A DNA stretch of 64,000 nt, from the NCBI GenBank assembly GCA_945870225.1, contig CAMBRF010000007.1, positions 1-64,000 on the forward strand, given 5' to 3'. This DNA is from PVC group bacterium (GTDB lineage Bacteria; Verrucomicrobiota; Kiritimatiellia; CAIKKV01; CAITUY01). Under the pieces are notes generated by a model, which worked only from the letters and a program-made list of their open reading frames with translations, ran no database searches and had not been told where the DNA came from. How positions within the stretch are numbered: the stretch's first letter is position 1; the number at the start of each line of letters is the position of its first letter. Shown here piece by piece: positions 1-64,000 of the stretch. Position numbers and translations under genes: made by a program.

Positions 1-368
1 GTTCGGGGGGTAATCGCGGCTTCTATTTGATCGACGTCGATGTTGAAGTCGGCGGCGGCAATGTCCACGAACACGGGCTTAGCGCCCACCAGCATAATGG
101 CCTCAGCCGTGCTGATCCAGGTGAAGGGAACGGTTATGACTTCATCGCCCACGCCGATACCCAGCGCGCGTAAGGCAATTTCCAGGCTGTCAGTTCCACT
201 GGCCACGGTGATGGTGTGCCGGCATCCGACATAGGCGGACAGTTGTGATTCAAGTTCAACGACCTCCGGCCCCATGATGTAGTGTCCATGCTGGAGCACA
301 GCCTTCATGCGGGCATCGATCTCGGACTGATATCGGAGATACTGAGTCTTGAGGTCGATAAAATCCAT
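1..368 (-). CDS. DegT/DnrJ/EryC1/StrS-type sugar aminotransferase (N-terminal part, cut by window edge)
   Basis: Only the first 122 or so residues lie in the window; the gene continues past base 1. The ATG at 368 opens with MDFIDLKTQY, followed by the family's G-H-Y-I-M-G-P-E-V stretch and the V-A-S-G-T-D-S-L segment that helps hold the PLP phosphate. The family makes amino sugars from nucleotide-linked keto sugars. The PLP-binding lysine is beyond the edge and cannot be checked. It is the last visible gene of the polysaccharide unit and follows a nucleotide-sugar dehydrogenase, which fits a WbpA-WbpE-like route to an amino-uronic acid; that pathway assignment is inference. Confidence 0.85.
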   Translation of the reverse strand, partial: MDFIDLKTQYLRYQSEIDARMKAVLQHGHYIMGPEVVELESQLSAYVGCRHTITVASGTDSLEIALRALGIGVGDEVITVPFTWISTAEAIMLVGAKPVFVDIAAADFNIDVDQIEAAITPR

Positions 369-638
369 GGCGAATGGTTCCTTGGGTGGCCGACAATTTT
401 CTGAAGACAATGCGCAAATCCCTTTGTTGTCAGGCTAACAGGTCTATTCAAACATATATACCTGCATCACCGAGAAGAGATTTTTCATCGATGTGCAGGA
501 TAGACATGATCGTTCAGAACCTAATGATCTTTCCTGATTTCATCCTGTATATCCTGTCCATCCATGTTAACCGAATTTCAGACGCCCCCCTCATCATCTC
601 CATATTCCAGAAAGAAATTTGTCATGCACCCGGGTTCC
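369..638. other. spacer between dehydrogenase and aminotransferase genes, with a short tandem motif
   Basis: No credible reading frame is present. The notable sequence is at 540-566, where a hexamer-like motif (ATCCTGT) is repeated in close succession, with related text near 495-505. No terminator or clear promoter was seen. Confidence 0.4.
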
Positions 639-1907
639 TTAAAGCCGGCCATCAACCTTGTCCCGGGCGATGAAGGCTTTGATGTCGAAAATAACCACGT
701 TTCCCTTGCTGAATCGGGCAAAGGCGATATCCCCGAACTTCTCATGAGAGACAGCCAGAACAACAGCATCGGTGGTGGCCTCCATGGTAGCATCTGGACG
801 GGGGCTCAGCTCCAATTGATATTCATGCCGAACCTCCTCGGGGTCGGCCCAGGGATCGTGGAGAATCACGTTGCAGCCGTATTCCTGAAGTTCCCTGACA
901 ACCCCGATAACCTTGGAATTGCGAATGTCGGGACAATTTTCCTTGAATGTGATGCCCAGCACCAGCACGTTGGCTCCCTGCACCTTATGCCCCTTCCGGA
1001 TCATCAGTTTGACGAGCCGGCTTGCCACATGGGCGGGCATATTGTCGTTAAGGCGGCGGCCCGCCAGGATTATCTCCGGATGATAGCCAAGCGATTCAGC
1101 TTTATGGGTTAGATAATAAGGATCGACCCCGATGCAATGGCCCCCGACAAGTCCCGGCCGGAATGGTAGAAAATTCCACTTGGTGCCGGCCGCCTCCAGC
1201 ACATCCATGGTATCAATTCCCATGCGTTCGAAGATGAGTGAGAGTTCATTGACGAAAGCAATGTTGATATCCCGCTGGGAATTTTCAATGACTTTTGCCG
1301 CCTCGGCGACTTTGATGCTGGGTGCCAGATGTGTGCCGGCGGTGATGATGGCGCGATAGAGCTCATCCACCGCCTTGGCCGCTTCCGGAGTTGAGCCGGA
1401 GGTGATTTTCTTAATTTTGGTGACGGTGTGGACCTTGTCGCCGGGATTGATCCGTTCCGGACTGTACCCGCAGAAGAAATCCTTGTTGAATTTCAAGCCG
1501 CTGAATTTTTCAAGAACGGGGACACAATCTTCCTCGGTGCAGCCGGGATAGACGGTGCTTTCATAGATTACGATGGCGCCAGGCTTAAGGGCTTTCCCGA
1601 CAGTCTCGCTTGCCTTAATGAGAGGGGTGAGATCAGGCCGGTTGTATTCGTCGATAGGGGTGGGGACGGTAACAATGAAGAAATCGCATTGCCGGATGTC
1701 TTCGATGGAATTGGAAACCGTGAAATGGGTGGAAGCCTTGAGATCGGCAGGACTTACCTCAAGGGTGCGGTCATGTCCGGCGCGGAGTTCTTCCAAGCGG
1801 CGTGTGTTGATGTCGAAACCGACGACCGGGTACTTCTTTCCGAACTCTACAGCCAGCGGAAGTCCGACGTAGCCGAGGCCAATGACAGCAATTTTGGTTT
1901 TATTCAT
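639..1907 (-). CDS. UDP-N-acetylhexosamine dehydrogenase (WbpA/TviB type)
   Basis: This is a 422-residue nucleotide-sugar dehydrogenase that oxidises C6 of a UDP-hexosamine to the uronic acid with two NAD. The NAD-binding motif GLGYVGLP is at residues 10-17, the G-Y-S-P-E-R-I-N-P-G-D substrate motif at about 147-157, and the catalytic cysteine at residue 258 in GGHCIGVDPYYL. Length and the E-V-S-P-A-D-L region resemble the TviB/VipA/WbpA branch rather than UDP-glucose dehydrogenase. The product would feed the polysaccharide made by this cluster. Substrate (GlcNAc or GalNAc) cannot be read from sequence. Confidence 0.9.
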   Translation of the reverse strand: MNKTKIAVIGLGYVGLPLAVEFGKKYPVVGFDINTRRLEELRAGHDRTLEVSPADLKASTHFTVSNSIEDIRQCDFFIVTVPTPIDEYNRPDLTPLIKASETVGKALKPGAIVIYESTVYPGCTEEDCVPVLEKFSGLKFNKDFFCGYSPERINPGDKVHTVTKIKKITSGSTPEAAKAVDELYRAIITAGTHLAPSIKVAEAAKVIENSQRDINIAFVNELSLIFERMGIDTMDVLEAAGTKWNFLPFRPGLVGGHCIGVDPYYLTHKAESLGYHPEIILAGRRLNDNMPAHVASRLVKLMIRKGHKVQGANVLVLGITFKENCPDIRNSKVIGVVRELQEYGCNVILHDPWADPEEVRHEYQLELSPRPDATMEATTDAVVLAVSHEKFGDIAFARFSKGNVVIFDIKAFIARDKVDGRL

Positions 1908-2082
1908 AAGCAGATCAGTCAGATACGTTTACCCCACTTGATAACACCAAGTCATTAGGATGATACTCTACACGGAAGAATGGTTCTGTCGAGTCAGGAA
2001 GCATGGCAAAACGTGGCGTCAAGAGTTTCAGCAATCCAGAGCTTTTTGACAGGATCAACAAAATGCCTCCTCAGTAGTAATG

Positions 2083-3582
2083 TCATCGCGAAGGGAGGGG
2101 CGCATGGTCATTCCCCTGAGCATACTGGCTTATTCCCAGAACGGCCAGCCAGGCGTAGAGGATGCCCGGGCACCGAAAAGGAAGGTCGATCAGGCTGTGA
2201 CCTAACACGGCCAGCAAGCCGGCTCCCGCCAAGGCCAGGCCGGGTGTCAAATGACGTCTCAGGTTCGTAATCAGAGGCCAGGCGAAAGCCATCGTGGCCG
2301 TCAGCATAAGCCCAAAGCCCACGATACCGAATTCGCATAGAAATTGCAGGGCATCATTGTGTGTGTTGGCGTAACCAGGACAAAGTTTGGTTCCGGTTCC
2401 CTCCAGTGCGTGAATCGGCATAAAATGACGGTAGCCCCATCCGCCCACTCCAAACCAAGGTTCGGAAACCCAGATTTTTGCCGCTGACTGTGCCATGAAT
2501 ACTCGGACGCTCACTTCATGTGCCAGATGGGCGCGGTACAGGTGACGAGCCTCTTTGGCCAGCGGCTTGCCTCCCATGGACGCGACAACAAAGAAGAATA
2601 TGGCCAGTCCCATGGTCAGGACCACGGTGATCGTCACCCGTTGAGCGATCGAGACTCGTGGCCAGAAGAGGCGCGCGGCGACCATCAACGCCGCACCCGT
2701 CAGGCCAATGGTTAGGGCCAGACCAGTCCGGCTGAGTGACAAGGCCATTCCCGCCAGGCACAACCACATGCAGGCCGATGCGATGGTGGTGGGAAGGCGT
2801 GTAGCTTTGCCTCGAAGGTTTCGCACACGGTCACCTTTTATAGTGAGGCTCTGAAGCAGTATTCCAGCGGAGAAGGGGAAGAGGATCGCAAAAAATGATG
2901 CGGCATGATTTTCGTAACCAAAAGATGCAAAGAAATGAACCGGCAGCGGTGTGATCCAAAATATTTTATGAGTGCCGCTTAGAGCCTGAATAATGCCGAA
3001 AGCCGCCAGCAATCCGGCATTGATCATAAGGAACCAGGCAACACGCTTGGCCAACCAGTCCGGGCGCGGAGCCATCTTCAAAGCCAGCATCAGTGCCCAT
3101 GCGGGAAAGAACCACCGCAGCATTTCTGCGGCATCATCCCGATTCACCGCCCAAGGCCAACCGGGATGGGGCGGGGGGGTGAATACCCATTGTTTATCGA
3201 AGGGGTGAAAGAAGGGGTAACGTCCTGCATTCCACCACTGGATGGTCAGCAAAGTGAGAAAGGCAAGGCCAGTCCAGAAGATGAGGGCAGTTGATGATAA
3301 GTGGTTGATGGTTGATGGAGGATGGTTGATGGGGGAGGGTGGAGGGTGGAGGGTTAATGGTTGATGGTTGCTGGTTGATAGTGGTGAAGATGCGAAGGTC
3401 CAACGGTCGAGAGCTAGGAAGATCAGGATGGCTAGCGCCAGCCATGGCAAAGGTCCCTGGAGTCCGGTTGGAGTCCCTCCTCTTGCCCATGACGACCAAC
3501 CGAGAAGGGCGAAGATAGCGGTCGCAAGCAGACGGGTTGACCAGGGTGTTTGCGAATGGCTGAATAGAGGGCGTCCCTCCAT
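2083..3582 (-). CDS. O-antigen ligase / Wzy-like polymerase family membrane protein
   Basis: This 499-residue inner-membrane protein has about ten to twelve hydrophobic segments. It carries the family's F-G-Y-E-N-H-A-A stretch and a periplasmic-loop H-N-D-A-L-Q-F-L-C-E-F-G motif near the C-terminus, as in WaaL/Wzy/exopolysaccharide polymerases. It would join or polymerise lipid-linked sugar units. It starts 4 bp after the tyrosine autokinase gene, so the two are almost certainly co-transcribed. Residues 66-98 are an odd proline/asparagine/histidine-rich insert encoded by a simple-sequence tract. Ligase and polymerase cannot be told apart here. Confidence 0.85.
   Translation of the reverse strand: MEGRPLFSHSQTPWSTRLLATAIFALLGWSSWARGGTPTGLQGPLPWLALAILIFLALDRWTFASSPLSTSNHQPLTLHPPPSPINHPPSTINHLSSTALIFWTGLAFLTLLTIQWWNAGRYPFFHPFDKQWVFTPPPHPGWPWAVNRDDAAEMLRWFFPAWALMLALKMAPRPDWLAKRVAWFLMINAGLLAAFGIIQALSGTHKIFWITPLPVHFFASFGYENHAASFFAILFPFSAGILLQSLTIKGDRVRNLRGKATRLPTTIASACMWLCLAGMALSLSRTGLALTIGLTGAALMVAARLFWPRVSIAQRVTITVVLTMGLAIFFFVVASMGGKPLAKEARHLYRAHLAHEVSVRVFMAQSAAKIWVSEPWFGVGGWGYRHFMPIHALEGTGTKLCPGYANTHNDALQFLCEFGIVGFGLMLTATMAFAWPLITNLRRHLTPGLALAGAGLLAVLGHSLIDLPFRCPGILYAWLAVLGISQYAQGNDHAPLPSR
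3289..3387. repeat. in-frame GGTTGAT/GGAGG-type simple-sequence tract inside the O-antigen ligase gene
   Basis: The plus strand reads as imperfect reiterations of GGTTGATG and GGAGGGT with strong purine/pyrimidine strand bias. On the coding strand it yields a Pro-Ser-Thr-Ile-Asn-His pattern repeated three to four times between the second and third predicted membrane segments. Expansion or contraction by units not divisible by three would switch the gene off. Confidence 0.75.
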
Positions 3583-3586
3583 ATCG

Positions 3587-5803
3587 CTAAACGCCCTCTT
3601 TTGCCGCGGTGGGATACTTGTATGTTTTATAGCCCCGACCGTAGCGATAGTCGTAGTTACTTAAGAACGATATGCGGCCAAAGTTCACCGCGTTGACAAC
3701 AACCCCCAGCAACGGGGCGCCAGCCTGACTGAATTCCTCAACCACATTCCGCAAGGCATGCCGGTGGGTCACGCCTGGCCGGCTTACAAACACAACTCCA
3801 TCGACCATTCCGGCCAGCACGAGCGAGTCGCTGACCACGCCGAAGGGCGGAGAATCCAGAATGACCACGTCATATGAGGATCGTGCCCAAGCCATAAAAT
3901 CCTTCACAATCTTGTTCCCCAGAGTTTCTGCGGCGCTGAACTCCTGTGAGGCATGGTTCCCGATGACAAACAGGTTAGGGCAGTCCATCGTCTGTGGTAG
4001 ACTTGAGAAGTTTTCGGGTTTCCCCTGTCCGAGATAATCCAAAAGACAAGGCGTTTCCTCGGATAGCCGGAACACCGACTTAACTTTTGGACGGCGCATA
4101 TCGAAATCCACCAGCAGGGTTTTTACGCCTGTGCGGGCGAACGAAATAGCCAGATTGGTGGCCGTGATTGTTTTGCCTTCACTCGGTCCTGCGCTGGTGA
4201 TCAGCAGGCACGCCGGACGGGACTCCGCAGAGGGGGACATGATTTTTGTGCGAATGCCCGCGTAAGCCTCGGCTCCGTGACCGAATCGGTCCAGATCAGC
4301 TATGCGCCCGATGGCGAGCCGATTTTTCCCCTTCAGCATGGGGACCAGTCCGAGGACAGGAAGACCAAGCGCTCGTTCGAGATCATCCGTTCCAATAAAC
4401 CGGTCCTCGATCATTTCAACCAGAAGAGCTAGGGCCATCCCTCCGGCAATTCCGAGTAGAAGGCCTATGAGTAGAATGCGCATCCTTCGTGGTGTAAAGG
4501 GTGAATTCGGTTGAAACGCTCGTTCAACAATCTTTACCGTGGTGGTGTTTTCGTCAGAGGATATCCGGGCCTCTTCGATCCGCGTAAGCATGCTTCGGTA
4601 GCTCATTTCGGCCACATTCCGCTCCCGCTCCAATTCGCCGAATTCTGCCTGAATGCGGATAATGCGTCCTTCAAGCTCGGTGGCCGCCCGGGTTTGTGCT
4701 TCCATGCGTTCGCGCAGTCCTGCCGTTTGCTGCTCCAGGAGTGACAGGTTCGCTTCGGCGGTGCTCTGTGCCCGCTTGATCGCGCCCGCCACCTGTTCGC
4801 CGAGAACAGCAATATTCTTCGAACGTGCCACGACATCAGGATGATCCGGCGTAAACCTGGCCATCAGGGCGTCGCGTTGTTGGATAGCCAGCAACCACTT
4901 GGATACGGCCTCGACGATCTCTTCCCGGCGCGGGGTAGAATCAGGAAGGTCGCCGGCATTTTTCGGGTCCAGTGTGACCTTTTTCACCGCCGCCAGGAGT
5001 TTTCCCGCCAGAATGCGGGCATTATCAATTTGCGTGAGCTGTTCGCCTGTTTTCGTCAGCGAAGACTGAAGCGCGGCCCTCTCATTCTCGCTGGCGTCAA
5101 TGCGTTTGGCGTCCCTGAACGCTGTGATCGCCTTTGTGATCTTGTCGAGCGCTTTTTGCTGCTGGAGGGTCTGTTGCTCCAGCCAGGCCACGGCATTATC
5201 CGAGGCGATGCGATTTTCCTCCATGGCGAATTGCACGGCTCCTTCAGCGTAAGCATTGGCGCCCAGACTGGAGAGCGCAGGGTCTGTCGATACGCAGGCG
5301 ACGCTCAAGAGATAGGTGCGCCGCATTAGGCTGAACTGTCCACCACGGAGGATCTCCCTGATTTGGCTGTTTGACAGGGGGGGATGGTTGGTGTCGGACT
5401 GGAGATGCTGGGCCACCAACTCCCGCATTCGGGTTCCTTTGAATTTTTGGATACGTGTATTGAAGACTTCTTCCGTTGAGAGAGAAAAATAATCCGTATC
5501 ATCCGATATGGCGCCCCTTTGGGCGGTAATGCGAGGGCGGCGCACACTCATCTCAATCAGGCTATTGGCAATGTAAAGTGGCGTGATGTGAGAGAGATAA
5601 TACCACGCTGCGCTGCCGCCGAGTACCGTGGCCAATGCGATTAGATACCACTTGCGTAGGGCCACGCTCAGCAGGCGGCGCGGTGACAGCATTCCTCCCA
5701 GCCCCGAGTCCTCCTGATTGGGTAATCCATAGGGTGTCCCGGAGTAGGGGGCGGAGGGGGGTGGGGGCGGAGGAGGGGGCGTCATGTCGTTGTTAGGATT
5801 CAC
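3587..5803 (-). CDS. polysaccharide co-polymerase / tyrosine autokinase (Wzc-like BY-kinase)
   Basis: This fused protein of about 738 residues combines a Wzz chain-length domain (first membrane segment after the R-K-W-Y motif near residue 55, coiled coil around 200-440, second membrane segment near 450) with a cytoplasmic BY-kinase. Walker A is G-P-S-E-G-K-T near residue 540, Walker A' is LLVDFDMRRP, and Walker B is VVILDSPP. The tail carries a tyrosine cluster (Y-D-Y-R-Y-G-R-G-Y-K-T-Y-K-Y) of the kind that is autophosphorylated to control chain length and export. The GTG at 5803 is preferred because an AAAGG lies 7 bases upstream; an ATG at 5785 and a GTG at 5809 are alternatives. The N-terminus has eight consecutive prolines. 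Confidence 0.93.
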   Translation of the reverse strand: MNPNNDMTPPPPPPPPSAPYSGTPYGLPNQEDSGLGGMLSPRRLLSVALRKWYLIALATVLGGSAAWYYLSHITPLYIANSLIEMSVRRPRITAQRGAISDDTDYFSLSTEEVFNTRIQKFKGTRMRELVAQHLQSDTNHPPLSNSQIREILRGGQFSLMRRTYLLSVACVSTDPALSSLGANAYAEGAVQFAMEENRIASDNAVAWLEQQTLQQQKALDKITKAITAFRDAKRIDASENERAALQSSLTKTGEQLTQIDNARILAGKLLAAVKKVTLDPKNAGDLPDSTPRREEIVEAVSKWLLAIQQRDALMARFTPDHPDVVARSKNIAVLGEQVAGAIKRAQSTAEANLSLLEQQTAGLRERMEAQTRAATELEGRIIRIQAEFGELERERNVAEMSYRSMLTRIEEARISSDENTTTVKIVERAFQPNSPFTPRRMRILLIGLLLGIAGGMALALLVEMIEDRFIGTDDLERALGLPVLGLVPMLKGKNRLAIGRIADLDRFGHGAEAYAGIRTKIMSPSAESRPACLLITSAGPSEGKTITATNLAISFARTGVKTLLVDFDMRRPKVKSVFRLSEETPCLLDYLGQGKPENFSSLPQTMDCPNLFVIGNHASQEFSAAETLGNKIVKDFMAWARSSYDVVILDSPPFGVVSDSLVLAGMVDGVVFVSRPGVTHRHALRNVVEEFSQAGAPLLGVVVNAVNFGRISFLSNYDYRYGRGYKTYKYPTAAKEGV

Positions 5804-5854
5804 GTGCACGCCTTTCTTTTTGTCTTGGTGTCCGGACGTCGCTCAGATGCAGGC

Positions 5855-6457
5855 TTACTGGCCAGGATATTTTTCTCCGGGAAGTACGATGGAAGGTCCC
5901 TCGGGAATGATGGTCGGAAGGGGGGGGGCCTTTGCCGGGGCTTGGGTTGGAGTCGGCAGAATGATTCCCCGGACGACACCAACTTCGGTGGGTAATAGGA
6001 CGGTCGTCGGGCTGGAGCAGGCAGCTTGGCAGGCCTCGCTGGCCTGTGTATTGGCGGCCACGGCTGCCAGCATGCCCTCCGCAACGGAGGAAGAATTGTC
6101 GCCGGCGGCGACCACCGCCGTCGCCGCAACGAGAGAGATGGACTGGGGCGGAACAAGGCCGGCCACGAGGCTCATCATGGGGCCTGACTCCATGCCTTTG
6201 GCGGCCACGGCATAGGTGATCAGGGCAATGCTACTCTCTCTCTTTTTTGCATCCGACCAGTTCGATGCTTGAATCGCGGCGAGGGTTTTCGCGACGAGGG
6301 TGGCCGACGCCTTTGCATCCTGATTTTTGATGGCGGCAACGATGGATTCAGGGTTGGCTGCAATATCCTTCGGATTCGACGAGTTTGCCGCCCGCGCCGC
6401 CATCGTGCTGCCCGCCAGTACAAGACATATTGCCACGATTGCCTCTATTGCCTTCAT
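5855..6457 (-). CDS. secreted protein of unknown function, polysaccharide cluster
   Basis: I do not recognise the family. From the ATG at 6457 it is about 200 residues, with a signal peptide (MKAIEAIVAICLVLAGS...AARA). An alanine-rich, probably helical body follows, then a C-terminal 40 residues rich in proline (P-T-P-T-Q-A-P-A-K-A-P-P). It lies between the outer-membrane barrel gene (24 bp away from this ATG) and the tyrosine kinase gene, so a periplasmic accessory role in polysaccharide assembly is plausible but is inference only. The longer frame to 6475 lacks a better ribosome site. Confidence 0.65.
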   Translation of the reverse strand: MKAIEAIVAICLVLAGSTMAARAANSSNPKDIAANPESIVAAIKNQDAKASATLVAKTLAAIQASNWSDAKKRESSIALITYAVAAKGMESGPMMSLVAGLVPPQSISLVAATAVVAAGDNSSSVAEGMLAAVAANTQASEACQAACSSPTTVLLPTEVGVVRGIILPTPTQAPAKAPPLPTIIPEGPSIVLPGEKYPGQ

Positions 6458-6481
6458 ATCGCCTCCCTCATCCAAATTACC

Positions 6482-7753
6482 TTAATAGGCGGCTTTCGCG
6501 CCCAACGTGATCCGGGTTTCCTTGTAATCACCCCGCACGTTATCCGTCGTGTCTTCCGTCCATAACTCGACGTAGCCTTTGAGCCACTTGAACACCTGAT
6601 AATCACCGTGGAGGCGAAGATGCCATTGTTCCACAAGGCGCTTGACCAGTGCTTCGCCGGCTAATTCTTCTCCACTGGTGAAGTCCTCATGGCGATAACC
6701 GACGAGGGCTGTAATGGACAACCGCTTGGTGGCGGAATATTGGGCACTTCCCGTGACCATGTTGACCAGTTTGGCGTTTCTCGCTGTATCAGGTGCCAGC
6801 TGCATCTCACTGCGACCACCGAGGGAGAAGGAGAGCTTTGGGCGCACCTGCCAGTACCAGGCCAGATCGTAGGCCGGGCCATCACGGTGAAGCGCTCCCG
6901 TGGATTTCGGTTCGCTGGTCTCAAATCCGTAGTATCCGAAGGTTCCTTCGAAACGGCTCTTGAAGGTGCCCTGCCAGCGCCAGCCTAATTTTCCCGAATA
7001 CGTATAGGCAGGATTATCAAGACTGTCATTCTGCATTTGAATAATTTCACCGGAAAGTACCGCGCTGGATTTATCGGTCACCCCGCGTGCCGCCTTAAGT
7101 GAAATTTTTTGTTCGTTGGAGTCATATAACTCCTCGGGGAAATAGTCGACCAACCCGTAGTCGCATATGGCATCGAAGGACATTTTTTCCGTCAAGGGGC
7201 CGCCCAGTCCGACACCGCAATCGAGAAGATACCGGTCCACACGCTCGGTTCGCTCCATGACGCTTAAAGGGGTCGCCTCGGTCCGCTCAAGGTAGCGGTC
7301 ACCGGTTCCCTCGGCCGTGGTGTCCATGGTGCGGACGGAAAGATCGTAATCTGACACGCGGCCGAAACGTTCGTGGAGCTGAAGGCGCACTTCTTCCCTG
7401 CGACCCAGAGCCAGGCGCAGCTCTTCGGACCAGTCGTCCCGGTCCTCACTCGTGAACTCGTCGAATCGTCTAAAGCGTCCCCAGAACAGTCCTTCCATGC
7501 GGATGCTCTCCCGGGCGCGTGTTACATTCACTCCGGGACTCAAGTCCCAGAAGGAGTCGCTTTGCTCCTGCCCGATGGGCTTCAAGAGCGGGTTGCTGTC
7601 ATAGCTGTATGCAGCCTCAATAAAAGGGCGCACCACGAAGTCGCCGCCGGGTTGAATTCCCGAGCCGGGCTTGCCGGGTGCGGAGGTTGCCCCCGCTGCA
7701 ACGATCAAGACCGCGAAACTGCCAAGGATGGTTTTTTTTCGAGACAGGATCAT
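6482..7753 (-). CDS. outer-membrane beta-barrel protein of an exopolysaccharide system
   Basis: This 423-residue protein has a signal peptide (hydrophobic stretch ILGSFAVLIVAAGATSA). The rest consists of alternating amphipathic strands with aromatic girdle residues and many charged turns, ending in K-A-A-Y as a beta-barrel does. The opening after the signal (V-R-P-F-I-E-A-A-Y-S-Y-D-S-N-P-L) is typical of barrels found beside Wza/Wzc genes in exopolysaccharide clusters. Its ATG overlaps the stop of the export-protein gene by 4 bp, so the two are translationally coupled. It may be the final outer-membrane pore or an anchor; the precise role is unknown. Confidence 0.8.
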   Translation of the reverse strand: MILSRKKTILGSFAVLIVAAGATSAPGKPGSGIQPGGDFVVRPFIEAAYSYDSNPLLKPIGQEQSDSFWDLSPGVNVTRARESIRMEGLFWGRFRRFDEFTSEDRDDWSEELRLALGRREEVRLQLHERFGRVSDYDLSVRTMDTTAEGTGDRYLERTEATPLSVMERTERVDRYLLDCGVGLGGPLTEKMSFDAICDYGLVDYFPEELYDSNEQKISLKAARGVTDKSSAVLSGEIIQMQNDSLDNPAYTYSGKLGWRWQGTFKSRFEGTFGYYGFETSEPKSTGALHRDGPAYDLAWYWQVRPKLSFSLGGRSEMQLAPDTARNAKLVNMVTGSAQYSATKRLSITALVGYRHEDFTSGEELAGEALVKRLVEQWHLRLHGDYQVFKWLKGYVELWTEDTTDNVRGDYKETRITLGAKAAY

Positions 7754-8433
7754 AGGACCGCCTCAGGTACATAAACGATATCTCCAGGGAGGAGCCGCAT
7801 ATCGTCCTTGGCCTCCCCGCGTGAGCCGACTCGATCGAGATCGACCTCAAACTGCTCGGTGGTATTGTCGTGCGTTCTCGTAACGCGGATGGCCTTGCTG
7901 CGCGCGCTTGAATCAAGGCCGCCTGCCAGCTGAATAGCCCGGCTGACGGTGAGCTCGCGTGTTGGGGGGACATTAATCTGACCGGGTTTTCTGACCCGGC
8001 CCAGCACAGTAACATAGCCCCAAGGGGAGACCGCCGTGTCTCCCGATTCCATGAGGCACTCCACAATGACCTCTGGGGCAACATAGAAACGGCCATATGC
8101 TTTTTTAAGAAGGGTTTGCGCTTCAGCGATCGTCAAGTCCACCACGCGAACCTCACCGACCAGCGGCAGCGTAATAACGCCCAACTCTGATATCCGGCGA
8201 TTTTTTTCGTCAATTTCCTTCTGGCCGGTGACCAGCACCTGTATATTTACCGTCAGGCCGGCGCGCAACTGGGCCCGGACCGTTGTATTGCTGGCATCGG
8301 GCGTCTGGCCTGACCGGCCCGGTGGTGAAGAGGTGCGGAGGCTCTGGCAACCGCCGCTCGCCAGGAGTGCGCTCAATACGATAAGCAGGCAAGGCCGCAT
8401 GCCAAATCGAGATCTGTTCACATCACGCTTCAT
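7750..8433 (-). CDS. polysaccharide export protein (Wza/Poly_export and SLBB type)
   Basis: This protein of about 227 residues has a hydrophobic N-terminus and a likely lipidation cysteine (L-A-S-G-G-C, an imperfect lipobox). A Poly_export domain (residues about 45-115: V-N-I-Q-V-L-V-T-G then R-R-I-S-E-L-G-V-I-T-L-P-L-V-G) is followed by one SLBB beta-grasp domain (V-T-V-L-G-R-V-R-K-P-G-Q-I). It ends P-G-D-I-V-Y-V-P-E, the family's usual finish. Short Wza-like proteins with one SLBB domain usually work with a separate outer-membrane barrel, here the next gene. Start 8433 is chosen because it gives a 4-bp ATGA overlap with the ABC transporter stop; 8448 is in frame but less likely. Confidence 0.92.
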   Translation of the reverse strand: MKRDVNRSRFGMRPCLLIVLSALLASGGCQSLRTSSPPGRSGQTPDASNTTVRAQLRAGLTVNIQVLVTGQKEIDEKNRRISELGVITLPLVGEVRVVDLTIAEAQTLLKKAYGRFYVAPEVIVECLMESGDTAVSPWGYVTVLGRVRKPGQINVPPTRELTVSRAIQLAGGLDSSARSKAIRVTRTHDNTTEQFEVDLDRVGSRGEAKDDMRLLPGDIVYVPEAVL

Positions 8434-10268
8434 AACGTTTTCGCGCAAGGAATCCGCACCAAGTCGTTATAGATCATCGAGTTTTTTGCCAATTCTTCGT
8501 GAGGCGCAAAAGCCTCAACGCGCCCCTGATTCAGCAGAAGCACGCGGTCAGAACGTTCAATCGTTGCCAGACGGTGCGAAATGGCGATGAGTGTAGAATG
8601 ACGCCGAACGAGGGGCAAGACTGAAAAGATGGATTCTTCGATCTGGTTGTCGAGAGGAGCCGAGAACTCGTCCATGACGAGAATGTCCGGATCGGACACC
8701 AGAACCCGGGCCAGCGCGAGGCGTTGTCTCTGCCCTTCCGACAGATTTGCTCCCCGCTCTCCGAGCCGCGTATTCAATCCCTCGGGCAACCGCTGTACAA
8801 ATTCTGTCATTTGGGCGGTTTCCAGCGCGCGGTCGATGTCTTCCTGCCGGGCCTGTTCGTTCCCGAAACGGAGGTTGTCCAGAATCGTTCCTGAGAAAAG
8901 GGTGGCTGTCTGCGCAAGGTAGCCGATCCGCCGCCTCAGACTGCCGAGTTCATAGTCACCGGCCGGTACGCCATCATAAAGCACGGTTCCGGAACCCGGT
9001 TGGTAAAAGCGAAGCAACAGACCGATCAGCGTACTCTTGCCGACCCCGCTTGCTCCGACAATGGCAATGTGCTGACCGGGTTCGATACGAAAGCTGACAT
9101 CCTGCAGGATGGGGGAGGCCGGGTCGTAGGCAAAGCTGACTTCGCGGAATTCCACCTCGCCCTTCAATCGCTCGACGGGTTGGCGTTTCCCCTCGTTCGG
9201 TTCCGGAACGATCCGGGTCAGGGCTTGCACACGTTCCACGGCGGATAGAGCCCGATGCATATTGAAATGCGTGTTGACGATCTGGTTCATGGGGCCGAAT
9301 ATTCCGGACAGGGCAGACTGAAAAGCCGTCAAAGAGCCCAGCGTCCATTCCCCTTTCAGGATGAGCCATGCGCCCGCCGCCAAAACGGTGAATTGGACCA
9401 GACTGGGGGCCAGGCTGACGACGGTGGAGCCAACCGATCCGACGGCCAACTGCTCCATCCCCATGTCGTACATTTTCTCCAGTCGGGCTGAGAGCCCTTT
9501 GGCGGTGCGCTGTTCCACTCCGTGCGCCTTGATCAGCGTGGCATTCGACAAGGATTCCTGAAGTGCGCCCTGGAACTGAGCATTCAGCTCCATGCTGTGG
9601 CGGTTCAGGTTGCGAATGCGCCGGCCGACGAACTCACTGCCCGCCGCCAGGACCGGGAGGGCAAGAATGGCGATGAGCGCCAGATGCCATTCCAGGAAGA
9701 CCAGCAGGATGGCGTTTCCGATCAGACGGATCAGGCTGCCCGCCCAGGCGACCGGTGATGCCGATAAAAACCAGCCGGCTCCCTGTGAGTCACCCGAGAT
9801 GCGGGACTCAAGATAACCCGTCTCGTGCCGGTCCAGGAAAAGCTTGGGCAACCTGAAGACCCGTTCGAAAATCGCGGCCTGAAGATCGAGCATGGCCGCC
9901 TGTTGAAACCGTGCGAACAGGTACTGTTGGGCCACGCCCAGCCCCAATATGGCTGCGCCCGCCACCACATAGATTCCCAGCACATAAGGAAGCCATTGCC
10001 CCTGGCCTCCGAGTAAAACGCGATCGACAAGGAAACGATGCATCAGGGGGAGGGGCAGAGCCAGAAGTATCCCTGCCATCATGGCGGTCACCGCCGTGAT
10101 GAGAAGGGCCTTGTGCTTTCTCGCATGGGGCCAAATGAGCCTTTGCGCGTCGCGCAATGCGTCGCGTGTGGATGACACCCGTCCGCTCATGGGGTCCTGG
10201 GCCGCTTTCCGTTGCCAGCCTTGACGTAGATGTTTGGCGATGTGTCTCATTGTTTTTCGACTGTGCAA
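8430..10268 (-). CDS. ABC exporter, fused membrane and ATP-binding domains (MsbA/peptide-exporter type)
   Basis: This half-size exporter of 612 residues has six membrane helices (about residues 50-330) and a C-terminal ATPase. The ATPase shows Walker A G-A-S-G-V-G-K-S-T, signature L-S-E-G-Q-R-Q-R, and Walker B I-L-V-M-D-E with the catalytic glutamate and a following histidine switch (A-I-S-H-R-L-A). There is no C39 peptidase domain at the N-terminus, so it would not itself cut a leader peptide. It sits 10 bp behind the HprK-like kinase gene and overlaps the Wza-like gene by 4 bp, so it could export the modified peptide, a lipid-linked sugar or a lipid. The start is TTG at 10268 with a GGATGG just upstream, or ATG at 10250. 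Confidence 0.92.
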   Translation of the reverse strand: MHSRKTMRHIAKHLRQGWQRKAAQDPMSGRVSSTRDALRDAQRLIWPHARKHKALLITAVTAMMAGILLALPLPLMHRFLVDRVLLGGQGQWLPYVLGIYVVAGAAILGLGVAQQYLFARFQQAAMLDLQAAIFERVFRLPKLFLDRHETGYLESRISGDSQGAGWFLSASPVAWAGSLIRLIGNAILLVFLEWHLALIAILALPVLAAGSEFVGRRIRNLNRHSMELNAQFQGALQESLSNATLIKAHGVEQRTAKGLSARLEKMYDMGMEQLAVGSVGSTVVSLAPSLVQFTVLAAGAWLILKGEWTLGSLTAFQSALSGIFGPMNQIVNTHFNMHRALSAVERVQALTRIVPEPNEGKRQPVERLKGEVEFREVSFAYDPASPILQDVSFRIEPGQHIAIVGASGVGKSTLIGLLLRFYQPGSGTVLYDGVPAGDYELGSLRRRIGYLAQTATLFSGTILDNLRFGNEQARQEDIDRALETAQMTEFVQRLPEGLNTRLGERGANLSEGQRQRLALARVLVSDPDILVMDEFSAPLDNQIEESIFSVLPLVRRHSTLIAISHRLATIERSDRVLLLNQGRVEAFAPHEELAKNSMIYNDLVRIPCAKTL

Positions 10269-10278
10269 CCATCCATGC

Positions 10279-11184
10279 CTAACCTAAACGCCCATCCGGC
10301 ACGGGCGGTTGGCGCAAGTCCGCCCGAATCACCTCTACAATGTCAGGTGTGGGGCGGAAGGCTAACACAGCGCAGGGTACCGCGTGAAGCAGCGTCTCGA
10401 TCGTTGCCAGGCAGGGATCGAGGAGCGCCGGATCCTGCCAGGGAATAGTCGCCACATGAAGGAGCCGACGCACCGCTTCGCTTGGCGCAACGGGTGCAAT
10501 CCGGTCCCGCTCGCCATGCTCAAGAAAATAGAGTCGTCGGAGCGGGGCCCACTCATTACGGGCAAACCCTGCCGAACTGGGCCAGGGCGTGCCGTATACC
10601 CGGAAGGGATTGGATAAGGATGTCCCTAGTCCCTGTGCCGGCCACTGACGTAAAGCCGGCCGTTCATCGGTCAGAACCTTGGCCCCGGCGGCATCGAGCA
10701 GGCGGGCGAGGGTGCTTTTCCCGGTTCCTGAGATCCCCACGCAAAGAATACCCTGCCCATCGATTTCGGCGGCCGTTCCATGGAGGACCAAACCTCCCTG
10801 CGCTCTGAGCCGTAGGACGAGAAGCGACAGCCCCAAGCCTGTTCCCCAAGCGCGACCGTAGGATCCGTAATATTCCGTAAAGCGATGGGGCTCCCAAGTG
10901 ACGGTGGCGCGATCAAAGGTGAGGGGACCGGTAATCTTCCAAAGCGGCTTCCCTTCCTGATTGCGGCGGACCACCTCGCAAACATTCCGGCTAACGGTAA
11001 AAGACCAAGGCTTGTCCGGCGCGGAGGGTTGCGTCGCCAGAGCCTCGTCCGGCCCACGCGAGTCGACCTCACAGGTAAGGTCGCTTTCCTTGGAATCAAG
11101 CAGGAAGGGATGAAAGGGCGGAAGAAACTCCGAGGTTGGATCCAACCCTGCCAAAGAAAAACGGACTCCGGCAATGGTCAGCAT
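10279..11184 (-). CDS. HprK-like P-loop kinase (HPr kinase-related, PqqD-associated)
   Basis: This 301-residue protein resembles the catalytic half of HPr kinase/phosphorylase. It has H-G-T-A-A-E-I-D-G, then Walker A GISGTGKST at about residues 148-156, then V-L-T-D-E-R-P-A-L-R where classical HprK has its acidic S-D-D motif. The N-terminal 120 residues are unlike the HprK regulatory domain. The genome neighbourhood (PqqD-like gene, small peptide, ABC exporter) is that of HprK-related kinases in peptide-modification systems. In the lasso peptide paeninodin such a kinase phosphorylates the C-terminal serine. A kinase acting on the 55-residue peptide encoded 6 bp upstream is therefore the working inference; no PTS HPr gene is visible. 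Confidence 0.85.
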   Translation of the reverse strand: MLTIAGVRFSLAGLDPTSEFLPPFHPFLLDSKESDLTCEVDSRGPDEALATQPSAPDKPWSFTVSRNVCEVVRRNQEGKPLWKITGPLTFDRATVTWEPHRFTEYYGSYGRAWGTGLGLSLLVLRLRAQGGLVLHGTAAEIDGQGILCVGISGTGKSTLARLLDAAGAKVLTDERPALRQWPAQGLGTSLSNPFRVYGTPWPSSAGFARNEWAPLRRLYFLEHGERDRIAPVAPSEAVRRLLHVATIPWQDPALLDPCLATIETLLHAVPCAVLAFRPTPDIVEVIRADLRQPPVPDGRLG

Positions 11185-11190
11185 TAAGGC

Positions 11191-11358
11191 CTACTCGATG
11201 ATGCTGTTGCCCAGCGTGACGAGTTTGACGGGCCCATTCGTTCCGGTCGCGGCGGCCGGACTGACATAATTCCCCCCTGCGTCCAAATCCACTTGCGACA
11301 CCTTGGGGGCCTCATACATTTCAGCACCGGAATTAGCCAGAGGCTTTAAATCGCTCAT
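11191..11358 (-). CDS. 55-residue RiPP-precursor-like peptide
   Basis: The frame runs from an ATG at 11358, whose first bases overlap the PqqD stop as ATGA, to a TAG at 11193-11191, only 6 bp before the kinase gene. It is too short for many gene callers. Residues 1-13 are MSDLKPLANSGAE; residues 14-20 are MYEAPKV, which matches the Y-x-x-P-x-[LVI] signature used by lasso-type leader peptides to bind their PqqD-like recognition element. The rest is Gly/Asn/Thr/Ser rich and ends VKLVTLGNSIIE, with serines at 33 and 52. There is no signal peptide. The tight coupling on both sides argues that it is a real gene; that it is a modified-peptide precursor is inference. Confidence 0.8.
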   Translation of the reverse strand: MSDLKPLANSGAEMYEAPKVSQVDLDAGGNYVSPAAATGTNGPVKLVTLGNSIIE

Positions 11359-11672
11359 ACACTTTCTCCCTGTTCCTTTCGCTCAACCACGAGATCCATC
11401 CTGACCATGTCGGCCAGAAAGGCATTCACGTCATGCTGAGCAACCTCACGTGAAATACTATACACTTCAGCCAGGCTGTCGGCGAGTTCGTTTTTAGAAT
11501 GCGGCGACGCAATCCAATCCCAGAGACGATTGCCCGTACTGTTTAACGTATAGACGCAATGTGTGCAACCATGCACCGGAACCAGCAGGTTTACCCCAGC
11601 CACACAGCGTGTAACAATTTCCTCCCTGCGGACATATTTTGTTTGATGGAGGGCTGGGGGTTGCTGGTTCAT
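11355..11672 (-). CDS. PqqD-like peptide chaperone / RiPP recognition element
   Basis: This 105-residue winged-helix protein has the PqqD pattern: a beta-strand pair (G-V-N-L-L-V-P-V-H...), the hallmark YTLNSTGNRLWDWI at about residues 41-54, then helices with S-K-N-E-L-A-D-S-L and D-V-N-A-F-L-A-D-M. Such proteins bind leader peptides and hand them to modifying enzymes. The ATG at 11672 overlaps the C25 peptidase stop by 4 bp, and its own stop overlaps the peptide start by 4 bp. An open frame extends upstream to 11825 but only inside the peptidase gene. It also has cysteines at residues 23, 36 and 39. Confidence 0.88.
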   Translation of the reverse strand: MNQQPPALHQTKYVRREEIVTRCVAGVNLLVPVHGCTHCVYTLNSTGNRLWDWIASPHSKNELADSLAEVYSISREVAQHDVNAFLADMVRMDLVVERKEQGESV

Positions 11673-14600
11673 GGGGCATCCATCTCCCGGACGCGATAGA
11701 AGGACTGCGTGGTGGTGTCTGGGGCGGGAACCTCGACGGTGGTGACCGGGCCTTGCGGGGTGATGAAGGTTTCGGGTGGGGTCCACTCGGTCGCATTGGT
11801 CCAGGACCATGCGGAGGCCTGCCATCCGTTTGTGTCGAGTAATGATGTTCCGAACGCAACCGTATACTGCCGGTTTGAGTCCGTCTCAAAGGAGATCGCA
11901 TATCGCCCGGGCCGTTCCTGTGGCAGCGCCTTGATCTGCAACTCACAGTTGGTGGGGCCCGTCTGGGCTTGATATTCCTGCCATGTGGGCCAGCCATCAA
12001 GATCAGGATCGGCCAGATCGGCATTGGGAGCTGTCATGCCGTAATTGGCGAGCCACGCCGCCGGTGTTCCCATTGCGGATACATCATGACGAAAAACCAA
12101 AGCCGGGTCACCGATCAGGCTGTAACACAGGAGCCGCTCGGCCGGCATGACGCCGGCCTGGCTTTGTAACCCGCGCCGCCACACATCACCCAGCCGCACC
12201 GTCCCTTGAACGGCGGCATTCGAATACAGGCTGACAGCCAAGGGTTCCCCCTCGCTCCCCAGCATATACCCGGTGGCCCCCAGAGCGGCAACGAAGCCGG
12301 TATTGGTCGCAAACAGGCCGTAGGGCAGGATGCAGACCGTTGCGGTTAGGGACTGCCAGCGGTTGGGGCGGCAACCAATGACAATCCCAATCGTGGGCTT
12401 TTGCCAGTTGGCAGGGGCGACATCGGCATTTCTAAGAAGTTTACTGCTGCCTCCGCCGAGATTTTGCTCATCCGTATGCCCGAAGAAGTGAAACAGCCCT
12501 GAGCCCGAGCTCAGTGCGGGAAAAAGACTGTTTAGGCGAACGACTGCCCCGCTGCTCGAGGCGGTGATGTAGTGTTTCACAACGTTTCGGTCAGCTTCAG
12601 AAAGCGGATCAACTAGGCAATCCGTTGCCGCGCTGAACTGGTAATATTTATTACTAATATTATCCCAATCCGCCGCGATTGAGGCTTGCTGCTTCCAGGT
12701 CAGCATGCCTTCATAATCCATCGTCTTTTGCGCAAATACGGCCAGGTCCTGAGTTTTGGTGGTTGGCAAACGCCCTATCGCTACCTCGGGAATGTTGTCA
12801 CCATTGACATCACCGAATGCCCCATCTATTGCAACCGTCATCCCTTCGCCACTGAATTCAAACCGCTGACCAGCAATCAGCGGAGGAATCAGGCAGGCGG
12901 TGTAATCATTCACGGACAGGCGCTGGTGCTTAAAATCGAGAGCACCGGCCCCCGCCAGTAACAGGTAGCGCAAGGGATGCGCGGTCCCGTTGGTATACCC
13001 TTCGATGCAGAAGGCGCGAATGGCAAGGGGATCAACCAGTCCATAGCTGTAACGATTATAGAGGGATTCGACATCCACGATCACGGTTTTCAATCCCTGT
13101 GCACTTCGGAAATCGGCGAGCGGTTGTAAAGCAGGACGGAAGTCCGGGCGCCATGCCTCAGGCGGGACCAGAATGACATAATCAGCCGCCTCGGCAGCGG
13201 CCGACCAGTCCACGTCGCGAACACCCCGGACCGCCGGCAACCGAGTTCCCAGTGACTTGGAAAAAACCTGATAAATCTGCCCCGTGCCACCACAGGGAAA
13301 CGCCGCCGCCCAATTGCTCGCCGCCGTGTCGTAGGCCATCGTGACGGGCTCGATGGCAACCGGCAAATTCGTCACGGATACATCCCATGCCATGATGTCA
13401 TTGGTGGCGAACCCGGAAACCACGACGGTATTGCTCTCGCCCCCGGTGCAGCGCAAGGATCCTTGATGCGCACGATAATATGCTGGATAAGCAAATACAT
13501 AAGAAACAAGTATGAAAAGCGAATTCGCTCCTGAATTATCAGAGGTATTAGTTACGCTTAATGTTGCCATGCCTGAAACCAGATTTGTCGATGAAAACGA
13601 ATAGGTGCCAGACAAATACTGTTCATTCGACCATGTCAAAGAACCTGCGTTCTCCCTCCCAATCAACACCCCCGCCTCATGGTCATCCACGCCTATGTTG
13701 TATTCCGACAAGAGATTTACAGTCACCAAACCTGTCCAGTCCCCTGTAATGCAATCTACCAATGTTTCAACAAACTGAGCCCTATTGGATGCATTCAGAG
13801 AATTAAAGGCAACGTATGGCGCTTGAACATCAACCAAAGTACTGTGAGTTACCCGAGTTAGGTAGTTGGTCCCCTGTCGCGTGATCATATTGACGAACCA
13901 GTCGTTGGTGGTGGCAGGCTCGCCCGGCGTCATCACTTGTGTCGCCATACGCGAGCCCTCTCCCAAGGAGACCCAGTAGACGTTTTCCGGTGCAAAGCGC
14001 GAGTCGGTTGGGCGGCCGTGGAAAAACAGGTTAGTGCCCTCCGCAAACCAGGCAACGGAGGCACCCTGGCAACTCAGGTTCAGATTGGTGCTGGCGATGG
14101 CGTTAGAGACCGTGGCGAGCCCCCAGCCTGATGCATCGGCCAACTCCTGGTCCGATACGCGATAAACGCCTTCATCCCGCAAACTTAGCCGGACGCGGTC
14201 GGCCGGTGCTGCGTTGGTCCAGATTAACACGCGGGCCCCGGAGCCAATCCACCCTTGTACGAGGCGTACGGAATCGTCTGTGGCCTTGTCTTGGGCAGAG
14301 ACCAAGACGGGCTCCGGGCGGGGGACGGCAATTTTGATGACACCGGTCCAGTCGGCCACCTTTTGATCCGGACCGTGGCGGGAGGCGAGCATGAGTTCAT
14401 AGCGAACGGTTTCACCCGCCTGTACAAGTGGGTCCATCAGCTCGTAGGTGTCGCCAGTTTCATCCCCGTGTGATGGCACATAACCGGCTCCCACGGGTTC
14501 CAACTCTCCGCCGTTGCGCTGCCGCAAGACGCGAAAGGACTCAACTCCGAGTTCAACAGTGGTCTGCCATCGCACCCAGGCCGCGCCGTCTTTCTGTTGG

Positions 14601-14728
14601 GCCGATGCCTCGAAACGGCTAACCGTTGCGGCAGGGCTGTACAGCAATACTTCCTGGCTGGCGGCGCCAAAAGGGCAAGCGGACGCTAAAATATGCGTCA
14701 AACTAATCGCTATGAGATGTCTACGCAT
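11669..14728 (-). CDS. secreted C25 (gingipain-type) cysteine peptidase family protein
   Basis: About 1019 residues from the ATG at 14728 (MRRHLIAISLTHILASA signal peptide; 14755 is a longer alternative). A fibronectin-like segment follows the signal peptide. The C25 domain shows Y-V-I-L-V-P-P-E, the G-D-V-N-G-D-N-I-P-E-V-A-I-G-R-L-P motif, a catalytic-type histidine in FFGHTDEQ (residue 751) and a cysteine in VIGCRPNRW (residue 786). Their spacing of 35 is close to that of gingipain R. A D-x-D-x-D-G linker and a C-terminal module ending SFYRVREMDAP follow. The C25 family includes secreted proteases and PorU-like sortases. Coupling to the PqqD gene suggests, but does not prove, that it processes or attaches the peptide or another surface protein. 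Confidence 0.85.
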   Translation of the reverse strand: MRRHLIAISLTHILASACPFGAASQEVLLYSPAATVSRFEASAQQKDGAAWVRWQTTVELGVESFRVLRQRNGGELEPVGAGYVPSHGDETGDTYELMDPLVQAGETVRYELMLASRHGPDQKVADWTGVIKIAVPRPEPVLVSAQDKATDDSVRLVQGWIGSGARVLIWTNAAPADRVRLSLRDEGVYRVSDQELADASGWGLATVSNAIASTNLNLSCQGASVAWFAEGTNLFFHGRPTDSRFAPENVYWVSLGEGSRMATQVMTPGEPATTNDWFVNMITRQGTNYLTRVTHSTLVDVQAPYVAFNSLNASNRAQFVETLVDCITGDWTGLVTVNLLSEYNIGVDDHEAGVLIGRENAGSLTWSNEQYLSGTYSFSSTNLVSGMATLSVTNTSDNSGANSLFILVSYVFAYPAYYRAHQGSLRCTGGESNTVVVSGFATNDIMAWDVSVTNLPVAIEPVTMAYDTAASNWAAAFPCGGTGQIYQVFSKSLGTRLPAVRGVRDVDWSAAAEAADYVILVPPEAWRPDFRPALQPLADFRSAQGLKTVIVDVESLYNRYSYGLVDPLAIRAFCIEGYTNGTAHPLRYLLLAGAGALDFKHQRLSVNDYTACLIPPLIAGQRFEFSGEGMTVAIDGAFGDVNGDNIPEVAIGRLPTTKTQDLAVFAQKTMDYEGMLTWKQQASIAADWDNISNKYYQFSAATDCLVDPLSEADRNVVKHYITASSSGAVVRLNSLFPALSSGSGLFHFFGHTDEQNLGGGSSKLLRNADVAPANWQKPTIGIVIGCRPNRWQSLTATVCILPYGLFATNTGFVAALGATGYMLGSEGEPLAVSLYSNAAVQGTVRLGDVWRRGLQSQAGVMPAERLLCYSLIGDPALVFRHDVSAMGTPAAWLANYGMTAPNADLADPDLDGWPTWQEYQAQTGPTNCELQIKALPQERPGRYAISFETDSNRQYTVAFGTSLLDTNGWQASAWSWTNATEWTPPETFITPQGPVTTVEVPAPDTTTQSFYRVREMDAP

Positions 14729-14790
14729 ATGCGCCAACAATAATAGGTTGAACAAAAGCTCACGAAGACCATAAAGAGGATATCGTATTC

Positions 14791-17700
14791 CTACCGCACG
14801 CCGATTTTGAAGAAGGCGGAAGGCTGGTCAGGATCGAAGGCGATAAAGGCCGCGGTTAGAGTCGTCGAGGCCTCAACCGTTTGAACGTACTCCCAAATGC
14901 CGCCCAACTGCGCGGCTCGATAAATGTCGTAGAGGCGGCCGGGTGTGCTCTCCCACTGCAAGGTCATGCCGGAGGCATCGGTCTGGGCAATCTGGGTGTT
15001 CTGGGTTGTGAAACTGCTCACCAGAAGACCTGTGGCATTATGAACCCTTCGCTCGTCATCACTGACAAATAGATCAATGCTATCGCCTGCCTTCAGCCCC
15101 GGGACCAGGAAACGATAGGTGTGACTTCCCTCACCTGTGGCCGGCTGACGCCCGACCTCCACCCATTGCCCGTCACGAGATAGATATAGGATGATATCAT
15201 TCTGCCCGGCCTCTTCGATCGTCTGAAACTCAACGACCACCCCATTGGGAGTCTCATAGGCAAGAATGACTGCTCCTGCCGCATTGGGTTCCAGTTTCAG
15301 CACAATGTATCCATCATCACTGGCCGTCTTGTTAACGTAGTAAATGTGATATTCCTCGTTGGGTGCCAGATGCAGCAAAGAGGTGTCTTCCAGCAGGTTC
15401 CCAGGGGCTGCCGTGTCATTAAACAAACCGGTATTCCCGTTTCTCACGATATTAATGGCCAGCGTACGGCCATCTCCGGTAACCTCGCCTGTAATGTCCA
15501 ATACCGAGTCCGGATCCAACGTCAAACTCCCCGTGCCCATCATATTGAGTTTGTCGCAGGTGGTGCCGCCGCCGATATCACATTCGTAAGTTGATCCCGC
15601 CTCGAACGTAACCGCGCCGCCGATATTCAGGGTGTCCACACTTCCGGGGGTCGTTCCGGGCTCTACACGGGAGCCGCTTTGGGCGTTTACTGAACCAGCG
15701 ATGGTCCCATCTCCTGCCAATGTGGCCGTATCGTAAACCGTCACGGCTCCACTTCCCGTGCCCGAGCCGCTGGTATTGACAACCATCAGAACCCCGGAGT
15801 TCACCGCCGTCGGTCCCTCGTAGACGTTTGCACCGTTGAGGATTAAAACATCACTGCCATTCTGGGAAACTCCACCCGTGCCTGAGATCAAGCTGTTGAA
15901 TTCCGTTCCCTGAGTGACTGTGTCGGACTGATTGAAGACCAGCGTCGCATTGTCGATGATCTCGCTATTGACATTGATCGATCCGGTGGTGCCTCCATTA
16001 CCGATCTGCAGCGTACCGCCGTCAATGGTTGTCACCCCGGCGTAGGTGCTGTCACCCGCGAGGATCAATGTGCCGTCGCCAGTCTTGTAAAAATCACTGC
16101 TGCCATCGTTGTCGGCAATGATGCCCGCATAATCCACTGTATAACCCGAGTCGATCTGAATCGTTCCGGAACCGGATCCGGTTGTCGGGCCCAGCGCGAT
16201 GCCGCGGGTGTCCGCGAGGGTGAAATCGGCCATCGCTTCAAGCGTCCCGCCGTTGATGACGATCCGTCCAGCTGTCGCCGAGTCCGGTACTGTGCCGAGA
16301 TTGTCGTCGGAACTAACAGCGACAATCCCGCTATTCACAATCGTACGACCAGAGTATGTGTTCGCCCCGGAAAGCGTCAACGTGCCGGAGCCATCCATGA
16401 CCACATCGCCATGCCCCAGCAGATAACTTCCCGCTCCGTCCGTGCCGTCGCCGGCGATCTCGCCTGCGATAGAGATGTCGCCGTCACCCTCCAGGAAGAG
16501 ATTTTGATAGGTGTTCACCGGGTCGGTCAACGTGTCGGTGTCAACGGTGATATTATACAAGGTGAGTGTAGCTCCGGCCTCAGAACGAATGACCGATTTT
16601 CCTGTGTCATTAATGCCGATTACAACCACTCCTTCCCATGTGTTGTCGCCAGACACGCTCACTAATTTTGCCTTGTCCAGGATCATCGCCTTAGGCACCG
16701 AAATGTTACCGGTCAGTTCCACCGTCGACAGGGCATTAACCTCAACCCTGTCCCCTCCACTCAACGCACTCTTCCCGAAAGCGGCCTTGTTTGAGATCCT
16801 GGCTGTGTCAACAATGACTTTGGTCTTTCCGCCATAGGTGCTCGCCCCAGAAAGCTCAATGGTGCCTTCTCCGTCGAGTGAAAGGTCGTGGGAAAGGCTG
16901 CCGGCGGCGGAAATGACCCCTCCATAGGTCAGGGTTACGCCTGTCGTTTCGGTCCAAAACCCGGTAGTTGCACCCGCCACCGTGATCTTGGCGCCGCGCT
17001 TTGCGTTGAGAGTGAACGAGGACGTTGCCAGCAAATAGCCTCCACCGAGTTGAATCTTGTCGGAAACTATTGAACCCGGCACTGCGCCTAGATTGCCATC
17101 GCTGCTGACGCTCAGAAAGCCGCTGGAGATCAATGTCTTTCCTGCGTAGGTATTGGCACGAGTGAGTATTACCGTCCCCGCTCCTGAACCGCCTTTTGTC
17201 ACAACCACATTTGTTCCTGACCCGGAAATGATCCCTGAAACCGTTATGTTTCCATCATTGCCTGTGGTGTGGTTGGCGGAAAGCACCACTGAACCTGAAG
17301 AACCAAGTGAAATATTGCCACTTACCGTGAGCGTGCCGCCATCTGTACCAGCTTCACTTGTAATCGTTCTGGATGCCGCAAGTGTCAGATTGATGGCCCA
17401 CGTGTTGGCGCCAAGGTTGCCCATGGCGCCACCAAGCGTGAGATTGTTGCCGGAAATGGTATAGCCCCCTCCAAGGAAGTTCACCGTTCCGACACTGGTA
17501 AGAAAGTCATTATTGTTGGTTTTCCTTGCTGCATCTGCGGGAAAGACGAGGCTGTCTCCGTTGCTTGGCAGGCCGTCGGTCCAGTTGGAGGCGTCATTCC
17601 AGTTCGCGCTGCTTCCTCCGCCGGTCCACGTGTGTGTTGTTGCCGCATAGACCGGCAGTGCGCCCAGCATGAGCCACCCAACAAGCCATACCCTCCACAT

Positions 17701-17799
17701 ACGCCGGGAGATGGCCGGACAGGCAACATGGTTTTTGCATTTTTGAAACGCAAAGCCGACTGCATTGATTGATGCATTCATCATGATATGGTTTTCCAT
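14791..17799 (-). CDS. secreted autotransporter-type beta-strand repeat protein
   Basis: This 1002-residue protein has an extended signal peptide (hydrophobic core W-L-V-G-W-L-M-L-G-A-L-P-V-Y-A near residue 50). The signal is followed by T-W-T-G-G-G-S-S-A-N-W-N-D-A-S-N-W, the usual opening of autotransporter-associated beta-strand proteins. More than ten repeats of the type G-x-G-x-L-x-L-x-G-x-N-T-Y-x-G-x-T-x-I-x-x-G-x-L then build a beta-helix. There is no C-terminal autotransporter barrel; instead it ends in a small module finishing SAFFKIGVR. It is probably a surface or matrix protein. It is the first gene of the polysaccharide unit and lies about 60 bp upstream of the C25 peptidase gene, so the peptidase may act on it. 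Confidence 0.85.
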   Translation of the reverse strand: MENHIMMNASINAVGFAFQKCKNHVACPAISRRMWRVWLVGWLMLGALPVYAATTHTWTGGGSSANWNDASNWTDGLPSNGDSLVFPADAARKTNNNDFLTSVGTVNFLGGGYTISGNNLTLGGAMGNLGANTWAINLTLAASRTITSEAGTDGGTLTVSGNISLGSSGSVVLSANHTTGNDGNITVSGIISGSGTNVVVTKGGSGAGTVILTRANTYAGKTLISSGFLSVSSDGNLGAVPGSIVSDKIQLGGGYLLATSSFTLNAKRGAKITVAGATTGFWTETTGVTLTYGGVISAAGSLSHDLSLDGEGTIELSGASTYGGKTKVIVDTARISNKAAFGKSALSGGDRVEVNALSTVELTGNISVPKAMILDKAKLVSVSGDNTWEGVVVIGINDTGKSVIRSEAGATLTLYNITVDTDTLTDPVNTYQNLFLEGDGDISIAGEIAGDGTDGAGSYLLGHGDVVMDGSGTLTLSGANTYSGRTIVNSGIVAVSSDDNLGTVPDSATAGRIVINGGTLEAMADFTLADTRGIALGPTTGSGSGTIQIDSGYTVDYAGIIADNDGSSDFYKTGDGTLILAGDSTYAGVTTIDGGTLQIGNGGTTGSINVNSEIIDNATLVFNQSDTVTQGTEFNSLISGTGGVSQNGSDVLILNGANVYEGPTAVNSGVLMVVNTSGSGTGSGAVTVYDTATLAGDGTIAGSVNAQSGSRVEPGTTPGSVDTLNIGGAVTFEAGSTYECDIGGGTTCDKLNMMGTGSLTLDPDSVLDITGEVTGDGRTLAINIVRNGNTGLFNDTAAPGNLLEDTSLLHLAPNEEYHIYYVNKTASDDGYIVLKLEPNAAGAVILAYETPNGVVVEFQTIEEAGQNDIILYLSRDGQWVEVGRQPATGEGSHTYRFLVPGLKAGDSIDLFVSDDERRVHNATGLLVSSFTTQNTQIAQTDASGMTLQWESTPGRLYDIYRAAQLGGIWEYVQTVEASTTLTAAFIAFDPDQPSAFFKIGVR

Positions 17800-17915
17800 G
17801 CCTCTTTTTTAGATCAAACGAGGCGATTTACTTTACAACAGATTGCGGTCGCTGTAACTAAAAAATGACGCGGCTTTACCTGTCCTGATCGTTCGACTAG
17901 ACTGTCACCGTCTCA
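17800..17915. promoter_or_regulatory. divergent intergenic region expected to hold promoters for both flanking genes
   Basis: This 116-bp AT-richer gap separates the minus-strand polysaccharide unit from the plus-strand nucleotidyltransferase gene. Promoters for both directions must lie here unless they are internal. I saw a TTTACA-like -35 on the plus strand but no good -10, so no exact site is claimed. Confidence 0.45.
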
Positions 17916-19073
17916 ATGAAGGACACTTCTCCAATATTCAGCCCCTCCGAGCCCGGTGGTTTTGCCTGGTTGACCCGCGCGTTCAGTCCGCAAGGGGGCA
18001 TGCTGCGGCTGTCAGACGATCTTTGGACAACGGTTGAGCCCCTTCTCGACGCGCATCGAGTTGCAGGCCTGCTTAATGACCGCATTCAAAACGGTTTCAT
18101 CGAAGCTTCCCTCCGGGTTCAGTTCAACCTCGCGGCCCGACTGGCGCGATGGACTGAAGCTACGCGTGAATGGCCTGCTTTGGCGGGAGGGATTCTGGAT
18201 GCGTTTCAGAGCCGTGACATTCCTTGCCTTGTCCTGAAAGGCTGGGCCCTGATCCCCTTGGTCTATGACGGGCGCCGGGAATTGCGCGAGGTTAACGATC
18301 TGGATTTGCTCATCCCCCGTTCCCATCTCCAGGCGGCTGATGCCGCTCTGCTTGAGGCGGGCTTTTCCATTCCGCCACAGGCGGAGGTCTGGCCTGGTTT
18401 TGCCCATCGATACAGCCACGAAGCGCTTTATGCGCGCCGGTGTGGAACCCGCCGCCCGATGGGGGTTGACCTGCACTGGCAGGCCATGGGTAGTCCGCAA
18501 CTCTGGTCAAGGGTCGGTCACGACTGGTTCGGTCGAGCCAGGGAGGTTGTTTGGGAGGGCCGGAGGATGCGTGTGCCGGCAGCCGAAGACCTTTTTCTCC
18601 ATCTGTGCGGTCATGAAGTGATTGACCATGCCCGTGATGCCGAGCCTTTGTTGTATCGGTTTATTGACCTGCAACGCCTGGCCGCCCTGCCCAGTTTCTC
18701 CTGGGCGACCCTGCAGGAACTGGCTTGCGACTCTTCGTTGACCGGAGCCCTGCGTTCCCGCATCGAAGCCCTGCATGGACTTTGGCCCGAGATGATTCCC
18801 GAAGGGGTTCTCGATTCCTGCCGGCGTTTGCCTGTCGGTCCGGCAGAACGGGAAGCGATGAGGGAGGCCTTGTCTCGCACCCACGCGTTGCGCCCGTCGC
18901 CCGGCTTGCGCTGGATCCCTGGATGGGGAGCCCGCTTAAGATACTTCTTCGGAAAACTCTTCCCCTCGTTGTCTTTTTTGCGTGCGGTGTACCGTCTTCC
19001 GCCCAAGGCCTCGTATATTGAGGGGTTGTTGGCCCGCTATGGGACGCGCATGAAGACTCTTATGCGCACATAA
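17916..19073 (+). CDS. nucleotidyltransferase family protein (PF14907 type)
   Basis: This 385-residue protein has the Pol-beta-fold nucleotidyltransferase pattern: LKGWALIPLVYDG at about residues 108-120, then R-E-V-N-D-L-D-L-L-I-P with the two metal-binding aspartates, then V-D-L-H-W-Q about 55 residues on. Members of this family are regularly found beside HprK-like and PqqD-like genes, and here it is divergently transcribed from that operon. Its substrate is not known. The C-terminus is basic and has a hydrophobic patch. A terminator hairpin follows. Confidence 0.85.
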   Translation: MKDTSPIFSPSEPGGFAWLTRAFSPQGGMLRLSDDLWTTVEPLLDAHRVAGLLNDRIQNGFIEASLRVQFNLAARLARWTEATREWPALAGGILDAFQSRDIPCLVLKGWALIPLVYDGRRELREVNDLDLLIPRSHLQAADAALLEAGFSIPPQAEVWPGFAHRYSHEALYARRCGTRRPMGVDLHWQAMGSPQLWSRVGHDWFGRAREVVWEGRRMRVPAAEDLFLHLCGHEVIDHARDAEPLLYRFIDLQRLAALPSFSWATLQELACDSSLTGALRSRIEALHGLWPEMIPEGVLDSCRRLPVGPAEREAMREALSRTHALRPSPGLRWIPGWGARLRYFFGKLFPSLSFLRAVYRLPPKASYIEGLLARYGTRMKTLMRT

Positions 19074-19121
19074 ACAGGACGCTCCGAATTCTGCGCGGTT
19101 ATGGGAGGGACGCCATTCCTG

Positions 19122-19153
19122 GCGACCGTTTCGTGAAGCGGTCGGCGTTTTTT
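19122..19153 (+). terminator. intrinsic terminator after the nucleotidyltransferase gene
   Basis: A 6-bp stem CGACCG (19123-19128) pairs with CGGTCG (19139-19144) around a 10-base loop. A run of six T at 19148-19153 follows. It lies about 50 bp past the stop codon and ends just before the convergent EboE gene. Confidence 0.65.
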
Positions 19154-19155
19154 GT

Positions 19156-20376
19156 TTACCGGTTGTTTCGGTTCAACGCCGCTTGCAGGCGCGGAGTCAC
19201 CCACTTGAATTCACGGACGATGCTGTCGACCACGCCTTGCGTCTGTAACGTTGGGGGTAGAACGTGAAACGTATAGGTTTCAATCTCAAGGTGGGAAATA
19301 GGCAGCCGTACCAGGTGCTCCCAGAAATCGAAGTCCAGTGAGCGGGAGGTCGAGTGGAGTTCGCCCTCGCTTTCGAAGTAAAGAGGCACATGGAAATGCA
19401 CCCGCCATCGGGTGCCATCGGCGACTGGGGGCGGCGACGCCAGGGCGGCCGGCAGGTCCGGGAATTCGCCGGTGGTCAGGTCTGCGGGGTTGAGTGTTTT
19501 GACCTGATGCAGGTAGACGGGGTCGGAAAAATCGGCGAGTTGACGCCGGGCGGTTTCGGAGGGCCGGGTTTCAAGAGCCGAACTCAGCTGGACCTTGGAG
19601 AGACGGATGCCATGCCTGTTTAGCCGGTTGAGACTGGCCGCAAGCGGTTCAAATTGCAGGGCCAGATGGCAGGTATCGAAACATACGCCCAGATGCCGCC
19701 GCAACAAGCTCTCCGCCTCGGTTCGGGAACAGCCGAGCTGCGCGATTAGCCGGTCGCCCCCCTGCACGTTCAGCGGTCCCTCGAAGAACCGGATGACCTC
19801 GTCCGTGGTTTCCAAGGTGCAGTCGGGCTCGGGCTCAAGCCCCAAGTGTATCTCTTTTCCCGAGTCCTCGTGGATGCGGTGCAATTCGGCCACGGTGTCG
19901 GCGAGGGTGATGACCATCTGCCTGATTTTCGCCTCCGGGTTTGGCCAGAGTTTGTAGGAGAGCGGGACGGTGCTGATGCTGCCGTCTGTGCCTTCGGGAA
20001 GCAGCGCGGCGAGGACCCTCGCCAGTCCCACGGTGTAATCCCGCCGTTCGGGCGTGCTCCAGTCGGGCCGGTATACGTCGGCCTTGACGGGTTTCCCGTG
20101 AAACGTACCGTAGGGGAACCCGTTGATGGTAAAAGCGTAGAGTCCATTGTCCGCCAGAAAATCCCGGAAGGCTTCCAGCTGACGGGGTTCCCTAAGGGTG
20201 TCAACCGCCGCCCGCGAGAGACGCAGTCCAAGTCCGAAGGGTCGGTTCGCGGAAACGCGATCCCGCACCGCCAGGGCATTGCCCCGGATGGCCGCCAGAT
20301 TATCGGCCCACGTTTCGCCGGGATGGACGTTCAGGCAATAGGAGAGGTGCAGCGGGGGATGGTTACGAATTTGCAT
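19156..20376 (-). CDS. eboE: EboE-like xylose-isomerase-type TIM-barrel protein
   Basis: This 406-residue protein begins with HLSYCLNVHPGETW, a hallmark of the EboE 'metabolite traffic' family. It continues as a TIM barrel with metal-site residues of the sugar isomerase/endonuclease IV type (L-E-P-E-P, C-F-D-T-C-H, and a late H-F-H-V-P-L). Ebo genes are known from cyanobacteria, where they are needed to move the scytonemin monomer to the periplasm, and are scattered across other bacteria. The biochemical activity of EboE is unknown. The ATG overlaps the end of eboD by 14 bp. Confidence 0.9.
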   Translation of the reverse strand: MQIRNHPPLHLSYCLNVHPGETWADNLAAIRGNALAVRDRVSANRPFGLGLRLSRAAVDTLREPRQLEAFRDFLADNGLYAFTINGFPYGTFHGKPVKADVYRPDWSTPERRDYTVGLARVLAALLPEGTDGSISTVPLSYKLWPNPEAKIRQMVITLADTVAELHRIHEDSGKEIHLGLEPEPDCTLETTDEVIRFFEGPLNVQGGDRLIAQLGCSRTEAESLLRRHLGVCFDTCHLALQFEPLAASLNRLNRHGIRLSKVQLSSALETRPSETARRQLADFSDPVYLHQVKTLNPADLTTGEFPDLPAALASPPPVADGTRWRVHFHVPLYFESEGELHSTSRSLDFDFWEHLVRLPISHLEIETYTFHVLPPTLQTQGVVDSIVREFKWVTPRLQAALNRNNR

Positions 20377-21541
20377 AGAGTTTCAGGAAGGCCACGCCTT
20401 CGGTCAGGGTCTGGTGATCCAGTGAATGCACCTCGATCCGTTTGCCGACGGGCGCGGGAAGGGTGATCGTCAACTCTCCGCCGAGATGTTCCCGGAATTT
20501 TTCCAGGCCCCGCAGCACAACCAGCGAGCCATCGGGTTCTTTCCGGCCCAACACCTTGTGCCAGAGCGGGAGGCTCGATGCGCGGAGTCCCGTCAGCAAA
20601 GCGTGGAGTTCTGTCGCCGGGATCAGCCCTTTCGCAGCGGCATAAAACGCATCGAGCGCCAGCCCGATGGCCACCGCCTCGCCATGGCGCAGGACATAAC
20701 CGGACATGACCTCCAACTGGTGGGCCGACCAATGGCCGAAATCCAGAGGGCGCGCACTACCGGTTTCGAAGGGATCGCCCCCGCTCCGGATATGGTCGAG
20801 ATGGAGTCGGGCGCAGGTGATGACCAGCTTCTCCATGGCGGCCCGGTCTCGCTGGTGCAGGCGGGCCGCATGGGTGCACAGAAACCGGAAGAAGCGCCGG
20901 TCCTTGATCATGGCCACCTTGAACGCCTCGGCTATACCGGCGACCCAATCCCGCTGCGAAAGGGCGTCGAGGAAATCGAAGTCGTTCAAGACGGCGAACG
21001 GTGGCGCAAAGGTGCCCAGGAAGTTTTTTCCTCCCAGATAGTCGATTCCGGTTTTCACCCCGACCCCCACGTCGTTTTGCGCCACGACCGTGGTCGGTAC
21101 ACGGACGACACGCAATCCGCGGTGGACCAGAGATGCGGCAAAACCTATCACATCCAACAGGCTGCCTCCGCCAATCACCATCACCACGCTGTGACGGCAG
21201 AGCTTTCGTTCAGCCATCCATCCGATGGCCTGGGTCACGGTGTTGAAATCGGTTTTCGAGGCTTCCCCTCCGCGGACTTTTTCGATGCGTCCGGCCAGTT
21301 CAATCGTGCCGCGATGGGCCTCGAAATAGGCGGTGATACGGGCGGGAAGATCGGGCTGTGCCCTGACCATGCCGGCATCCAGACAGACGAAAACGCGGTG
21401 ACGGCGCTTCTCTTTGAGGCGATCCAGCGTATGGCTTAACAGCAGGTTTCCGGGATCGAAGAGTCCGCGCGTGAAGGCCACGGGGTAGTCAAAGGGCACG
21501 GTCAGTTTCTGATGCGCCAGAATGACGGGGTGCTGTTTCAT
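20363..21541 (-). CDS. eboD: EboD-like 3-dehydroquinate synthase homologue
   Basis: 392 residues from the ATG at 21541, which overlaps the eboF stop by 4 bp; the longer frame to 21727 lies inside eboF. It keeps the dehydroquinate synthase NAD motif GGGSLLDVIGFAAS, then VPTTVVAQNDVGVGVKTGID. The expected zinc ligands are also present: a glutamate in A-E-A-F-K, a histidine in FGHWSAHQLE and one in RHGEAVAIG. It therefore looks catalytically competent for a sugar-phosphate cyclisation. In an Ebo context it is thought to make a cyclitol-type product, not primary shikimate-pathway dehydroquinate; that is inference. Confidence 0.9.
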   Translation of the reverse strand: MKQHPVILAHQKLTVPFDYPVAFTRGLFDPGNLLLSHTLDRLKEKRRHRVFVCLDAGMVRAQPDLPARITAYFEAHRGTIELAGRIEKVRGGEASKTDFNTVTQAIGWMAERKLCRHSVVMVIGGGSLLDVIGFAASLVHRGLRVVRVPTTVVAQNDVGVGVKTGIDYLGGKNFLGTFAPPFAVLNDFDFLDALSQRDWVAGIAEAFKVAMIKDRRFFRFLCTHAARLHQRDRAAMEKLVITCARLHLDHIRSGGDPFETGSARPLDFGHWSAHQLEVMSGYVLRHGEAVAIGLALDAFYAAAKGLIPATELHALLTGLRASSLPLWHKVLGRKEPDGSLVVLRGLEKFREHLGGELTITLPAPVGKRIEVHSLDHQTLTEGVAFLKLYANS

Positions 21542-22836
21542 GAGGAGGACTCCAGAATCAGTCGGGCGCTCTGTGCGAGATCCAGGAGCGTGGTTGGAGG
21601 GTTGGGAAGGGGGCAGGTGGCGGCCCAGGCCGCCAGCCGGTCGGGGCCCAGCCGTCCATGCGAGCCGCGGATGCGGGACGGATCCTGGCTGACGGAAATA
21701 GGGGGCCAGCCGAAGAACAACTCGCATGGGTCATAGCCGGGTTTGTTGTGGATATCCACGTGGCCGGCATAATCCGGGGCCTCGTTCCGCTGGTTCCACC
21801 AGGGGTAGGCGAACCAATAACCCGGTTTGGCGACCATCACAAGTTCACCACCGTGTGGATGCCGGATGCCGGCGGCTTCCTGTGCGGCGGCATCCATGAT
21901 GGTGTCGATACCCTCGACTCCTGCGAAGGCGGTTTGGATGGCGGCGGGGTCGACACCCGGTTTGATGTGAACATGGGCGATCTCATGATCCACCAGGGCA
22001 AAGGCCAGACTGGCAGGGAAGTCGGCGTAATGCCTGCCGGCCACCAGGCGGGTTTGAAAGAGACCCGCATCCCGGAGGATTTGGTTGGGGCGAACGGCCT
22101 GATTGACCGGGCCGATGGCATAATCACCAAAGACGATCAGGTCGTAACCGTTTTCCGTGGCGGCGCGGTGCAGTCGATCCAGTTGAGCGAGCAGGGCGGC
22201 GAGGGCCTTTCGGCTGCGGGGATGATCCGGCCCATGGCGTTGGAGGTCGTAGTCCAACGCAGGCAGATAGGTGAAGCAAACATCAGGAGCGAGGTGGCGG
22301 TCGACCAGAAGCGCCTCCGTCGCCCGGGCGATCCAGTCCGAGGCGCGGGGTGAGGCCAGGGGGCCCCAGTAATCGCGCAGGTGGAAGGGGTGTCCAATTC
22401 GGCGACAGAGCTCGTCGTAAAGGCTTGCCGGTTTGCTATAGAGGCTGTCCACCATGCCGCCACCATGCTTGTGAATCGGGGCGGGGGAAAGCAGGATGTC
22501 CACATCTTCGCCCAGGGATTGCTGCCAGAAGAGCAAGGCGATGCTTTTGCCGCGGCGGTGCAGGGAGTCCCAGATGCGGGGACCGGTGACCAGAGTCGAG
22601 GCCTGTTCCCAGAAGAGAGGGCGGTTGAGGTCGCGATGAAACAGGCCGTTGGCGGTCATGCCATGGTTGGAAACTGGGGCGGCTGTACGAAAACCAGCCT
22701 GCACGGTACAGGTCAGGGCGGGAAAAATGCTCTCAACGGGGCGGAAGGTCAATCCCTGCCAGGTGGCGCCATGGTGGCGGCAGAGGAAGTCATATCCCAG
22801 ACCGGCCGCCTGAATGATGAGGAGTTTTCTCGCCAT
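21538..22836 (-). CDS. eboF: EboF-like alkaline phosphatase / nucleotide pyrophosphatase family protein
   Basis: 432 residues from the ATG at 22836 (MARKLLIIQAAGLGYDFL). The metal-binding start of type I phosphodiesterases is recognisable but altered: where D-G-x-x precedes the catalytic threonine, this protein has Q-A-A-G-L-G-Y-D, then FPALTCTVQAGFRT with the probable nucleophile threonine. The later pattern Y-L-P-A-L-D-Y-D-L-Q-R-H-G-P and D-Y-A-I-G-P-V supplies the other ligands, and a late H-P-H-G-G-E is present. The longer frame to 23046 runs inside eboC and has no support. It starts 2 bp after eboC and overlaps eboD by 4 bp. Confidence 0.85.
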   Translation of the reverse strand: MARKLLIIQAAGLGYDFLCRHHGATWQGLTFRPVESIFPALTCTVQAGFRTAAPVSNHGMTANGLFHRDLNRPLFWEQASTLVTGPRIWDSLHRRGKSIALLFWQQSLGEDVDILLSPAPIHKHGGGMVDSLYSKPASLYDELCRRIGHPFHLRDYWGPLASPRASDWIARATEALLVDRHLAPDVCFTYLPALDYDLQRHGPDHPRSRKALAALLAQLDRLHRAATENGYDLIVFGDYAIGPVNQAVRPNQILRDAGLFQTRLVAGRHYADFPASLAFALVDHEIAHVHIKPGVDPAAIQTAFAGVEGIDTIMDAAAQEAAGIRHPHGGELVMVAKPGYWFAYPWWNQRNEAPDYAGHVDIHNKPGYDPCELFFGWPPISVSQDPSRIRGSHGRLGPDRLAAWAATCPLPNPPTTLLDLAQSARLILESSS

Positions 22837-22838
22837 AA

Positions 22839-23801
22839 TTAACTTCCGTAGAACCATTTTCCCAGCCAGCCGGAAACCGGGAAGGCGAAGAGGATCGCCA
22901 GGGCACCGACTTCTCCGATGGGGCCGGTCATAGCGCACAGTGCCGCCTGGATCAGGATCAGCCCGCGGATCAGCCCGCCTACAACCCGTTGAACAGTCGC
23001 GGGAGATTGACTGCCTGCCAGTAATCCGCTCCACACCCCAACCCACACGACGGCCATGGCTGACAGGCCGAGAGCGAAGGCACTGGCGTGCGGAGTGAGA
23101 ACGGGAACCAAGCCGTCCCAGCGTACGAACGCAAGACCCGACAGGCCCACCAAAACAAGGGTGGCTGGGATGAAGAGGGAGCCTCCGCGGGTTTGTCCGG
23201 CATGCGTTTCATTACGGGCAATGGCGGTGATGATGGCAATGTATGCCGTAATCAAGCCGGCTGCCAGCCAGGGAGTAACAGTGGGGGTGGAAGATGTGAC
23301 GGCTGCGGCACCCAGAAGCAGGCTTAAGCCACGACAGGTTCCCATCAGGAGAGGCCCGGCGAATGGCAGCCGTTTGACACCCATATTGTAGGCCCAGACC
23401 GCCACCGTGAGCAGCATGGCGATCAGGAGGGGCTCTTTGCCGGCTTCTGCCGCGAAAGCGTTGGCCGCCACGCTGAACAGAATCGCCGTGATCAGGACGC
23501 TGCGGGGCTGTGCAGCACCCGAAGGGATCGGGCGGAAGGGACGGTCGCGGCGGTCCTCCTCGCGGTCGAAATAGTCATTAGCCAGCAAGCCGCCGGAATA
23601 CAACGACAGGCTGGCGAGGATGCACTGGAAAATGGCCGGCCAGGCCATGGCCGACTGGGCCCCGGCGGCCGCCAGAAAAGCGCCTGCCAGAGGATCTCCG
23701 GGAACGGTCAGCAGATTGGGAGCGCGGAGCAATGTAAGCCAGGTTTTAATCGGGTGGTTAGGTGGCGAACCCGGAACAGTATGGGTTGTTTCACTGCACA
23801 T
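22839..23801 (-). CDS. eboC: EboC-like UbiA-family prenyltransferase
   Basis: This membrane protein of about 320 residues has eight to nine predicted helices. The first aspartate-rich motif is N-D-Y-F-D-R-E-E-D-R-R-D-R-P, which binds prenyl diphosphate through magnesium. The following R-P-I-P-S-G is typical of UbiA relatives, and YNMGVKRLPFAGP marks the second half; the second aspartate motif is weak, as in other EboC proteins. It would transfer an isoprenoid to a small acceptor, perhaps the EboD product. Start 23801 is chosen for spacing from GAGGGAG; 23813 is equally open. Either way its first codons overlap the end of the cyclase-like gene. Confidence 0.9.
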   Translation of the reverse strand: MCSETTHTVPGSPPNHPIKTWLTLLRAPNLLTVPGDPLAGAFLAAAGAQSAMAWPAIFQCILASLSLYSGGLLANDYFDREEDRRDRPFRPIPSGAAQPRSVLITAILFSVAANAFAAEAGKEPLLIAMLLTVAVWAYNMGVKRLPFAGPLLMGTCRGLSLLLGAAAVTSSTPTVTPWLAAGLITAYIAIITAIARNETHAGQTRGGSLFIPATLVLVGLSGLAFVRWDGLVPVLTPHASAFALGLSAMAVVWVGVWSGLLAGSQSPATVQRVVGGLIRGLILIQAALCAMTGPIGEVGALAILFAFPVSGWLGKWFYGS

Positions 23802-25545
23802 CGACTGACACATCTCCCTCTGCCTTTCCCGTCTGAATGGGTTTCTCAGGCACTTTCTCGAATGTCGGAAGATACCGATAATATACTTCCAGCATCAAGG
23901 TGCAAAGCGTGGTCGTGTAAACATGGGACCCCTGGTCGTAGTCGCCGTTTTCCCAATGCCCATCCGGTCGCTGATGGGTAAGGAGCGCTTTCTGCATCTG
24001 GGTCTCCCACTGTTTCCAGACCATCTTGTCATCCTGCTGAAACTTCGCCTGCGTGACATAATAATAGCCATAGAGGCTCGGCTTGGCGTCGGAGAGCCAG
24101 TTGAATTCTACGTCGCGCAGGGCCTTAAGTCCCTGCCGCACCTGGGAGGAATCGGTCTTATCCAGAAGCTGGAGGCTCAGGGTTCCCACGCCGGTCATCG
24201 TCCATTTGGCGGCGCCGGCGGTGGGGGTGCCATTCCTGCCTTCATACACGAATCCCCCGCCTGCAGGGGAGAAGGCGGCGTTCTTCAGGAAGCGGATGGA
24301 CTTGGCGAGGGCGGCTTCCGGTGACGCCCGATCCGCCCCGGCGATCAGGGCGGCTTTAAGGGCCTGGAATTGCCAGCCGGAAACCGAGGTATCGAAACGG
24401 ACCCCCTTGTTGTAGTTGTAATCGAATCCCCCGCCGTCTTGTTGTCCCTGAATGATAACCAGAACCGCTTTTTCCATGGCGTCATCCAACTCCACGATAC
24501 GGGTGAGCGTGGTTGCTTCGGATACGGCATAGGTGGCAATGGCATGGGCGTAAACATTGGGCGAGAAGGCGCCCTTGGCATTCTGTCGGGCGAGCAGGAA
24601 CTGAAGGCCCTTGGTGACGGTATCGCCATAGGGAATGCTGCCGGGGACCTCGCCATGGGCCAGGAACGTCAGGAGCGCGAGACCCGTCATGGCGGCGGGG
24701 TCCTGTCCCGCCCAGGATCCATTTTCGAGCTGGTGGTCACGGAGCCAGTTCAGGGCGTTGGTGACCGCCTGTTCTATCCGGTCACCGTTTGGCGTGAGTT
24801 TCGTGATGACCTTTCTCGCCGACTCGGTTCGGGCACTCATAGAGGCTGGAAGTCCGATCGGGGCGATCGTCTTTTTTGGGGCGGGTGTAAAGCGGGGAGG
24901 GTCCCTGGGCGGTGGCGCCGGCGGATTTGGCCCGTTATCCGGTACGGGTGAAGGGGTTGGGTTATCAGGGGGAAAGTCAATGTTGTTGTTGGAAGGATCG
25001 ACAGGATCGATCTCGTTCCGGGGCGGTATGGGAGGGGGGTCGAGGTCGATCTCATCGCTGATCGGGCGATGGTCGATGGTGATCCTTTCCTCAGGTGGGC
25101 GCATGACCTGCGGGACCCAGAAGAACACCAGCAGGAGAATAATGGCGGCACTGGCGGCGACGGAAAGGGTGGGTGGGCCGAAGAGGCGCAGAAGGGCAAA
25201 GCGGGCGAAGCGGTTGGGTCCCGATCCTTTGGGTGCCCGCAGTCCGTTGCGAATAGCGTGAAAGCGTTCCTGCAGGGTCTGGTCATGGAGAATGTCGGAA
25301 AAACTCGCGGGATCATGTCCCTTCTCGACGACATCCATCACCATCATGGCAATGTGTTGGGACTCGGTGAAGTCGATCCGGCTGGTTTGGGCATGGATGC
25401 GAATATTCTGACGGGCCTGCTCCTCGAACAGGCGGCGCCGTTCCGGGCTGACTGTCAGTTCTGTGGCCAGAACCGCACGGCCTTCCTTCGAAAGTGTGCC
25501 ATCGAAGGACTCCTCCATCAGGACGATAAATTCCTGGTCATTCAT
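23791..25545 (-). CDS. membrane protein with terpene-cyclase-like (alpha/alpha barrel) extracytoplasmic domain, sigma-factor partner
   Basis: 584 residues from the ATG at 25545, which overlaps the sigma factor stop as ATGA and has GGAGG upstream. Residues 1-125 are a cytoplasmic helical region beginning NDQEFIVLMEESFDGTLS, as in anti-sigma factors of PVC bacteria. Residues about 127-148 are one membrane helix. A Pro/Asp/Asn-rich linker leads to residues 247-560, which hold prenyltransferase/squalene-cyclase repeats (A-L-N-W-L-R-D-H-Q-L-E-N-G-S-W, L-Q-F-L-L-A-R-Q-N-A-K-G-A-F, G-H-W-E-N-G-D). The cyclase D-x-D-D acid motif is not evident, so binding or sensing is as likely as catalysis. It overlaps eboC by about 11 bp. 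Confidence 0.85.
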   Translation of the reverse strand: MNDQEFIVLMEESFDGTLSKEGRAVLATELTVSPERRRLFEEQARQNIRIHAQTSRIDFTESQHIAMMVMDVVEKGHDPASFSDILHDQTLQERFHAIRNGLRAPKGSGPNRFARFALLRLFGPPTLSVAASAAIILLLVFFWVPQVMRPPEERITIDHRPISDEIDLDPPPIPPRNEIDPVDPSNNNIDFPPDNPTPSPVPDNGPNPPAPPPRDPPRFTPAPKKTIAPIGLPASMSARTESARKVITKLTPNGDRIEQAVTNALNWLRDHQLENGSWAGQDPAAMTGLALLTFLAHGEVPGSIPYGDTVTKGLQFLLARQNAKGAFSPNVYAHAIATYAVSEATTLTRIVELDDAMEKAVLVIIQGQQDGGGFDYNYNKGVRFDTSVSGWQFQALKAALIAGADRASPEAALAKSIRFLKNAAFSPAGGGFVYEGRNGTPTAGAAKWTMTGVGTLSLQLLDKTDSSQVRQGLKALRDVEFNWLSDAKPSLYGYYYVTQAKFQQDDKMVWKQWETQMQKALLTHQRPDGHWENGDYDQGSHVYTTTLCTLMLEVYYRYLPTFEKVPEKPIQTGKAEGDVSVDVQ

Positions 25546-26099
25546 GGCGTTGCCTCCTTCATCATGCATTTCCGGAGCAGGTCCCGGACCCGGAATAATG
25601 CCACAGCGGTCCATGTCTCGGTCCGTTCGGTCAGTTTGGCGATGGCCTTGACCGACATGCCGTCAAAATAGCGTTGCTGGATGAGACGGTGGGAGATTTC
25701 AGGCAGTTGCTTCAGGCACTCCCGTAGTTTTTCCGCGTAATCCTCCTCGCGGTCCTTGCCCTGGGCGGATTCCAGGGCGGCCTTGACCACGATTTGCTCG
25801 ATCAGGTCGCCCTCGGAGGCGACATAGCGCGAGCGGGCGTGCAGTTCCTTCATCAGAAGGTTGCGTGCAAAGCCTTTTGTCCAGGAGAGGAAGGTGCCGC
25901 GAAGCTCGTATTTTTCGATGTTCTCGTAAACCGAGACGAGGGTGGTTTGGAGAACTTCCTCAACCATGTCGATTGAGCTGGCATGGGAGGAGAGGAAGAT
26001 GCGGAGTTCCCGGCGAATGGCGAAGACCACCTCGGAAAAGGCGTCCCGATCACCGTTCTGCACGCGCAGGACGAGTTGATCGAGTTCATCTTCGTTCAT
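25542..26099 (-). CDS. ECF RNA polymerase sigma factor
   Basis: 185 residues with sigma-70 region 2 (V-E-E-V-L-Q-T-T-L-V-S-V-Y-E-N-I-E-K-Y, then F-L-S-W-T-K-G-F-A-R-N-L) and region 4 (L-P-E-I-S-H-R-L-I-Q-Q-R-Y-F-D-G-M-S-V-K-A-I-A). The pattern fits the Rhodopirellula/Verrucomicrobium ECF subgroup. It is translationally coupled to the putative anti-sigma/sensor protein downstream, the usual arrangement for a membrane-controlled sigma factor. The ribosome site is AGAGAGGAGATACC. The Ebo genes follow in the same direction and may be part of its regulon. Confidence 0.93.
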   Translation of the reverse strand: MNEDELDQLVLRVQNGDRDAFSEVVFAIRRELRIFLSSHASSIDMVEEVLQTTLVSVYENIEKYELRGTFLSWTKGFARNLLMKELHARSRYVASEGDLIEQIVVKAALESAQGKDREEDYAEKLRECLKQLPEISHRLIQQRYFDGMSVKAIAKLTERTETWTAVALFRVRDLLRKCMMKEATP

Positions 26100-26182
26100 G
26101 GTATCTCCTCTCTTAACCGTATTACACGGGAACGCCCAAATATTACAGACGCTGCGTAAGTCTGCTGGACGGCGGGCGGCAG

Positions 26183-27526
26183 ATGCAATACTTTTCGATT
26201 ATGAATGCTGAGGTGGAGCGGAACATTATCCTGATCGGGATGCCCGGTGCGGGCAAGAGCACCGTCGGGGTGCTGCTGGCCAAGGTGCTGTCGATGGACT
26301 TTGTTGATACGGACCTTTATATTCAGGCGCGCGAAAAGCGGCGCTTGCAGGAGATCATCGATCAGGACGGTTTGCAGGCTTTCCGGCGGATGGAGGCCCG
26401 TCACATCCGGGGGCTGGTCTGCCGGCATCATGTGATCGCGACAGGCGGCAGCGTGGTTTACGATGAGGCGGCGATGCGGCATCTGGGCGGTGGCGGCGTG
26501 GTGGTGCACCTGGATCTCCCGTTGGAGGGGCTTAAGAGCCGGTTGACCAACCTGTCGACGCGAGGGGTGGTGATGGCGGCAGGGCAATCCCTGGAAAACC
26601 TGTATGCCGAGCGGCAGCCCCTGTATCAGCGTTATGCCCAGATTACAATAGACTGTGCAGGGCTCACCCACGAAGAGGTGGTGGCCAGAATTTGCGAGAA
26701 AGTAGACGGGGCGTCCCGCCCCGTTTCTTCGACCGACACGAGTAAGGTAGACGGGGCGTCCCGCCCCGTTTCTTTGACTGATACGAGCCGAGACGGCTCG
26801 TCTACTTTGGTAAACTACTTCGACCCATTCGAACCCATTGGAAACCTTAACGGTAATCTGCCTCACTGGCGGCAAGAGGGCGTCATATACTTCGTTACGT
26901 TCCGTCTTGCGGACTCCCTCCCGCAGGAGCGACTGAGCCAGTGGCTTGCTGAACGCGAGGAATGGATCGCCACGCATCCTGAACCGCACGACGAGGCGAT
27001 GCGGGCGGAATACTACCGCCTGTTCCCTGAACGGCTCCAGAACTGGCTTGATGCCGGGCATGGCTCCTGCATTCTGGCGCGGCCTGAGATCAAGAAGATG
27101 GTGGAGGCTTCGCTCAATCATTTTAACGGCGCACGGTATCGCTTACTGGAATCGGTTGTGATGCCCAACCACGTTCATGTGTTGGTTGCGCCACAGGGCC
27201 TACACACCCTGTCTGGGATACTTCACTCTTGGAAATCCTATACAGCACACGAGATTCTGAAGAAGGTAGACAGGGCGTCCCGCCCCGTTTCTTCAACCAA
27301 TACGAGCCGGGACGGCTCGTCTACCGGGGTGAGCCATGTCTGGCAGCAGGAGTCGTTCGATCATATCGTGCGAAACGCGGCGCATTTGGAGCGCATTCGG
27401 CAGTACATCCGGGATAATCCGACCAAGGTAGACGGGGCGTCCCGCCCCGTTTCTTCGATTGATACGAGCCGAGACGGCTCGTCTACACAAAGCAAGGTAG
27501 ACGGGGCGTCCCGCCCCGTTTCTTGA
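26183..27526 (+). CDS. shikimate kinase fused in frame to a REP-associated tyrosine transposase (RAYT)
   Basis: One open frame of 447 residues. Residues 1-173 are a shikimate kinase: Walker A GMPGAGKST, D-x-D in F-V-D-T-D-L-Y-I, F-R-R-M-E-A-R, A-T-G-G-S-V-V (the usual third glycine of G-G-G is serine) and the lid region R-Q-P-L-Y-Q-R-Y-A. A linker made of translated repeat units follows (K-V-D-G-A-S-R-P-V-S). A RAYT domain then runs from residue 208: NLPHWRQEGVIYFVTFRLAD, the H-x-H metal/DNA motif in MPNHVHVLVAP, W-Q-Q-E-S-F-D-H-I-V-R, and the catalytic tyrosine in RQYIRDNP. Another translated repeat unit interrupts the RAYT domain. The kinase alone is probably the ancestral gene; 26201 is an alternative start. 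Whether the RAYT is active is doubtful. Confidence 0.85.
   Translation: MQYFSIMNAEVERNIILIGMPGAGKSTVGVLLAKVLSMDFVDTDLYIQAREKRRLQEIIDQDGLQAFRRMEARHIRGLVCRHHVIATGGSVVYDEAAMRHLGGGGVVVHLDLPLEGLKSRLTNLSTRGVVMAAGQSLENLYAERQPLYQRYAQITIDCAGLTHEEVVARICEKVDGASRPVSSTDTSKVDGASRPVSLTDTSRDGSSTLVNYFDPFEPIGNLNGNLPHWRQEGVIYFVTFRLADSLPQERLSQWLAEREEWIATHPEPHDEAMRAEYYRLFPERLQNWLDAGHGSCILARPEIKKMVEASLNHFNGARYRLLESVVMPNHVHVLVAPQGLHTLSGILHSWKSYTAHEILKKVDRASRPVSSTNTSRDGSSTGVSHVWQQESFDHIVRNAAHLERIRQYIRDNPTKVDGASRPVSSIDTSRDGSSTQSKVDGASRPVS
26702..26742. repeat. REP-like unit 1 (partial, first hairpin only)
   Basis: It begins GTAGACGGGGCG and contains the hairpin ACGGGGCG-TCC-CGCCCCGT, but the second hairpin is missing. 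It lies at the end of the shikimate kinase domain and is translated as V-D-G-A-S-R-P-V-S-S. Confidence 0.85.
26747..26805. repeat. REP-like unit 2 (complete, 59 bp)
   Basis: A complete unit: GTAGAC end, hairpin A (ACGGGGCG-TCC-CGCCCCGT), a 15-17 base middle, hairpin B (ACGAGCCG-AGA-CGGCTCGT) and inverted GTCTAC end. It links the kinase and RAYT parts of the open frame. Confidence 0.9.
27266..27324. repeat. REP-like unit 3, inside the RAYT domain
   Basis: A 59-bp unit with one change in hairpin A (ACAGGGCG) and loop GGG in hairpin B. It sits in the RAYT coding sequence between H-E-I-L-K-K and W-Q-Q-E-S-F, where relatives have only a short connector, and keeps the frame. Confidence 0.88.
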
Positions 27527-27691
27527 CTGATACGAGCCGAGACGGCTCGTCTACACAAAGCAAGGTAGACGGGGCGTCCCGCCCCGTTTCTTCGATTGAT
27601 ACGAGCCGAGACGGCTCGTCTACACAAAGCAAGGTAGACGGGGCGTCCCGCCCCGTTTCTTGACTGACACGAGCCGGGACGGCTCGTCTAC
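27428..27691. repeat. tandem array of four REP-like units (units 4-7)
   Basis: Units at 27428-27486, 27497-27554, 27565-27623 and 27634-27691 are separated by an identical 10-base spacer (ACAAAGCAAG), giving a 68-69 bp period. Two slightly different versions alternate: the middle reads TTTCTTCGATTGAT in units 4 and 6, and TTTCTTGACTGA in units 5 and 7. This suggests that a two-unit block was duplicated. The open frame ends in unit 5. The array fills the gap to the convergent EboB gene and could also act as a terminator. Confidence 0.9.
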
Positions 27692-27696
27692 GCTTC

Positions 27697-28533
27697 TTAC
27701 CGCTGGAATTCCCTTGGATCGAGCGGGTCGATCGTGAAGTCCGGTTTCCAGTTCGGTGAATGACCATAAAGCGCCATGGCATTGCCGTGAACCAGTCGCA
27801 TGATGTCGGTTTCCGCAACGCCATCCTGCTTCAGCCGCGCCACCACCTTGATCAGGCTGAGCGGGTCGGAGACGCCCCAGTCTGCCGATCCGTCCACGAT
27901 CATGCGCTCACTGCCGTATTCCCGGATGATGGACGACACCCGTTCCGGGGTCAGCTTTGAAATCGGGTAGACCGTCATACCGCAAAAACAGCCGGTGTCT
28001 CGCGCGATCTTTATGGTTTCCTCGGTGTTGTGATCAATCAGCACGCGATCCGGGTCCATTCCTTCCGCCTTGACGATCTCCGCCGTGCGCCGCGTGCCAC
28101 GCAACTTGTCCACATGAGGCAGATGAATGATCACCGGCATGCGGCGCGACCGGGCCAGATGCAGTTGACTGACGAAAGCCGCTTCCTCGTTCGGGGTGAT
28201 ATTGTTGAACCCGATTTCGCCCAGGGCGACGCAGCGGGGATGGTCAAGATAGGCGGGCAGGCCTGCAATCACCTCGGCGGCGAGAGCCTCGTTCTCCGCT
28301 TCCTTCGGGTTGAGGGAAACAGCGGCATAGTGGTCAATGCCGAACCGGCGCGCCCGCACCGTCTCAAATTCAAGGATCAGGTTGAAGTAATCGAAGAACG
28401 TTCCGGAATAGCGACGGTTGACGCCCTGCCAGAACGAGGGTTCCACGCAGGCGCGGATGCCGGCCCGGTACATGGCGACATAGTCATCCGTTGTACGCGA
28501 ATACATGTGGATATGGGGTTCAATAATCACCAT
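27697..28533 (-). CDS. eboB: EboB-like TatD-family metal-dependent hydrolase
   Basis: 278 residues with a TIM-barrel amidohydrolase layout: H-I-H in EPHIHMYSRTTDDY at the N-terminus, ALGEIGFNN with the bridging glutamate, I-I-H-L-P-H, a later DHNTEET and the final aspartate in V-D-G-S-A-D-W-G. The opening I-E-P-H-I-H-M and the length fit the EboB branch better than housekeeping TatD DNases. It starts at ATG 28533 with AAAGGGAG upstream. It is separated from the other Ebo genes by 4 kb that includes the RAYT insertion, so the cluster may have been split. Confidence 0.82.
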   Translation of the reverse strand: MVIIEPHIHMYSRTTDDYVAMYRAGIRACVEPSFWQGVNRRYSGTFFDYFNLILEFETVRARRFGIDHYAAVSLNPKEAENEALAAEVIAGLPAYLDHPRCVALGEIGFNNITPNEEAAFVSQLHLARSRRMPVIIHLPHVDKLRGTRRTAEIVKAEGMDPDRVLIDHNTEETIKIARDTGCFCGMTVYPISKLTPERVSSIIREYGSERMIVDGSADWGVSDPLSLIKVVARLKQDGVAETDIMRLVHGNAMALYGHSPNWKPDFTIDPLDPREFQR

Positions 28534-28771
28534 CGGCGTTCTCCCTTTGCAATGCTCTCTACTATAGTCAGCCGTCCCTGCCGAGGCAACACAATGAACA
28601 TCAGGAGGTGGTGACGACCTCCATCAATTGTAATTATAGACGCGCTTCCGTGACGCAAGGTCACGGGGGGACTTGCCAATTATGAGGCTGGATGACCTCT
28701 GGCTTGCATTGAGGCCGGTCAAACCGTACATTCACCTCGATTTCATGAAACCCAGTCATGATGAGGAACGT
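28534..28771. promoter_or_regulatory. divergent promoter region between eboB and the DUF2092-lysS operon
   Basis: This 238-bp region separates divergent genes. An in-frame extension of the plus-strand gene reaches back to 28673 but lacks a signal peptide at that end, so most of the region is taken as non-coding. No exact promoter was identified. Confidence 0.4.
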
Positions 28772-29704
28772 ATGAATACTGTTGTTTGGATCAAACGTGG
28801 ATTTCTCATGGCGGCCGTCGGGTCGCTGGCGTGTCAGGGGATGGCGGAACTCCCGGTGGCGACGGCGGCTCAGACGACCACCAACGCGGGTACGGTAAAA
28901 GCCGATCCGATGGCGGAGAAAGTGTTGAAGGCCCTGGCTGAACATTTTCAAAGCCTCAAACAGTTTCGTTGCGACGTGAGCCTGTTGATGACCAGCGAAA
29001 TGGAAGGCATGAAGCAGGAAATCAACGCCACGTATGCCTTTGCCATGGAGCGCCCCAACAAACTGGCGCTGCGTCATGTGCGCGGTTTGGCCGGCAACAC
29101 GGTGATCTGTGACGGCAAACAACTGATAACCTACGCGGCAGCCCTGAATCGGTATGAACAGCAGGAGGCCCCGAAGGAGTTCGAGACGTTGTTCAAGGAT
29201 GCGGGCCCCATGGCGGGCAGCATGCTGTTTCTGGACAGCCTTCTGCGCGCGGATGTGCGGGCGGCGATTATGGAAGGAGTGAGCGAGGTCGCTTATGTGG
29301 GGCGCGAAACGATGGACGGACGGGAATGCGACCGGTTGAAGTTCGTCCAGGAGGAATTCGACTGGGAAGTCTGGATCACGACCGGCAATCAGCCCGTGGT
29401 CCTCTGCGTCCGAAGCGACATGTCCAAAAGTTTTCCCGGCGCGGGTGAACCGTCCCCCGCGATCAAGGGCATGAAGATGACCGTATTGAACCGGATGTCG
29501 GGCTGGGAGTTCAAATTGGACCCCGCTACAGGACCTTTCGTGTTCAAGGTTCCGGAAGGCGCTAAAAAAACGGCCTCCTTGTTCGGGGCCGAGGATGATG
29601 AACTGATGGATCTGCCCCCGAATGTGGAGATCAGGAAAATTCCCGAGGCGGACAAGACCCCGGATGCGGCGGCGACAAATGCCGTGAAGGAGAAGGACGA
29701 GTGA
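28772..29704 (+). CDS. DUF2092-type periplasmic protein (LolA-like fold)
   Basis: 310 residues from ATG 28772, chosen because GAGGAACG precedes it and a signal peptide follows directly (VWIKRGFLMAAVGSLACQGMA). The body has the DUF2092 pattern: L-A-E-H-F-Q-S-L-K-Q-F-R-C-D-V, then A-M-E-R-P-N-K-L-A-L-R, D-G-K-Q-L-I-T-Y, D-R-L-K-F-V-Q-E-E-F-D-W-E-V-W-I and a late F-K-L-D-P-A-T-G-P-F. This resembles the LolA/LolB lipoprotein-carrier fold. Its stop overlaps the lysS GTG by 4 bp, and lolC/E and lolD follow in the same operon, so a role in envelope lipoprotein traffic is possible (inference). Confidence 0.8.
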   Translation: MNTVVWIKRGFLMAAVGSLACQGMAELPVATAAQTTTNAGTVKADPMAEKVLKALAEHFQSLKQFRCDVSLLMTSEMEGMKQEINATYAFAMERPNKLALRHVRGLAGNTVICDGKQLITYAAALNRYEQQEAPKEFETLFKDAGPMAGSMLFLDSLLRADVRAAIMEGVSEVAYVGRETMDGRECDRLKFVQEEFDWEVWITTGNQPVVLCVRSDMSKSFPGAGEPSPAIKGMKMTVLNRMSGWEFKLDPATGPFVFKVPEGAKKTASLFGAEDDELMDLPPNVEIRKIPEADKTPDAAATNAVKEKDE

Positions 29705-31146
29705 CGGAACCTGCCAACCCTGAGATTGTCGAGCAGCGCAAGGCGAACATGCAGGCGCTGGTGGAGAAAGGCCATGCGCCGTTCGGGAAAGCGTTTCAAC
29801 GCACCGGGAGGCTGGCCGAAATCCGTGCCGGGTTCGAGGAGGGTAAGGCCGTCACGATGGCGGGTCGCCTGACCACCAGCCGCGATATGGGTAAGAGCAT
29901 TTTTGCCGATCTCCGGGACGGGTCGGACCGGTTTCAGATTTATGCCCAGAAGAATACGATGGGCGACGAGTCTTTCGAGGCCTTCAAACTGCTCGATCTC
30001 GGCGATCATGTGGGGGTGGAGGGGTCTCTCTTTACGACCCGGACCGGTGAGGCGACACTCAAGATCGCGCGCTGGACTCTTTTATCCAAGGCACTCCTGC
30101 CTCTTCCCGAAAAGTGGCACGGGCTGAAGGACACCGATCAGCGCTACCGCCAGCGCTATCTTGATCTTGTCGCCAATCCCGGTGCGCGCGAAACGTTTAA
30201 CCGCCGTATTCAGGCGGTCTGGGAGATTCGCCAGTATCTCGCGGGACGCGGTTTCCAGGAAGTGGAGACCCCCATGATGCAGTCGCAGCCCGGCGGTGCC
30301 AATGCCAGGCCGTTCGTGACTCATTACGAGGCCCTGAACGCCAAGATGTATTTGCGGATCGCTCCCGAACTTTACCTCAAGCGGCTTCTAGTGGGTGGTT
30401 TTGACAAGGTGTTCGAACTGAACCGGAACTTCCGGAACGAAGGGTTGTCGCGGACGCACAACCCCGAGTTCACGATGATGGAAGTTTACGAGGCCTACTC
30501 CGACATGCGCGGCATGAAAGCCCTGGCCGAGGACCTCATCACACATGTGGCCCAGGCCGTGATGGGCTCGCTCCAGGTTGGCTCGCCGGAAGCGCCCATC
30601 GACCTGACGCGGCCCTGGCGCGAAGTGGCCTACCGCGATCTCGTGATGGAGCGGATGGGGCCCGACTGGTTTTCGTTGGACGGACGGGCGATGTGCGCCG
30701 CCGCCGGGAAACAGGGCGTGTCCGTGGACCCGGCTTGGTCGACGGCGGATATCACGCAGGAGGTTTATTCCAAGCTGATCGAGAAGACCCTTCAAAACCC
30801 GACATTCGTGACGCGTCTGCCGGCGGAACTGGTGCCGCTGGCCAAACGCTGTGAGGATGACCCCTCGGTCGTGGATGTGTTTGAACTGGTGATCGGCGGC
30901 AAGGAAATTGCGCCGGGCTATTCGGAGTTGAATGACCCGATCGAGCAGCGCAAACGCTTCGAGGCCCAGGCCGGTGACGAGGCCCAGAAGGTCGATGAGG
31001 ATTTCCTCATGGCGCTGGAGCACGGCATGCCGCCCGCAGGGGGCATGGGTATTGGGATTGACCGTTTGGTCATGACGTTGACGGGCTGCGACGCCATTCG
31101 CGATGTCATTTTGTTCCCGCAGTTGAAAGCCATCGTTTCATCATGA
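29701..31146 (+). CDS. lysS: lysine-tRNA ligase, class II
   Basis: 481 residues from a GTG at 29701. An N-terminal OB-fold anticodon domain (V-T-M-A-G-R-L-T-T-S-R-D-M-G-K) precedes the class II core with motif 2 FRNEGLSRTHNPEFTMMEVY and motif 3 G-M-G-I-G-I-D-R-L-V-M. The internal segment is slightly shorter than in E. coli LysS. It charges tRNA-Lys, one gene for which is at 36924. Both ends overlap neighbouring genes by 4 bp. Confidence 0.97.
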   Translation: MTEPANPEIVEQRKANMQALVEKGHAPFGKAFQRTGRLAEIRAGFEEGKAVTMAGRLTTSRDMGKSIFADLRDGSDRFQIYAQKNTMGDESFEAFKLLDLGDHVGVEGSLFTTRTGEATLKIARWTLLSKALLPLPEKWHGLKDTDQRYRQRYLDLVANPGARETFNRRIQAVWEIRQYLAGRGFQEVETPMMQSQPGGANARPFVTHYEALNAKMYLRIAPELYLKRLLVGGFDKVFELNRNFRNEGLSRTHNPEFTMMEVYEAYSDMRGMKALAEDLITHVAQAVMGSLQVGSPEAPIDLTRPWREVAYRDLVMERMGPDWFSLDGRAMCAAAGKQGVSVDPAWSTADITQEVYSKLIEKTLQNPTFVTRLPAELVPLAKRCEDDPSVVDVFELVIGGKEIAPGYSELNDPIEQRKRFEAQAGDEAQKVDEDFLMALEHGMPPAGGMGIGIDRLVMTLTGCDAIRDVILFPQLKAIVSS

Positions 31147-32366
31147 TGCCGTTTTCGTTATTCCTGGCCCTGAAGTACCTGAAGCCCAAGAGAACCTACT
31201 TCTCGGTGGTCACCATCATTTCAGTCCTAGGCGTTTTGCTGGGAGTGGCGGTGCTGATTATTGTGCTGTCGGTGATGAGCGGGTTCGATGAAATGTGGCG
31301 CAGCAAGATTCTCGGATTCAATGCCCACCTGACCGTTTCGGCGCAAGGGGGAATTCAGGACGAGGAGGACCTCATGAGGCGCCTGGAGAAGGTGGGAGGC
31401 ATGGCCGGGGTGGCCCCCTCCATCGAAGGCCCCGTGGTCATCCAGCATGCCGGGCGTATTTTTACCCCCGTTCTGCGCGGGGTGGACCCGCGGCGTGAGG
31501 GATCCGTCAGCCGTATTCCCTCGAATATGGTGAGCGGACGGTTTGGTCTCAAGGGGAATGAGGTGGTGGTGGGCAGTGACCTGGCTCGTCGCATGGGGAT
31601 CTCGATCGGTGACAAGATTCTCGTAAATTCGCCCGCCCACTTTATTTCCCGTGATGAACTGACCTTGCCGGAGGAGCTGGTTGTGGCTGGCATTTTCGAG
31701 GTTGGGATGTGGGAGTACGACATGGGCTTTCTCTTTTGCTCCATCGGGCAGGCGCAGGAGTTGTTCGGGATGGAGAGCGGTGTGCAGTGCCTGCGCATGA
31801 TGACCCAGGATCCCTATCGGGCGCAGGAGGTTGCCCGGCAGCTTCGCGGTATGCTGGGCTCCGATTACCGTGTCGAGACCTGGATGGAGCAGAACAAGCA
31901 ATTGTTCAGCGCCCTGCGGGTGGAGAAGAACATGATGTTTTTCCTGCTGATCTTTATCACCATTGTGGCCGCTTTCGGGATCACCAACACTCTGATCACC
32001 GTGACGGTTCAGAAGACGGGCGAGATCGGACTGCTCAAGGCCATTGGGTTTTCGTCGGGAAGTATCATGCGGATTTTCTTCTGGCAGGGCTGGCTGGAGG
32101 GGATGTTGGGCACATCAGCCGGGATCGGAACCGCGCTGCTGGTCCTGCACTACCGGAATGCCCTGATGCGGTGGCTCTCCGATACGTTCCACCTCGAATT
32201 GTTCCCCAAGGAGCTTTACCGTCTGAGCGAGATCCCCGCGCATACGTCGCCGGGGGATGTGGCGGTGGTGGCCGGATCCGTGATTCTGATCTGCACGCTG
32301 GCCGGATTGATTCCCGCCTGGCGCGCGGCACGGCTGGACCCGGTGCAGGCCTTGAGGCATGAGTAG
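31143..32366 (+). CDS. lipoprotein-releasing ABC permease (LolC/LolE)
   Basis: 407 residues with four membrane helices, one at the N-terminus (V-V-T-I-I-S-V-L-G-V-L-L-G-V-A-V) and three at the C-terminus (FFLLIFITIVAAFGITNTL onward), around a large periplasmic domain. The start (L-F-L-A-L-K-Y-L-K-P-K-R-T-Y-F-S) and L-K-A-I-G-F-S are typical of LolC/LolE. With the ATPase downstream it extracts outer-membrane lipoproteins from the inner membrane and passes them to LolA. Only one permease gene is present, so it probably acts as a homodimer (LolF-like). Confidence 0.93.
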   Translation: MMPFSLFLALKYLKPKRTYFSVVTIISVLGVLLGVAVLIIVLSVMSGFDEMWRSKILGFNAHLTVSAQGGIQDEEDLMRRLEKVGGMAGVAPSIEGPVVIQHAGRIFTPVLRGVDPRREGSVSRIPSNMVSGRFGLKGNEVVVGSDLARRMGISIGDKILVNSPAHFISRDELTLPEELVVAGIFEVGMWEYDMGFLFCSIGQAQELFGMESGVQCLRMMTQDPYRAQEVARQLRGMLGSDYRVETWMEQNKQLFSALRVEKNMMFFLLIFITIVAAFGITNTLITVTVQKTGEIGLLKAIGFSSGSIMRIFFWQGWLEGMLGTSAGIGTALLVLHYRNALMRWLSDTFHLELFPKELYRLSEIPAHTSPGDVAVVAGSVILICTLAGLIPAWRAARLDPVQALRHE

Positions 32367-32392
32367 GGGATAAGAGAAATAGAGGCAGGTGC

Positions 32393-33085
32393 GTGGAACC
32401 AATCGTACAGACTGAAGAGATAACCAAGGTTTACGCCATGGGACAGCGCAACCTCGAAGTGTTGCGGGGCATCTCGGTGTCCATTCAATCCGGAGAGACG
32501 GTGGCGATTATCGGTCCCAGCGGGGCCGGGAAGAGTACTCTGCTGCATGCGTTGGGAGGATTGGACCAGCCATCATCAGGGCGTGTATTATTTCGGGGCC
32601 GCGATCTTTATCATCTGGCGCCTCGGGAGCGTACCGCCATCCGGGCCCGTCATGTCGGGTTCATGTTCCAGGCTTACCATCTTCTGCCGGAACTGGATGT
32701 TCTCGAGAATGTCCTGTTGCCGACCATGACGTCGTGGGAGATGCGCCGTCTGTCGGTCCAGCATCGCGCCAAGGCCGAAGCACTGCTGGGGGCGGTGGGG
32801 CTTTCCGAGCGCATGCATCATACCCCTCTGGAGCTTTCGGGCGGGGAACAGCAGCGGGTCGCCATGGCGCGGGCGCTGATGAATGATCCTGAACTGGTTC
32901 TGGCGGATGAGCCGACCGGAAATCTGGACAGCGTAACCGGGGATCATGTGCTCAAATGTTTGTTTGATCTGACCCGCGAACGCCGCCATACGCTGGTGCT
33001 GGTGACGCATAACGACGAGATTGCCGCCGCCTGCGATCGAATCATTCACCTCAAGGACGGCCGCCTGCTCGCGCCTTCCGTGTGA
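32393..33085 (+). CDS. lolD: lipoprotein-releasing ABC ATPase
   Basis: 230 residues from a GTG at 32393, 26 bp after the permease, with GAGGCAGG upstream. Walker [11 protein letters not shown]-loop [12 protein letters not shown], signature [10 protein letters not shown] and Walker [13 protein letters not shown] match the LolD/MacB group. It drives the partner permease. Confidence 0.95.
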
Positions 33086-33187
33086 GTCGGCGCGCTTTCC
33101 CTCCACGTCCATTCTTGCTTTGTCGCCACCGATGTCTATCATGCATCCGTTCAATTAAGGGGACGGTCCAAGCAGGTGGAGATGACC

Positions 33188-35872
33188 ATGACGGAACTCG
33201 AAAAACAGTACGATCCGAAAAAAGTCGAGGCGCGGCGCTACCAGTGGTGCCTCGACAACAATGTGTTCCACGGCGAGGCCACGCGCGGTGGCGAGCCGTT
33301 TTCCATTGTCATCCCGCCCCCGAATGTCACCGGGATTCTGCACATGGGGCATGCGCTGAACAATACCATTCAGGATATCCTGATCCGGTGGCAGCGGATG
33401 GAGGGCCGGAACACGGTCTGGATGCCGGGCACGGATCACGCCGGGATCGCCACACAGAATGTTGTCGAACGCGCGCTGCGCAAGGAGGGCAAGACGCGGC
33501 ACGATCTTGGTCGCGAGGAGTTCGTCAAGCGGGTGTGGCAGTGGCGCGAGGAATATGGCGGAACGATCATCCGTCAGCTCAAGAGCCTGGGTGCGGCCTG
33601 CGACTGGCAACGGGAACGCTTCACGATGGATGCCGGTCTCAGCCGCGCCGTGGAAGAGGTGTTCTGCCGCCTTTATGACAAGGGTCTGATCTACCGGGCC
33701 AACTACATCGTGAACTGGTGCCCCCGTTGCCACACGGCCTTGTCCGACGAGGAGAGCGAGCATCAGGACACCCAGGGCAAGCTGTATTACGTGCGTTATC
33801 CTGTGAAACGCGATGGCCGCCTGACGGCCACGGAATTCGTGGTGGTGGCGACCACCCGGCCTGAGACGCTGTTGGGCGATGTGGCCGTCGCGGTAAACCC
33901 GAAGGACGAGCGGTATAAGGCGCTGATTGGCAAGGTCCTGACCCTGCCGGTGCTGCACCGTGACCTGCCGGTGATCGCTGATGATTTTGTGGATCCGGCG
34001 TTCGGCACGGGAGCCGTCAAGGTCACCCCGGCGCACGATCCGAATGACTTCGAGATGGGGCGGCGCCACGATCTGACGCCCATCAACGTGATGCACGAGA
34101 ACGGATTGATGAACGAGGGCGCCGGGCCGTATGCCGGGTTGGACCGTTTCGAATGCCGCAAGCGGATCGTCACCGATCTGACCGCCGCCGGGTTGATCGA
34201 GAAGATTGACGACCATCAGCATGCCGTGGGGCACTGCTACCGGTGCGACACCATCGTGGAGCCTCGCCTGTCGCTCCAGTGGTTCGTTCGCATGAAGCCT
34301 TTGGCCGCGCCTGCCATCCAGGCAGTGCGGGACGGGCGGATCCATTTCACGCCGGACCGGTGGGGCAAGGTTTATCTCGATTGGATGGAGAACATCCGCG
34401 ATTGGTGTATATCCCGTCAGATATGGTGGGGGCACCGGATTCCTGTTTTCTACTGCGACGCATGCGGGCACCAGTGGGCGGCCTGCGGCAAACCGGAAGC
34501 CTGTCCGAAATGTCAGGCGACGGGTATCCGGCAGGATGAGGACGTCCTCGATACCTGGTTTTCCTCCTGGTTGTGGCCGTTCAGCACGTTCGGCTGGCCG
34601 GAGGCGAATGCCGATCTTAAGTTCTATTATCCCACCCACACGCTGGTTACCGCCTCCGAGATCATTTTCTTCTGGGTGGCACGCATGATCATGGCGGGAA
34701 TGGAATTCATGGGCGAGATTCCGTTCCGTGAGGTCTACATCCATGGCACGGTGCGCGATGATCAGGGCCGTAAGATGAGCAAGAGCCTCGGAAACTCGAT
34801 CGATCCATTGACTATTATCGAGGAATACAGCGCCGATGCCCTGCGGTTCAGCCTGATGATGATCACCGCCACTGGACAGGATGTCTTTCTGTCCAACGAC
34901 AAGTTCGAGATCGGTCGCAACTTCGGGACCAAGATCTGGAATGCCGCCCGTTACCTTCAGATGCAGGACAAGGGCGGAGCGGGCGGGGCCGCAGACGGCG
35001 ACTTCAATGCCGATCTCCTGAGCGCCGACGACAAACATATTCTGGCCAAACTCTACCAGGCGCGTGAGTCGTGTACGGAGAACCTGCGGCGGTTCCGTTT
35101 CAATGATGCCGCCCATGACTTGTATGAGTTCGTGTGGCACCAGTACTGCGATTGGTATGTCGAATACTCCAAGGACGTCCTGTATGGGAAAGACGAGTCC
35201 CGGCGCGCGGAAGTGCTGAAGGTGATGCATCACGTACTGGCCAGTGCCCTGAAGCTGTTGCACCCGTTCATGCCTTTCATTACCGACGAATTGTGGCAGG
35301 GAATGGGATATGGCGCTGAAGACGAAACGATCATGAACGCCAAGTGGCCCGACGCCAAGGGTGCGGTGGACCTGCAGGCGTGGGGGATCACCCCGGAGAT
35401 CGTCGCTTATGTGGACGCGCGTCATGAGATGATCCGCTCCGGCCGCATGTTGCGGGCGGACTGCGGCATTTCTCCGGCCCAGAAGATTGATTACATCATC
35501 AAGCCCAACACGCCCGCAGAGGCGGCTCGCCTCAAGGCGGATAGTGCGGTGATCAAGAGCGTACTGCGGGTCAAGGACTTGACGGTAGATGAGGCGTACG
35601 TTCCCAGCGGAGCCGTGCCGAGCGTGGTGACGGGGCTGGGGATGCTCTACATGCCGGTGGACGGTCTGATCGACGTGCAGGCTGAATCAGCCAAACTGGT
35701 CAAACAACTCGCGGAGATTGAGGGGCATCTGGCTCGCATCAATCAGAAACTGAACAACCACAGCTTCATCAGCAAAGCGCCCCGCGAGGTGGTTGCCCAG
35801 CAGGAGAAGTCACGGGCTGACCTCGTGGAAAAACACGCCAAGGTCAAGCACCTGCTGGACATGATGAAGTAG
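33188..35872 (+). CDS. valS: valine-tRNA ligase
   Basis: About 894 residues. It has the HIGH-type motif in PPNVTGILHMGHAL, a CP1 editing domain (T-T-R-P-E-T-L-L-G-D and D-F-V-D-P-A-F-G-T-G-A-V-K-V-T-P-A-H-D), the KMSKS motif in GRKMSKSLGNSID, an anticodon-binding domain and a C-terminal coiled-coil arm. The start could be GTG 33176, ATG 33182 or ATG 33188; the last has GGTGGAG at good spacing. A single REP-like unit lies 10 bp past the stop. Confidence 0.97.
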   Translation: MTELEKQYDPKKVEARRYQWCLDNNVFHGEATRGGEPFSIVIPPPNVTGILHMGHALNNTIQDILIRWQRMEGRNTVWMPGTDHAGIATQNVVERALRKEGKTRHDLGREEFVKRVWQWREEYGGTIIRQLKSLGAACDWQRERFTMDAGLSRAVEEVFCRLYDKGLIYRANYIVNWCPRCHTALSDEESEHQDTQGKLYYVRYPVKRDGRLTATEFVVVATTRPETLLGDVAVAVNPKDERYKALIGKVLTLPVLHRDLPVIADDFVDPAFGTGAVKVTPAHDPNDFEMGRRHDLTPINVMHENGLMNEGAGPYAGLDRFECRKRIVTDLTAAGLIEKIDDHQHAVGHCYRCDTIVEPRLSLQWFVRMKPLAAPAIQAVRDGRIHFTPDRWGKVYLDWMENIRDWCISRQIWWGHRIPVFYCDACGHQWAACGKPEACPKCQATGIRQDEDVLDTWFSSWLWPFSTFGWPEANADLKFYYPTHTLVTASEIIFFWVARMIMAGMEFMGEIPFREVYIHGTVRDDQGRKMSKSLGNSIDPLTIIEEYSADALRFSLMMITATGQDVFLSNDKFEIGRNFGTKIWNAARYLQMQDKGGAGGAADGDFNADLLSADDKHILAKLYQARESCTENLRRFRFNDAAHDLYEFVWHQYCDWYVEYSKDVLYGKDESRRAEVLKVMHHVLASALKLLHPFMPFITDELWQGMGYGAEDETIMNAKWPDAKGAVDLQAWGITPEIVAYVDARHEMIRSGRMLRADCGISPAQKIDYIIKPNTPAEAARLKADSAVIKSVLRVKDLTVDEAYVPSGAVPSVVTGLGMLYMPVDGLIDVQAESAKLVKQLAEIEGHLARINQKLNNHSFISKAPREVVAQQEKSRADLVEKHAKVKHLLDMMK

Positions 35873-35881
35873 AAGACGGTG

Positions 35882-35937
35882 GTAGACGGGGCGTCTCGCC
35901 CCGTGCAGGCCAATACGAGCCGGGACGGCTCGTCTAC
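35882..35937. repeat. isolated REP-like unit 8 downstream of valS
   Basis: A 56-bp copy of the same double-hairpin repeat as at 26.7-27.7 kb, with a different middle (GTGCAGGCCAATACG) and hairpin B loop GGG. It sits between the convergent valS and lemA stops and could serve as a transcription or mRNA-end signal. Confidence 0.88.
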
Positions 35938-35960
35938 ATTCCGGGTGCCTGCGAGTGAGA

Positions 35961-36557
35961 CTAGCTTCCGAAGGATACCTTGGGCGCCTGACGCTCTTCC
36001 GCAGCCTCGATCTCGAACAACTGGGCGGCGGTGAAGCCGAAGGTATTGGCAATAATCACGCTGGGAAAGGTCTCACGGGCCGTATTGTAAAACATTACGG
36101 ATTCGTTATAGGCCTGCCGCGCCGAAGCCACCTTGTCTTCAGAGGAAGATAACTCTGCCATGAGTTGTATCATGTTCTGGTTGGCCTTGAGGTCTGGATA
36201 GGCTTCCGCCACTGCGAAAAGGCGGCCCAGAAAACTGGTCATTTGACCGTCTGCCTGCATGAGGCTGCGAACAGCGGCGGCATCCGCAGGGTTGGCGGCG
36301 GCCCGCTGGCTGGCCGCATAGGCCTGGTTACGTGCGGTCGTTACCGCCTCAAGCGTTTCGCGCTCATGCCGAAGGTAGCCTTTTGCTGTCTCCACAAGGT
36401 TCGGGATCAGGTCATACCGGCGTTTAAGCATTGCATCGATTTGCGCGAACTCAGCCTTGAACCGGTTACGGAGGGTAACCAGGTTATTGTATAGGCCGAT
36501 CACGGCCATGACGATGATCACCACAGCGATCAAAACGACGATTCCAGCGATTAACAT
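35961..36557 (-). CDS. lemA: LemA family protein
   Basis: 198 residues: an N-terminal membrane anchor (I-A-G-I-V-V-L-I-A-V-V-I-I-V-M-A-V), then the family core N-N-L-V-T-L-R-N-R-F-K-A-E-F-A-Q-I-D, K-R-R-Y-D-L-I-P-N-L-V-E-T, A-E-A-Y-P-D-L-K-A-N and Y-N-E-S-V-M-F-Y-N. It is a helical-bundle membrane protein of uncertain function. It stands alone here, without the TPM or peptidase partner often found beside it. Confidence 0.93.
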   Translation of the reverse strand: MLIAGIVVLIAVVIIVMAVIGLYNNLVTLRNRFKAEFAQIDAMLKRRYDLIPNLVETAKGYLRHERETLEAVTTARNQAYAASQRAAANPADAAAVRSLMQADGQMTSFLGRLFAVAEAYPDLKANQNMIQLMAELSSSEDKVASARQAYNESVMFYNTARETFPSVIIANTFGFTAAQLFEIEAAEERQAPKVSFGS

Positions 36558-36923
36558 GGCACGGTCTCCTTATTCGGCGTTTATATCTCGTAGCCGGAAC
36601 CGCTTATAACGTGTCCAGCTAATGTTGCGCAAGTCATTCCCCTTCACCGTGCCTTGATGGATGACCGCTGAATGTGAACGCGAGGCCAATCCCCTGCGCA
36701 CCAAAGTCGCTTCGCGACAATAGGTGGCAAGTGCGTGGCCATGGCGGGCAAAGCATGGGAGGGAAGACCGTTGACATTGGCGGGCTCGACCTCTATATTT
36801 CGCGGCTCAGTTTTGCTCGGGGTTGGCGGCATTCCGCTCTGTCGAGTGGTCGTGCCGACAAAACCTGGCAGAACTTGCAGGCGTGGGTTGTGTCAGCGTA
36901 AGTAATTGAAAACACGCCATTAC
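36558..36923. other. 366-bp region without a gene between lemA and tRNA-Lys
   Basis: It holds the lemA upstream region on one side and a strong promoter-like sequence (36771-36799) pointing toward the tRNA on the other. A 75-codon frame at 36674-36901 has no ribosome site or recognisable product and is not called. The stretch 36806-36923 may be a leader with pairing potential (GTTTTG near 36812 against CAAAAC near 36860). Confidence 0.5.
36771..36799 (+). promoter_or_regulatory. sigma-70-type promoter upstream of tRNA-Lys
   Basis: TTGACA at 36771-36776, a 17-base spacer and TATATT at 36794-36799: a full -35 and a 5/6 match to the -10. Transcription would start near 36806, about 118 bases before the tRNA. 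Confidence 0.65.
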
Positions 36924-36996
36924 GGGCCGCTAGCTCAGTTGGTAGAGCACTTGACTTTTAATCAAGTGGTCGCGGGTTCGAACCCCGCGCGGCTCA
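36924..36996 (+). tRNA. tRNA-Lys (anticodon UUU)
   Basis: 73 nt, with acceptor arm GGGCCGC pairing with GCGGCTC (one G-U pair), D-arm AGCTCAGTTGGTAGAGC, anticodon stem CTTGA/TCAAG with loop CTTTTAA, and T-arm CGCGGGTTCGAACCCCGCG. The discriminator is A and the CCA end is not encoded. Confidence 0.97.
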
Positions 36997-37042
36997 CTTT
37001 TTGCACACGCTTGGAGGCGTCGCCTCTGGAAAGGATTCAACC

Positions 37043-37924
37043 ATGAAACTCGGAATCATCGGCGGTAGCGGGTTGTATCAACTGGATGGACTGACGGATA
37101 TCCGGGAGGAGGTCATGAAGACCCCGTTCGGTGATCCCTCCGATGCCTTCATCCATGGACGCCTGGGCGGAGTGGAAATTTTCTTTCTCCCGCGGCATGG
37201 ACGCGGTCACAGGATCCTTCCTTCAGAGATCAATAACCGGGCCAATATCTGGGGTTTCAAAAAACTTGACGTGGAATGTGTGCTGTCGGTCAGCGCGGTG
37301 GGAAGCCTCAGGGAGGGGATACGTCCGCGGGATATCGTTCTGCCCGATCAGTATTTTGACCGGACCAAGAGTTCGCGGAATCACACCTTTTTTGGCGATG
37401 GAATTGTGGGTCATGTTTCGTTTGGTGATCCCGCCTGCGGTATTTTTCGTGACCTGATCGCGACGGTGGTCACTGAGGCCATCGGCGAACTTAAGCTGGG
37501 CGATGTGGTCCGTTTGCATAAGGGGGGGACCTATGTGAACATGGAAGGGCCTGCTTTTTCCACACGGGCGGAATCCAATGTTTATCGGAGCATGGGGTTC
37601 GATATCATCGGGATGACGAGCCTTCCCGAAGCGAAATTGTGCCGCGAGGCGGAGATTTGTTACCAAGCCATGTCGATGTCGACCGACTACGACTGCTGGC
37701 GTAGCAGCGAGGCGGAAGTCTCGGTGGAAATGATCATTGCCACGCTGACCTCCAATGTGAAACTCGCCAAGGATGTTATCCGGCGCCTTGTCGCCCGGTT
37801 GCCCCAGACCCGCCAGTGTGCCTGTGAGCACGCGCTCAAGTATGCCATCATGACCGATATGAAGACGGTTCCGGCGAAGACCCTTGCGGCGCTCGAGCCG
37901 CTGCTCGCCAAGTACACAAAATAG
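37043..37924 (+). CDS. mtnP: S-methyl-5'-thioadenosine phosphorylase
   Basis: 293 residues from ATG 37043 (MKLGIIGGSGLY). It has the phosphate-binding G-G-S-G, L-P-R-H-G-R-G-H, the purine/nucleoside motif M-E-G-P-A-F-S-T-R-A-E-S and I-G-M-T-S-L-P-E-A-K-L, then S-T-D-Y-D-C-W. It cleaves MTA to adenine and methylthioribose-1-phosphate in methionine salvage. The D-Y-D motif indicates a 6-aminopurine preference. The upstream extension to 37001 lacks a ribosome site. comF follows after 10 bp. Confidence 0.95.
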   Translation: MKLGIIGGSGLYQLDGLTDIREEVMKTPFGDPSDAFIHGRLGGVEIFFLPRHGRGHRILPSEINNRANIWGFKKLDVECVLSVSAVGSLREGIRPRDIVLPDQYFDRTKSSRNHTFFGDGIVGHVSFGDPACGIFRDLIATVVTEAIGELKLGDVVRLHKGGTYVNMEGPAFSTRAESNVYRSMGFDIIGMTSLPEAKLCREAEICYQAMSMSTDYDCWRSSEAEVSVEMIIATLTSNVKLAKDVIRRLVARLPQTRQCACEHALKYAIMTDMKTVPAKTLAALEPLLAKYTK

Positions 37925-37934
37925 AATCCATCCC

Positions 37935-38645
37935 ATGTTTTTGCGCCATGCCCTCGATCTGCTCTGGCCGCGAGTGTGTGAAGGCTGCGGCGGGAGTGTG
38001 TCGGGACTCTCCCGCTATCTTTGCTGGGACTGCATGGCGTCACTCCCCCTGATCGAAGCGCCCTTTTGCGCCCGTTGCGGCGACCCTGTTGAGGGGGCGA
38101 TTTCGCAGTCCTTCATCTGTTCCGCTTGCGTAGATCGCGAGCCGGCGTTTGAGCAGGCGCGTTCCGCTGTCCGTTTCCGGGGGGGCGTAAAAGATGTGCT
38201 GCATCGCTTCAAGTATTCCGCTGCCACGCACGTCAGCCGCGACCTGGCAACCCTGCTGCACGCCTGCGTGAGAACGCATTTCGGGCGGGAGTGCCTGGAT
38301 GCCGTAACTTATGTTCCCCTTCACGCGGCCAAGCAGCGGGCCCGTACCTATAACCAGGCGCGGTTACTGGCGGGTGATCTGGCGAAGCTGATGCGAGTGC
38401 CCCTGGCAGACGGATGTCTCGACCGGGAACGGCACACGGCAACTCAGACGCGTCTGTCGGCGCGTGAACGGGTCCAGAACGTACGGGGCGCCTTTGTGTC
38501 TCGAAACGGGAGTTGGATCCATGGCCGCCGCTTTCTGCTTGTGGACGATGTGATGACGACGGGCGCAACGGTTGCCGAATGCTCACGGGTTCTCAAGGAG
38601 GCGGGGGCGGCGGGAGTGTGGGTGGTGACGGTGGCGCGGGGTTAG
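37935..38645 (+). CDS. ComF family phosphoribosyltransferase-like protein
   Basis: 236 residues with an N-terminal double zinc ribbon (C-E-G-C, C-W-D-C, C-A-R-C-G-D, C-S-A-C) and a C-terminal PRPP-binding loop FLLVDDVMTTGAT. K-Q-R-A-R-T-Y-N-Q-A is the family's middle motif. ComF proteins help natural DNA uptake in some bacteria, but homologues occur in many non-competent ones. The frame upstream to 37884 lies inside mtnP and is not used. Confidence 0.92.
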   Translation: MFLRHALDLLWPRVCEGCGGSVSGLSRYLCWDCMASLPLIEAPFCARCGDPVEGAISQSFICSACVDREPAFEQARSAVRFRGGVKDVLHRFKYSAATHVSRDLATLLHACVRTHFGRECLDAVTYVPLHAAKQRARTYNQARLLAGDLAKLMRVPLADGCLDRERHTATQTRLSARERVQNVRGAFVSRNGSWIHGRRFLLVDDVMTTGATVAECSRVLKEAGAAGVWVVTVARG

Positions 38646-38775
38646 ACGATGCATGACCTGTCAGCCTGTTGAATAATCATCGGCTCAGCCGGAGGCTTCG
38701 CCCTACCCATTACCAATAACTGTGCTATACTGACCTCCGAATCCTGAGTCCTGAATACCTCGGCAATTTCTTCGC

Positions 38776-40083
38776 ATGAATAAGCTTTCCCAATCATTGG
38801 AACGGCTCTACGCCCTGCGGACCTTTGGCATCAAGCCTGGGCTTGAGGTGGAAGTCGCCCTGCTGGAAAAGCTGGGCAACCCCCAAACGTCCTTTGCCGC
38901 CATTCATGTGGCGGGCACCAATGGCAAGGGCTCGGTGTGCGCCCTGCTGGACTCCGTTCTGCGGACCACTGGACTGACCGTCGGGCTCTACACGTCGCCT
39001 CATCTTGTGAATTTCAATGAGCGGATCCGTGTCAACGGCGTAGCCATCAGCGATGCAGAACTGGCGGAACTGTTTGAGGCCATGGAAGGCCCTGCGGATG
39101 CGGTCAATCGGGATGCGGACGGTCGCGAGGTGACCTTCTTTGAATTTACGACGGCGTTGGCGTTCGAATACTTCCGGCGCCGGAAGGTCCAGGTGGCGGT
39201 GGTGGAAGTGGGGATGGGCGGGCGTTTGGACGCGACCAATGTCGTGTGGCCGGCGGTGTCGGTCATTACACGGATCGGGCTGGAACACACGGAGTATTTG
39301 GGGAAAACACTGGCGGCCATAGCCGGCGAAAAGGCGGGGATTATTAAAGTGGATCGCCCCGTCGTCTGTGGGTCGACTCCTGACGAGGCCCGGACAGTGA
39401 TCCGCGCGACGGCCCTTGAGCGTAACGCGCGGTTTGTGGAGGCGGCGGAAACCGTCACCGTGCGTCGTGTCTCCCAGGACGTGACCGGGCAGAAGGTGGC
39501 CATTTCCAGCGGTGATACTGATTACGGCACGGTGAAGTTGTCATTGCTGGGCAAGCATCAGTTGGAAAATGTGGTGACTGCGGTGGCCACGCTGGAGACT
39601 CTGGCAAGTTGCAGTCCGATGGTGGTTCCTCCGGAACTTGTTCGCCGCGGTCTGGGGGCGGCACGCTGGCCGGGACGTCTGCAGGTGTTGTCGGAAAAAC
39701 CGCCTGTGGTTTTAGACGGGGCCCACAATCCGGATGGGGCACGGGTCCTGGCGCTGGCGCTGAAGGAGTTGTTCAAGAAGCGTAAGGTAGGACTGATCTG
39801 GGGCATGTGCGAGGACAAGGATACCCTGGGATTTGCCAAGGCGATGGGAGGCGTGGTGCAGCGGTGCTGGACGGTCCCGATTGCCTCGGAACGGAGCATG
39901 GATCCGGCGAAACTGGCGTTATTGGCACGTGGAGAAGGATGGGAGACGACGGTGTCGGGTTTGGCGGAGGCGCAGGATGAAGCGCGTCAATGGGCCCTCG
40001 CTAATGATGGCGCTGTCTGCATCGCTGGGTCGCTTTTCCTGGCAGGGGAAGTCATAGGGGCAGAAGGGATGAAGACACGATGA
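38776..40083 (+). CDS. folC: bifunctional folylpolyglutamate / dihydrofolate synthase
   Basis: 435 residues of the Mur-ligase type: HVAGTNGKGSVCALL (ATP loop) at about residues 48-62, Y-T-S-P-H-L-V-N-F-N-E-R-I-R, then V-E-V-G-M-G-G-R-L-D-A-T-N, I-T-R-I-G-L-E-H-T-E-Y-L-G and L-D-G-A-H-N-P-D-G-A. It adds glutamate to folates. The stop overlaps the Nudix gene start by 4 bp. Confidence 0.95.
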   Translation: MNKLSQSLERLYALRTFGIKPGLEVEVALLEKLGNPQTSFAAIHVAGTNGKGSVCALLDSVLRTTGLTVGLYTSPHLVNFNERIRVNGVAISDAELAELFEAMEGPADAVNRDADGREVTFFEFTTALAFEYFRRRKVQVAVVEVGMGGRLDATNVVWPAVSVITRIGLEHTEYLGKTLAAIAGEKAGIIKVDRPVVCGSTPDEARTVIRATALERNARFVEAAETVTVRRVSQDVTGQKVAISSGDTDYGTVKLSLLGKHQLENVVTAVATLETLASCSPMVVPPELVRRGLGAARWPGRLQVLSEKPPVVLDGAHNPDGARVLALALKELFKKRKVGLIWGMCEDKDTLGFAKAMGGVVQRCWTVPIASERSMDPAKLALLARGEGWETTVSGLAEAQDEARQWALANDGAVCIAGSLFLAGEVIGAEGMKTR

Positions 40084-40529
40084 AACGCGAGAAGACCTTT
40101 GAGATCCTGGTGCGGGGCGTGTGCGTCAAGAGTGGACGTCTGTTGGTGTGTCAGAGCAAAGGAGCGGCGAACACGTACCTTCCCGGGGGGCATGTTGAAT
40201 GGCAGGAGAAGGCGAAGGACGCATTGGCGCGGGAGATCCTGGAGGAAATGGGGTGCCGGGCCAAGGTGAAGGAGTTCCTCGGCGCGGTTGAGCACTCCTT
40301 CCTTCAAAAGGGTGAACGGCATTGTGAAATCAATCTGGTGTTCAGCATGGATGTGCCGGGATTGAACCCTTTCCAGCCACCGGAAGCCTGTGAGGACTGG
40401 ATTGCGTTTAAATGGATTCCGTTGTCCCGTCTGACTCAGAATCATCTGGAACCCGGTCCGCTCCGGAAAATGATCCCCGGCTGGTTGCTTCCCGATCGCC
40501 GGGCTGTTTGCTGGGGAAGTACCGTTTAG
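40080..40529 (+). CDS. Nudix hydrolase
   Basis: 149 residues with a complete Nudix box (G-H-V-E-W-Q-E, seven residues, R-E-I-L-E-E-M-G) at about residues 39-61. It hydrolyses a nucleoside-diphosphate-linked substrate that cannot be read from sequence. Coupling to folC raises the possibility of a dihydroneopterin triphosphate or house-cleaning role; this is speculative. Confidence 0.9.
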   Translation: MKREKTFEILVRGVCVKSGRLLVCQSKGAANTYLPGGHVEWQEKAKDALAREILEEMGCRAKVKEFLGAVEHSFLQKGERHCEINLVFSMDVPGLNPFQPPEACEDWIAFKWIPLSRLTQNHLEPGPLRKMIPGWLLPDRRAVCWGSTV

Positions 40530-40538
40530 GGGTTCCCG

Positions 40539-41666
40539 TCATGCTGGGCTAAACAGGCGGTCCAGAATCCACTCGACATCGGCGCGGGTGATGGCTTTTG
40601 GGTTAGCCTGGGTGGACCCGGAAGCGAGGGTTTCGGCAATGGTCTTTTCTCTCTCTCGCACCTCCCGTCCGGCGAACGGGGAGACTACTCCCAGATTGCG
40701 GCTGAGGTCTCCAATCCTCGTGATCAAATCGGCTCCCACGGTTTCGCTCAGGATCCGGTATTTGTCGCCGAAGGCGTCCCGGTTCAACTCCAATGCATGG
40801 GGCAGACAGGCGGCGCAAACCAGACCATGCGGGACGTGGTAGAGGGTGCCGAGCGGATGGGCCAGACCATGCACCACACCCAGTCGTGCAAAGGACAGGG
40901 CCACACCGGCCAGGTAACTGCCGGTCAGGAGGGCTTCGGACTGCGGGGCTTTTGGATCACGATAAACGCTTTCCAGATGGGCGCTGATCAGGGCCACGCC
41001 CTGAAGTGCCAACTGGTCGCTCAGCCAGGTCGCCTTACGGCTGGTAAACGCCTCGATGGCCTGGGTGAGCGCATCCATTCCGGCGGCCGCGATGACAGGG
41101 GAGGGGCAGGAGGCGATCAGGTCGGGGTCCAGGATCACCACGCGGGCCATCATGCCGATATTGCGTATGGACTTCTTGGCTCCTGTTTCCGTATTGGTGA
41201 GCACCGAGTTGAGGGTGGCCTCGGAGCCCGTGCCAGCGGTGGTGGGGGCGGCGAGGAAGGTGATGCCTGGTTGTTCGATGGCCCGTCCGTCGTGGTAGTC
41301 GGAAACCGGGTGGGTGGTATGAAACAGGGCGGCGGCGGCCTTTCCGAGATCGAGAACGCTGCCCCCGCCAACACCGGCAATCCATTCGGCGCCGTGATGA
41401 TGGGCGGCTTCAATGAGTTTGGTCACCTCGGTGAGGGTGGGTTCCTCGCCGAGATGCCGGAAAGGAAGGACGGCCAGGCCGGGCGGGGCCCGGTCCAGCA
41501 GGTCATTCAGAATACGGCCTGATGTCAGCGCTGCACCGTGAAGTAAAATTCCCCGGTGTCCAAAACGGGCGCATTCGGGCAGGAGGGTCAGGATCTTTCC
41601 GCAGCCCAATAAGGTTTTTTCCGGAAGCACCAGTGTGTCCGGCAGGCAGGGCGGCTTATCAGGCAT
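40539..41666 (-). CDS. iron-containing alcohol dehydrogenase
   Basis: 375 residues from ATG 41666. It has the NAD motif G-V-G-G-G-S-V-L-D-L-G-K, P-T-T-A-G-T-G-S-E-A-T, G-M-D-A-L-T-Q-A-I-E-A-F and the metal ligands D (in I-L-D-P-D-L-I), H (V-V-H-G-L-A-H) and H (Y-H-V-P-H-G). The start overlaps the cupin stop by 8 bp, so the two are coupled. The longer frame to 41789 runs through the cupin gene. Substrate is unknown. Confidence 0.92.
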   Translation of the reverse strand: MPDKPPCLPDTLVLPEKTLLGCGKILTLLPECARFGHRGILLHGAALTSGRILNDLLDRAPPGLAVLPFRHLGEEPTLTEVTKLIEAAHHHGAEWIAGVGGGSVLDLGKAAAALFHTTHPVSDYHDGRAIEQPGITFLAAPTTAGTGSEATLNSVLTNTETGAKKSIRNIGMMARVVILDPDLIASCPSPVIAAAGMDALTQAIEAFTSRKATWLSDQLALQGVALISAHLESVYRDPKAPQSEALLTGSYLAGVALSFARLGVVHGLAHPLGTLYHVPHGLVCAACLPHALELNRDAFGDKYRILSETVGADLITRIGDLSRNLGVVSPFAGREVREREKTIAETLASGSTQANPKAITRADVEWILDRLFSPA

Positions 41667-42009
41667 AACACATGACCATGGCGATGAGGTCAAGGCTGGT
41701 GACGCCGGTGTTGCTGATGGCATGGGAGGCGCCTTTTCCCGTGAGGATGGCGTCGCCGGTGCTGACAAAGGTTTTTGTTTTGCCATCATCCAGCAGGCCG
41801 TTCCCTTTCAGGACAATGTAAACCTCATCTTCGTCGTCATGCTGATGGGAACCGATGCTGGCGCCGGGGGGGAGCGTGAGACGGGCGCACAGGCGGCTCT
41901 TGGCCTTGAATTCAGCCTTCTTGAAAAAATGCTGGATGGTAACGCTGCCGGATCCGCCGCGCATGTTTGAACGGACCTCGGTTTCCATTTGAGAAGGTTT
42001 CTTGATCAT
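41659..42009 (-). CDS. small cupin-domain protein
   Basis: 116 residues from ATG 42009, with a single cupin barrel: G-S-H-Q-H-D-D-E-D-E-V-Y-I-V-L-K-G supplies two histidines and a glutamate, and G-K-G-A-S-H-A-I supplies the third histidine. Small stand-alone cupins bind a metal and often a sugar or carboxylate. It is coupled to the iron alcohol dehydrogenase, suggesting one short catabolic pair. The frame continuing to 42270 overlaps the subtilisin gene and is not used. Confidence 0.88.
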   Translation of the reverse strand: MIKKPSQMETEVRSNMRGGSGSVTIQHFFKKAEFKAKSRLCARLTLPPGASIGSHQHDDEDEVYIVLKGNGLLDDGKTKTFVSTGDAILTGKGASHAISNTGVTSLDLIAMVMCYA

Positions 42010-42086
42010 GGACGACTCCTGAAGAATACGGCTTGCTCGTACATTGCCGTTTCGCAGGCCAATTTGCAAGCTGAAATCAGGGTGTG

Positions 42087-45000
42087 TCAGGGTGCTCGCA
42101 CGGTGATTTTGTAGAAACGGGAGGGTAGAAAGCTGGTAAGACCGGTATGGGCCATGGTGCCGCTGAACCCGGGTACATCGATAAAACCGGGAACGGTCAG
42201 CCAGTTGGTATCGGTAAGCAGTCCATCCCGATAATACAGGGTATAAAACCGGTTGGTTAAGGCTGGCCACTGAAGGACGAATTCGTCGACGGGTTCAGGT
42301 TGCAAAGCCGTCAATCGAAGGACACTCGCCGGATTTCCGGCATCTGTTCCTGTTAATTCCTCGTCGGCATTGGAGATCAGGTCGTGGTCTTGATCTCCAG
42401 CGGCATCCAGAATCAAGCAGAAGCTTTCGACGGCGGGGCTGATCAGGCCGGCATTGTCAGCCGCCCAAACAAAAAACCGGTTGGTGGCGCCGATCTGAGT
42501 GTTGGACAGAACACCGGTGGCCAAGGTGGTGAGGATTCCATTGGTGGAGCCTGCCTGATTGGATGAGGCGTAGTAGTAGTCGCGAATGCCAGAGGCAGAG
42601 TCGGAGAACCCCGACCAGGTTCCCGTCACGGATGTGGCGCCGACCAGGTAATTGCCAAACGGGCTGTGGACCAGGGTGACCGTGGCGTTGGTGGCGGAAG
42701 GGGGTGCGGTATCAACCCAATAGGGGCCGCCGACTGCCACCGCGCCCGTGTTGCCAAAGTGATCGCGTGCCCGCACGATCACAAACCCGTTGGAGCCGTC
42801 GGCCAAGGGGAGCGAGTTAACGGACAGTCCAACCGTGCGGCCCGTGGTCGTGCAGGCCGGCGCATGGGCGCCGACCCCGTAATCATAACTGGAAATCCCC
42901 ACGCCGGCCCCGTCGTTGGCGGCCGGCCATTGGACGGTGAGTAGGGAATTGGTCGACCAGGAGGATGGGGTGTGAGTGGCTGATGTGATTTCGCCGGGTG
43001 AGCCCGGTGGTTCGTTGTCCACCATGAACGGTTGGCTGGTGGTCCAGTCGCTCCAATACAATCCATCCCATGCCCGGCCCCGGATAATCACGCCCGGGTT
43101 CAGCAAGATATCGCTGCCGGAAGCGGAGGTGTTCCAGGTAAGGGTCAGGCTATTGGTGAAGTTGAGGGCGCTGACGGCGGTTTGGATGTTTTCAACCGGA
43201 GGGCCGTTGGAGGGGTTTAGCGTGATCAGGCCCAGCAGGTCTTGTGCGGCGAGGATGGTGAGATTGGACCAACTGGCTCCACCGCTGGCCGACCACGCCA
43301 CGTCCAAGGCGCAGGTATCGCCATCGGCATCGTGGATCAAGTTGCTGATCGTTACCAGGCCCTCACCCTGGGTGGAGGTCTGGGCGGCCTGGAGGCAGGA
43401 CAGAACGGCGGGCGAGCGCACCGCCAGGGTAACCGGGATGATGCGGAAGGGGGCATTGCCGTCCAGCCGGATGGCGGATTGCCGTTCGCCGGTGGGGATG
43501 CCGGTGGTGTTCATGGTAACCGTGAGGTTGGTGCTGCCCCCTGCGGGAACGTCAATCTGGGCGGGGGTGATGGACAGCCAGAGGTTGGACTGAGAATCGG
43601 GGGTCACGACGACGTCGTCGAGATACCAGCCTTCCTCCTGCGTGTTTTGATCGGAGCCAAAGTGGAAACGGATGATAGCTATCTTATCTGACAAGGCGCC
43701 AAGATCAAAGGTGACCTGCTGCCAGCTGCCGGTGCCGGCAAAGCAGGGGGTGTCCTGTTCCCAGGGTGAGGCTGACCATTCGGACATTTTGTGCGAATAA
43801 CCTCCGACCGGTGCGATCTGGGTGAAGGTGAGGCCGGCGTTGGTGGAGATTTCAACGATGCCGCCATCCCAGGCGTATCCGGGACCAGAGGTGTGGTCAA
43901 TTTCGCATTTTATCCAGTGCCAGAAGGTCAGTTGGGCTCCGTATCCCAGAACGATAGGCGGAGTATCCAACCGGGCATGCATATTCGTGGTGTACAGACA
44001 CGTGGCCGCATTACCGCAGTACCAGGCATTGGAGCTGGAGACGAAGCGGTTGGTGGTTAGTGTCCAGAGGTCACGGGTTCCGCTGTGGGTCCAGCCTCCG
44101 GCTTCTTTCTCGCTGTCATCTGTGAACCCCATGGATAATAGAGCGGCGTTCAGAATGAGATTGGTCTTGCCGGTGTTTGAAACCGAAACGGACACATTTG
44201 ATACGGTGTTCGGCCGTACAAACGTCTCAATCGCCTCTGGCGCCAGACTGAGGAGAGGGTAGCTTTCCTCCCTCCAGAGCCACTCGAGAGTGGACTCGAG
44301 GGATAGCATAAAGGTTACGGCATTGGAGTTGCCTGATTCAGGCACGCTGCCTGTCCCCGTCCATCCGGCACAGATCCAGCGGGTCCCATCCATCAGGTCG
44401 CAGGTATTCGCCTGAGCCTTTACCACAATACCCGATTCAAAGGTGTGGTGGCCATAATCTGGAGACACGGAGGCGGGCACGTTCGTGCTGGCTGATACGG
44501 TGAAGCCCAATACTGGTGCGACTCGCACAAAGACGGGGACGACGCTGGTGGGTGTACTGGCGTCGTTGCACGCCAGTTGGATTGCGGACTGCAGGTCGCC
44601 TGTGGGAATGCCCGTGGTATTAAACGTGACTGTTAGGTTGGTGCTGCGTCCCGCCGGAAGGTCAAGATGGGTCGGGGTGAGGGATAGCCAGAGATTGGAG
44701 CTCGAATCTGGGGTCACGACGATATCGTCGAGATACCAACCTTCCTCCTCTACGCTTCCGTCGGATCCAAAGTGGAATCGGATGATGGCGGAATCATGTG
44801 CCATGGTGCTGAGATCAAAGGTGACCTGCTGCCACCCGCCGGCACCGGCAAAGCAGGGTGTATCCTGAGGCCAAGGGGATGCCGCATATCCTGTAACCTT
44901 ATGGGAGTAGTCCCCTATGGGTTCGATCTGCGTGAAGGTGAGCCCGGAGTTGGTGGAGATTTCAACAATTCCTCCGTCATAGGCATATCCAGGATAATCG

Positions 45001-47603
45001 TAATCGAGTTCAGACTCGATCCAGTGCCAGAAGGTCAGTTGTGCTCCATCTCCCAGGGTGATAGGCGGGGTATCCAGCCGGGCATGCATGTTCGTGGCGT
45101 ACAGATGCGAGGCCGCGTTTCCGCAGTACCAGGCGTTGGAGCCTGAAACGGAGCGGTTGGTGGTCAAGGTCCAGAGGTCACGGGTTCCACTGTGGGCCCA
45201 ATCGCCGGAACCTTTCTCGGCGTCATCGGCGAAAGCCCGTGACAATAGAGATGCGTCCAGGGTGAGATTGGTTTTTCCCGTGTTTGAAACCGAAACGTAC
45301 ACATTGGATACGGTGTCCGGTCTCAAGAACAGATCAAGCGCATCCGGCGTTAGATTGAGGAGGGGATAAAGCTCCTCCCTCCAGAGCCATTTGAGAGTGG
45401 ACTCGAGGGATAGCGCAAAGGTTATGGCATTGGAGTTGCCGGATTCAGGCACGCTGCCCGTTCCCGTCCATCCTTCGCAGAGCCAGCGGGTTCCATCCAT
45501 CAGGTCCAAAAATGCATCTGCAGTGGCGTGTAGCACAACTCCCGACGGATAGGTGTGTTGCCCGTAATCGGGCGATACGGGGACGGGAACGTTAGTATTG
45601 GCGGATACGGTGATGTTCATCGGTGGCACGATCTTGAACGAGTGCAGGTCGGTTGGGGCGTTTGATGGATGTCGCACGGATGGGCTGAGGGGGGGGGTGG
45701 CCTTAATCCAGTAATAAACGGTGGTGCCTTCCGTTTGGATGGGGATTGAGCCACGGTATAGGGTGTTGCTCACTCCTGTCATGGGGTTGGAGGAAAAGTT
45801 TGTTGAGCCATCGGTGTTCCAAAAAACCCGGAGCGCATTCGTGCCGGTCAGGTGCTCTGGGCCCACGATGGCATTAATTTCGTAGGGATCGCCGTTATTG
45901 AAAGTGTCGGTTCTGGGTGTGTGGATGATGTCGAAGAAGCTGAGCAGAGCTTTATAGGCATTAAGTCGCCCGCCGGTGACGGTTTTGCCGAACATGGAGG
46001 AGACAGGGTCGGTGCCGTTCAGGATAGCCTTGCGAACATCCTGCCAGGAGGCGTCGGGGCGGGTGCTCCAAAGCAGGGCGGCGACGCCCGCGACATGCGG
46101 GGTGGCCATGGAGGTACCGCTCATATAGTCATAACCGCCGCCCACTGTGGTGCTGAGGATGTTGACGCCGGGAGCGCCGAGGTCAACGGAGGTCAGTCCG
46201 TAATGCGAGAAACTAGCCTTGGCATCATGATGATCGGTGGCGGCAACGGAGATGATATTGGACCAGGGATAACTGGCGGGATAGAAGGGGCTCGCGTCGT
46301 TGTCGTGGTTCCAGTTTCCTGCGGCGGCCACAAAAAGAATTCCTGCCTCGCCTTGGTCTTGGATGGCCTGCGAAAGGGATGTCGAATAAATACCGTTGGT
46401 ATCGCCCCAGCTGTTATTGGTAATGCGCACATTGATGCCGGAACGGCGGAGGGAAGCGGCGTATTGCAACGCCTCGATGGCGTCGGAGGTGGCCCCCGAG
46501 CCGGAACTATCGATGAACTTCAGTGCCATGATGCGCGCCTGCCAGTTCACGCCGACGACCCCGGCGCTATTGTTGCCCGACGCCGCGATGGTGCCGGCCA
46601 CGTGGGTCCCGTGGCCGTAATCGTCCAGGGGCGAATTGTCATGGTTCACAAAATCCCAACCCCGGATATCGTCAATAAAACCGTTGCCGTCATCATCCAC
46701 ACCATTGACGGTCTCCAGGGGATTGCTCCAGATGTTCGAGACGAGATCGGGGTGGTTGATGTCGATGCCGGTATCGACGACGGCGACCACCACGTCGCTG
46801 TTGCCCGTGGCAATATCCCAGGCCTCGGGGGCGTCGATATCGGCGTCTGCGGCGCCGCCTGTCTGGCCGGTATTATTCATCCCCCAGAGTTCGGCGAACT
46901 GGCTGTCGTTGGGTTGGGTCTGGGTAACGTGAATGATGTAGTCAGGCTCGGCGTAACGGACCACGGTTCCCTCGCGATTCAGGGCGGTGAGCAGGCGGGG
47001 CACGGTGTCCGGGTCGGCGTTCGGAACGCCCACCAGGTAGAGTCCGGGGGAGTGGAGGGTCCGGATGACGTGGGCGCCGATCTGCGCGGCCAGGGTTTCG
47101 ATCTGGTCGATCATCGCGCCCGCCTGGAGCCGCAGGAGCACATGATTAGCCACCATTGTTGCACGCCCCACGGCGGTCTCGGTCCCGGTTTTCGGATCAC
47201 GGGCAAGCAGTTCCTCCACGCGCCAGAGAGGATACTTGAATGTCGTTCGGATAATGCGAGTTCGCCGTACGAGATTGGAGGCGCCCGGCACAGGTTCATC
47301 ACGGGAGGCGACGACCGGCTGGTTGGCGTTCGGATCCTGGGGAAGAGGAGGGCCGGATGACACGGCGATGGTTCGGTGCGATGCGCCTGACGGTGTGGCC
47401 GATTGCGACCCTGACGAAGAGAAGCCGATCGATTTTGGGCCGGCACCGGCCAGGGGGGGGACGCCGGCGACCGGGGGGGGTGATGCGCCGTGACGCAGGG
47501 GGGGCGGGATCGTACTTTCCCGGGATGATGTGTGGCGTAAAACCAGCCCCACCCAGACCAAGGATAGAACGATGACGGTCAACCCCAGCCAAGGGATGGT
47601 CAT
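42087..47603 (-). CDS. very large secreted subtilisin-like (S8) serine protease with tandem C-terminal domains
   Basis: About 1838 residues from ATG 47603 (GTG 47615 also open). The signal/anchor is WLGLTVIVLSLVWVGLVL, and a low-complexity segment follows. An I9-like propeptide spans about 140-225. The S8 domain has the triad Asp277 (V-V-D-T-G-I-D), His331 (G-H-G-T-H-V-A-G) and Ser498 (G-T-S-M-A-T-P-H-V), with oxyanion Asn430 (A-A-G-N). Beyond 560 come two near-identical blocks of about 370 residues, each with a MAM/jelly-roll-like part (W-Y-C-G-N-A, F-W-H-W-I, G-W-Y-L-D-D) and an NPDG-type beta-sandwich. Ig-like domains, a D-x-D-x-D linker and a C-terminal module ending SRFYKITVRAP follow. 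It is likely surface-bound or exported. Confidence 0.93.
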   Translation of the reverse strand: MTIPWLGLTVIVLSLVWVGLVLRHTSSRESTIPPPLRHGASPPPVAGVPPLAGAGPKSIGFSSSGSQSATPSGASHRTIAVSSGPPLPQDPNANQPVVASRDEPVPGASNLVRRTRIIRTTFKYPLWRVEELLARDPKTGTETAVGRATMVANHVLLRLQAGAMIDQIETLAAQIGAHVIRTLHSPGLYLVGVPNADPDTVPRLLTALNREGTVVRYAEPDYIIHVTQTQPNDSQFAELWGMNNTGQTGGAADADIDAPEAWDIATGNSDVVVAVVDTGIDINHPDLVSNIWSNPLETVNGVDDDGNGFIDDIRGWDFVNHDNSPLDDYGHGTHVAGTIAASGNNSAGVVGVNWQARIMALKFIDSSGSGATSDAIEALQYAASLRRSGINVRITNNSWGDTNGIYSTSLSQAIQDQGEAGILFVAAAGNWNHDNDASPFYPASYPWSNIISVAATDHHDAKASFSHYGLTSVDLGAPGVNILSTTVGGGYDYMSGTSMATPHVAGVAALLWSTRPDASWQDVRKAILNGTDPVSSMFGKTVTGGRLNAYKALLSFFDIIHTPRTDTFNNGDPYEINAIVGPEHLTGTNALRVFWNTDGSTNFSSNPMTGVSNTLYRGSIPIQTEGTTVYYWIKATPPLSPSVRHPSNAPTDLHSFKIVPPMNITVSANTNVPVPVSPDYGQHTYPSGVVLHATADAFLDLMDGTRWLCEGWTGTGSVPESGNSNAITFALSLESTLKWLWREELYPLLNLTPDALDLFLRPDTVSNVYVSVSNTGKTNLTLDASLLSRAFADDAEKGSGDWAHSGTRDLWTLTTNRSVSGSNAWYCGNAASHLYATNMHARLDTPPITLGDGAQLTFWHWIESELDYDYPGYAYDGGIVEISTNSGLTFTQIEPIGDYSHKVTGYAASPWPQDTPCFAGAGGWQQVTFDLSTMAHDSAIIRFHFGSDGSVEEEGWYLDDIVVTPDSSSNLWLSLTPTHLDLPAGRSTNLTVTFNTTGIPTGDLQSAIQLACNDASTPTSVVPVFVRVAPVLGFTVSASTNVPASVSPDYGHHTFESGIVVKAQANTCDLMDGTRWICAGWTGTGSVPESGNSNAVTFMLSLESTLEWLWREESYPLLSLAPEAIETFVRPNTVSNVSVSVSNTGKTNLILNAALLSMGFTDDSEKEAGGWTHSGTRDLWTLTTNRFVSSSNAWYCGNAATCLYTTNMHARLDTPPIVLGYGAQLTFWHWIKCEIDHTSGPGYAWDGGIVEISTNAGLTFTQIAPVGGYSHKMSEWSASPWEQDTPCFAGTGSWQQVTFDLGALSDKIAIIRFHFGSDQNTQEEGWYLDDVVVTPDSQSNLWLSITPAQIDVPAGGSTNLTVTMNTTGIPTGERQSAIRLDGNAPFRIIPVTLAVRSPAVLSCLQAAQTSTQGEGLVTISNLIHDADGDTCALDVAWSASGGASWSNLTILAAQDLLGLITLNPSNGPPVENIQTAVSALNFTNSLTLTWNTSASGSDILLNPGVIIRGRAWDGLYWSDWTTSQPFMVDNEPPGSPGEITSATHTPSSWSTNSLLTVQWPAANDGAGVGISSYDYGVGAHAPACTTTGRTVGLSVNSLPLADGSNGFVIVRARDHFGNTGAVAVGGPYWVDTAPPSATNATVTLVHSPFGNYLVGATSVTGTWSGFSDSASGIRDYYYASSNQAGSTNGILTTLATGVLSNTQIGATNRFFVWAADNAGLISPAVESFCLILDAAGDQDHDLISNADEELTGTDAGNPASVLRLTALQPEPVDEFVLQWPALTNRFYTLYYRDGLLTDTNWLTVPGFIDVPGFSGTMAHTGLTSFLPSRFYKITVRAP
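43440..45620 (-). repeat. 1.1-kb tandem duplication within the S8 protease gene
   Basis: Two consecutive blocks, roughly 44510-45620 and 43440-44510, share long identical stretches on both DNA and protein level (for example G-T-R-D-L-W-T-L-T-T-N-R and P-V-S-P-D-Y-G-like segments). The boundaries are estimated by eye. Confidence 0.85.
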
Positions 47604-47755
47604 GCGATGTCTCACGCTTCAAATAATAGCTCAAATGCACCGTTAAATATACCACCAAATTGCCGCCAGATTGCCGAATTAAATTGCGGTGGCGGTCCTG
47701 TTTTTGTATAGGTGTCACCCTTTTTAAAGCATGCCATTTGTCTTGAGGAGCCAAC

Positions 47756-49027
47756 ATGAAAACCACAGCACTGCGCATCTATGGGAAAAGCGATTTAAGG
47801 TTGGAGACGTTCGAACTACCCGAAGTCGGGGATGACGAGATCCTGGCGGAAATCGTAACCAACTCGGTGTGCATGTCGTGTCATAAAGCGGCACTTCAGG
47901 GGGCGGACCATAAAAGGGTGCCCAATGATGTGGCGACGAACCCGGTCATTATCGGACACGAGTTTGCCGGGTATATCCGGCATGTTGGTAAAAAATGGGC
48001 CGGTCAGTTCAAGGCCGGCCAGAAGTTCAGCATTCAGCCGGCGATGGGATACAAGGGATCGCTCGATGCGCCAGGGTATTCGTTCCGTTACATCGGAGGG
48101 ATGGCCAGTTTCGTGGTGATCCCGTCCTGCGTGATGGAGATGGATTGCTTGCTGCCGTACGAAGGCGAGGGATTTTTCAAGGCCTCGCTGAGTGAGCCGA
48201 TGTCCTGTATTGTCGGGGCGGCGCATGCGCAATATCACACGCGGATCGGCAGCTACCAGCATCTCATGGGCATTGTCGAGGGCGGGTGCTGTGCGCTTCT
48301 GGCGGGTGCGGGCCCCATGGGCCTGGGTTGTGTGGATTATCTGATTCATGGCGCGCGAAAGCCCAGATTGCTGGTCGTGACCGACATCGATCAGTCACGG
48401 TTGGACCGTGCGGCCCAGCTCATGACGGTGGCCGATGCGGCGCGGCAGGGGGTGACCCTGGTCTATTTCAACACGGCAGGACTGCCTGACCCGGTTGCTA
48501 AACTGAAGGAGTTGGCCGGTGGCGAGGGTTATGATGACGTCTTTGTCTATGCGCCCGTGGCGCCGGTGGTGGAGCAGGGCGATGCCATTCTGGCACGTAA
48601 CGGTTGCCTGAACTTCTTTGCCGGTCCGACGAAGACTGATTTTGCCGCGAAGTTCAACTTCTACAACGTCCACTACGCCGAAACGCACATTGTGGGAACG
48701 TCCGGCGGAAATACGGACGACATGCGTGAATCCCTGAAATTGATGTCCGAAGGGAAGATCAATCCGGCGTCGATGATTACTCATGTTGGAGGGATTACCT
48801 GCGCGTGCGATACAATCCTGAGGCTCGATCAGATCCCGGGCGGCAAAAAGCTGGTCTACACCCAGTATGATTTGCCCTTGGTCGCTTTGGATGATTTTGC
48901 CAAAGTGGGTCGCGAGAACCCCCTGTTTGCGAAACTGGGCGAGATCTGTCAGCGCCATTCGGGGCTCTGGAACCTTGAAGCCGAGGAATATCTGCTCAAA
49001 CACGCTCCGCGCATGAAGGGTGCCTGA
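47756..49027 (+). CDS. zinc-type medium-chain dehydrogenase, L-sorbose-1-phosphate reductase-like
   Basis: 423 residues. The MDR N-terminal domain has C-M-S-C-H-K and G-H-E-F-A-G-Y; the Rossmann domain has A-G-A-G-P-M-G-L-G. The inserted segments (M-G-Y-K-G-S-L-D-A-P-G-Y-S and the late F-F-A-G-P-T-K-T-D) match the SorE-like branch that reduces L-sorbose-1-phosphate to glucitol-6-phosphate. It has no sugar-PTS neighbours here, so another polyol or sugar phosphate is possible. The ribosome site is TGAGGAG. Confidence 0.85.
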   Translation: MKTTALRIYGKSDLRLETFELPEVGDDEILAEIVTNSVCMSCHKAALQGADHKRVPNDVATNPVIIGHEFAGYIRHVGKKWAGQFKAGQKFSIQPAMGYKGSLDAPGYSFRYIGGMASFVVIPSCVMEMDCLLPYEGEGFFKASLSEPMSCIVGAAHAQYHTRIGSYQHLMGIVEGGCCALLAGAGPMGLGCVDYLIHGARKPRLLVVTDIDQSRLDRAAQLMTVADAARQGVTLVYFNTAGLPDPVAKLKELAGGEGYDDVFVYAPVAPVVEQGDAILARNGCLNFFAGPTKTDFAAKFNFYNVHYAETHIVGTSGGNTDDMRESLKLMSEGKINPASMITHVGGITCACDTILRLDQIPGGKKLVYTQYDLPLVALDDFAKVGRENPLFAKLGEICQRHSGLWNLEAEEYLLKHAPRMKGA

Positions 49028-49292
49028 TGGAGTTTATTGGGCTCATGTGCGACAAGGCGTCCCATTTCATTGTTAAGTGCGACAAAGTGACGCTGTTTGC
49101 GGTTATTTCCATACATCACATTTCTGAATTATTTATTTGTAACACGTTGTTTTACAGTATGTTGTGGTAGTTTTGAGTCATTTTTTGAGCGTCATTGGCA
49201 CGGGCCTTGCTAAAGATTACGGTCACGAAAGTGTTGTGACTTCAATTTGACAAGCTTTACGGGTATGAGCCCGAGTAAAAGAGGAGGTAGCC
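49028..49292 (+). promoter_or_regulatory. dnaK upstream region
   Basis: 265 bp, clearly more AT-rich than its surroundings. It contains a 9-base direct repeat GTGCGACAA at 49047-49055 and 49077-49085 (30-bp pitch) and a TTGACA at about 49246. No CIRCE (TTAGCACTC-N9-GAGTGCTAA) and no clear sigma-32 promoter were seen. AGAGGAGG lies before the dnaK start. Confidence 0.5.
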
Positions 49293-51227
49293 ATGTCCAA
49301 AGTTTTAGGCATTGATTTAGGAACGACGAATTCCTGTATGGCGGTGATGGAGGGGGGGGAGCCGGTTGTCATTCCTAATGCCGAAGGCATGCGGACGACG
49401 CCGTCCATTGTGGCCTTTACGAAGAGCGGGGAGCGGTTGGTGGGGCAGGCGGCCAAGCGGCAGGCCATCACCAATTCGACCAACACGGTTTACTCGATCA
49501 AGCGTTTCATGGGCCGGAAATACGACGAAGTGGCCCATGAGATCTCGCTGGTTCCCTACAAGGTTGTGCGCGCCAAGAACGGGGATGCGCATGTGCAGGT
49601 CGGTGACGAGATTCTTTCGCCGCCGGAGATCTCCTCCATGATCCTGCAGAAGATGAGGGCCGATGCCGAGGCCTATCTAGGCGAGAAGATCACGCAGGCG
49701 GTCGTTACGGTGCCGGCCTATTTCAATGACAGCCAGCGGCAGGCCACCAAGGATGCGGGACGGATTGCCGGGCTGGAAGTGCTGCGGATCATCAATGAGC
49801 CCACGGCGGCGTCACTGGCCTACGGCCTCGACAAGAAGAAGGACGAGAAGATCGCGGTATACGATCTGGGTGGCGGCACGTTTGATGTGTCCGTCCTGGA
49901 TATCGGCGAAGGGGTCTTTGAGGTCAAGGCCACCAACGGCGACACGCATCTGGGCGGTGACGATTTCGATCATACCATCATGAGCTGGTTGGCGGAGGAG
50001 TTCCGCAAGGATCAGGGGATCGACCTGACCAAGGACACGATGGCCATGCAACGGCTGAAAGAGTCGGCCGAGAAGGCCAAGTGTGAGCTCTCCAGCGCCC
50101 TGCAGACGGACATCAATCTTCCGTTCATCAGCGCCGACGCCAGCGGGCCCAAACATCTCAATGTCACGTTGTCGCGCGCCAAGCTTGAACAGCTGGTCGA
50201 CCAACTGGTCGAGCGGACGAATCAGCCGGTTAAGAACTGCATGAAGGATGCGGGCTTGCAGACCGTGGACGAGGTTGTCCTGGTCGGCGGGATGACCCGT
50301 ATGCCCAAGGTTCAGGAAATGGCCAAGAAGCTGTTTGGCAAGGAACCGCACAAGGGGGTTAACCCCGATGAGGTCGTGGCGGTGGGCGCGGCGATCCAGG
50401 GCGGTATTCTCAAGGGCGAGGTCAAGGATGTGCTGCTGTTGGATGTCGCACCGCTGTCGTTGGGTATCGAGACATTGGGCCGGGTGTTTACCGCTCTGAT
50501 TGAGCGCAACACGACGGTTCCGACCCGCAAGACGGAAATTTTCAGCACGGCTTCCGACAACCAGCCGTCCGTTGAGATTCATGTGTTGCAGGGCGAGCGC
50601 AAGATGGCTGATCAGAACAAGACCATCGGGCGTTTTCATCTGGATGGCATTCCGCCCGCACCGCGCGGTGTTCCCCAGGTCGAGGTCACTTTTGATGTCG
50701 ATGCGAACGGCATCCTGCATGTGTCCGCCAAGGATCTGGGGACCGGGCGCGAGCAGAAGATCACCATCACGGCATCAAGCGGTCTGAGCGAGGCGGAAAT
50801 CAAGGACATGGTGAAGGACGCCGAGTCGCATGCCGAGGAGGACCGTCTGCAGCGTGAAGCGGCCGAGGCCCGGAATATGGCGGATAACCTGGTTTACCAG
50901 ACCGAGAAGCTCCTCAAGGAGCAGGGTGAAAAGGTATCAGCCGATAAGAAGCGTCCGGTCGAGGAAGCCATTGAGCAGGTGAAAACCGCGCTCAAGGGGA
51001 ATGACGCCGAGGCCATCAAGTCAGCGACGGAAGGATTGAATACGGCGGTTCAGGCGATTTCGGCTGATCTGTACGCTCAGGCCAAGTCCGCCCATCAAGG
51101 GGCGGACGGTGGCGCTCCGGGTGGCGCTCCGGGCGGTGAAGCCCAGGATAAATCCGAGGCGGCCGGAGGGGGTAAGGATGGCGTGATTGACGCCGATTTT
51201 GAAATGGTTGACGATAAGAAGAAGTAG
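49293..51227 (+). CDS. dnaK: chaperone DnaK (Hsp70)
   Basis: 644 residues, full length. The ATPase domain opens with [13 protein letters not shown] and includes [12 protein letters not shown] and [10 protein letters not shown]. The linker and substrate-binding domain have [13 protein letters not shown], and the tail is a Gly/Pro-rich segment ending D-A-D-F-E-M-V-D-D. grpE and dnaJ are not adjacent; groES follows after a 93-bp gap. Confidence 0.98.
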
Positions 51228-51320
51228 TCGGGAAACAACGTGAACGCGACGGTTTCGCGTTTGCGATGGGGGAGGGCGGGTGGCCCTTCGATAAACGTAA
51301 CAAGAAAAGGAAAGGGAGTA

Positions 51321-51608
51321 ATGAAGATTAAACCGTTGGCTGATCGCGTCTTGGTTGAGCCCAAGAAGGAACTGGAAGTTAACAAGGGCGGAATTATCAT
51401 TCCGGATAGCGCCAAAGAGAAACCCATGGAAGGCAAAGTTGTGGCCGTGGGTACAGGCAAGCGTGATGAGGCTGGAAAGCTCATTCCGTTTACCGTCAAG
51501 GTCGGTGACAGAGTCCTGATGCCCAAGTATGGCGGCACCGAGGTCAAGTTGGACGACAAGGAATATCAGATCATGCGCGAAGAGGATATCCTCGGCATTG
51601 TTGAGTAA
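51321..51608 (+). CDS. groES: co-chaperonin GroES
   Basis: 95 residues from ATG 51321 with AAAGGGAG upstream; the frame back to 51240 is non-coding. It has the usual start [11 protein letters not shown], the mobile loop [14 protein letters not shown] and the end E-E-D-I-L-G-I-V. Confidence 0.98.
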
Positions 51609-51658
51609 TCATGCCGGACAGGATCGAAACGATAACCCAGTAAGAAGGAACGAGCAAA

Positions 51659-53320
51659 ATGGCAGAAAAAGGTAAACAACTTAAGTATAACAGCGAAGCA
51701 CGCCAGGCGATGCTGCGCGGTGTGGAGAAGCTGAGTCGTGCGGTCAAGGTTACACTCGGCCCGTGCGGCCGGAACGTGATTCTGGACAAGAAATTCGGTT
51801 CGCCCACGATCACCAAGGACGGCGTGACAGTCGCCAAGGAAATCGAACTGCCGGACCCGTTTGAAAACATGGGCGCCCAGATGGTGCGTGAAGTCGCCAG
51901 CAAGACCAGCGATACGGCTGGTGACGGTACGACCACCGCGACGCTGCTTGCCGAGAACATCTATCGCGAAGGCCTGAAGAACGTTACGGCCGGCGCCAAT
52001 CCGATGAGCTTGAAGCGCGGGATCGACAAGGCTGTCGAAGTGATCGTGGATGCGATCGCCAAGCAGGCCAAGAAGGTCAAGGAACACGTTGAAATCGCCC
52101 AGGTCGCGACCATCTCCGCCAACGGCGAAGCCGCCATCGGCGAGATCATTGCGGATGCCATGGACAAGGTCGGCAAAGACGGGACCATCACCGTTGAAGA
52201 GGCCAAGGCCATGGAAACCACGTTGGATGTGGTCGAGGGTATGCAGTTCGACAAGGGCTACATCTCCCCGTACTTCTCCACCAACATGGAGACGATGGAA
52301 GCCTCGTTGGAAGACGCCTATGTCCTGATCTACGAGAAGAAGATCTCGAACCTCCAGGATATGCTGCCCCTGCTGCAGAGCGTGGCCAAGACAAGCAAGC
52401 CGTTGTTGATCATTGCCGAGGATGTCGAGGGCGAAGCCCTGGCGACCCTCGTGGTCAACCGCCTGCGTGGCACGTTGCAGATCTGCGCCGTCAAGGCGCC
52501 GGGCTTCGGCGACCGCCGGAAGGCCATGCTTGAGGATATCGCGATTCTGACGGGCGGGAAATGCCTGACTGAGGATCTCGGCATCAAGCTGGAGAGCGTC
52601 AAGATCGAGGACCTGGGCCGTGCAAAACGGATCAGCGTGGATAAGGAAAACACCACGATCGTCGAGGGCGCCGGCAAGGCGTCGGCGATCCAGGGCCGCG
52701 TGGCCCAGATCAAGCGTCAGATCGAGGAAACCTCCTCCGACTACGATCGCGAAAAGCTGCAGGAACGCCTGGCGAAGCTGGCGGGCGGTGTGGCCGTGAT
52801 CAATGTCGGTGCGGCGACCGAGACCGAGATGAAGGAGAAGAAGGCCCGCGTTGAGGACGCTCTGCATGCGACCCGCGCCGCGGTGGAAGAGGGCGTGGTT
52901 CCCGGTGGTGGTGTGGCGTTGCTGCGCTGCCTGCCGGTGTTGGACAAGCTCGATGTCACGGGCGACGAGAAGATCGGCGTGGATATCATCCGCCGCTGTC
53001 TCGAGGCTCCCCTGCGTCAACTCGTGGATAACGCCGGCCTGGAAGGGGCGGTCATTGTCCAGGAAGTCAAGAAGCAGAAGGGTTCTGTCGGCTTCAACGT
53101 CGCGACGCTCGAGTATACCGACCTGATCAAGGCCGGTGTGCTGGATCCCGCGAAGGTGACCCGTATGGCCCTGCAGAATGCCGCGAGCATTTCAGGCTTG
53201 CTGCTTACAACCGAGTGCATGATCACCGAGATCCCGCAAGACGAGAAGCCCGCTCCGGGCGGACACGGCGGCGGTATGGGCGGTGGCATGGGCGGCGGCA
53301 TGGGCGGCGACATGTATTAA
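51659..53320 (+). CDS. groEL: chaperonin GroEL
   Basis: 553 residues. It has L-G-P-C-G-R-N-V (ATP site; usual P-K-G-R replaced by P-C-G-R), D-G-T-T-T-A-T and the standard hinge and apical regions, and ends in a Gly-Gly-Met repeat tail. It lies 50 bp after groES in one operon and ends before a strong terminator. Confidence 0.98.
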
Positions 53321-53337
53321 GAGTTGAACGATAACGT

Positions 53338-53366
53338 TTGACTTGGGTAAACGGGACGCCTACACT
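53338..53366 (+). promoter_or_regulatory. possible rpoZ promoter overlapping the groEL terminator
   Basis: TTGACT at 53338-53343, a 17-base spacer and TACACT at 53361-53366. The -10 sits in the loop of the terminator hairpin. Predicted transcription starts near 53373, about 28 bases before the rpoZ start codon. The -10 matches the consensus at only 4 of 6 positions. Confidence 0.45.
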
Positions 53367-53384
53367 GCGTCCCGTTTACTTTTT
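53347..53384 (+). terminator. strong intrinsic terminator after groEL
   Basis: A perfect 13-bp stem, GTAAACGGGACGC (53347-53359) against GCGTCCCGTTTAC (53367-53379), with a 7-base loop, followed by five T. Confidence 0.92.
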
Positions 53385-53400
53385 CTATCGGAGGTTGATT

Positions 53401-53637
53401 TTGAATCCTTTACTACTCGAAAAAGCCAAGCAGAAGATCAATTCGGTACCGCTGCTGGTCAATATGATCTCTCGGCGTGTCCGCCAGTTGAATGCTGGGA
53501 TGCGTCCCTATCTGAAGCCTGAGACCCCGAATGAAGAACGGGTCGATATCGCGTTACGCGAGGTTATCGAAGGCAAACTGACGGCGGAAATCGGGTTTTT
53601 TGAGCCGGTCAGCCCGGGTAGCCGTCCGAACGACTAA
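53401..53637 (+). CDS. rpoZ: RNA polymerase omega subunit
   Basis: 78 residues from a TTG at 53401, chosen because GGAGG lies at 53390-53394 with a 6-base gap. K-I-N-S-V-P-L-L-V-N-M-I-S-R-R-V-R-Q-L and D-I-A-L-R-E-V-I-E-G-K-L are the omega fold's conserved helices. The start codon is only 21 bases past the end of the terminator hairpin. smpB follows 13 bp later. Confidence 0.88.
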   Translation: MNPLLLEKAKQKINSVPLLVNMISRRVRQLNAGMRPYLKPETPNEERVDIALREVIEGKLTAEIGFFEPVSPGSRPND

Positions 53638-53650
53638 TCGCCGGTAATCC

Positions 53651-54127
53651 ATGGCGGCCTCTCACGACAGTAAACGCGGGGAAAAGGTCGCCACCAACCG
53701 GAAAGCCCTTCACGATTTTTTCGTTTTGGACCGGGTGGAGTCCGGGGTTGAACTGCGGGGCACCGAGGTCAAGTCAGTCCGCGCCGGAAATGTCAATTTG
53801 ACGGGCGGATTTGCCAAGATCGAGAAAAATCGCTTGGTCCTCTACGGCGTGCACATTGCTCCCTATGAATGTGGTAACCGGTTTAATCACGATCCACTGC
53901 GGCCGCGGCAGCTTCTTTTGCATCACCGGGAGATCAGTCGGCTGGCTGGAAAACTCGCCTTGAAAGGCCTTACCCTGATTCCGCTCAGCATGTATTTCGG
54001 TAAGCGTTGGGCGAAGGTTGAATTGGGCCTTTGCAAGGGCAAGCAGGACGCCGATAAAAGGGAAACCGTGCGCCGGAAGGAAGCCGATCGGGAGGCTCAG
54101 CGGGCGATCGAACGCGCACGGTCTTGA
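53651..54127 (+). CDS. smpB: SsrA-binding protein SmpB
   Basis: 158 residues with the SmpB barrel and tail: N-R-K-A-L-H-D-F-F-V-L, G-V-E-L-R-G-T-E-V-K-S-V-R-A-G, H-I-A-P-Y, R-P-R-Q-L-L-L-H-H-R-E-I and a basic C-terminal tail. It delivers tmRNA to stalled ribosomes. No tmRNA gene was recognised in the window. Confidence 0.96.
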   Translation: MAASHDSKRGEKVATNRKALHDFFVLDRVESGVELRGTEVKSVRAGNVNLTGGFAKIEKNRLVLYGVHIAPYECGNRFNHDPLRPRQLLLHHREISRLAGKLALKGLTLIPLSMYFGKRWAKVELGLCKGKQDADKRETVRRKEADREAQRAIERARS

Positions 54128-54145
54128 CAAGAAAGAGGAACCACG

Positions 54146-54325
54146 ATGCGTATAGGTTGGCCGGAATTGATTATTGTCCTGCTGGTTGTGCTTTTGCTCT
54201 TCGGGGCAAAGCGTTTGCCTGATCTGGCCCGCTCGCTCGGGCGCAGCTTGAATGAATTCAAGAAGGGACGCTCAGAGGGAGCGAAAGACGACACCGCCAA
54301 AACGGATCAGGACGGGAAGAAGTAG
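54146..54325 (+). CDS. tatA: TatA/TatE-type twin-arginine translocase subunit
   Basis: 59 residues: a membrane helix [16 protein letters not shown], the hinge [14 protein letters not shown], an amphipathic helix ending F-K-K-G and a charged tail. It is short even for TatA. A ribosome site AAGAGGAA lies upstream. tatC is not in the window. Confidence 0.93.
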
Positions 54326-54342
54326 GATCCCGACAGGGCGTC

Positions 54343-55002
54343 CTACCGCTTGGCGTTGCTCCGGCGGGAATCCCGGTCCAGTTGGCGGAGATTTTCCTCC
54401 ACGTCGTTTTTCCACAGGCTATTCGGGTTGGCTGTCAGAAAATCCTCATAGACGGCGCGGGCCTCGCCGGGCTTCTGCATCTGTTCCAGACAGCGTGCTT
54501 TTCCGAAGAGTGCGGAAGGTGTCAGGAACGTATCGGGCTGTTCCTTCAGGAAGGTTGAATAGGCCGCCAGGGCCTCGGGAATCTGCCCCGTCGCCTCCGT
54601 GCATGCAATCTGTCCAAGTTGGGCCACAGCCACCAAGGGATGTTTCGGGTACTGGGTGGCGAACTTGGCATACGAGGCTGACGCCGCCATGTAGTCCCCC
54701 GAATCGTAAAGGGCTTTGGCCGTCTGGAGGAGCGCAAGCCGCGCGGCAGGGGAACCCGGGTATTGGGTGATAATCGCCTGCAGGGCCGGAACATTTCGCG
54801 CTTCACCCAGCATCCGGGAAGCCTGATTCTCACTGCTTTGCTTGTGGTCACGGTAAAGAAAAACGCCGAGCACAATGACAACCGCCACGCCGGCCTTGAG
54901 GGCGAGGCTTTTCCACTCTTCCTTGACCGAGGCCGGCAGGGTGCTCAGTCCGGTGGGTTCAGGGGGATTTTGTTCGGGTGCGGTCTCTTCACGATTTTCC
55001 AT
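54343..55002 (-). CDS. membrane-anchored tetratricopeptide repeat protein (YfgM/Tol-Pal-accessory-like)
   Basis: 219 residues with a cytoplasmic N-terminal tail, one membrane helix (A-G-V-A-V-V-I-V-L-G-V-F-L-Y) at about residues 37-52, then about four TPR units with repeated Y-P-G-S-P-A-A, Y-P-K-H-P-L-V-A and P-S-A-L-F-G-K-A. It is likely periplasmic and protein-binding. It converges on tatA with a 17-bp gap. Confidence 0.8.
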   Translation of the reverse strand: MENREETAPEQNPPEPTGLSTLPASVKEEWKSLALKAGVAVVIVLGVFLYRDHKQSSENQASRMLGEARNVPALQAIITQYPGSPAARLALLQTAKALYDSGDYMAASASYAKFATQYPKHPLVAVAQLGQIACTEATGQIPEALAAYSTFLKEQPDTFLTPSALFGKARCLEQMQKPGEARAVYEDFLTANPNSLWKNDVEENLRQLDRDSRRSNAKR

Positions 55003-55215
55003 GGCCTTGGGCCTTTCTGTAGGGATTGAATGGGTCTACTTATTACGGGGTCGCCCCGCCTGACGCAAGAGCAAAGATTCGAACTTTATCATGGGGCAGC
55101 GCGCTTGTGTTGTCCGTCTTGCCGGAAAAAAGAGGGTGAGGCGGGCTATATTCTTGTCGGCGTGGCGGTTTCATGGGAAAAAGATGCCCGTTTTGACGTT
55201 CATTGAGGAGCCGTT

Positions 55216-56031
55216 ATGAGGACAATCCAATTCTGTTGGCCGGAAGGAAAAGCGGGGGCATTCACGGCGTCGTACGATGATGGCGTGAAGGAGGACCGTC
55301 GCCTGGTTGAGATTTTCAACCGATACGGGATGCGCGGGACGTGGAATTTGAATGCGAACTTTATTGCCACGACAGCCGATCCGAATGGCCGGGTGGCCTG
55401 GTCGGAAATCCAGTCCCTGTATGCCGGTCACGAGGTGGCCGCCCATGGTTTAACGCACCCTTGGCTGGATCGTATTCCGGATGAACGCATCCTGATGGAG
55501 ATGGTGGAGGATAGGCGGCGGTTGGAAGCCGCCGTGAAATACCCCGTTAAAGGGATGGCGTTGCCCTTTGGCGTCTATGACCGGCGGGTGTTGGCTATTC
55601 TGGGACAGGCGGGCATGGTGCATTCCCGTACCGTGAACGCGACGCATGGTTTCGGGGTGCCGGAAAACTTTCTGGAATGGCACCCGACCTGCCATCATGC
55701 CGCGGACTTGTCCAAACTGTGGGTGGATTTCACAGATCGGAAGGAATCTCATAAGCTGTTTTATCTATGGGGGCACTCCTACGAGTTTGATCGCAATCAA
55801 AACTGGGAAATTATCGAACAGTTTGGAGCTTTGGTGCGTGCGGCCCTGGATGCCGGCGGGTTGTGGTGTGCCACGAATATGGAGATTTACGAGTATGTTA
55901 CCGCCTGGCGCCGCCTTTGGTGCAGTCTGGATGGTTCCAGTTTTCGGAACGTCAGCGGAACCCCCCTCTGGATGCGTGCCGGAGAGACCTTGATCCGGCT
56001 GGGAGCCGGCGAAACAGTCGCCGTGGACTGA
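55216..56031 (+). CDS. polysaccharide deacetylase family protein (NodB fold)
   Basis: 271 residues with no signal peptide. The catalytic/metal motif is A-S-Y-D-D-G near residue 21, and the metal histidines lie in A-H-G-L-T-H-P (residues about 78-84). R-L-E-A-A-V-K-Y-P-V-K-G-M-A-L-P-F-G is the third motif. It would remove acetyl groups from a carbohydrate or act on a related amide. It starts at ATG 55216 after GAGGAGCC. Confidence 0.9.
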   Translation: MRTIQFCWPEGKAGAFTASYDDGVKEDRRLVEIFNRYGMRGTWNLNANFIATTADPNGRVAWSEIQSLYAGHEVAAHGLTHPWLDRIPDERILMEMVEDRRRLEAAVKYPVKGMALPFGVYDRRVLAILGQAGMVHSRTVNATHGFGVPENFLEWHPTCHHAADLSKLWVDFTDRKESHKLFYLWGHSYEFDRNQNWEIIEQFGALVRAALDAGGLWCATNMEIYEYVTAWRRLWCSLDGSSFRNVSGTPLWMRAGETLIRLGAGETVAVD

Positions 56032-56197
56032 TAATTCGGTGTAAGGAGTTTACCTGATGGCAAAATCAGGTCTTCCCTGATTGCTGATTTCAGCAAGGTT
56101 GCTAATTTCGTGCCATGGAAATGGACGGAATTACTTTGGCCGGTTGCGTGGCGACGACGCCTGAGTGCAACGCGGTCAAAGGAGGGAGGGTCGAGTT

Positions 56198-56620
56198 ATG
56201 CGGGCGTTGATTTTGGATGATGAACCCCTTGTTCTCTCGGTGCTGCAACGACTGCTGGTCCATCGCGGGTATGACGTGGTGACCTACCCGGACGTGGCCT
56301 CCTGCCCGCTTTTTTTTGGTGATCGCTGTCCCTGTTCCGGCACAGCGAAGTGTCCGGACGTCATATTGGCCGATCTTAATATGCCCGATGTGAACGGCGT
56401 GCAGTTTGTCAGGAAACTCCAGAGAAAAGGCTGCAAATGCCGGAACATTGCGGTGATGTCCGGCGGTTGGACGGCTGAGAGTCTCCAGCAGGTCTCGCGC
56501 CTCGGAGTCAGCATTTTTGCCAAGCCGTTTCATCTTCAAGGGCTCGAGTCCTGGCTGGGATCCGCAGAAGGATCGATCGCGGGGCCTCCTGTTCAGAGTA
56601 TCAGGGAATTGCCGATCTAA
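56198..56620 (+). CDS. single-domain response regulator with a cysteine-rich insert
   Basis: 140 residues from ATG 56198 (GGAGGGAGG upstream). The receiver domain has acidic Asp8/Asp9, phospho-acceptor Asp59 in L-A-D-L-N-M-P, Ser88 and Lys109. Six cysteines (36, 44, 46, 52, 79, 81) lie in the insert between beta-2 and beta-3 and in the K-G-C-K-C-R loop. There is no output domain, so it acts by protein contact. No partner kinase is adjacent. Confidence 0.85.
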   Translation: MRALILDDEPLVLSVLQRLLVHRGYDVVTYPDVASCPLFFGDRCPCSGTAKCPDVILADLNMPDVNGVQFVRKLQRKGCKCRNIAVMSGGWTAESLQQVSRLGVSIFAKPFHLQGLESWLGSAEGSIAGPPVQSIRELPI

Positions 56621-56793
56621 CGCACGACCTCCGGGCACCCGGTCATAGCGGCTTACCGGGACGGTTCGCCCTGACCCCCTGAAAATTCAAGCAACAAGAG
56701 ACCCGCCTGCCTGCTTGACAGGGGGGGGCATGGAAGACAATCTTCACCCATGGCCGTATCTGTCGGTTCTGTCAGGCGCGGTTTTTGCCAACC

Positions 56794-57438
56794 ATGGAAA
56801 TACATCAAAATACCTATTCGCTGCAGGAGGAGATTGCCAGTAGCATAACTCACGGGGTGGGGGTGGTGCTGGCTTTGGCGGCTCTAGCTGTCATGGTTGT
56901 TTTTGCGGCCCTGCGCGGGACCGCCTGGCATGTGGTGGCCTGTGCGGTGTATGGTTCCTCACTGGTATTGATGTTTGCGTCCTCAACGTTGTATCACAGT
57001 CTGCCTTGGCCTCGCGCCAAGACGGTCTTGAAAATCATTGATCATTCCGCCATTTGTCTGCTGATTGCCGGGACCTACACCCCTTTTTTACTCGTCACCT
57101 TGAGGGGGCCCTGGGGTTGGACCTTATTTGGGATCATCTGGGGGCTGGCGCTGGCGGGTGTGGGGTTTAAACTCTTTTTTTCAGGCCGCTACAGGGTGCT
57201 TTCGACCCTCGTCTACATCGGTATGGGTTGGATCGTAGTGGTGGCCATTCACCCGCTCTATCATAGCCTGCCCCTGGGTGGCTTGTTGTGGCTGGTGGGC
57301 GGCGGTATTTTCTACACCGCCGGGACGATTTTCTACCTTGGACGCCGTATCCCTTTCAATCATGCCATCTGGCACGCCTTTGTTCTGGTGGGAAGCCTCT
57401 GCCACTTTTTCAGCGTGATGTTGTATGTGATCCCTTAG
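56794..57438 (+). CDS. hemolysin III / PAQR family membrane protein
   Basis: 214 residues with seven predicted helices. It has E-E-I-A-S-S-I-T-H-G-V-G-V, then L-Y-H-S-L-P-W with the ligand histidine, D-H-S-A-I-C-L-L-I-A-G-T-Y-T-P-F and the closing H-A-I-W-H-A-F-V-L-V-G-S-L-C-H-F. Family members are zinc-dependent membrane hydrolase-like proteins of uncertain role in bacteria. ATG 56794 is preferred over TTG 56785. Confidence 0.92.
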   Translation: MEIHQNTYSLQEEIASSITHGVGVVLALAALAVMVVFAALRGTAWHVVACAVYGSSLVLMFASSTLYHSLPWPRAKTVLKIIDHSAICLLIAGTYTPFLLVTLRGPWGWTLFGIIWGLALAGVGFKLFFSGRYRVLSTLVYIGMGWIVVVAIHPLYHSLPLGGLLWLVGGGIFYTAGTIFYLGRRIPFNHAIWHAFVLVGSLCHFFSVMLYVIP

Positions 57439-57535
57439 GGTCAGGAGTCTTGACGTCTGCATTGCCAGAGGGGTACTTTCAAAACCTTGAATCAGAACAT
57501 ATGACTCGCCAGTTTCAAAACAGAAAGAACAGGTC

Positions 57536-59152
57536 ATGATCCATTCATGGGTTACGAGTTCAGTCGTGCGTCATTTCCCCCACTCACCTGCCGGAAAAAA
57601 CCGGGCGTGGTCATATGATGCCGCGCGGAATGAGCGATTCAGTTTCCAGGTCGCCTTGCGGATGGAACCGGACGACTGGCGTTCAGGCTGGCCCGTGGAG
57701 GTATCCTGCGCGGTCGAGGCGCCGCAGGGTTGGAGTGTCCGCATCCGAAGGGTGGGGCATGTGCCCGTGGCCCATCGCAACACCACTACCGAATGCGCGG
57801 AAGTCGACGGTGTGGGAAACTATCCCGGGTTTGCGCCGGATCCGCTTTTTGACGAGTCGAAAATGACTCTCCCCCCGGCTGAGACGCAGGCGTTCTATCT
57901 CACGGTTGTCCCCGGCCGGAAGGCCGTTCCGGGCGAACATCCCCTCGTCGTCACCTTGATCGACTCGAGCGGCAAAACCGTCCGGACCCATACGGTTAGG
58001 ATCCGCCTCCATAAGGTAACCATCCGCCCCCGTAGGAATTTCGCTGTCACCAACTGGTTCTATGCCGATGCCATCATCGATTGGTACAAGACGGACCTGT
58101 TTGATGCGCGTTTCTGGAAACTGGCGGAGGCCTATTTCCGCAATATGGTCGAGCATGGGCAGGATACAATTTATGTGCCGGTTTTTACGCCCCCCCTTGA
58201 TGGAGTTAAACGGCCCTCGCAATTGTTGCGTGTGGCAAGAGACGGGAAAGGGCGATACGTGTTTGATTGGTCGGACGTGAAGGCCTATGTGAGGTTGGCT
58301 CAGCGATGCGGACTGGAGCGTTTCGAATGGTCCCATATTTTTTCCCAATGGGGTTGCGCCAACGCCTTGCGGATTTATGAGGGGCAGGGCCGTGATGAAA
58401 AGCTTTTATGGTCGCCGGAAACGCCCGCAACGGGAGAGGTCTACCGCGCCTTCCTGGCGCAATTCCTTCCCGAGTTGAAGGCCTTTTGCGCGAGGGAGAA
58501 AATACTCACGGCCTCCTATTTTCATGTATCCGACGAACCGCACGGTGAGGTGGCGATGGGGAATTACGTCAGGGCCCGGGCGCTTTTGAAGGAATTGGCC
58601 CCATGGATTCGGGTGATGGATGCCTTGTCGGAAACTGAATACGGCCGGAATAAACTGACCGATATGCCCATTCCGACCATTTCCAAGGCGCTGGAGTTCG
58701 TGCGGGAGGGTATCCCTTGCTGGTGTTATTACTGCTGCGGGCCGCGGGGACCTTTCCTTAACCGGCTGCTGGATACCCCGCTGGCCAAAATCCGTATGAA
58801 CGGCTGGCTTTTCTATCGTTGGCCGTTCCTTGGTTTCCTGCACTGGGGCTACAACTACTGGTGTGAGAGCCAGACGCGGATCCTGCTCGACCCCTTCACC
58901 AGTCAAGCCGGTGGCCGGTGGCCGGGATGGGCCTATGGCGATACGTTCCTGGTCTATCCCGGCGAAGATGGGCCGATAGATTCGTTGCGGCACGAGGCCT
59001 TCGCCGACAGTCTTCAAGAGTATGCCCTGCTGCAGACGATGGGCATCGACCGGAACAGCCGTATTCTGCGACCGTTGAAATCCTTTCAGGACTTCCCGAA
59101 AACCGAGGCCTGGATTCTCAAGACGCGGAAAACACTATTCGCCTCGTTATAA
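57536..59152 (+). CDS. DUF4091 domain protein (glycoside-hydrolase-like)
   Basis: 538 residues. An N-terminal beta-sandwich (residues 1-160) precedes a TIM-barrel-like region with W-F-Y-A-D-A-I-I-D-W-Y, V-P-V-F-T-P-P and S-D-E-P-H-G-E, a likely catalytic acid motif. The C-terminal DUF4091 part is A-G-G-R-W-P-G-W-A-Y-G-D-T-F-L-V-Y-P-G. Proteins of this kind are common in PVC and gut bacteria and are related to glycoside hydrolases. No signal peptide is visible, which is unusual for a polysaccharide-degrading enzyme. Confidence 0.85.
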   Translation: MIHSWVTSSVVRHFPHSPAGKNRAWSYDAARNERFSFQVALRMEPDDWRSGWPVEVSCAVEAPQGWSVRIRRVGHVPVAHRNTTTECAEVDGVGNYPGFAPDPLFDESKMTLPPAETQAFYLTVVPGRKAVPGEHPLVVTLIDSSGKTVRTHTVRIRLHKVTIRPRRNFAVTNWFYADAIIDWYKTDLFDARFWKLAEAYFRNMVEHGQDTIYVPVFTPPLDGVKRPSQLLRVARDGKGRYVFDWSDVKAYVRLAQRCGLERFEWSHIFSQWGCANALRIYEGQGRDEKLLWSPETPATGEVYRAFLAQFLPELKAFCAREKILTASYFHVSDEPHGEVAMGNYVRARALLKELAPWIRVMDALSETEYGRNKLTDMPIPTISKALEFVREGIPCWCYYCCGPRGPFLNRLLDTPLAKIRMNGWLFYRWPFLGFLHWGYNYWCESQTRILLDPFTSQAGGRWPGWAYGDTFLVYPGEDGPIDSLRHEAFADSLQEYALLQTMGIDRNSRILRPLKSFQDFPKTEAWILKTRKTLFASL

Positions 59153-59227
59153 CCCGCTGGCTGGCGGATATCATAAGGGTGCCCCTGACCTCTTTTTGCC
59201 TTTTGGGGTGGCGTCGGCGTTTTTCGC

Positions 59228-59256
59228 TTGCGTGACAGGGCGCCGATCACTATCCT
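59228..59256 (+). promoter_or_regulatory. weak promoter candidate upstream of rpmB
   Basis: TTGCGT, a 17-base spacer, then TATCCT at 59251-59256. The -35 match is poor (3 of 6), so this is a candidate only. Confidence 0.35.
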
Positions 59257-59283
59257 GCGCGACTATCAGTAAGGAGACGAGAG

Positions 59284-59511
59284 ATGGCTAGGGAATGCGA
59301 TATTTGCGGAAAAGCGGCAACCATGGGCAACCGTATTGTGCGTCACGGGTTGGCCAAGGCCAAGGGCGGCATCGGGTTGCATACAACCGGGATCACCCGT
59401 CGGAAGTTTTCTCCCAACCTGCAGAAGATCAGGGTTTTGGAAAACGGGAACGTTGTGAGACGTACCGTTTGCACAGCCTGTATTCGCAGTGAGAAGGTGA
59501 AAAAAGGTTGA
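59284..59511 (+). CDS. rpmB: 50S ribosomal protein bL28
   Basis: 75 residues. It begins A-R-E-C-D-I-C-G-K, has T-R-R-K-F-S-P-N-L-Q-K-I-R-V and a second C-x-x-C (C-T-A-C), so it is the zinc-binding form of L28. AAGGAGACGAGAG precedes the start. Confidence 0.96.
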   Translation: MARECDICGKAATMGNRIVRHGLAKAKGGIGLHTTGITRRKFSPNLQKIRVLENGNVVRRTVCTACIRSEKVKKG

Positions 59512-59581
59512 TCAGCGGGGCGACGGTTGGCGGTGAGCCTGCGGTTCCCGTTGATCGATGGTGACCGCTGTTATGCTTGGG

Positions 59582-59612
59582 GCGTGGGGTTGATTCCCCG
59601 CGCTTTTTCTTT
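59582..59612 (+). terminator. intrinsic terminator after rpmB
   Basis: GCGTGGGG (59582-59589) pairs with CCCCGCGC (59596-59603), including one G-U pair, around TTGATT. TTTTTCTTT follows. Confidence 0.82.
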
Positions 59613-59640
59613 GTTTGGGTGTTGCCGGTTCGTCCGGCAG

Positions 59641-60633
59641 CTATTCCTGCTCCTGTCCCAGTGCGTCCATCGCCTTGCGCATATCATCGGCCTCGGTGAT
59701 CTGCAACAGTTCCACCATATGCCGGCGGCCCTTGAGGAGTTTGCGCCCATACTGGGGAATCCATTTCCGATAGAGAATGGTTCCGACGGCAGGCCCGTAT
59801 AACTGGAGCATGCGCTCGAAATGTGCCCGCATGTAAGCCAGTTGCTCTGCGCGATCTGGCGGCGGGGCGGGGGGAAGTCCCTGCAAATCCCGCCAGATGT
59901 CGCGGATCAACCAGGGATTGGAGAGAATACCCCGGCCGATCATAATGGCGGCGCACCCCGTGGTTTCGAACATTCGCCGTGCCGCCTCAGGCGAGGTGAC
60001 GTCCCCGTTGCCAATGATCGGGATGTTTCGCGCCGCCTGAACCACCCTGCGGATTTCATCAAGATCGGCCTTGCCCGTGTATCCCTGGCTGCGGGTGCGT
60101 CCGTGAATGGTGATGGCGGCGACGCCGGCCGCCTCCAGGCCGGGAACCATCTCATGCGCGACCAGGCGCTCATGGTCCCACCCGAGACGCAGTTTGACGG
60201 TGACGGGAACCTTCACGGACTGGACGACGCTGGCCGCGATGCGAACCGCCTCCTCCGGATCGCGCAGCAGGCCGGCACCGGCGCCATTCCCCGCGATCTT
60301 GCGCTGGGGGCATCCCATGTTGATGTCGATCAGTTTCACACCGGTTTGCTCCAGGAGTTTGGCGGCATCGCAGAGCGTTGACGTGTGCGCCCCGTAAATC
60401 TGGTAGCCGAGGGGTTGATCCTCCGCGCAGGTGGCCAGCAGGATCCGGCTTCGCTTCCCCTTGCCCTGCAGGAGGCTGGCCGGGCTGAGCATTTCAGTAT
60501 AAGCGAGGCCAACCCCGCCGAGCGGGCGTAGGCTGTTCCGGAACGCCAGGTCGGAATAGCCCGCCATGGGCGCCGCCAGCAAAGGCGTCCCGAATTCGAG
60601 ACCGGCAATGTTCAAGCGCAAGGAAAGGTTCAT
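59641..60633 (-). CDS. dusB: tRNA-dihydrouridine synthase (DusB type)
   Basis: 330 residues, a flavin TIM barrel with A-P-M-A-G-Y-S-D, I-D-I-N-M-G-C-P, active-site cysteine in the G-C-P context, T-V-K-L-R-L-G-W, I-H-G-R-T-R-S-Q and I-G-N-G-D-V. It reduces specific uridines in tRNA D-loops. The start overlaps the malic enzyme stop by 4 bp. Confidence 0.94.
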   Translation of the reverse strand: MNLSLRLNIAGLEFGTPLLAAPMAGYSDLAFRNSLRPLGGVGLAYTEMLSPASLLQGKGKRSRILLATCAEDQPLGYQIYGAHTSTLCDAAKLLEQTGVKLIDINMGCPQRKIAGNGAGAGLLRDPEEAVRIAASVVQSVKVPVTVKLRLGWDHERLVAHEMVPGLEAAGVAAITIHGRTRSQGYTGKADLDEIRRVVQAARNIPIIGNGDVTSPEAARRMFETTGCAAIMIGRGILSNPWLIRDIWRDLQGLPPAPPPDRAEQLAYMRAHFERMLQLYGPAVGTILYRKWIPQYGRKLLKGRRHMVELLQITEADDMRKAMDALGQEQE

Positions 60634-61934
60634 GCGATGGGGAAGGAACGGGTTCGGTCACGTTCGACCAATGCGGCACGGTAGGCCTTGACGTCAAATT
60701 GCGGGGCGGCCCCGGAGTCAACGGCACCCTGGGCCACGGCGGAGGGAATGGCAACGAACAGCCGGCGGTCGAAGGCTTTGGGAATGATGTAGCCGGGCCC
60801 GAAATTCAGGGTGGTGTTGTAAAGCTTCTGCACTTCAGCGGGGACCGGCTCACGCGCGAGCGCCGCGAGCGCCTCGGCCGCCGCCACCTTCATCGGGAGG
60901 TTAATGGTGCGTGCCCTTATATCCAACGCGCCCCGGAACAGGAACGGGAAGCCCAGAACGTTGTTGATCTGGTTGGGGTAATCCGAGCGACCTGTGGCCA
61001 TGACAAAAGGATTCTTCCCCATCGCCTTCGCCACGATCTCGGGCTTGATTTCGGGATCAGGATTAGCCATGGCAAAAATGGCGGGATAGGTCGCCATGTT
61101 CAATATGGCCTCCGGTTTGAGGCAGTCGGCGGCGGACACGCCGACAAACACATGAGCCCCGCGCAGGGCATCATCCAGTGTGGCGGCGGAGGTTTGCACG
61201 GCGTGTTCCCTCTTCTTGCCCGTCAGATCCGTGCGTCCGTCGCGCACAACCCCCTTGGAGTCGCACAGGACGATGTGGCAAGCCCCGGCGGCCTTGAGCA
61301 TCTCGCAGATGCGGATGCCGGCGGCCCCGGCGCCATTGATGACAATCCGCAGTTCGGAGAGCGCCCTGCCGGTGATATGGCCATAGTTCATGGTCGCGGC
61401 GAGCGTGATCACCGCCGTCCCCCACTGGTCATCGTGGAAAACTGGAATGTCCAGCATGGCATCAAGCGTATCCTCGATCTCAAAACAGGCGGGTGCCGCA
61501 ATGTCCTCCAGATTAATTCCGCCATACATGGGGGCGATGGCGCAAACGGCGTCAATGACGCGACGGGGGTCGGTCTTGCCGGTGTTGCCCCCTCCCATGC
61601 GGCAGGCATTGACGGGCACCGGCCAGCCGTCCACATCGCCAAAGGCCTTGAAAAGCACGGCTTTGCCTTCCATGACCGGAATGCTGGCCTCGGCCCCAAG
61701 GTCGCCCAGGCCGAGGATGGCCGTGCCGTCAGAAACCACGGCCACGAGATTTTCCTTGGCGGTGTACCGATAGAGGGTTGAGCGGTCGCGGGCGATTTCC
61801 TTGACCGGCACGGCGACACCGGGGGTGTAGGCGAGGGAAAGGTCACCGGGTCCGGTCAACGGTTTGGACATTCGCATGCCGATTTTTCCGCCCAGATGGT
61901 AGGCGAGAATCGCTTCGGTTGTGGGGGTGGTCAT
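60630..61934 (-). CDS. malic enzyme (oxaloacetate-decarboxylating malate dehydrogenase)
   Basis: 434 residues: Y-T-P-G-V-A-V-P-V at about residue 35, the core V-S-D-G-T-A-I-L-G-L-G-D-L-G, E-D-I-A-A-P-A-C-F-E-I-E, H-D-D-Q-W-G-T-A, the nucleotide-binding G-A-G-A-A-G-I-R-I, then F-A-M-A-N-P-D-P-E-I. It converts malate to pyruvate and CO2. It is the short form without the C-terminal phosphotransacetylase domain of MaeB. Cofactor (NAD or NADP) is not settled. Confidence 0.95.
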   Translation of the reverse strand: MTTPTTEAILAYHLGGKIGMRMSKPLTGPGDLSLAYTPGVAVPVKEIARDRSTLYRYTAKENLVAVVSDGTAILGLGDLGAEASIPVMEGKAVLFKAFGDVDGWPVPVNACRMGGGNTGKTDPRRVIDAVCAIAPMYGGINLEDIAAPACFEIEDTLDAMLDIPVFHDDQWGTAVITLAATMNYGHITGRALSELRIVINGAGAAGIRICEMLKAAGACHIVLCDSKGVVRDGRTDLTGKKREHAVQTSAATLDDALRGAHVFVGVSAADCLKPEAILNMATYPAIFAMANPDPEIKPEIVAKAMGKNPFVMATGRSDYPNQINNVLGFPFLFRGALDIRARTINLPMKVAAAEALAALAREPVPAEVQKLYNTTLNFGPGYIIPKAFDRRLFVAIPSAVAQGAVDSGAAPQFDVKAYRAALVERDRTRSFPIA

Positions 61935-62098
61935 GTGGCTCCAGAAGTTTGAAGGTTGATGCTTAACTGATCGGGTTATTCCTGAAACAGCGGAACAATT
62001 TATGAAAGGGACCTGGGGAATACAATAGGATTGTTTTTTCAGGCCCGCCAGATTTCGGGCTTCTCGTCGGGGCGCTTGTCAGCTAGTATGAAAGTCCA

Positions 62099-63043
62099 AT
62101 GATGATTCAACACAACGGCTTCGATGTGTACCGCCTGCGGGCGGACGACGGTCTGTCCAGGGTTGAGGTGGTCCCCGAACTGGGCGCCATCGTCAGTTCC
62201 CTGCAGTTGCCCTGGGAGGGGACCTTGCGTGAGGTTCTTTTCCAGCACCCCTTCTTTTGGGAACCGCATTCGGAACGGACCCGCGGCGGGTTCCCCTTCC
62301 TGTTTCCCATCTGTGGCCGCCTTGAGCGCGACGGCGTTGCCGGTTCTTATCTGTATGATGGGCACGTCTACCAGATGAAGGCTCATGGCTTCAGCCTGCG
62401 GATGCCGTGGGAGGTGGTTGAGGCGACGGAGTCCGCGTTGACCCTCCGGTTGCGCGACACGGCGGCGACCCGGCTCCAGTATCCCTTTGCTTTTGAGGTG
62501 ACCCTGCGGTTTTCGATGCGCTGTGGGGCATTTTTCGTCGAGCAGGAGTACGCCAACACCGGGACCGACCCGCTGCCGTATTATGCCGGGTTCCATCCCT
62601 ACTATCTCACGCCGCCGCCCGGTAACGGCAAGGATCGCACGCGGATCCGGTACAAGGCCCAGTCCCAGTTGCGCTACAACGCGAGGTTGACCGATGTGGT
62701 CGGTCGGGAGGCCCCGCCGGCCCTGCCTCAATGTGTCACCTCACCCGAATTGCATGAGCGTTTGACGGAAGTAGCCCCGGGGACGGATGTCGAACTCATC
62801 TATCCGGATGGCATGGTGCTGCATACGGTGGCGGAAGGTCACGAGGATCCCCATCTTTTTCCCTTCGTTCAGCTCTACACGATGAACGATTGCCCCTTCT
62901 TCTGTGTGGAACCCTGGATGGGGTTTCCGAATGCGTTGAACACCGCGAAAGGTTGCCGTTGGCTGCGCCCGGGGCAAAAGGAGCGGGGGACCCTGAGGGT
63001 ATGGACGGCGGGGCCGGATGATCGGGAAGATGGGCGTGCGTGA
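62099..63043 (+). CDS. aldose 1-epimerase family protein
   Basis: 314 residues of the galactose-mutarotase fold, with P-F-L-F-P-I-C-G-R-L, K-A-H-G-F-S-L-R-M-P-W with the catalytic-type histidine, Y-Y-A-G-F-H-P-Y-Y with a second histidine, and a late E-P-W-M-G-F-P-N-A. The substrate may be a sugar or sugar phosphate. The last bases overlap the downstream kinase start by 4 bp (GTGA). Confidence 0.9.
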   Translation: MMIQHNGFDVYRLRADDGLSRVEVVPELGAIVSSLQLPWEGTLREVLFQHPFFWEPHSERTRGGFPFLFPICGRLERDGVAGSYLYDGHVYQMKAHGFSLRMPWEVVEATESALTLRLRDTAATRLQYPFAFEVTLRFSMRCGAFFVEQEYANTGTDPLPYYAGFHPYYLTPPPGNGKDRTRIRYKAQSQLRYNARLTDVVGREAPPALPQCVTSPELHERLTEVAPGTDVELIYPDGMVLHTVAEGHEDPHLFPFVQLYTMNDCPFFCVEPWMGFPNALNTAKGCRWLRPGQKERGTLRVWTAGPDDREDGRA

Positions 63044-64000
63044 TCATTGGGTGTCATATCAAAATCAGAAAAAGACAACGTCATCCACTGAGGGCCGGCA
63101 CCGGGAGCAGTCGTGAATGGCGCACGCTCAGCCTTTCGCTGAGCGTGGCCTTTGTGGCTTCGGTCGTCGGTGCGGCCATCAACTTTAATGCTCGTATCGC
63201 CGCATTCTTCCGCCCACATGCCAATCTCCCCCTGGTGCAGTTTGTTACCAACTTCCTGGTCATCTGGTTGGTGGCGCTGCTGGTCGCGTCCTACGTTCGT
63301 TGGCGCCGGGCGGCCATCCGGAGCGAGGAACTGGAAGACATTATTGACAGCATCAATCCGGATGTCCTGCTGGTGGTGGATCGTGACCGGAACATCCTCA
63401 TGGCCAACGCCTCCGTGGCCAGGATGTTCGGGTATACGCTGGATGAGGTGATCCATAGCAAGACGGAGACGCTCTACTTTGACCGGCGCAATGTCCCCGA
63501 TGCGAAACATGAAATTTATGATGTGCTTGAACGGGAGGGCTTTCATGTCGGGTTGGCCACGGGCCGGAAACAGGACGGGAAGACGTTCCCCCTTGAGATC
63601 ATTACCGGTCTGCTTCGAAATCATGGGGGCAGTGTATTGCTGTTGAGGGATGTGACCGAGAGAAAAGAAGCCGAGGAACTCCTGAGCGAGCGTGAAGGCC
63701 AGTTGAGGCAGTCGCAAAAAATGGAAGCCCTGGGCCTGCTGGCCGGGGGCGTTGCCCATGATTTCAACAATCTACTGACCTCTATTCTCGGGTTTGGCGA
63801 CTTGGCCCTCAAGTCCCTGCCGGAGGGGCATCAGGCTCATGCCGACATCCAGCAGGTGGTTGCGGGGGCCGAGCGGGCCGCCAAGCTGACCGCGCAACTG
63901 CTCGCGGTTGGCCGCAAGCAAGCCCTTAAAATCCAGACGCTCGATTTGAACTCTATTGTCACGGGGACGGTCTTGATGTTGAAGCGGACTCTGGGCGAAG
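63040..64000 (+). CDS. membrane PAS-domain sensor histidine kinase (N-terminal part, cut by window edge)
   Basis: An open frame of at least 320 residues begins with GTG at 63040. Two hydrophobic segments (S-L-S-V-A-F-V-A-S-V-V-G-A-A and F-L-V-I-W-L-V-A-L-L-V-A-S) precede a PAS domain (E-L-E-D-I-I-D-S-I-N-P-D-V-L-L-V-V-D). A HisKA box follows, with the phospho-accepting histidine in G-G-V-A-H-D-F-N-N-L-L. The ATPase domain lies beyond base 64000. This H-box type often occurs in hybrid kinases with a C-terminal receiver. Confidence 0.9.
   Translation, partial: MIIGCHIKIRKRQRHPLRAGTGSSREWRTLSLSLSVAFVASVVGAAINFNARIAAFFRPHANLPLVQFVTNFLVIWLVALLVASYVRWRRAAIRSEELEDIIDSINPDVLLVVDRDRNILMANASVARMFGYTLDEVIHSKTETLYFDRRNVPDAKHEIYDVLEREGFHVGLATGRKQDGKTFPLEIITGLLRNHGGSVLLLRDVTERKEAEELLSEREGQLRQSQKMEALGLLAGGVAHDFNNLLTSILGFGDLALKSLPEGHQAHADIQQVVAGAERAAKLTAQLLAVGRKQALKIQTLDLNSIVTGTVLMLKRTLGE

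Follow-up and report, generated by a model that had tools for sequence, protein, structure and literature searches.

Linear Polyphosphorylated Peptides (LPP) were published in May 2026 from the lppAKBSDN genes of Paenibacillus alginolyticus. The LPP gene set is placed in Bacillota capsule loci and includes a precursor, an RRE, an HprK-like kinase, an SpI peptidase, an MsbA-like exporter and an NTP transferase. The phosphorylation was proven to depend on LppK, the SpI peptidase LppS was shown to process, and LPPs are stated to be confined to Bacillota. The RRE-binding motif was defined as [Y/W]xxPx[V/L], and the residues N33, D70, F74 and L83 of LppB touch the leader, D70 being the one that bonds the Tyr of YxxP (PMC13381572). 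The paeninodin-type kinases require a His-Lys-Asp-Asp motif and act on a Ser near the C-terminus (PMC9266682).

The locus described here lies in a stretch of 64,000 nucleotides, the whole of which is referred to as the window. It is read as a phosphopeptide (RiPP-type) cassette working like LPP, in which the steps of the RRE, the kinase, the NTP transferase, the exporter and a C25 peptidase are combined, and this reading is considered rather probable. A phosphorylated peptide that is not a lasso peptide is supported, and the same kind is already known from LPP (PMC13381572). Two features are new: the coupling of a C25 peptidase gene to that of the RRE in a genome where no SpI was found, and a nested clade of peptide and kinase in which the RRE gene and the YxxP motif are gone and the C-terminal LGxS serine is kept.

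The cassette within an exopolysaccharide operon

The three touching or overlapping genes of the original prediction were confirmed on the (-) strand. They encode a discrete PqqD-like RRE (11355..11672, ATG at 11672, 105 aa; PF05402, E 5.4e-13), a precursor-like peptide of 55 aa (11191..11358) and an HprK-like kinase of 301 aa (10279..11184). Two further genes of the same strand frame them, so that the order is C25 peptidase (11669..14755) – RRE/PqqD – 55-aa peptide – HprK-like kinase – MsbA-like exporter (8430..10268). The C25 stop codon overlaps the RRE start by 4 bp (ATGA), and an identical overlap (4 bp, ATGA) joins the end of the RRE gene to the start of the peptide gene. The peptide and kinase genes are spaced by 6 bp, and the kinase and exporter genes by 10 bp. 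This C25-RRE-peptide-kinase-ABC order is kept in genomes from several families. The best model for the exporter is TIGR02203 (E 3.8e-110, below the cut-off); its Pfam domains are ABC_membrane and ABC_tran only, without a C39 peptidase domain.

An NTP_transf_5 nucleotidyltransferase-like gene (17916..19073; PF14907, E 9e-31) likely belongs to the cassette as well, although it is placed on the (+) strand and 7 kb off. It is found near four of the eight type I kinases (defined below) and adjoins the cassette in L053, L058 and L059. Its comparison with LppN is to be read with this strand and distance in mind, the LppN family being given without an accession (PMC13381572). The C25, exporter and NTP_transf_5 genes were absent from the original count of cassette parts. 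Since the NTP_transf_5 gene is present and the C25 and RRE genes are translationally coupled, the earlier view of the kinase as the only tailoring enzyme is not supported.

The cassette belongs to an exopolysaccharide operon. Downstream of the exporter, and on the same (-) strand, the exopolysaccharide genes (639..8448) encode Wza (7750-8448), a BBP2 outer-membrane barrel (6482-7753), a Wzc-like protein (3587-5809), a Wzy/ligase (2083-3582) and a nucleotide-sugar dehydrogenase (639-1907). In a related genome (G007), Wza and the barrel are likewise found after the cassette. The first gene of the apparent operon encodes a PATR (autotransporter-repeat) surface protein (14791..17799, (-) strand; PF12951), and it holds the equivalent position in L032. 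By their predicted products, the genes for Wza, the outer-membrane barrel and the autotransporter-repeat protein point to a Gram-negative envelope and away from a typical Bacillota host.

Beyond the cassette, genes for TIM-barrel isomerase-like, DHQ-synthase-like, type I phosphodiesterase, UbiA prenyltransferase and squalene-hopene-cyclase-like proteins are found in a row (19156-25614), possibly a pathway for a cyclitol or prenyl product. They are followed by an odd fusion at 26183-27526, where a single 447-aa frame combines a match to shikimate/homoserine kinases (about residues 13-177) with a REP-associated tyrosine transposase (304-421).

Peptide, RRE and kinase

A profile built from four copies of the peptide retrieved 11 peptides, here named type I, in 9 of 346 genomes of the class. 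With a wider profile, 388 sampled genomes of the phylum yielded no copy outside this class. Lack of conservation of the small frame had been named beforehand as grounds for giving up the prediction; the frame is conserved, and it is judged to be a real gene and not a chance ORF. Eleven columns are invariant in the 11-copy alignment (A6): M1, Y15, P18, V20, L25, D26, G28, G29, N30, Y31 and V32. The motif common to all 11 peptides is YxxPxV....LDxGGNYV. Its first part is YEAPKV in the window (Y15-V20; 11299..11316, (-) strand), which corresponds to the RRE-binding motif [Y/W]xxPx[V/L]. The second part lies in the block LDAGGNYVSPA (L25-A35; 11254..11286, (-) strand), a candidate cleavage region. 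About residues 37-46 the type I peptides vary in length, and their end keeps a [LW]Gx(x)S-like motif. Cys is absent from all 11.

The gene order around the peptide can vary. In G216 (L058, 9850-9945), the peptide gene precedes the C25 gene and is not placed in the RRE–kinase interval. G158 contains two GGNYVSP peptides right after surface-type genes (PATR-like, fn3), at L054 (570-707) and L055 (about 9419-9550). A close kinase is present in eight of the nine genomes carrying a type I peptide; none was found in G158, a genome that is 79% complete.

The RRE gives its highest scores with lasso RRE models. A profile of ten RRE copies, compared with the PDB, matches TbiB1, LppB (9x8z, E 1.8e-9), PbaB1 and TfuB1. 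The window residues N44, D81, F85 and L94 correspond to the leader contacts N33, D70, F74 and L83 of LppB. Since D70, which bonds the YxxP Tyr in LppB, matches the conserved D81, the window RRE looks like the Tyr-reading type.

The kinase has the P-loop signature of HprK and matches PF07475, ScmC (E 2e-7, 30.6 bits against a cut-off of 125) and HprK_rel_A of the HPr-rel-A system (TIGR04352, 25.7 bits against a cut-off of 200), all below the cut-offs. Its AF2 model has a pLDDT of 90.9 and matches HprK and PEPCK significantly in Foldseek, with a good superposition for the catalytic half only. H135, the G150xSGxGKS segment (Walker-A K156) and D173-E174-R175 are invariant in nine relatives. The catalytic acid, on which the original prediction also depended, is thus kept as D173, and E174 may occupy the fourth position of the His-Lys-Asp-Asp motif as a conservative change.

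Two serines are candidate acceptors. S52 (11203..11205, (-) strand) is part of the C-terminal TLGNSIIE, and the fourth residue from the end is Ser in 9 of the 11 type I peptides and Thr in one. S33 (11260-11262, (-) strand) is Ser in 10 of the 11 copies and lies 18 residues after the Tyr, which is the spacing of the phosphorylated S3 of LppA. This agreement has a chance of roughly 5% of being accidental (our estimate, with about 20 positions available). S52 is the likeliest phospho-acceptor and S33 the second, because a C-terminal Ser accompanies this kinase wherever the latter is conserved, and because the paeninodin-type kinases use a Ser at this end. S33 as the sole acceptor was demoted to second choice, as it is missing from the RRE-less clade described below and from L059; even so, sequence alone cannot separate the two. 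At L059 (4162-4341), the peptide of G199 has an Asp at the S33 position and a residue other than Ser at the fourth position from the end, and keeps a WGGS motif.

In the proposed mechanism, the RRE would bind the YxxPxV of the precursor and present the precursor to the next step. The HprK-like kinase would then phosphorylate a Ser, most likely S52 and less likely S33, with the NTP transferase perhaps adding to this phosphate. Export of the peptide would fall to the MsbA-like ABC protein. Subsequently, C25 would cut the leader, putatively within LDxGGNYVSP between N30 and Y31, or transfer the peptide to a surface acceptor, and so cover the job for which no SpI was found. This cut site is suggested by the invariant N30 and by the register with LppA, which is cut between T-1 and A1. 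The phosphorylated peptide that was originally predicted draws support from the conserved peptide, RRE and kinase; of its coupling to polysaccharide export, the operon membership is what stands, and it suggests that the product may be tied to the polysaccharide.

Relatives with and without the RRE

A class-wide profile of the kinase, run on the 346 genomes, gave close homologues in 17. Co-occurrence with the peptide had been set as a further test of the prediction, and all 17 kinases adjoin a peptide gene of 46-62 aa, eight of type I and nine of a second type (type II). The type II pairs belong to nine genomes of family f33 (G106 and eight others), in which a 46-47-aa peptide gene is directly upstream of the kinase gene. 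No RRE, C25 or adjoining exporter was found within the stretches examined, which are short in some contigs. The pairs are located at L105-L112 and L034 (1-379), mostly amid housekeeping genes.

The two types of peptide align without gaps, as in YEAPKVSQVDLDAGGNYVS with FEVADASEVKLGVGGTFKA. The hhalign E-value of the alignment is 4e-4, and 2 of 50,000 column shuffles score equally. In type II, YxxP is replaced by FExA and S33 is gone, and the GG block and the C-terminal LGxxS-like serine are kept. The loss of YxxP alongside the RRE gene in this nested clade, with the GG block and LGxS retained, supports the phosphopeptide reading. The type II peptides are conserved over their whole length and not in the leader alone, and one pair of their genes shows 17 synonymous codon differences and 0 non-synonymous ones.

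In the kinase tree, type II is a single clade (100/100) beside type I, and the RRE-bearing kinases of radical SAM loci fall outside both. L057 branches below the two types with moderate support (86/66). From this position of the RRE-bearing kinases, the type II pair looks reduced and not ancestral. The simplest reading of these sequences is that type II would represent a joint loss of the RRE, its motif and the export.

The persistence of the pair admits other readings. The kinase and a dedicated substrate of about 50 residues could form a self-standing module, to which one branch adds the RRE, the exporter and a C25 leader peptidase or sortase; this is possible though not likely. Somewhat less probable is a two-gene phospho-switch, in which the kinase phosphorylates a very small protein of the cell in the way that HprK phosphorylates HPr, the peptide is an intracellular regulator, and the RRE, C25 and exporter are add-ons of some lineages. 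The nine f33 pairs, mostly among housekeeping genes in the stretches examined, together with the conservation of the type II peptide throughout and the codon differences given above, speak for such a switch. However, a reduced type II pair does not fit an ancestral switch, and the window form has both an RRE and an exporter.

The RRE-bearing kinases outside the two types come from a sister branch (L035-L039, L068-L087) with the layout C25 – RRE – radical SAM – Cys-containing YxxP peptide – kinase. Its peptides mostly end in -GS, its loci often carry S26 and NTP_transf_5 genes, and it extends to many families of the class. The branch is probably a family of radical SAM phospho-RiPPs. Peptides lacking Cys are seen where no radical SAM was found (type I, type II and L074), which fits the action of a radical SAM enzyme on Cys. 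In the window, no match was obtained with the local radical SAM profile.

The C25 peptidase and the comparison with known systems

The LPP-like reading of the cassette depends for its last step on the C25 peptidase, a gingipain/PorU-like member of the family (PF01364, E 2.3e-47). Its N-terminus resembles a signal peptide, so the enzyme would act only after export. H760 and C795 are invariant in eight copies. Recognition of the P1 residue is common among clan CD peptidases. Among the 30 kinase loci with an RRE, 23 have a C25 gene upstream of the RRE gene and on its strand, about 19 of them within 250 bp, and the cassette C25 is the sole C25 of its genome in both the window genome and G097. The AlphaFold model (pLDDT 55) is too poor for use. 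A search of the genome for SprA, of the T9SS core, gave no match, and neither did the control genomes.

SpI (SipW-like, TIGR02228) had no match in the window genome (84% complete), G016, G097 or G106, and control genomes did match. The idea that C25 simply replaces SpI is weakened by the many radical SAM loci that carry both C25 and an S26 peptidase. In the open-licence PMC literature, no relevant report linking C25 or PorU to RiPPs or lasso peptides was found, nor the use of C25 as leader peptidase or sortase on an exported phosphopeptide.

The PorU likeness of C25 also opens a different and rather improbable explanation. The peptide would be processed, and a PorU-like sortase would anchor it on a surface polysaccharide or protein, with phosphorylation minor or absent and the kinase acting elsewhere (on a sugar or a lipid carrier). 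C25 matches the PorU models over a long stretch and is coupled to the RRE, and the operon contains surface and polysaccharide genes. However, the PorU match is far under the cut-off (NF033707, E 2.8e-28, 98 bits against 420). The related kinases LppK and PadeK act on peptides (PMC13381572, PMC9266682), and the kinase–peptide pairing persists where C25 and the RRE were not found, so that the kinase appears to belong with the peptide. A lasso cluster in decay, its cyclase and B2 peptidase lost, would fit the lasso models that score highest with the RRE; it is very improbable, as the cyclase-free layout is kept in all relatives and a plausible Gly1 has no Asp/Glu at the spacing of a ring. A lasso peptide proper is rejected, in line with the original observation, in which these enzymes were not seen: no Asn-synthetase (cyclase) match was found on the window contig and no B2 peptidase above the cut-off in the window genome.

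The phosphopeptide cassette shares parts with four described systems. With PorU and the gingipains it has in common the C25 domain with its conserved His and Cys and a PorU-like upstream region, and it differs in scoring below the PorU cut-off and in the coupling to an RRE. With SynChlorMet (NCBIfam ScmA-F) it shares the kinase match to ScmC and the logic of RRE and peptide, whereas the kinase is below the ScmC cut-off and the window has no radical SAM gene; the SynChlorMet layout is closer to the radical SAM sister branch. Like the paeninodin/pseudomycoidin-type lasso peptides (PadeK, ThcoK, PsmK, PsmN; PMC9266682), it has an RRE, an HprK-like kinase and a likely nucleotidyltransferase-type partner. 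Unlike them, it has no macrolactam cyclase or B2 peptidase, and its Ser is the fourth from the end instead of the last. By the comparisons made, the cassette is neither a lasso, a SynChlorMet nor an HPr-rel-A system, and its C25 is not a PorU.

LPP is the closest system. The window differs from it in having the RRE-coupled C25 gene where no SpI (LppS) was found, in its Gram-negative-type envelope genes and in having RRE-less relatives. Its leader has LDxGGNYV in place of the VLxHQxIxFET part of YxxPxVLxHQxIxFETxxS, and of the full leader consensus only Y, P, V and the Ser at +18 agree. An LPP-like consensus leader that we wrote had no match in the PDB. Since neither SpI nor the full leader consensus was found, the cassette is not classed as a member of LPP.

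The RRE-less clade provides a natural experiment, in which the RRE and its motif are gone and the kinase, the peptide and the C-terminal serine remain. The target of the kinase and the requirement for the RRE become testable with two-gene constructs and peptides of 47-55 aa. In common with LPP, the window contains a small YxxPxV precursor, a discrete RRE that appears to read Tyr, an HprK-like kinase and an MsbA-like exporter in a polysaccharide locus with no lasso cyclase; the NTP_transf_5 gene is the likely counterpart of the LPP NTP transferase. By analogy, the cassette would work like LPP with a gene set that is nearly equal apart from SpI, and it would represent an LPP-comparable gene set outside a Bacillota-type envelope.
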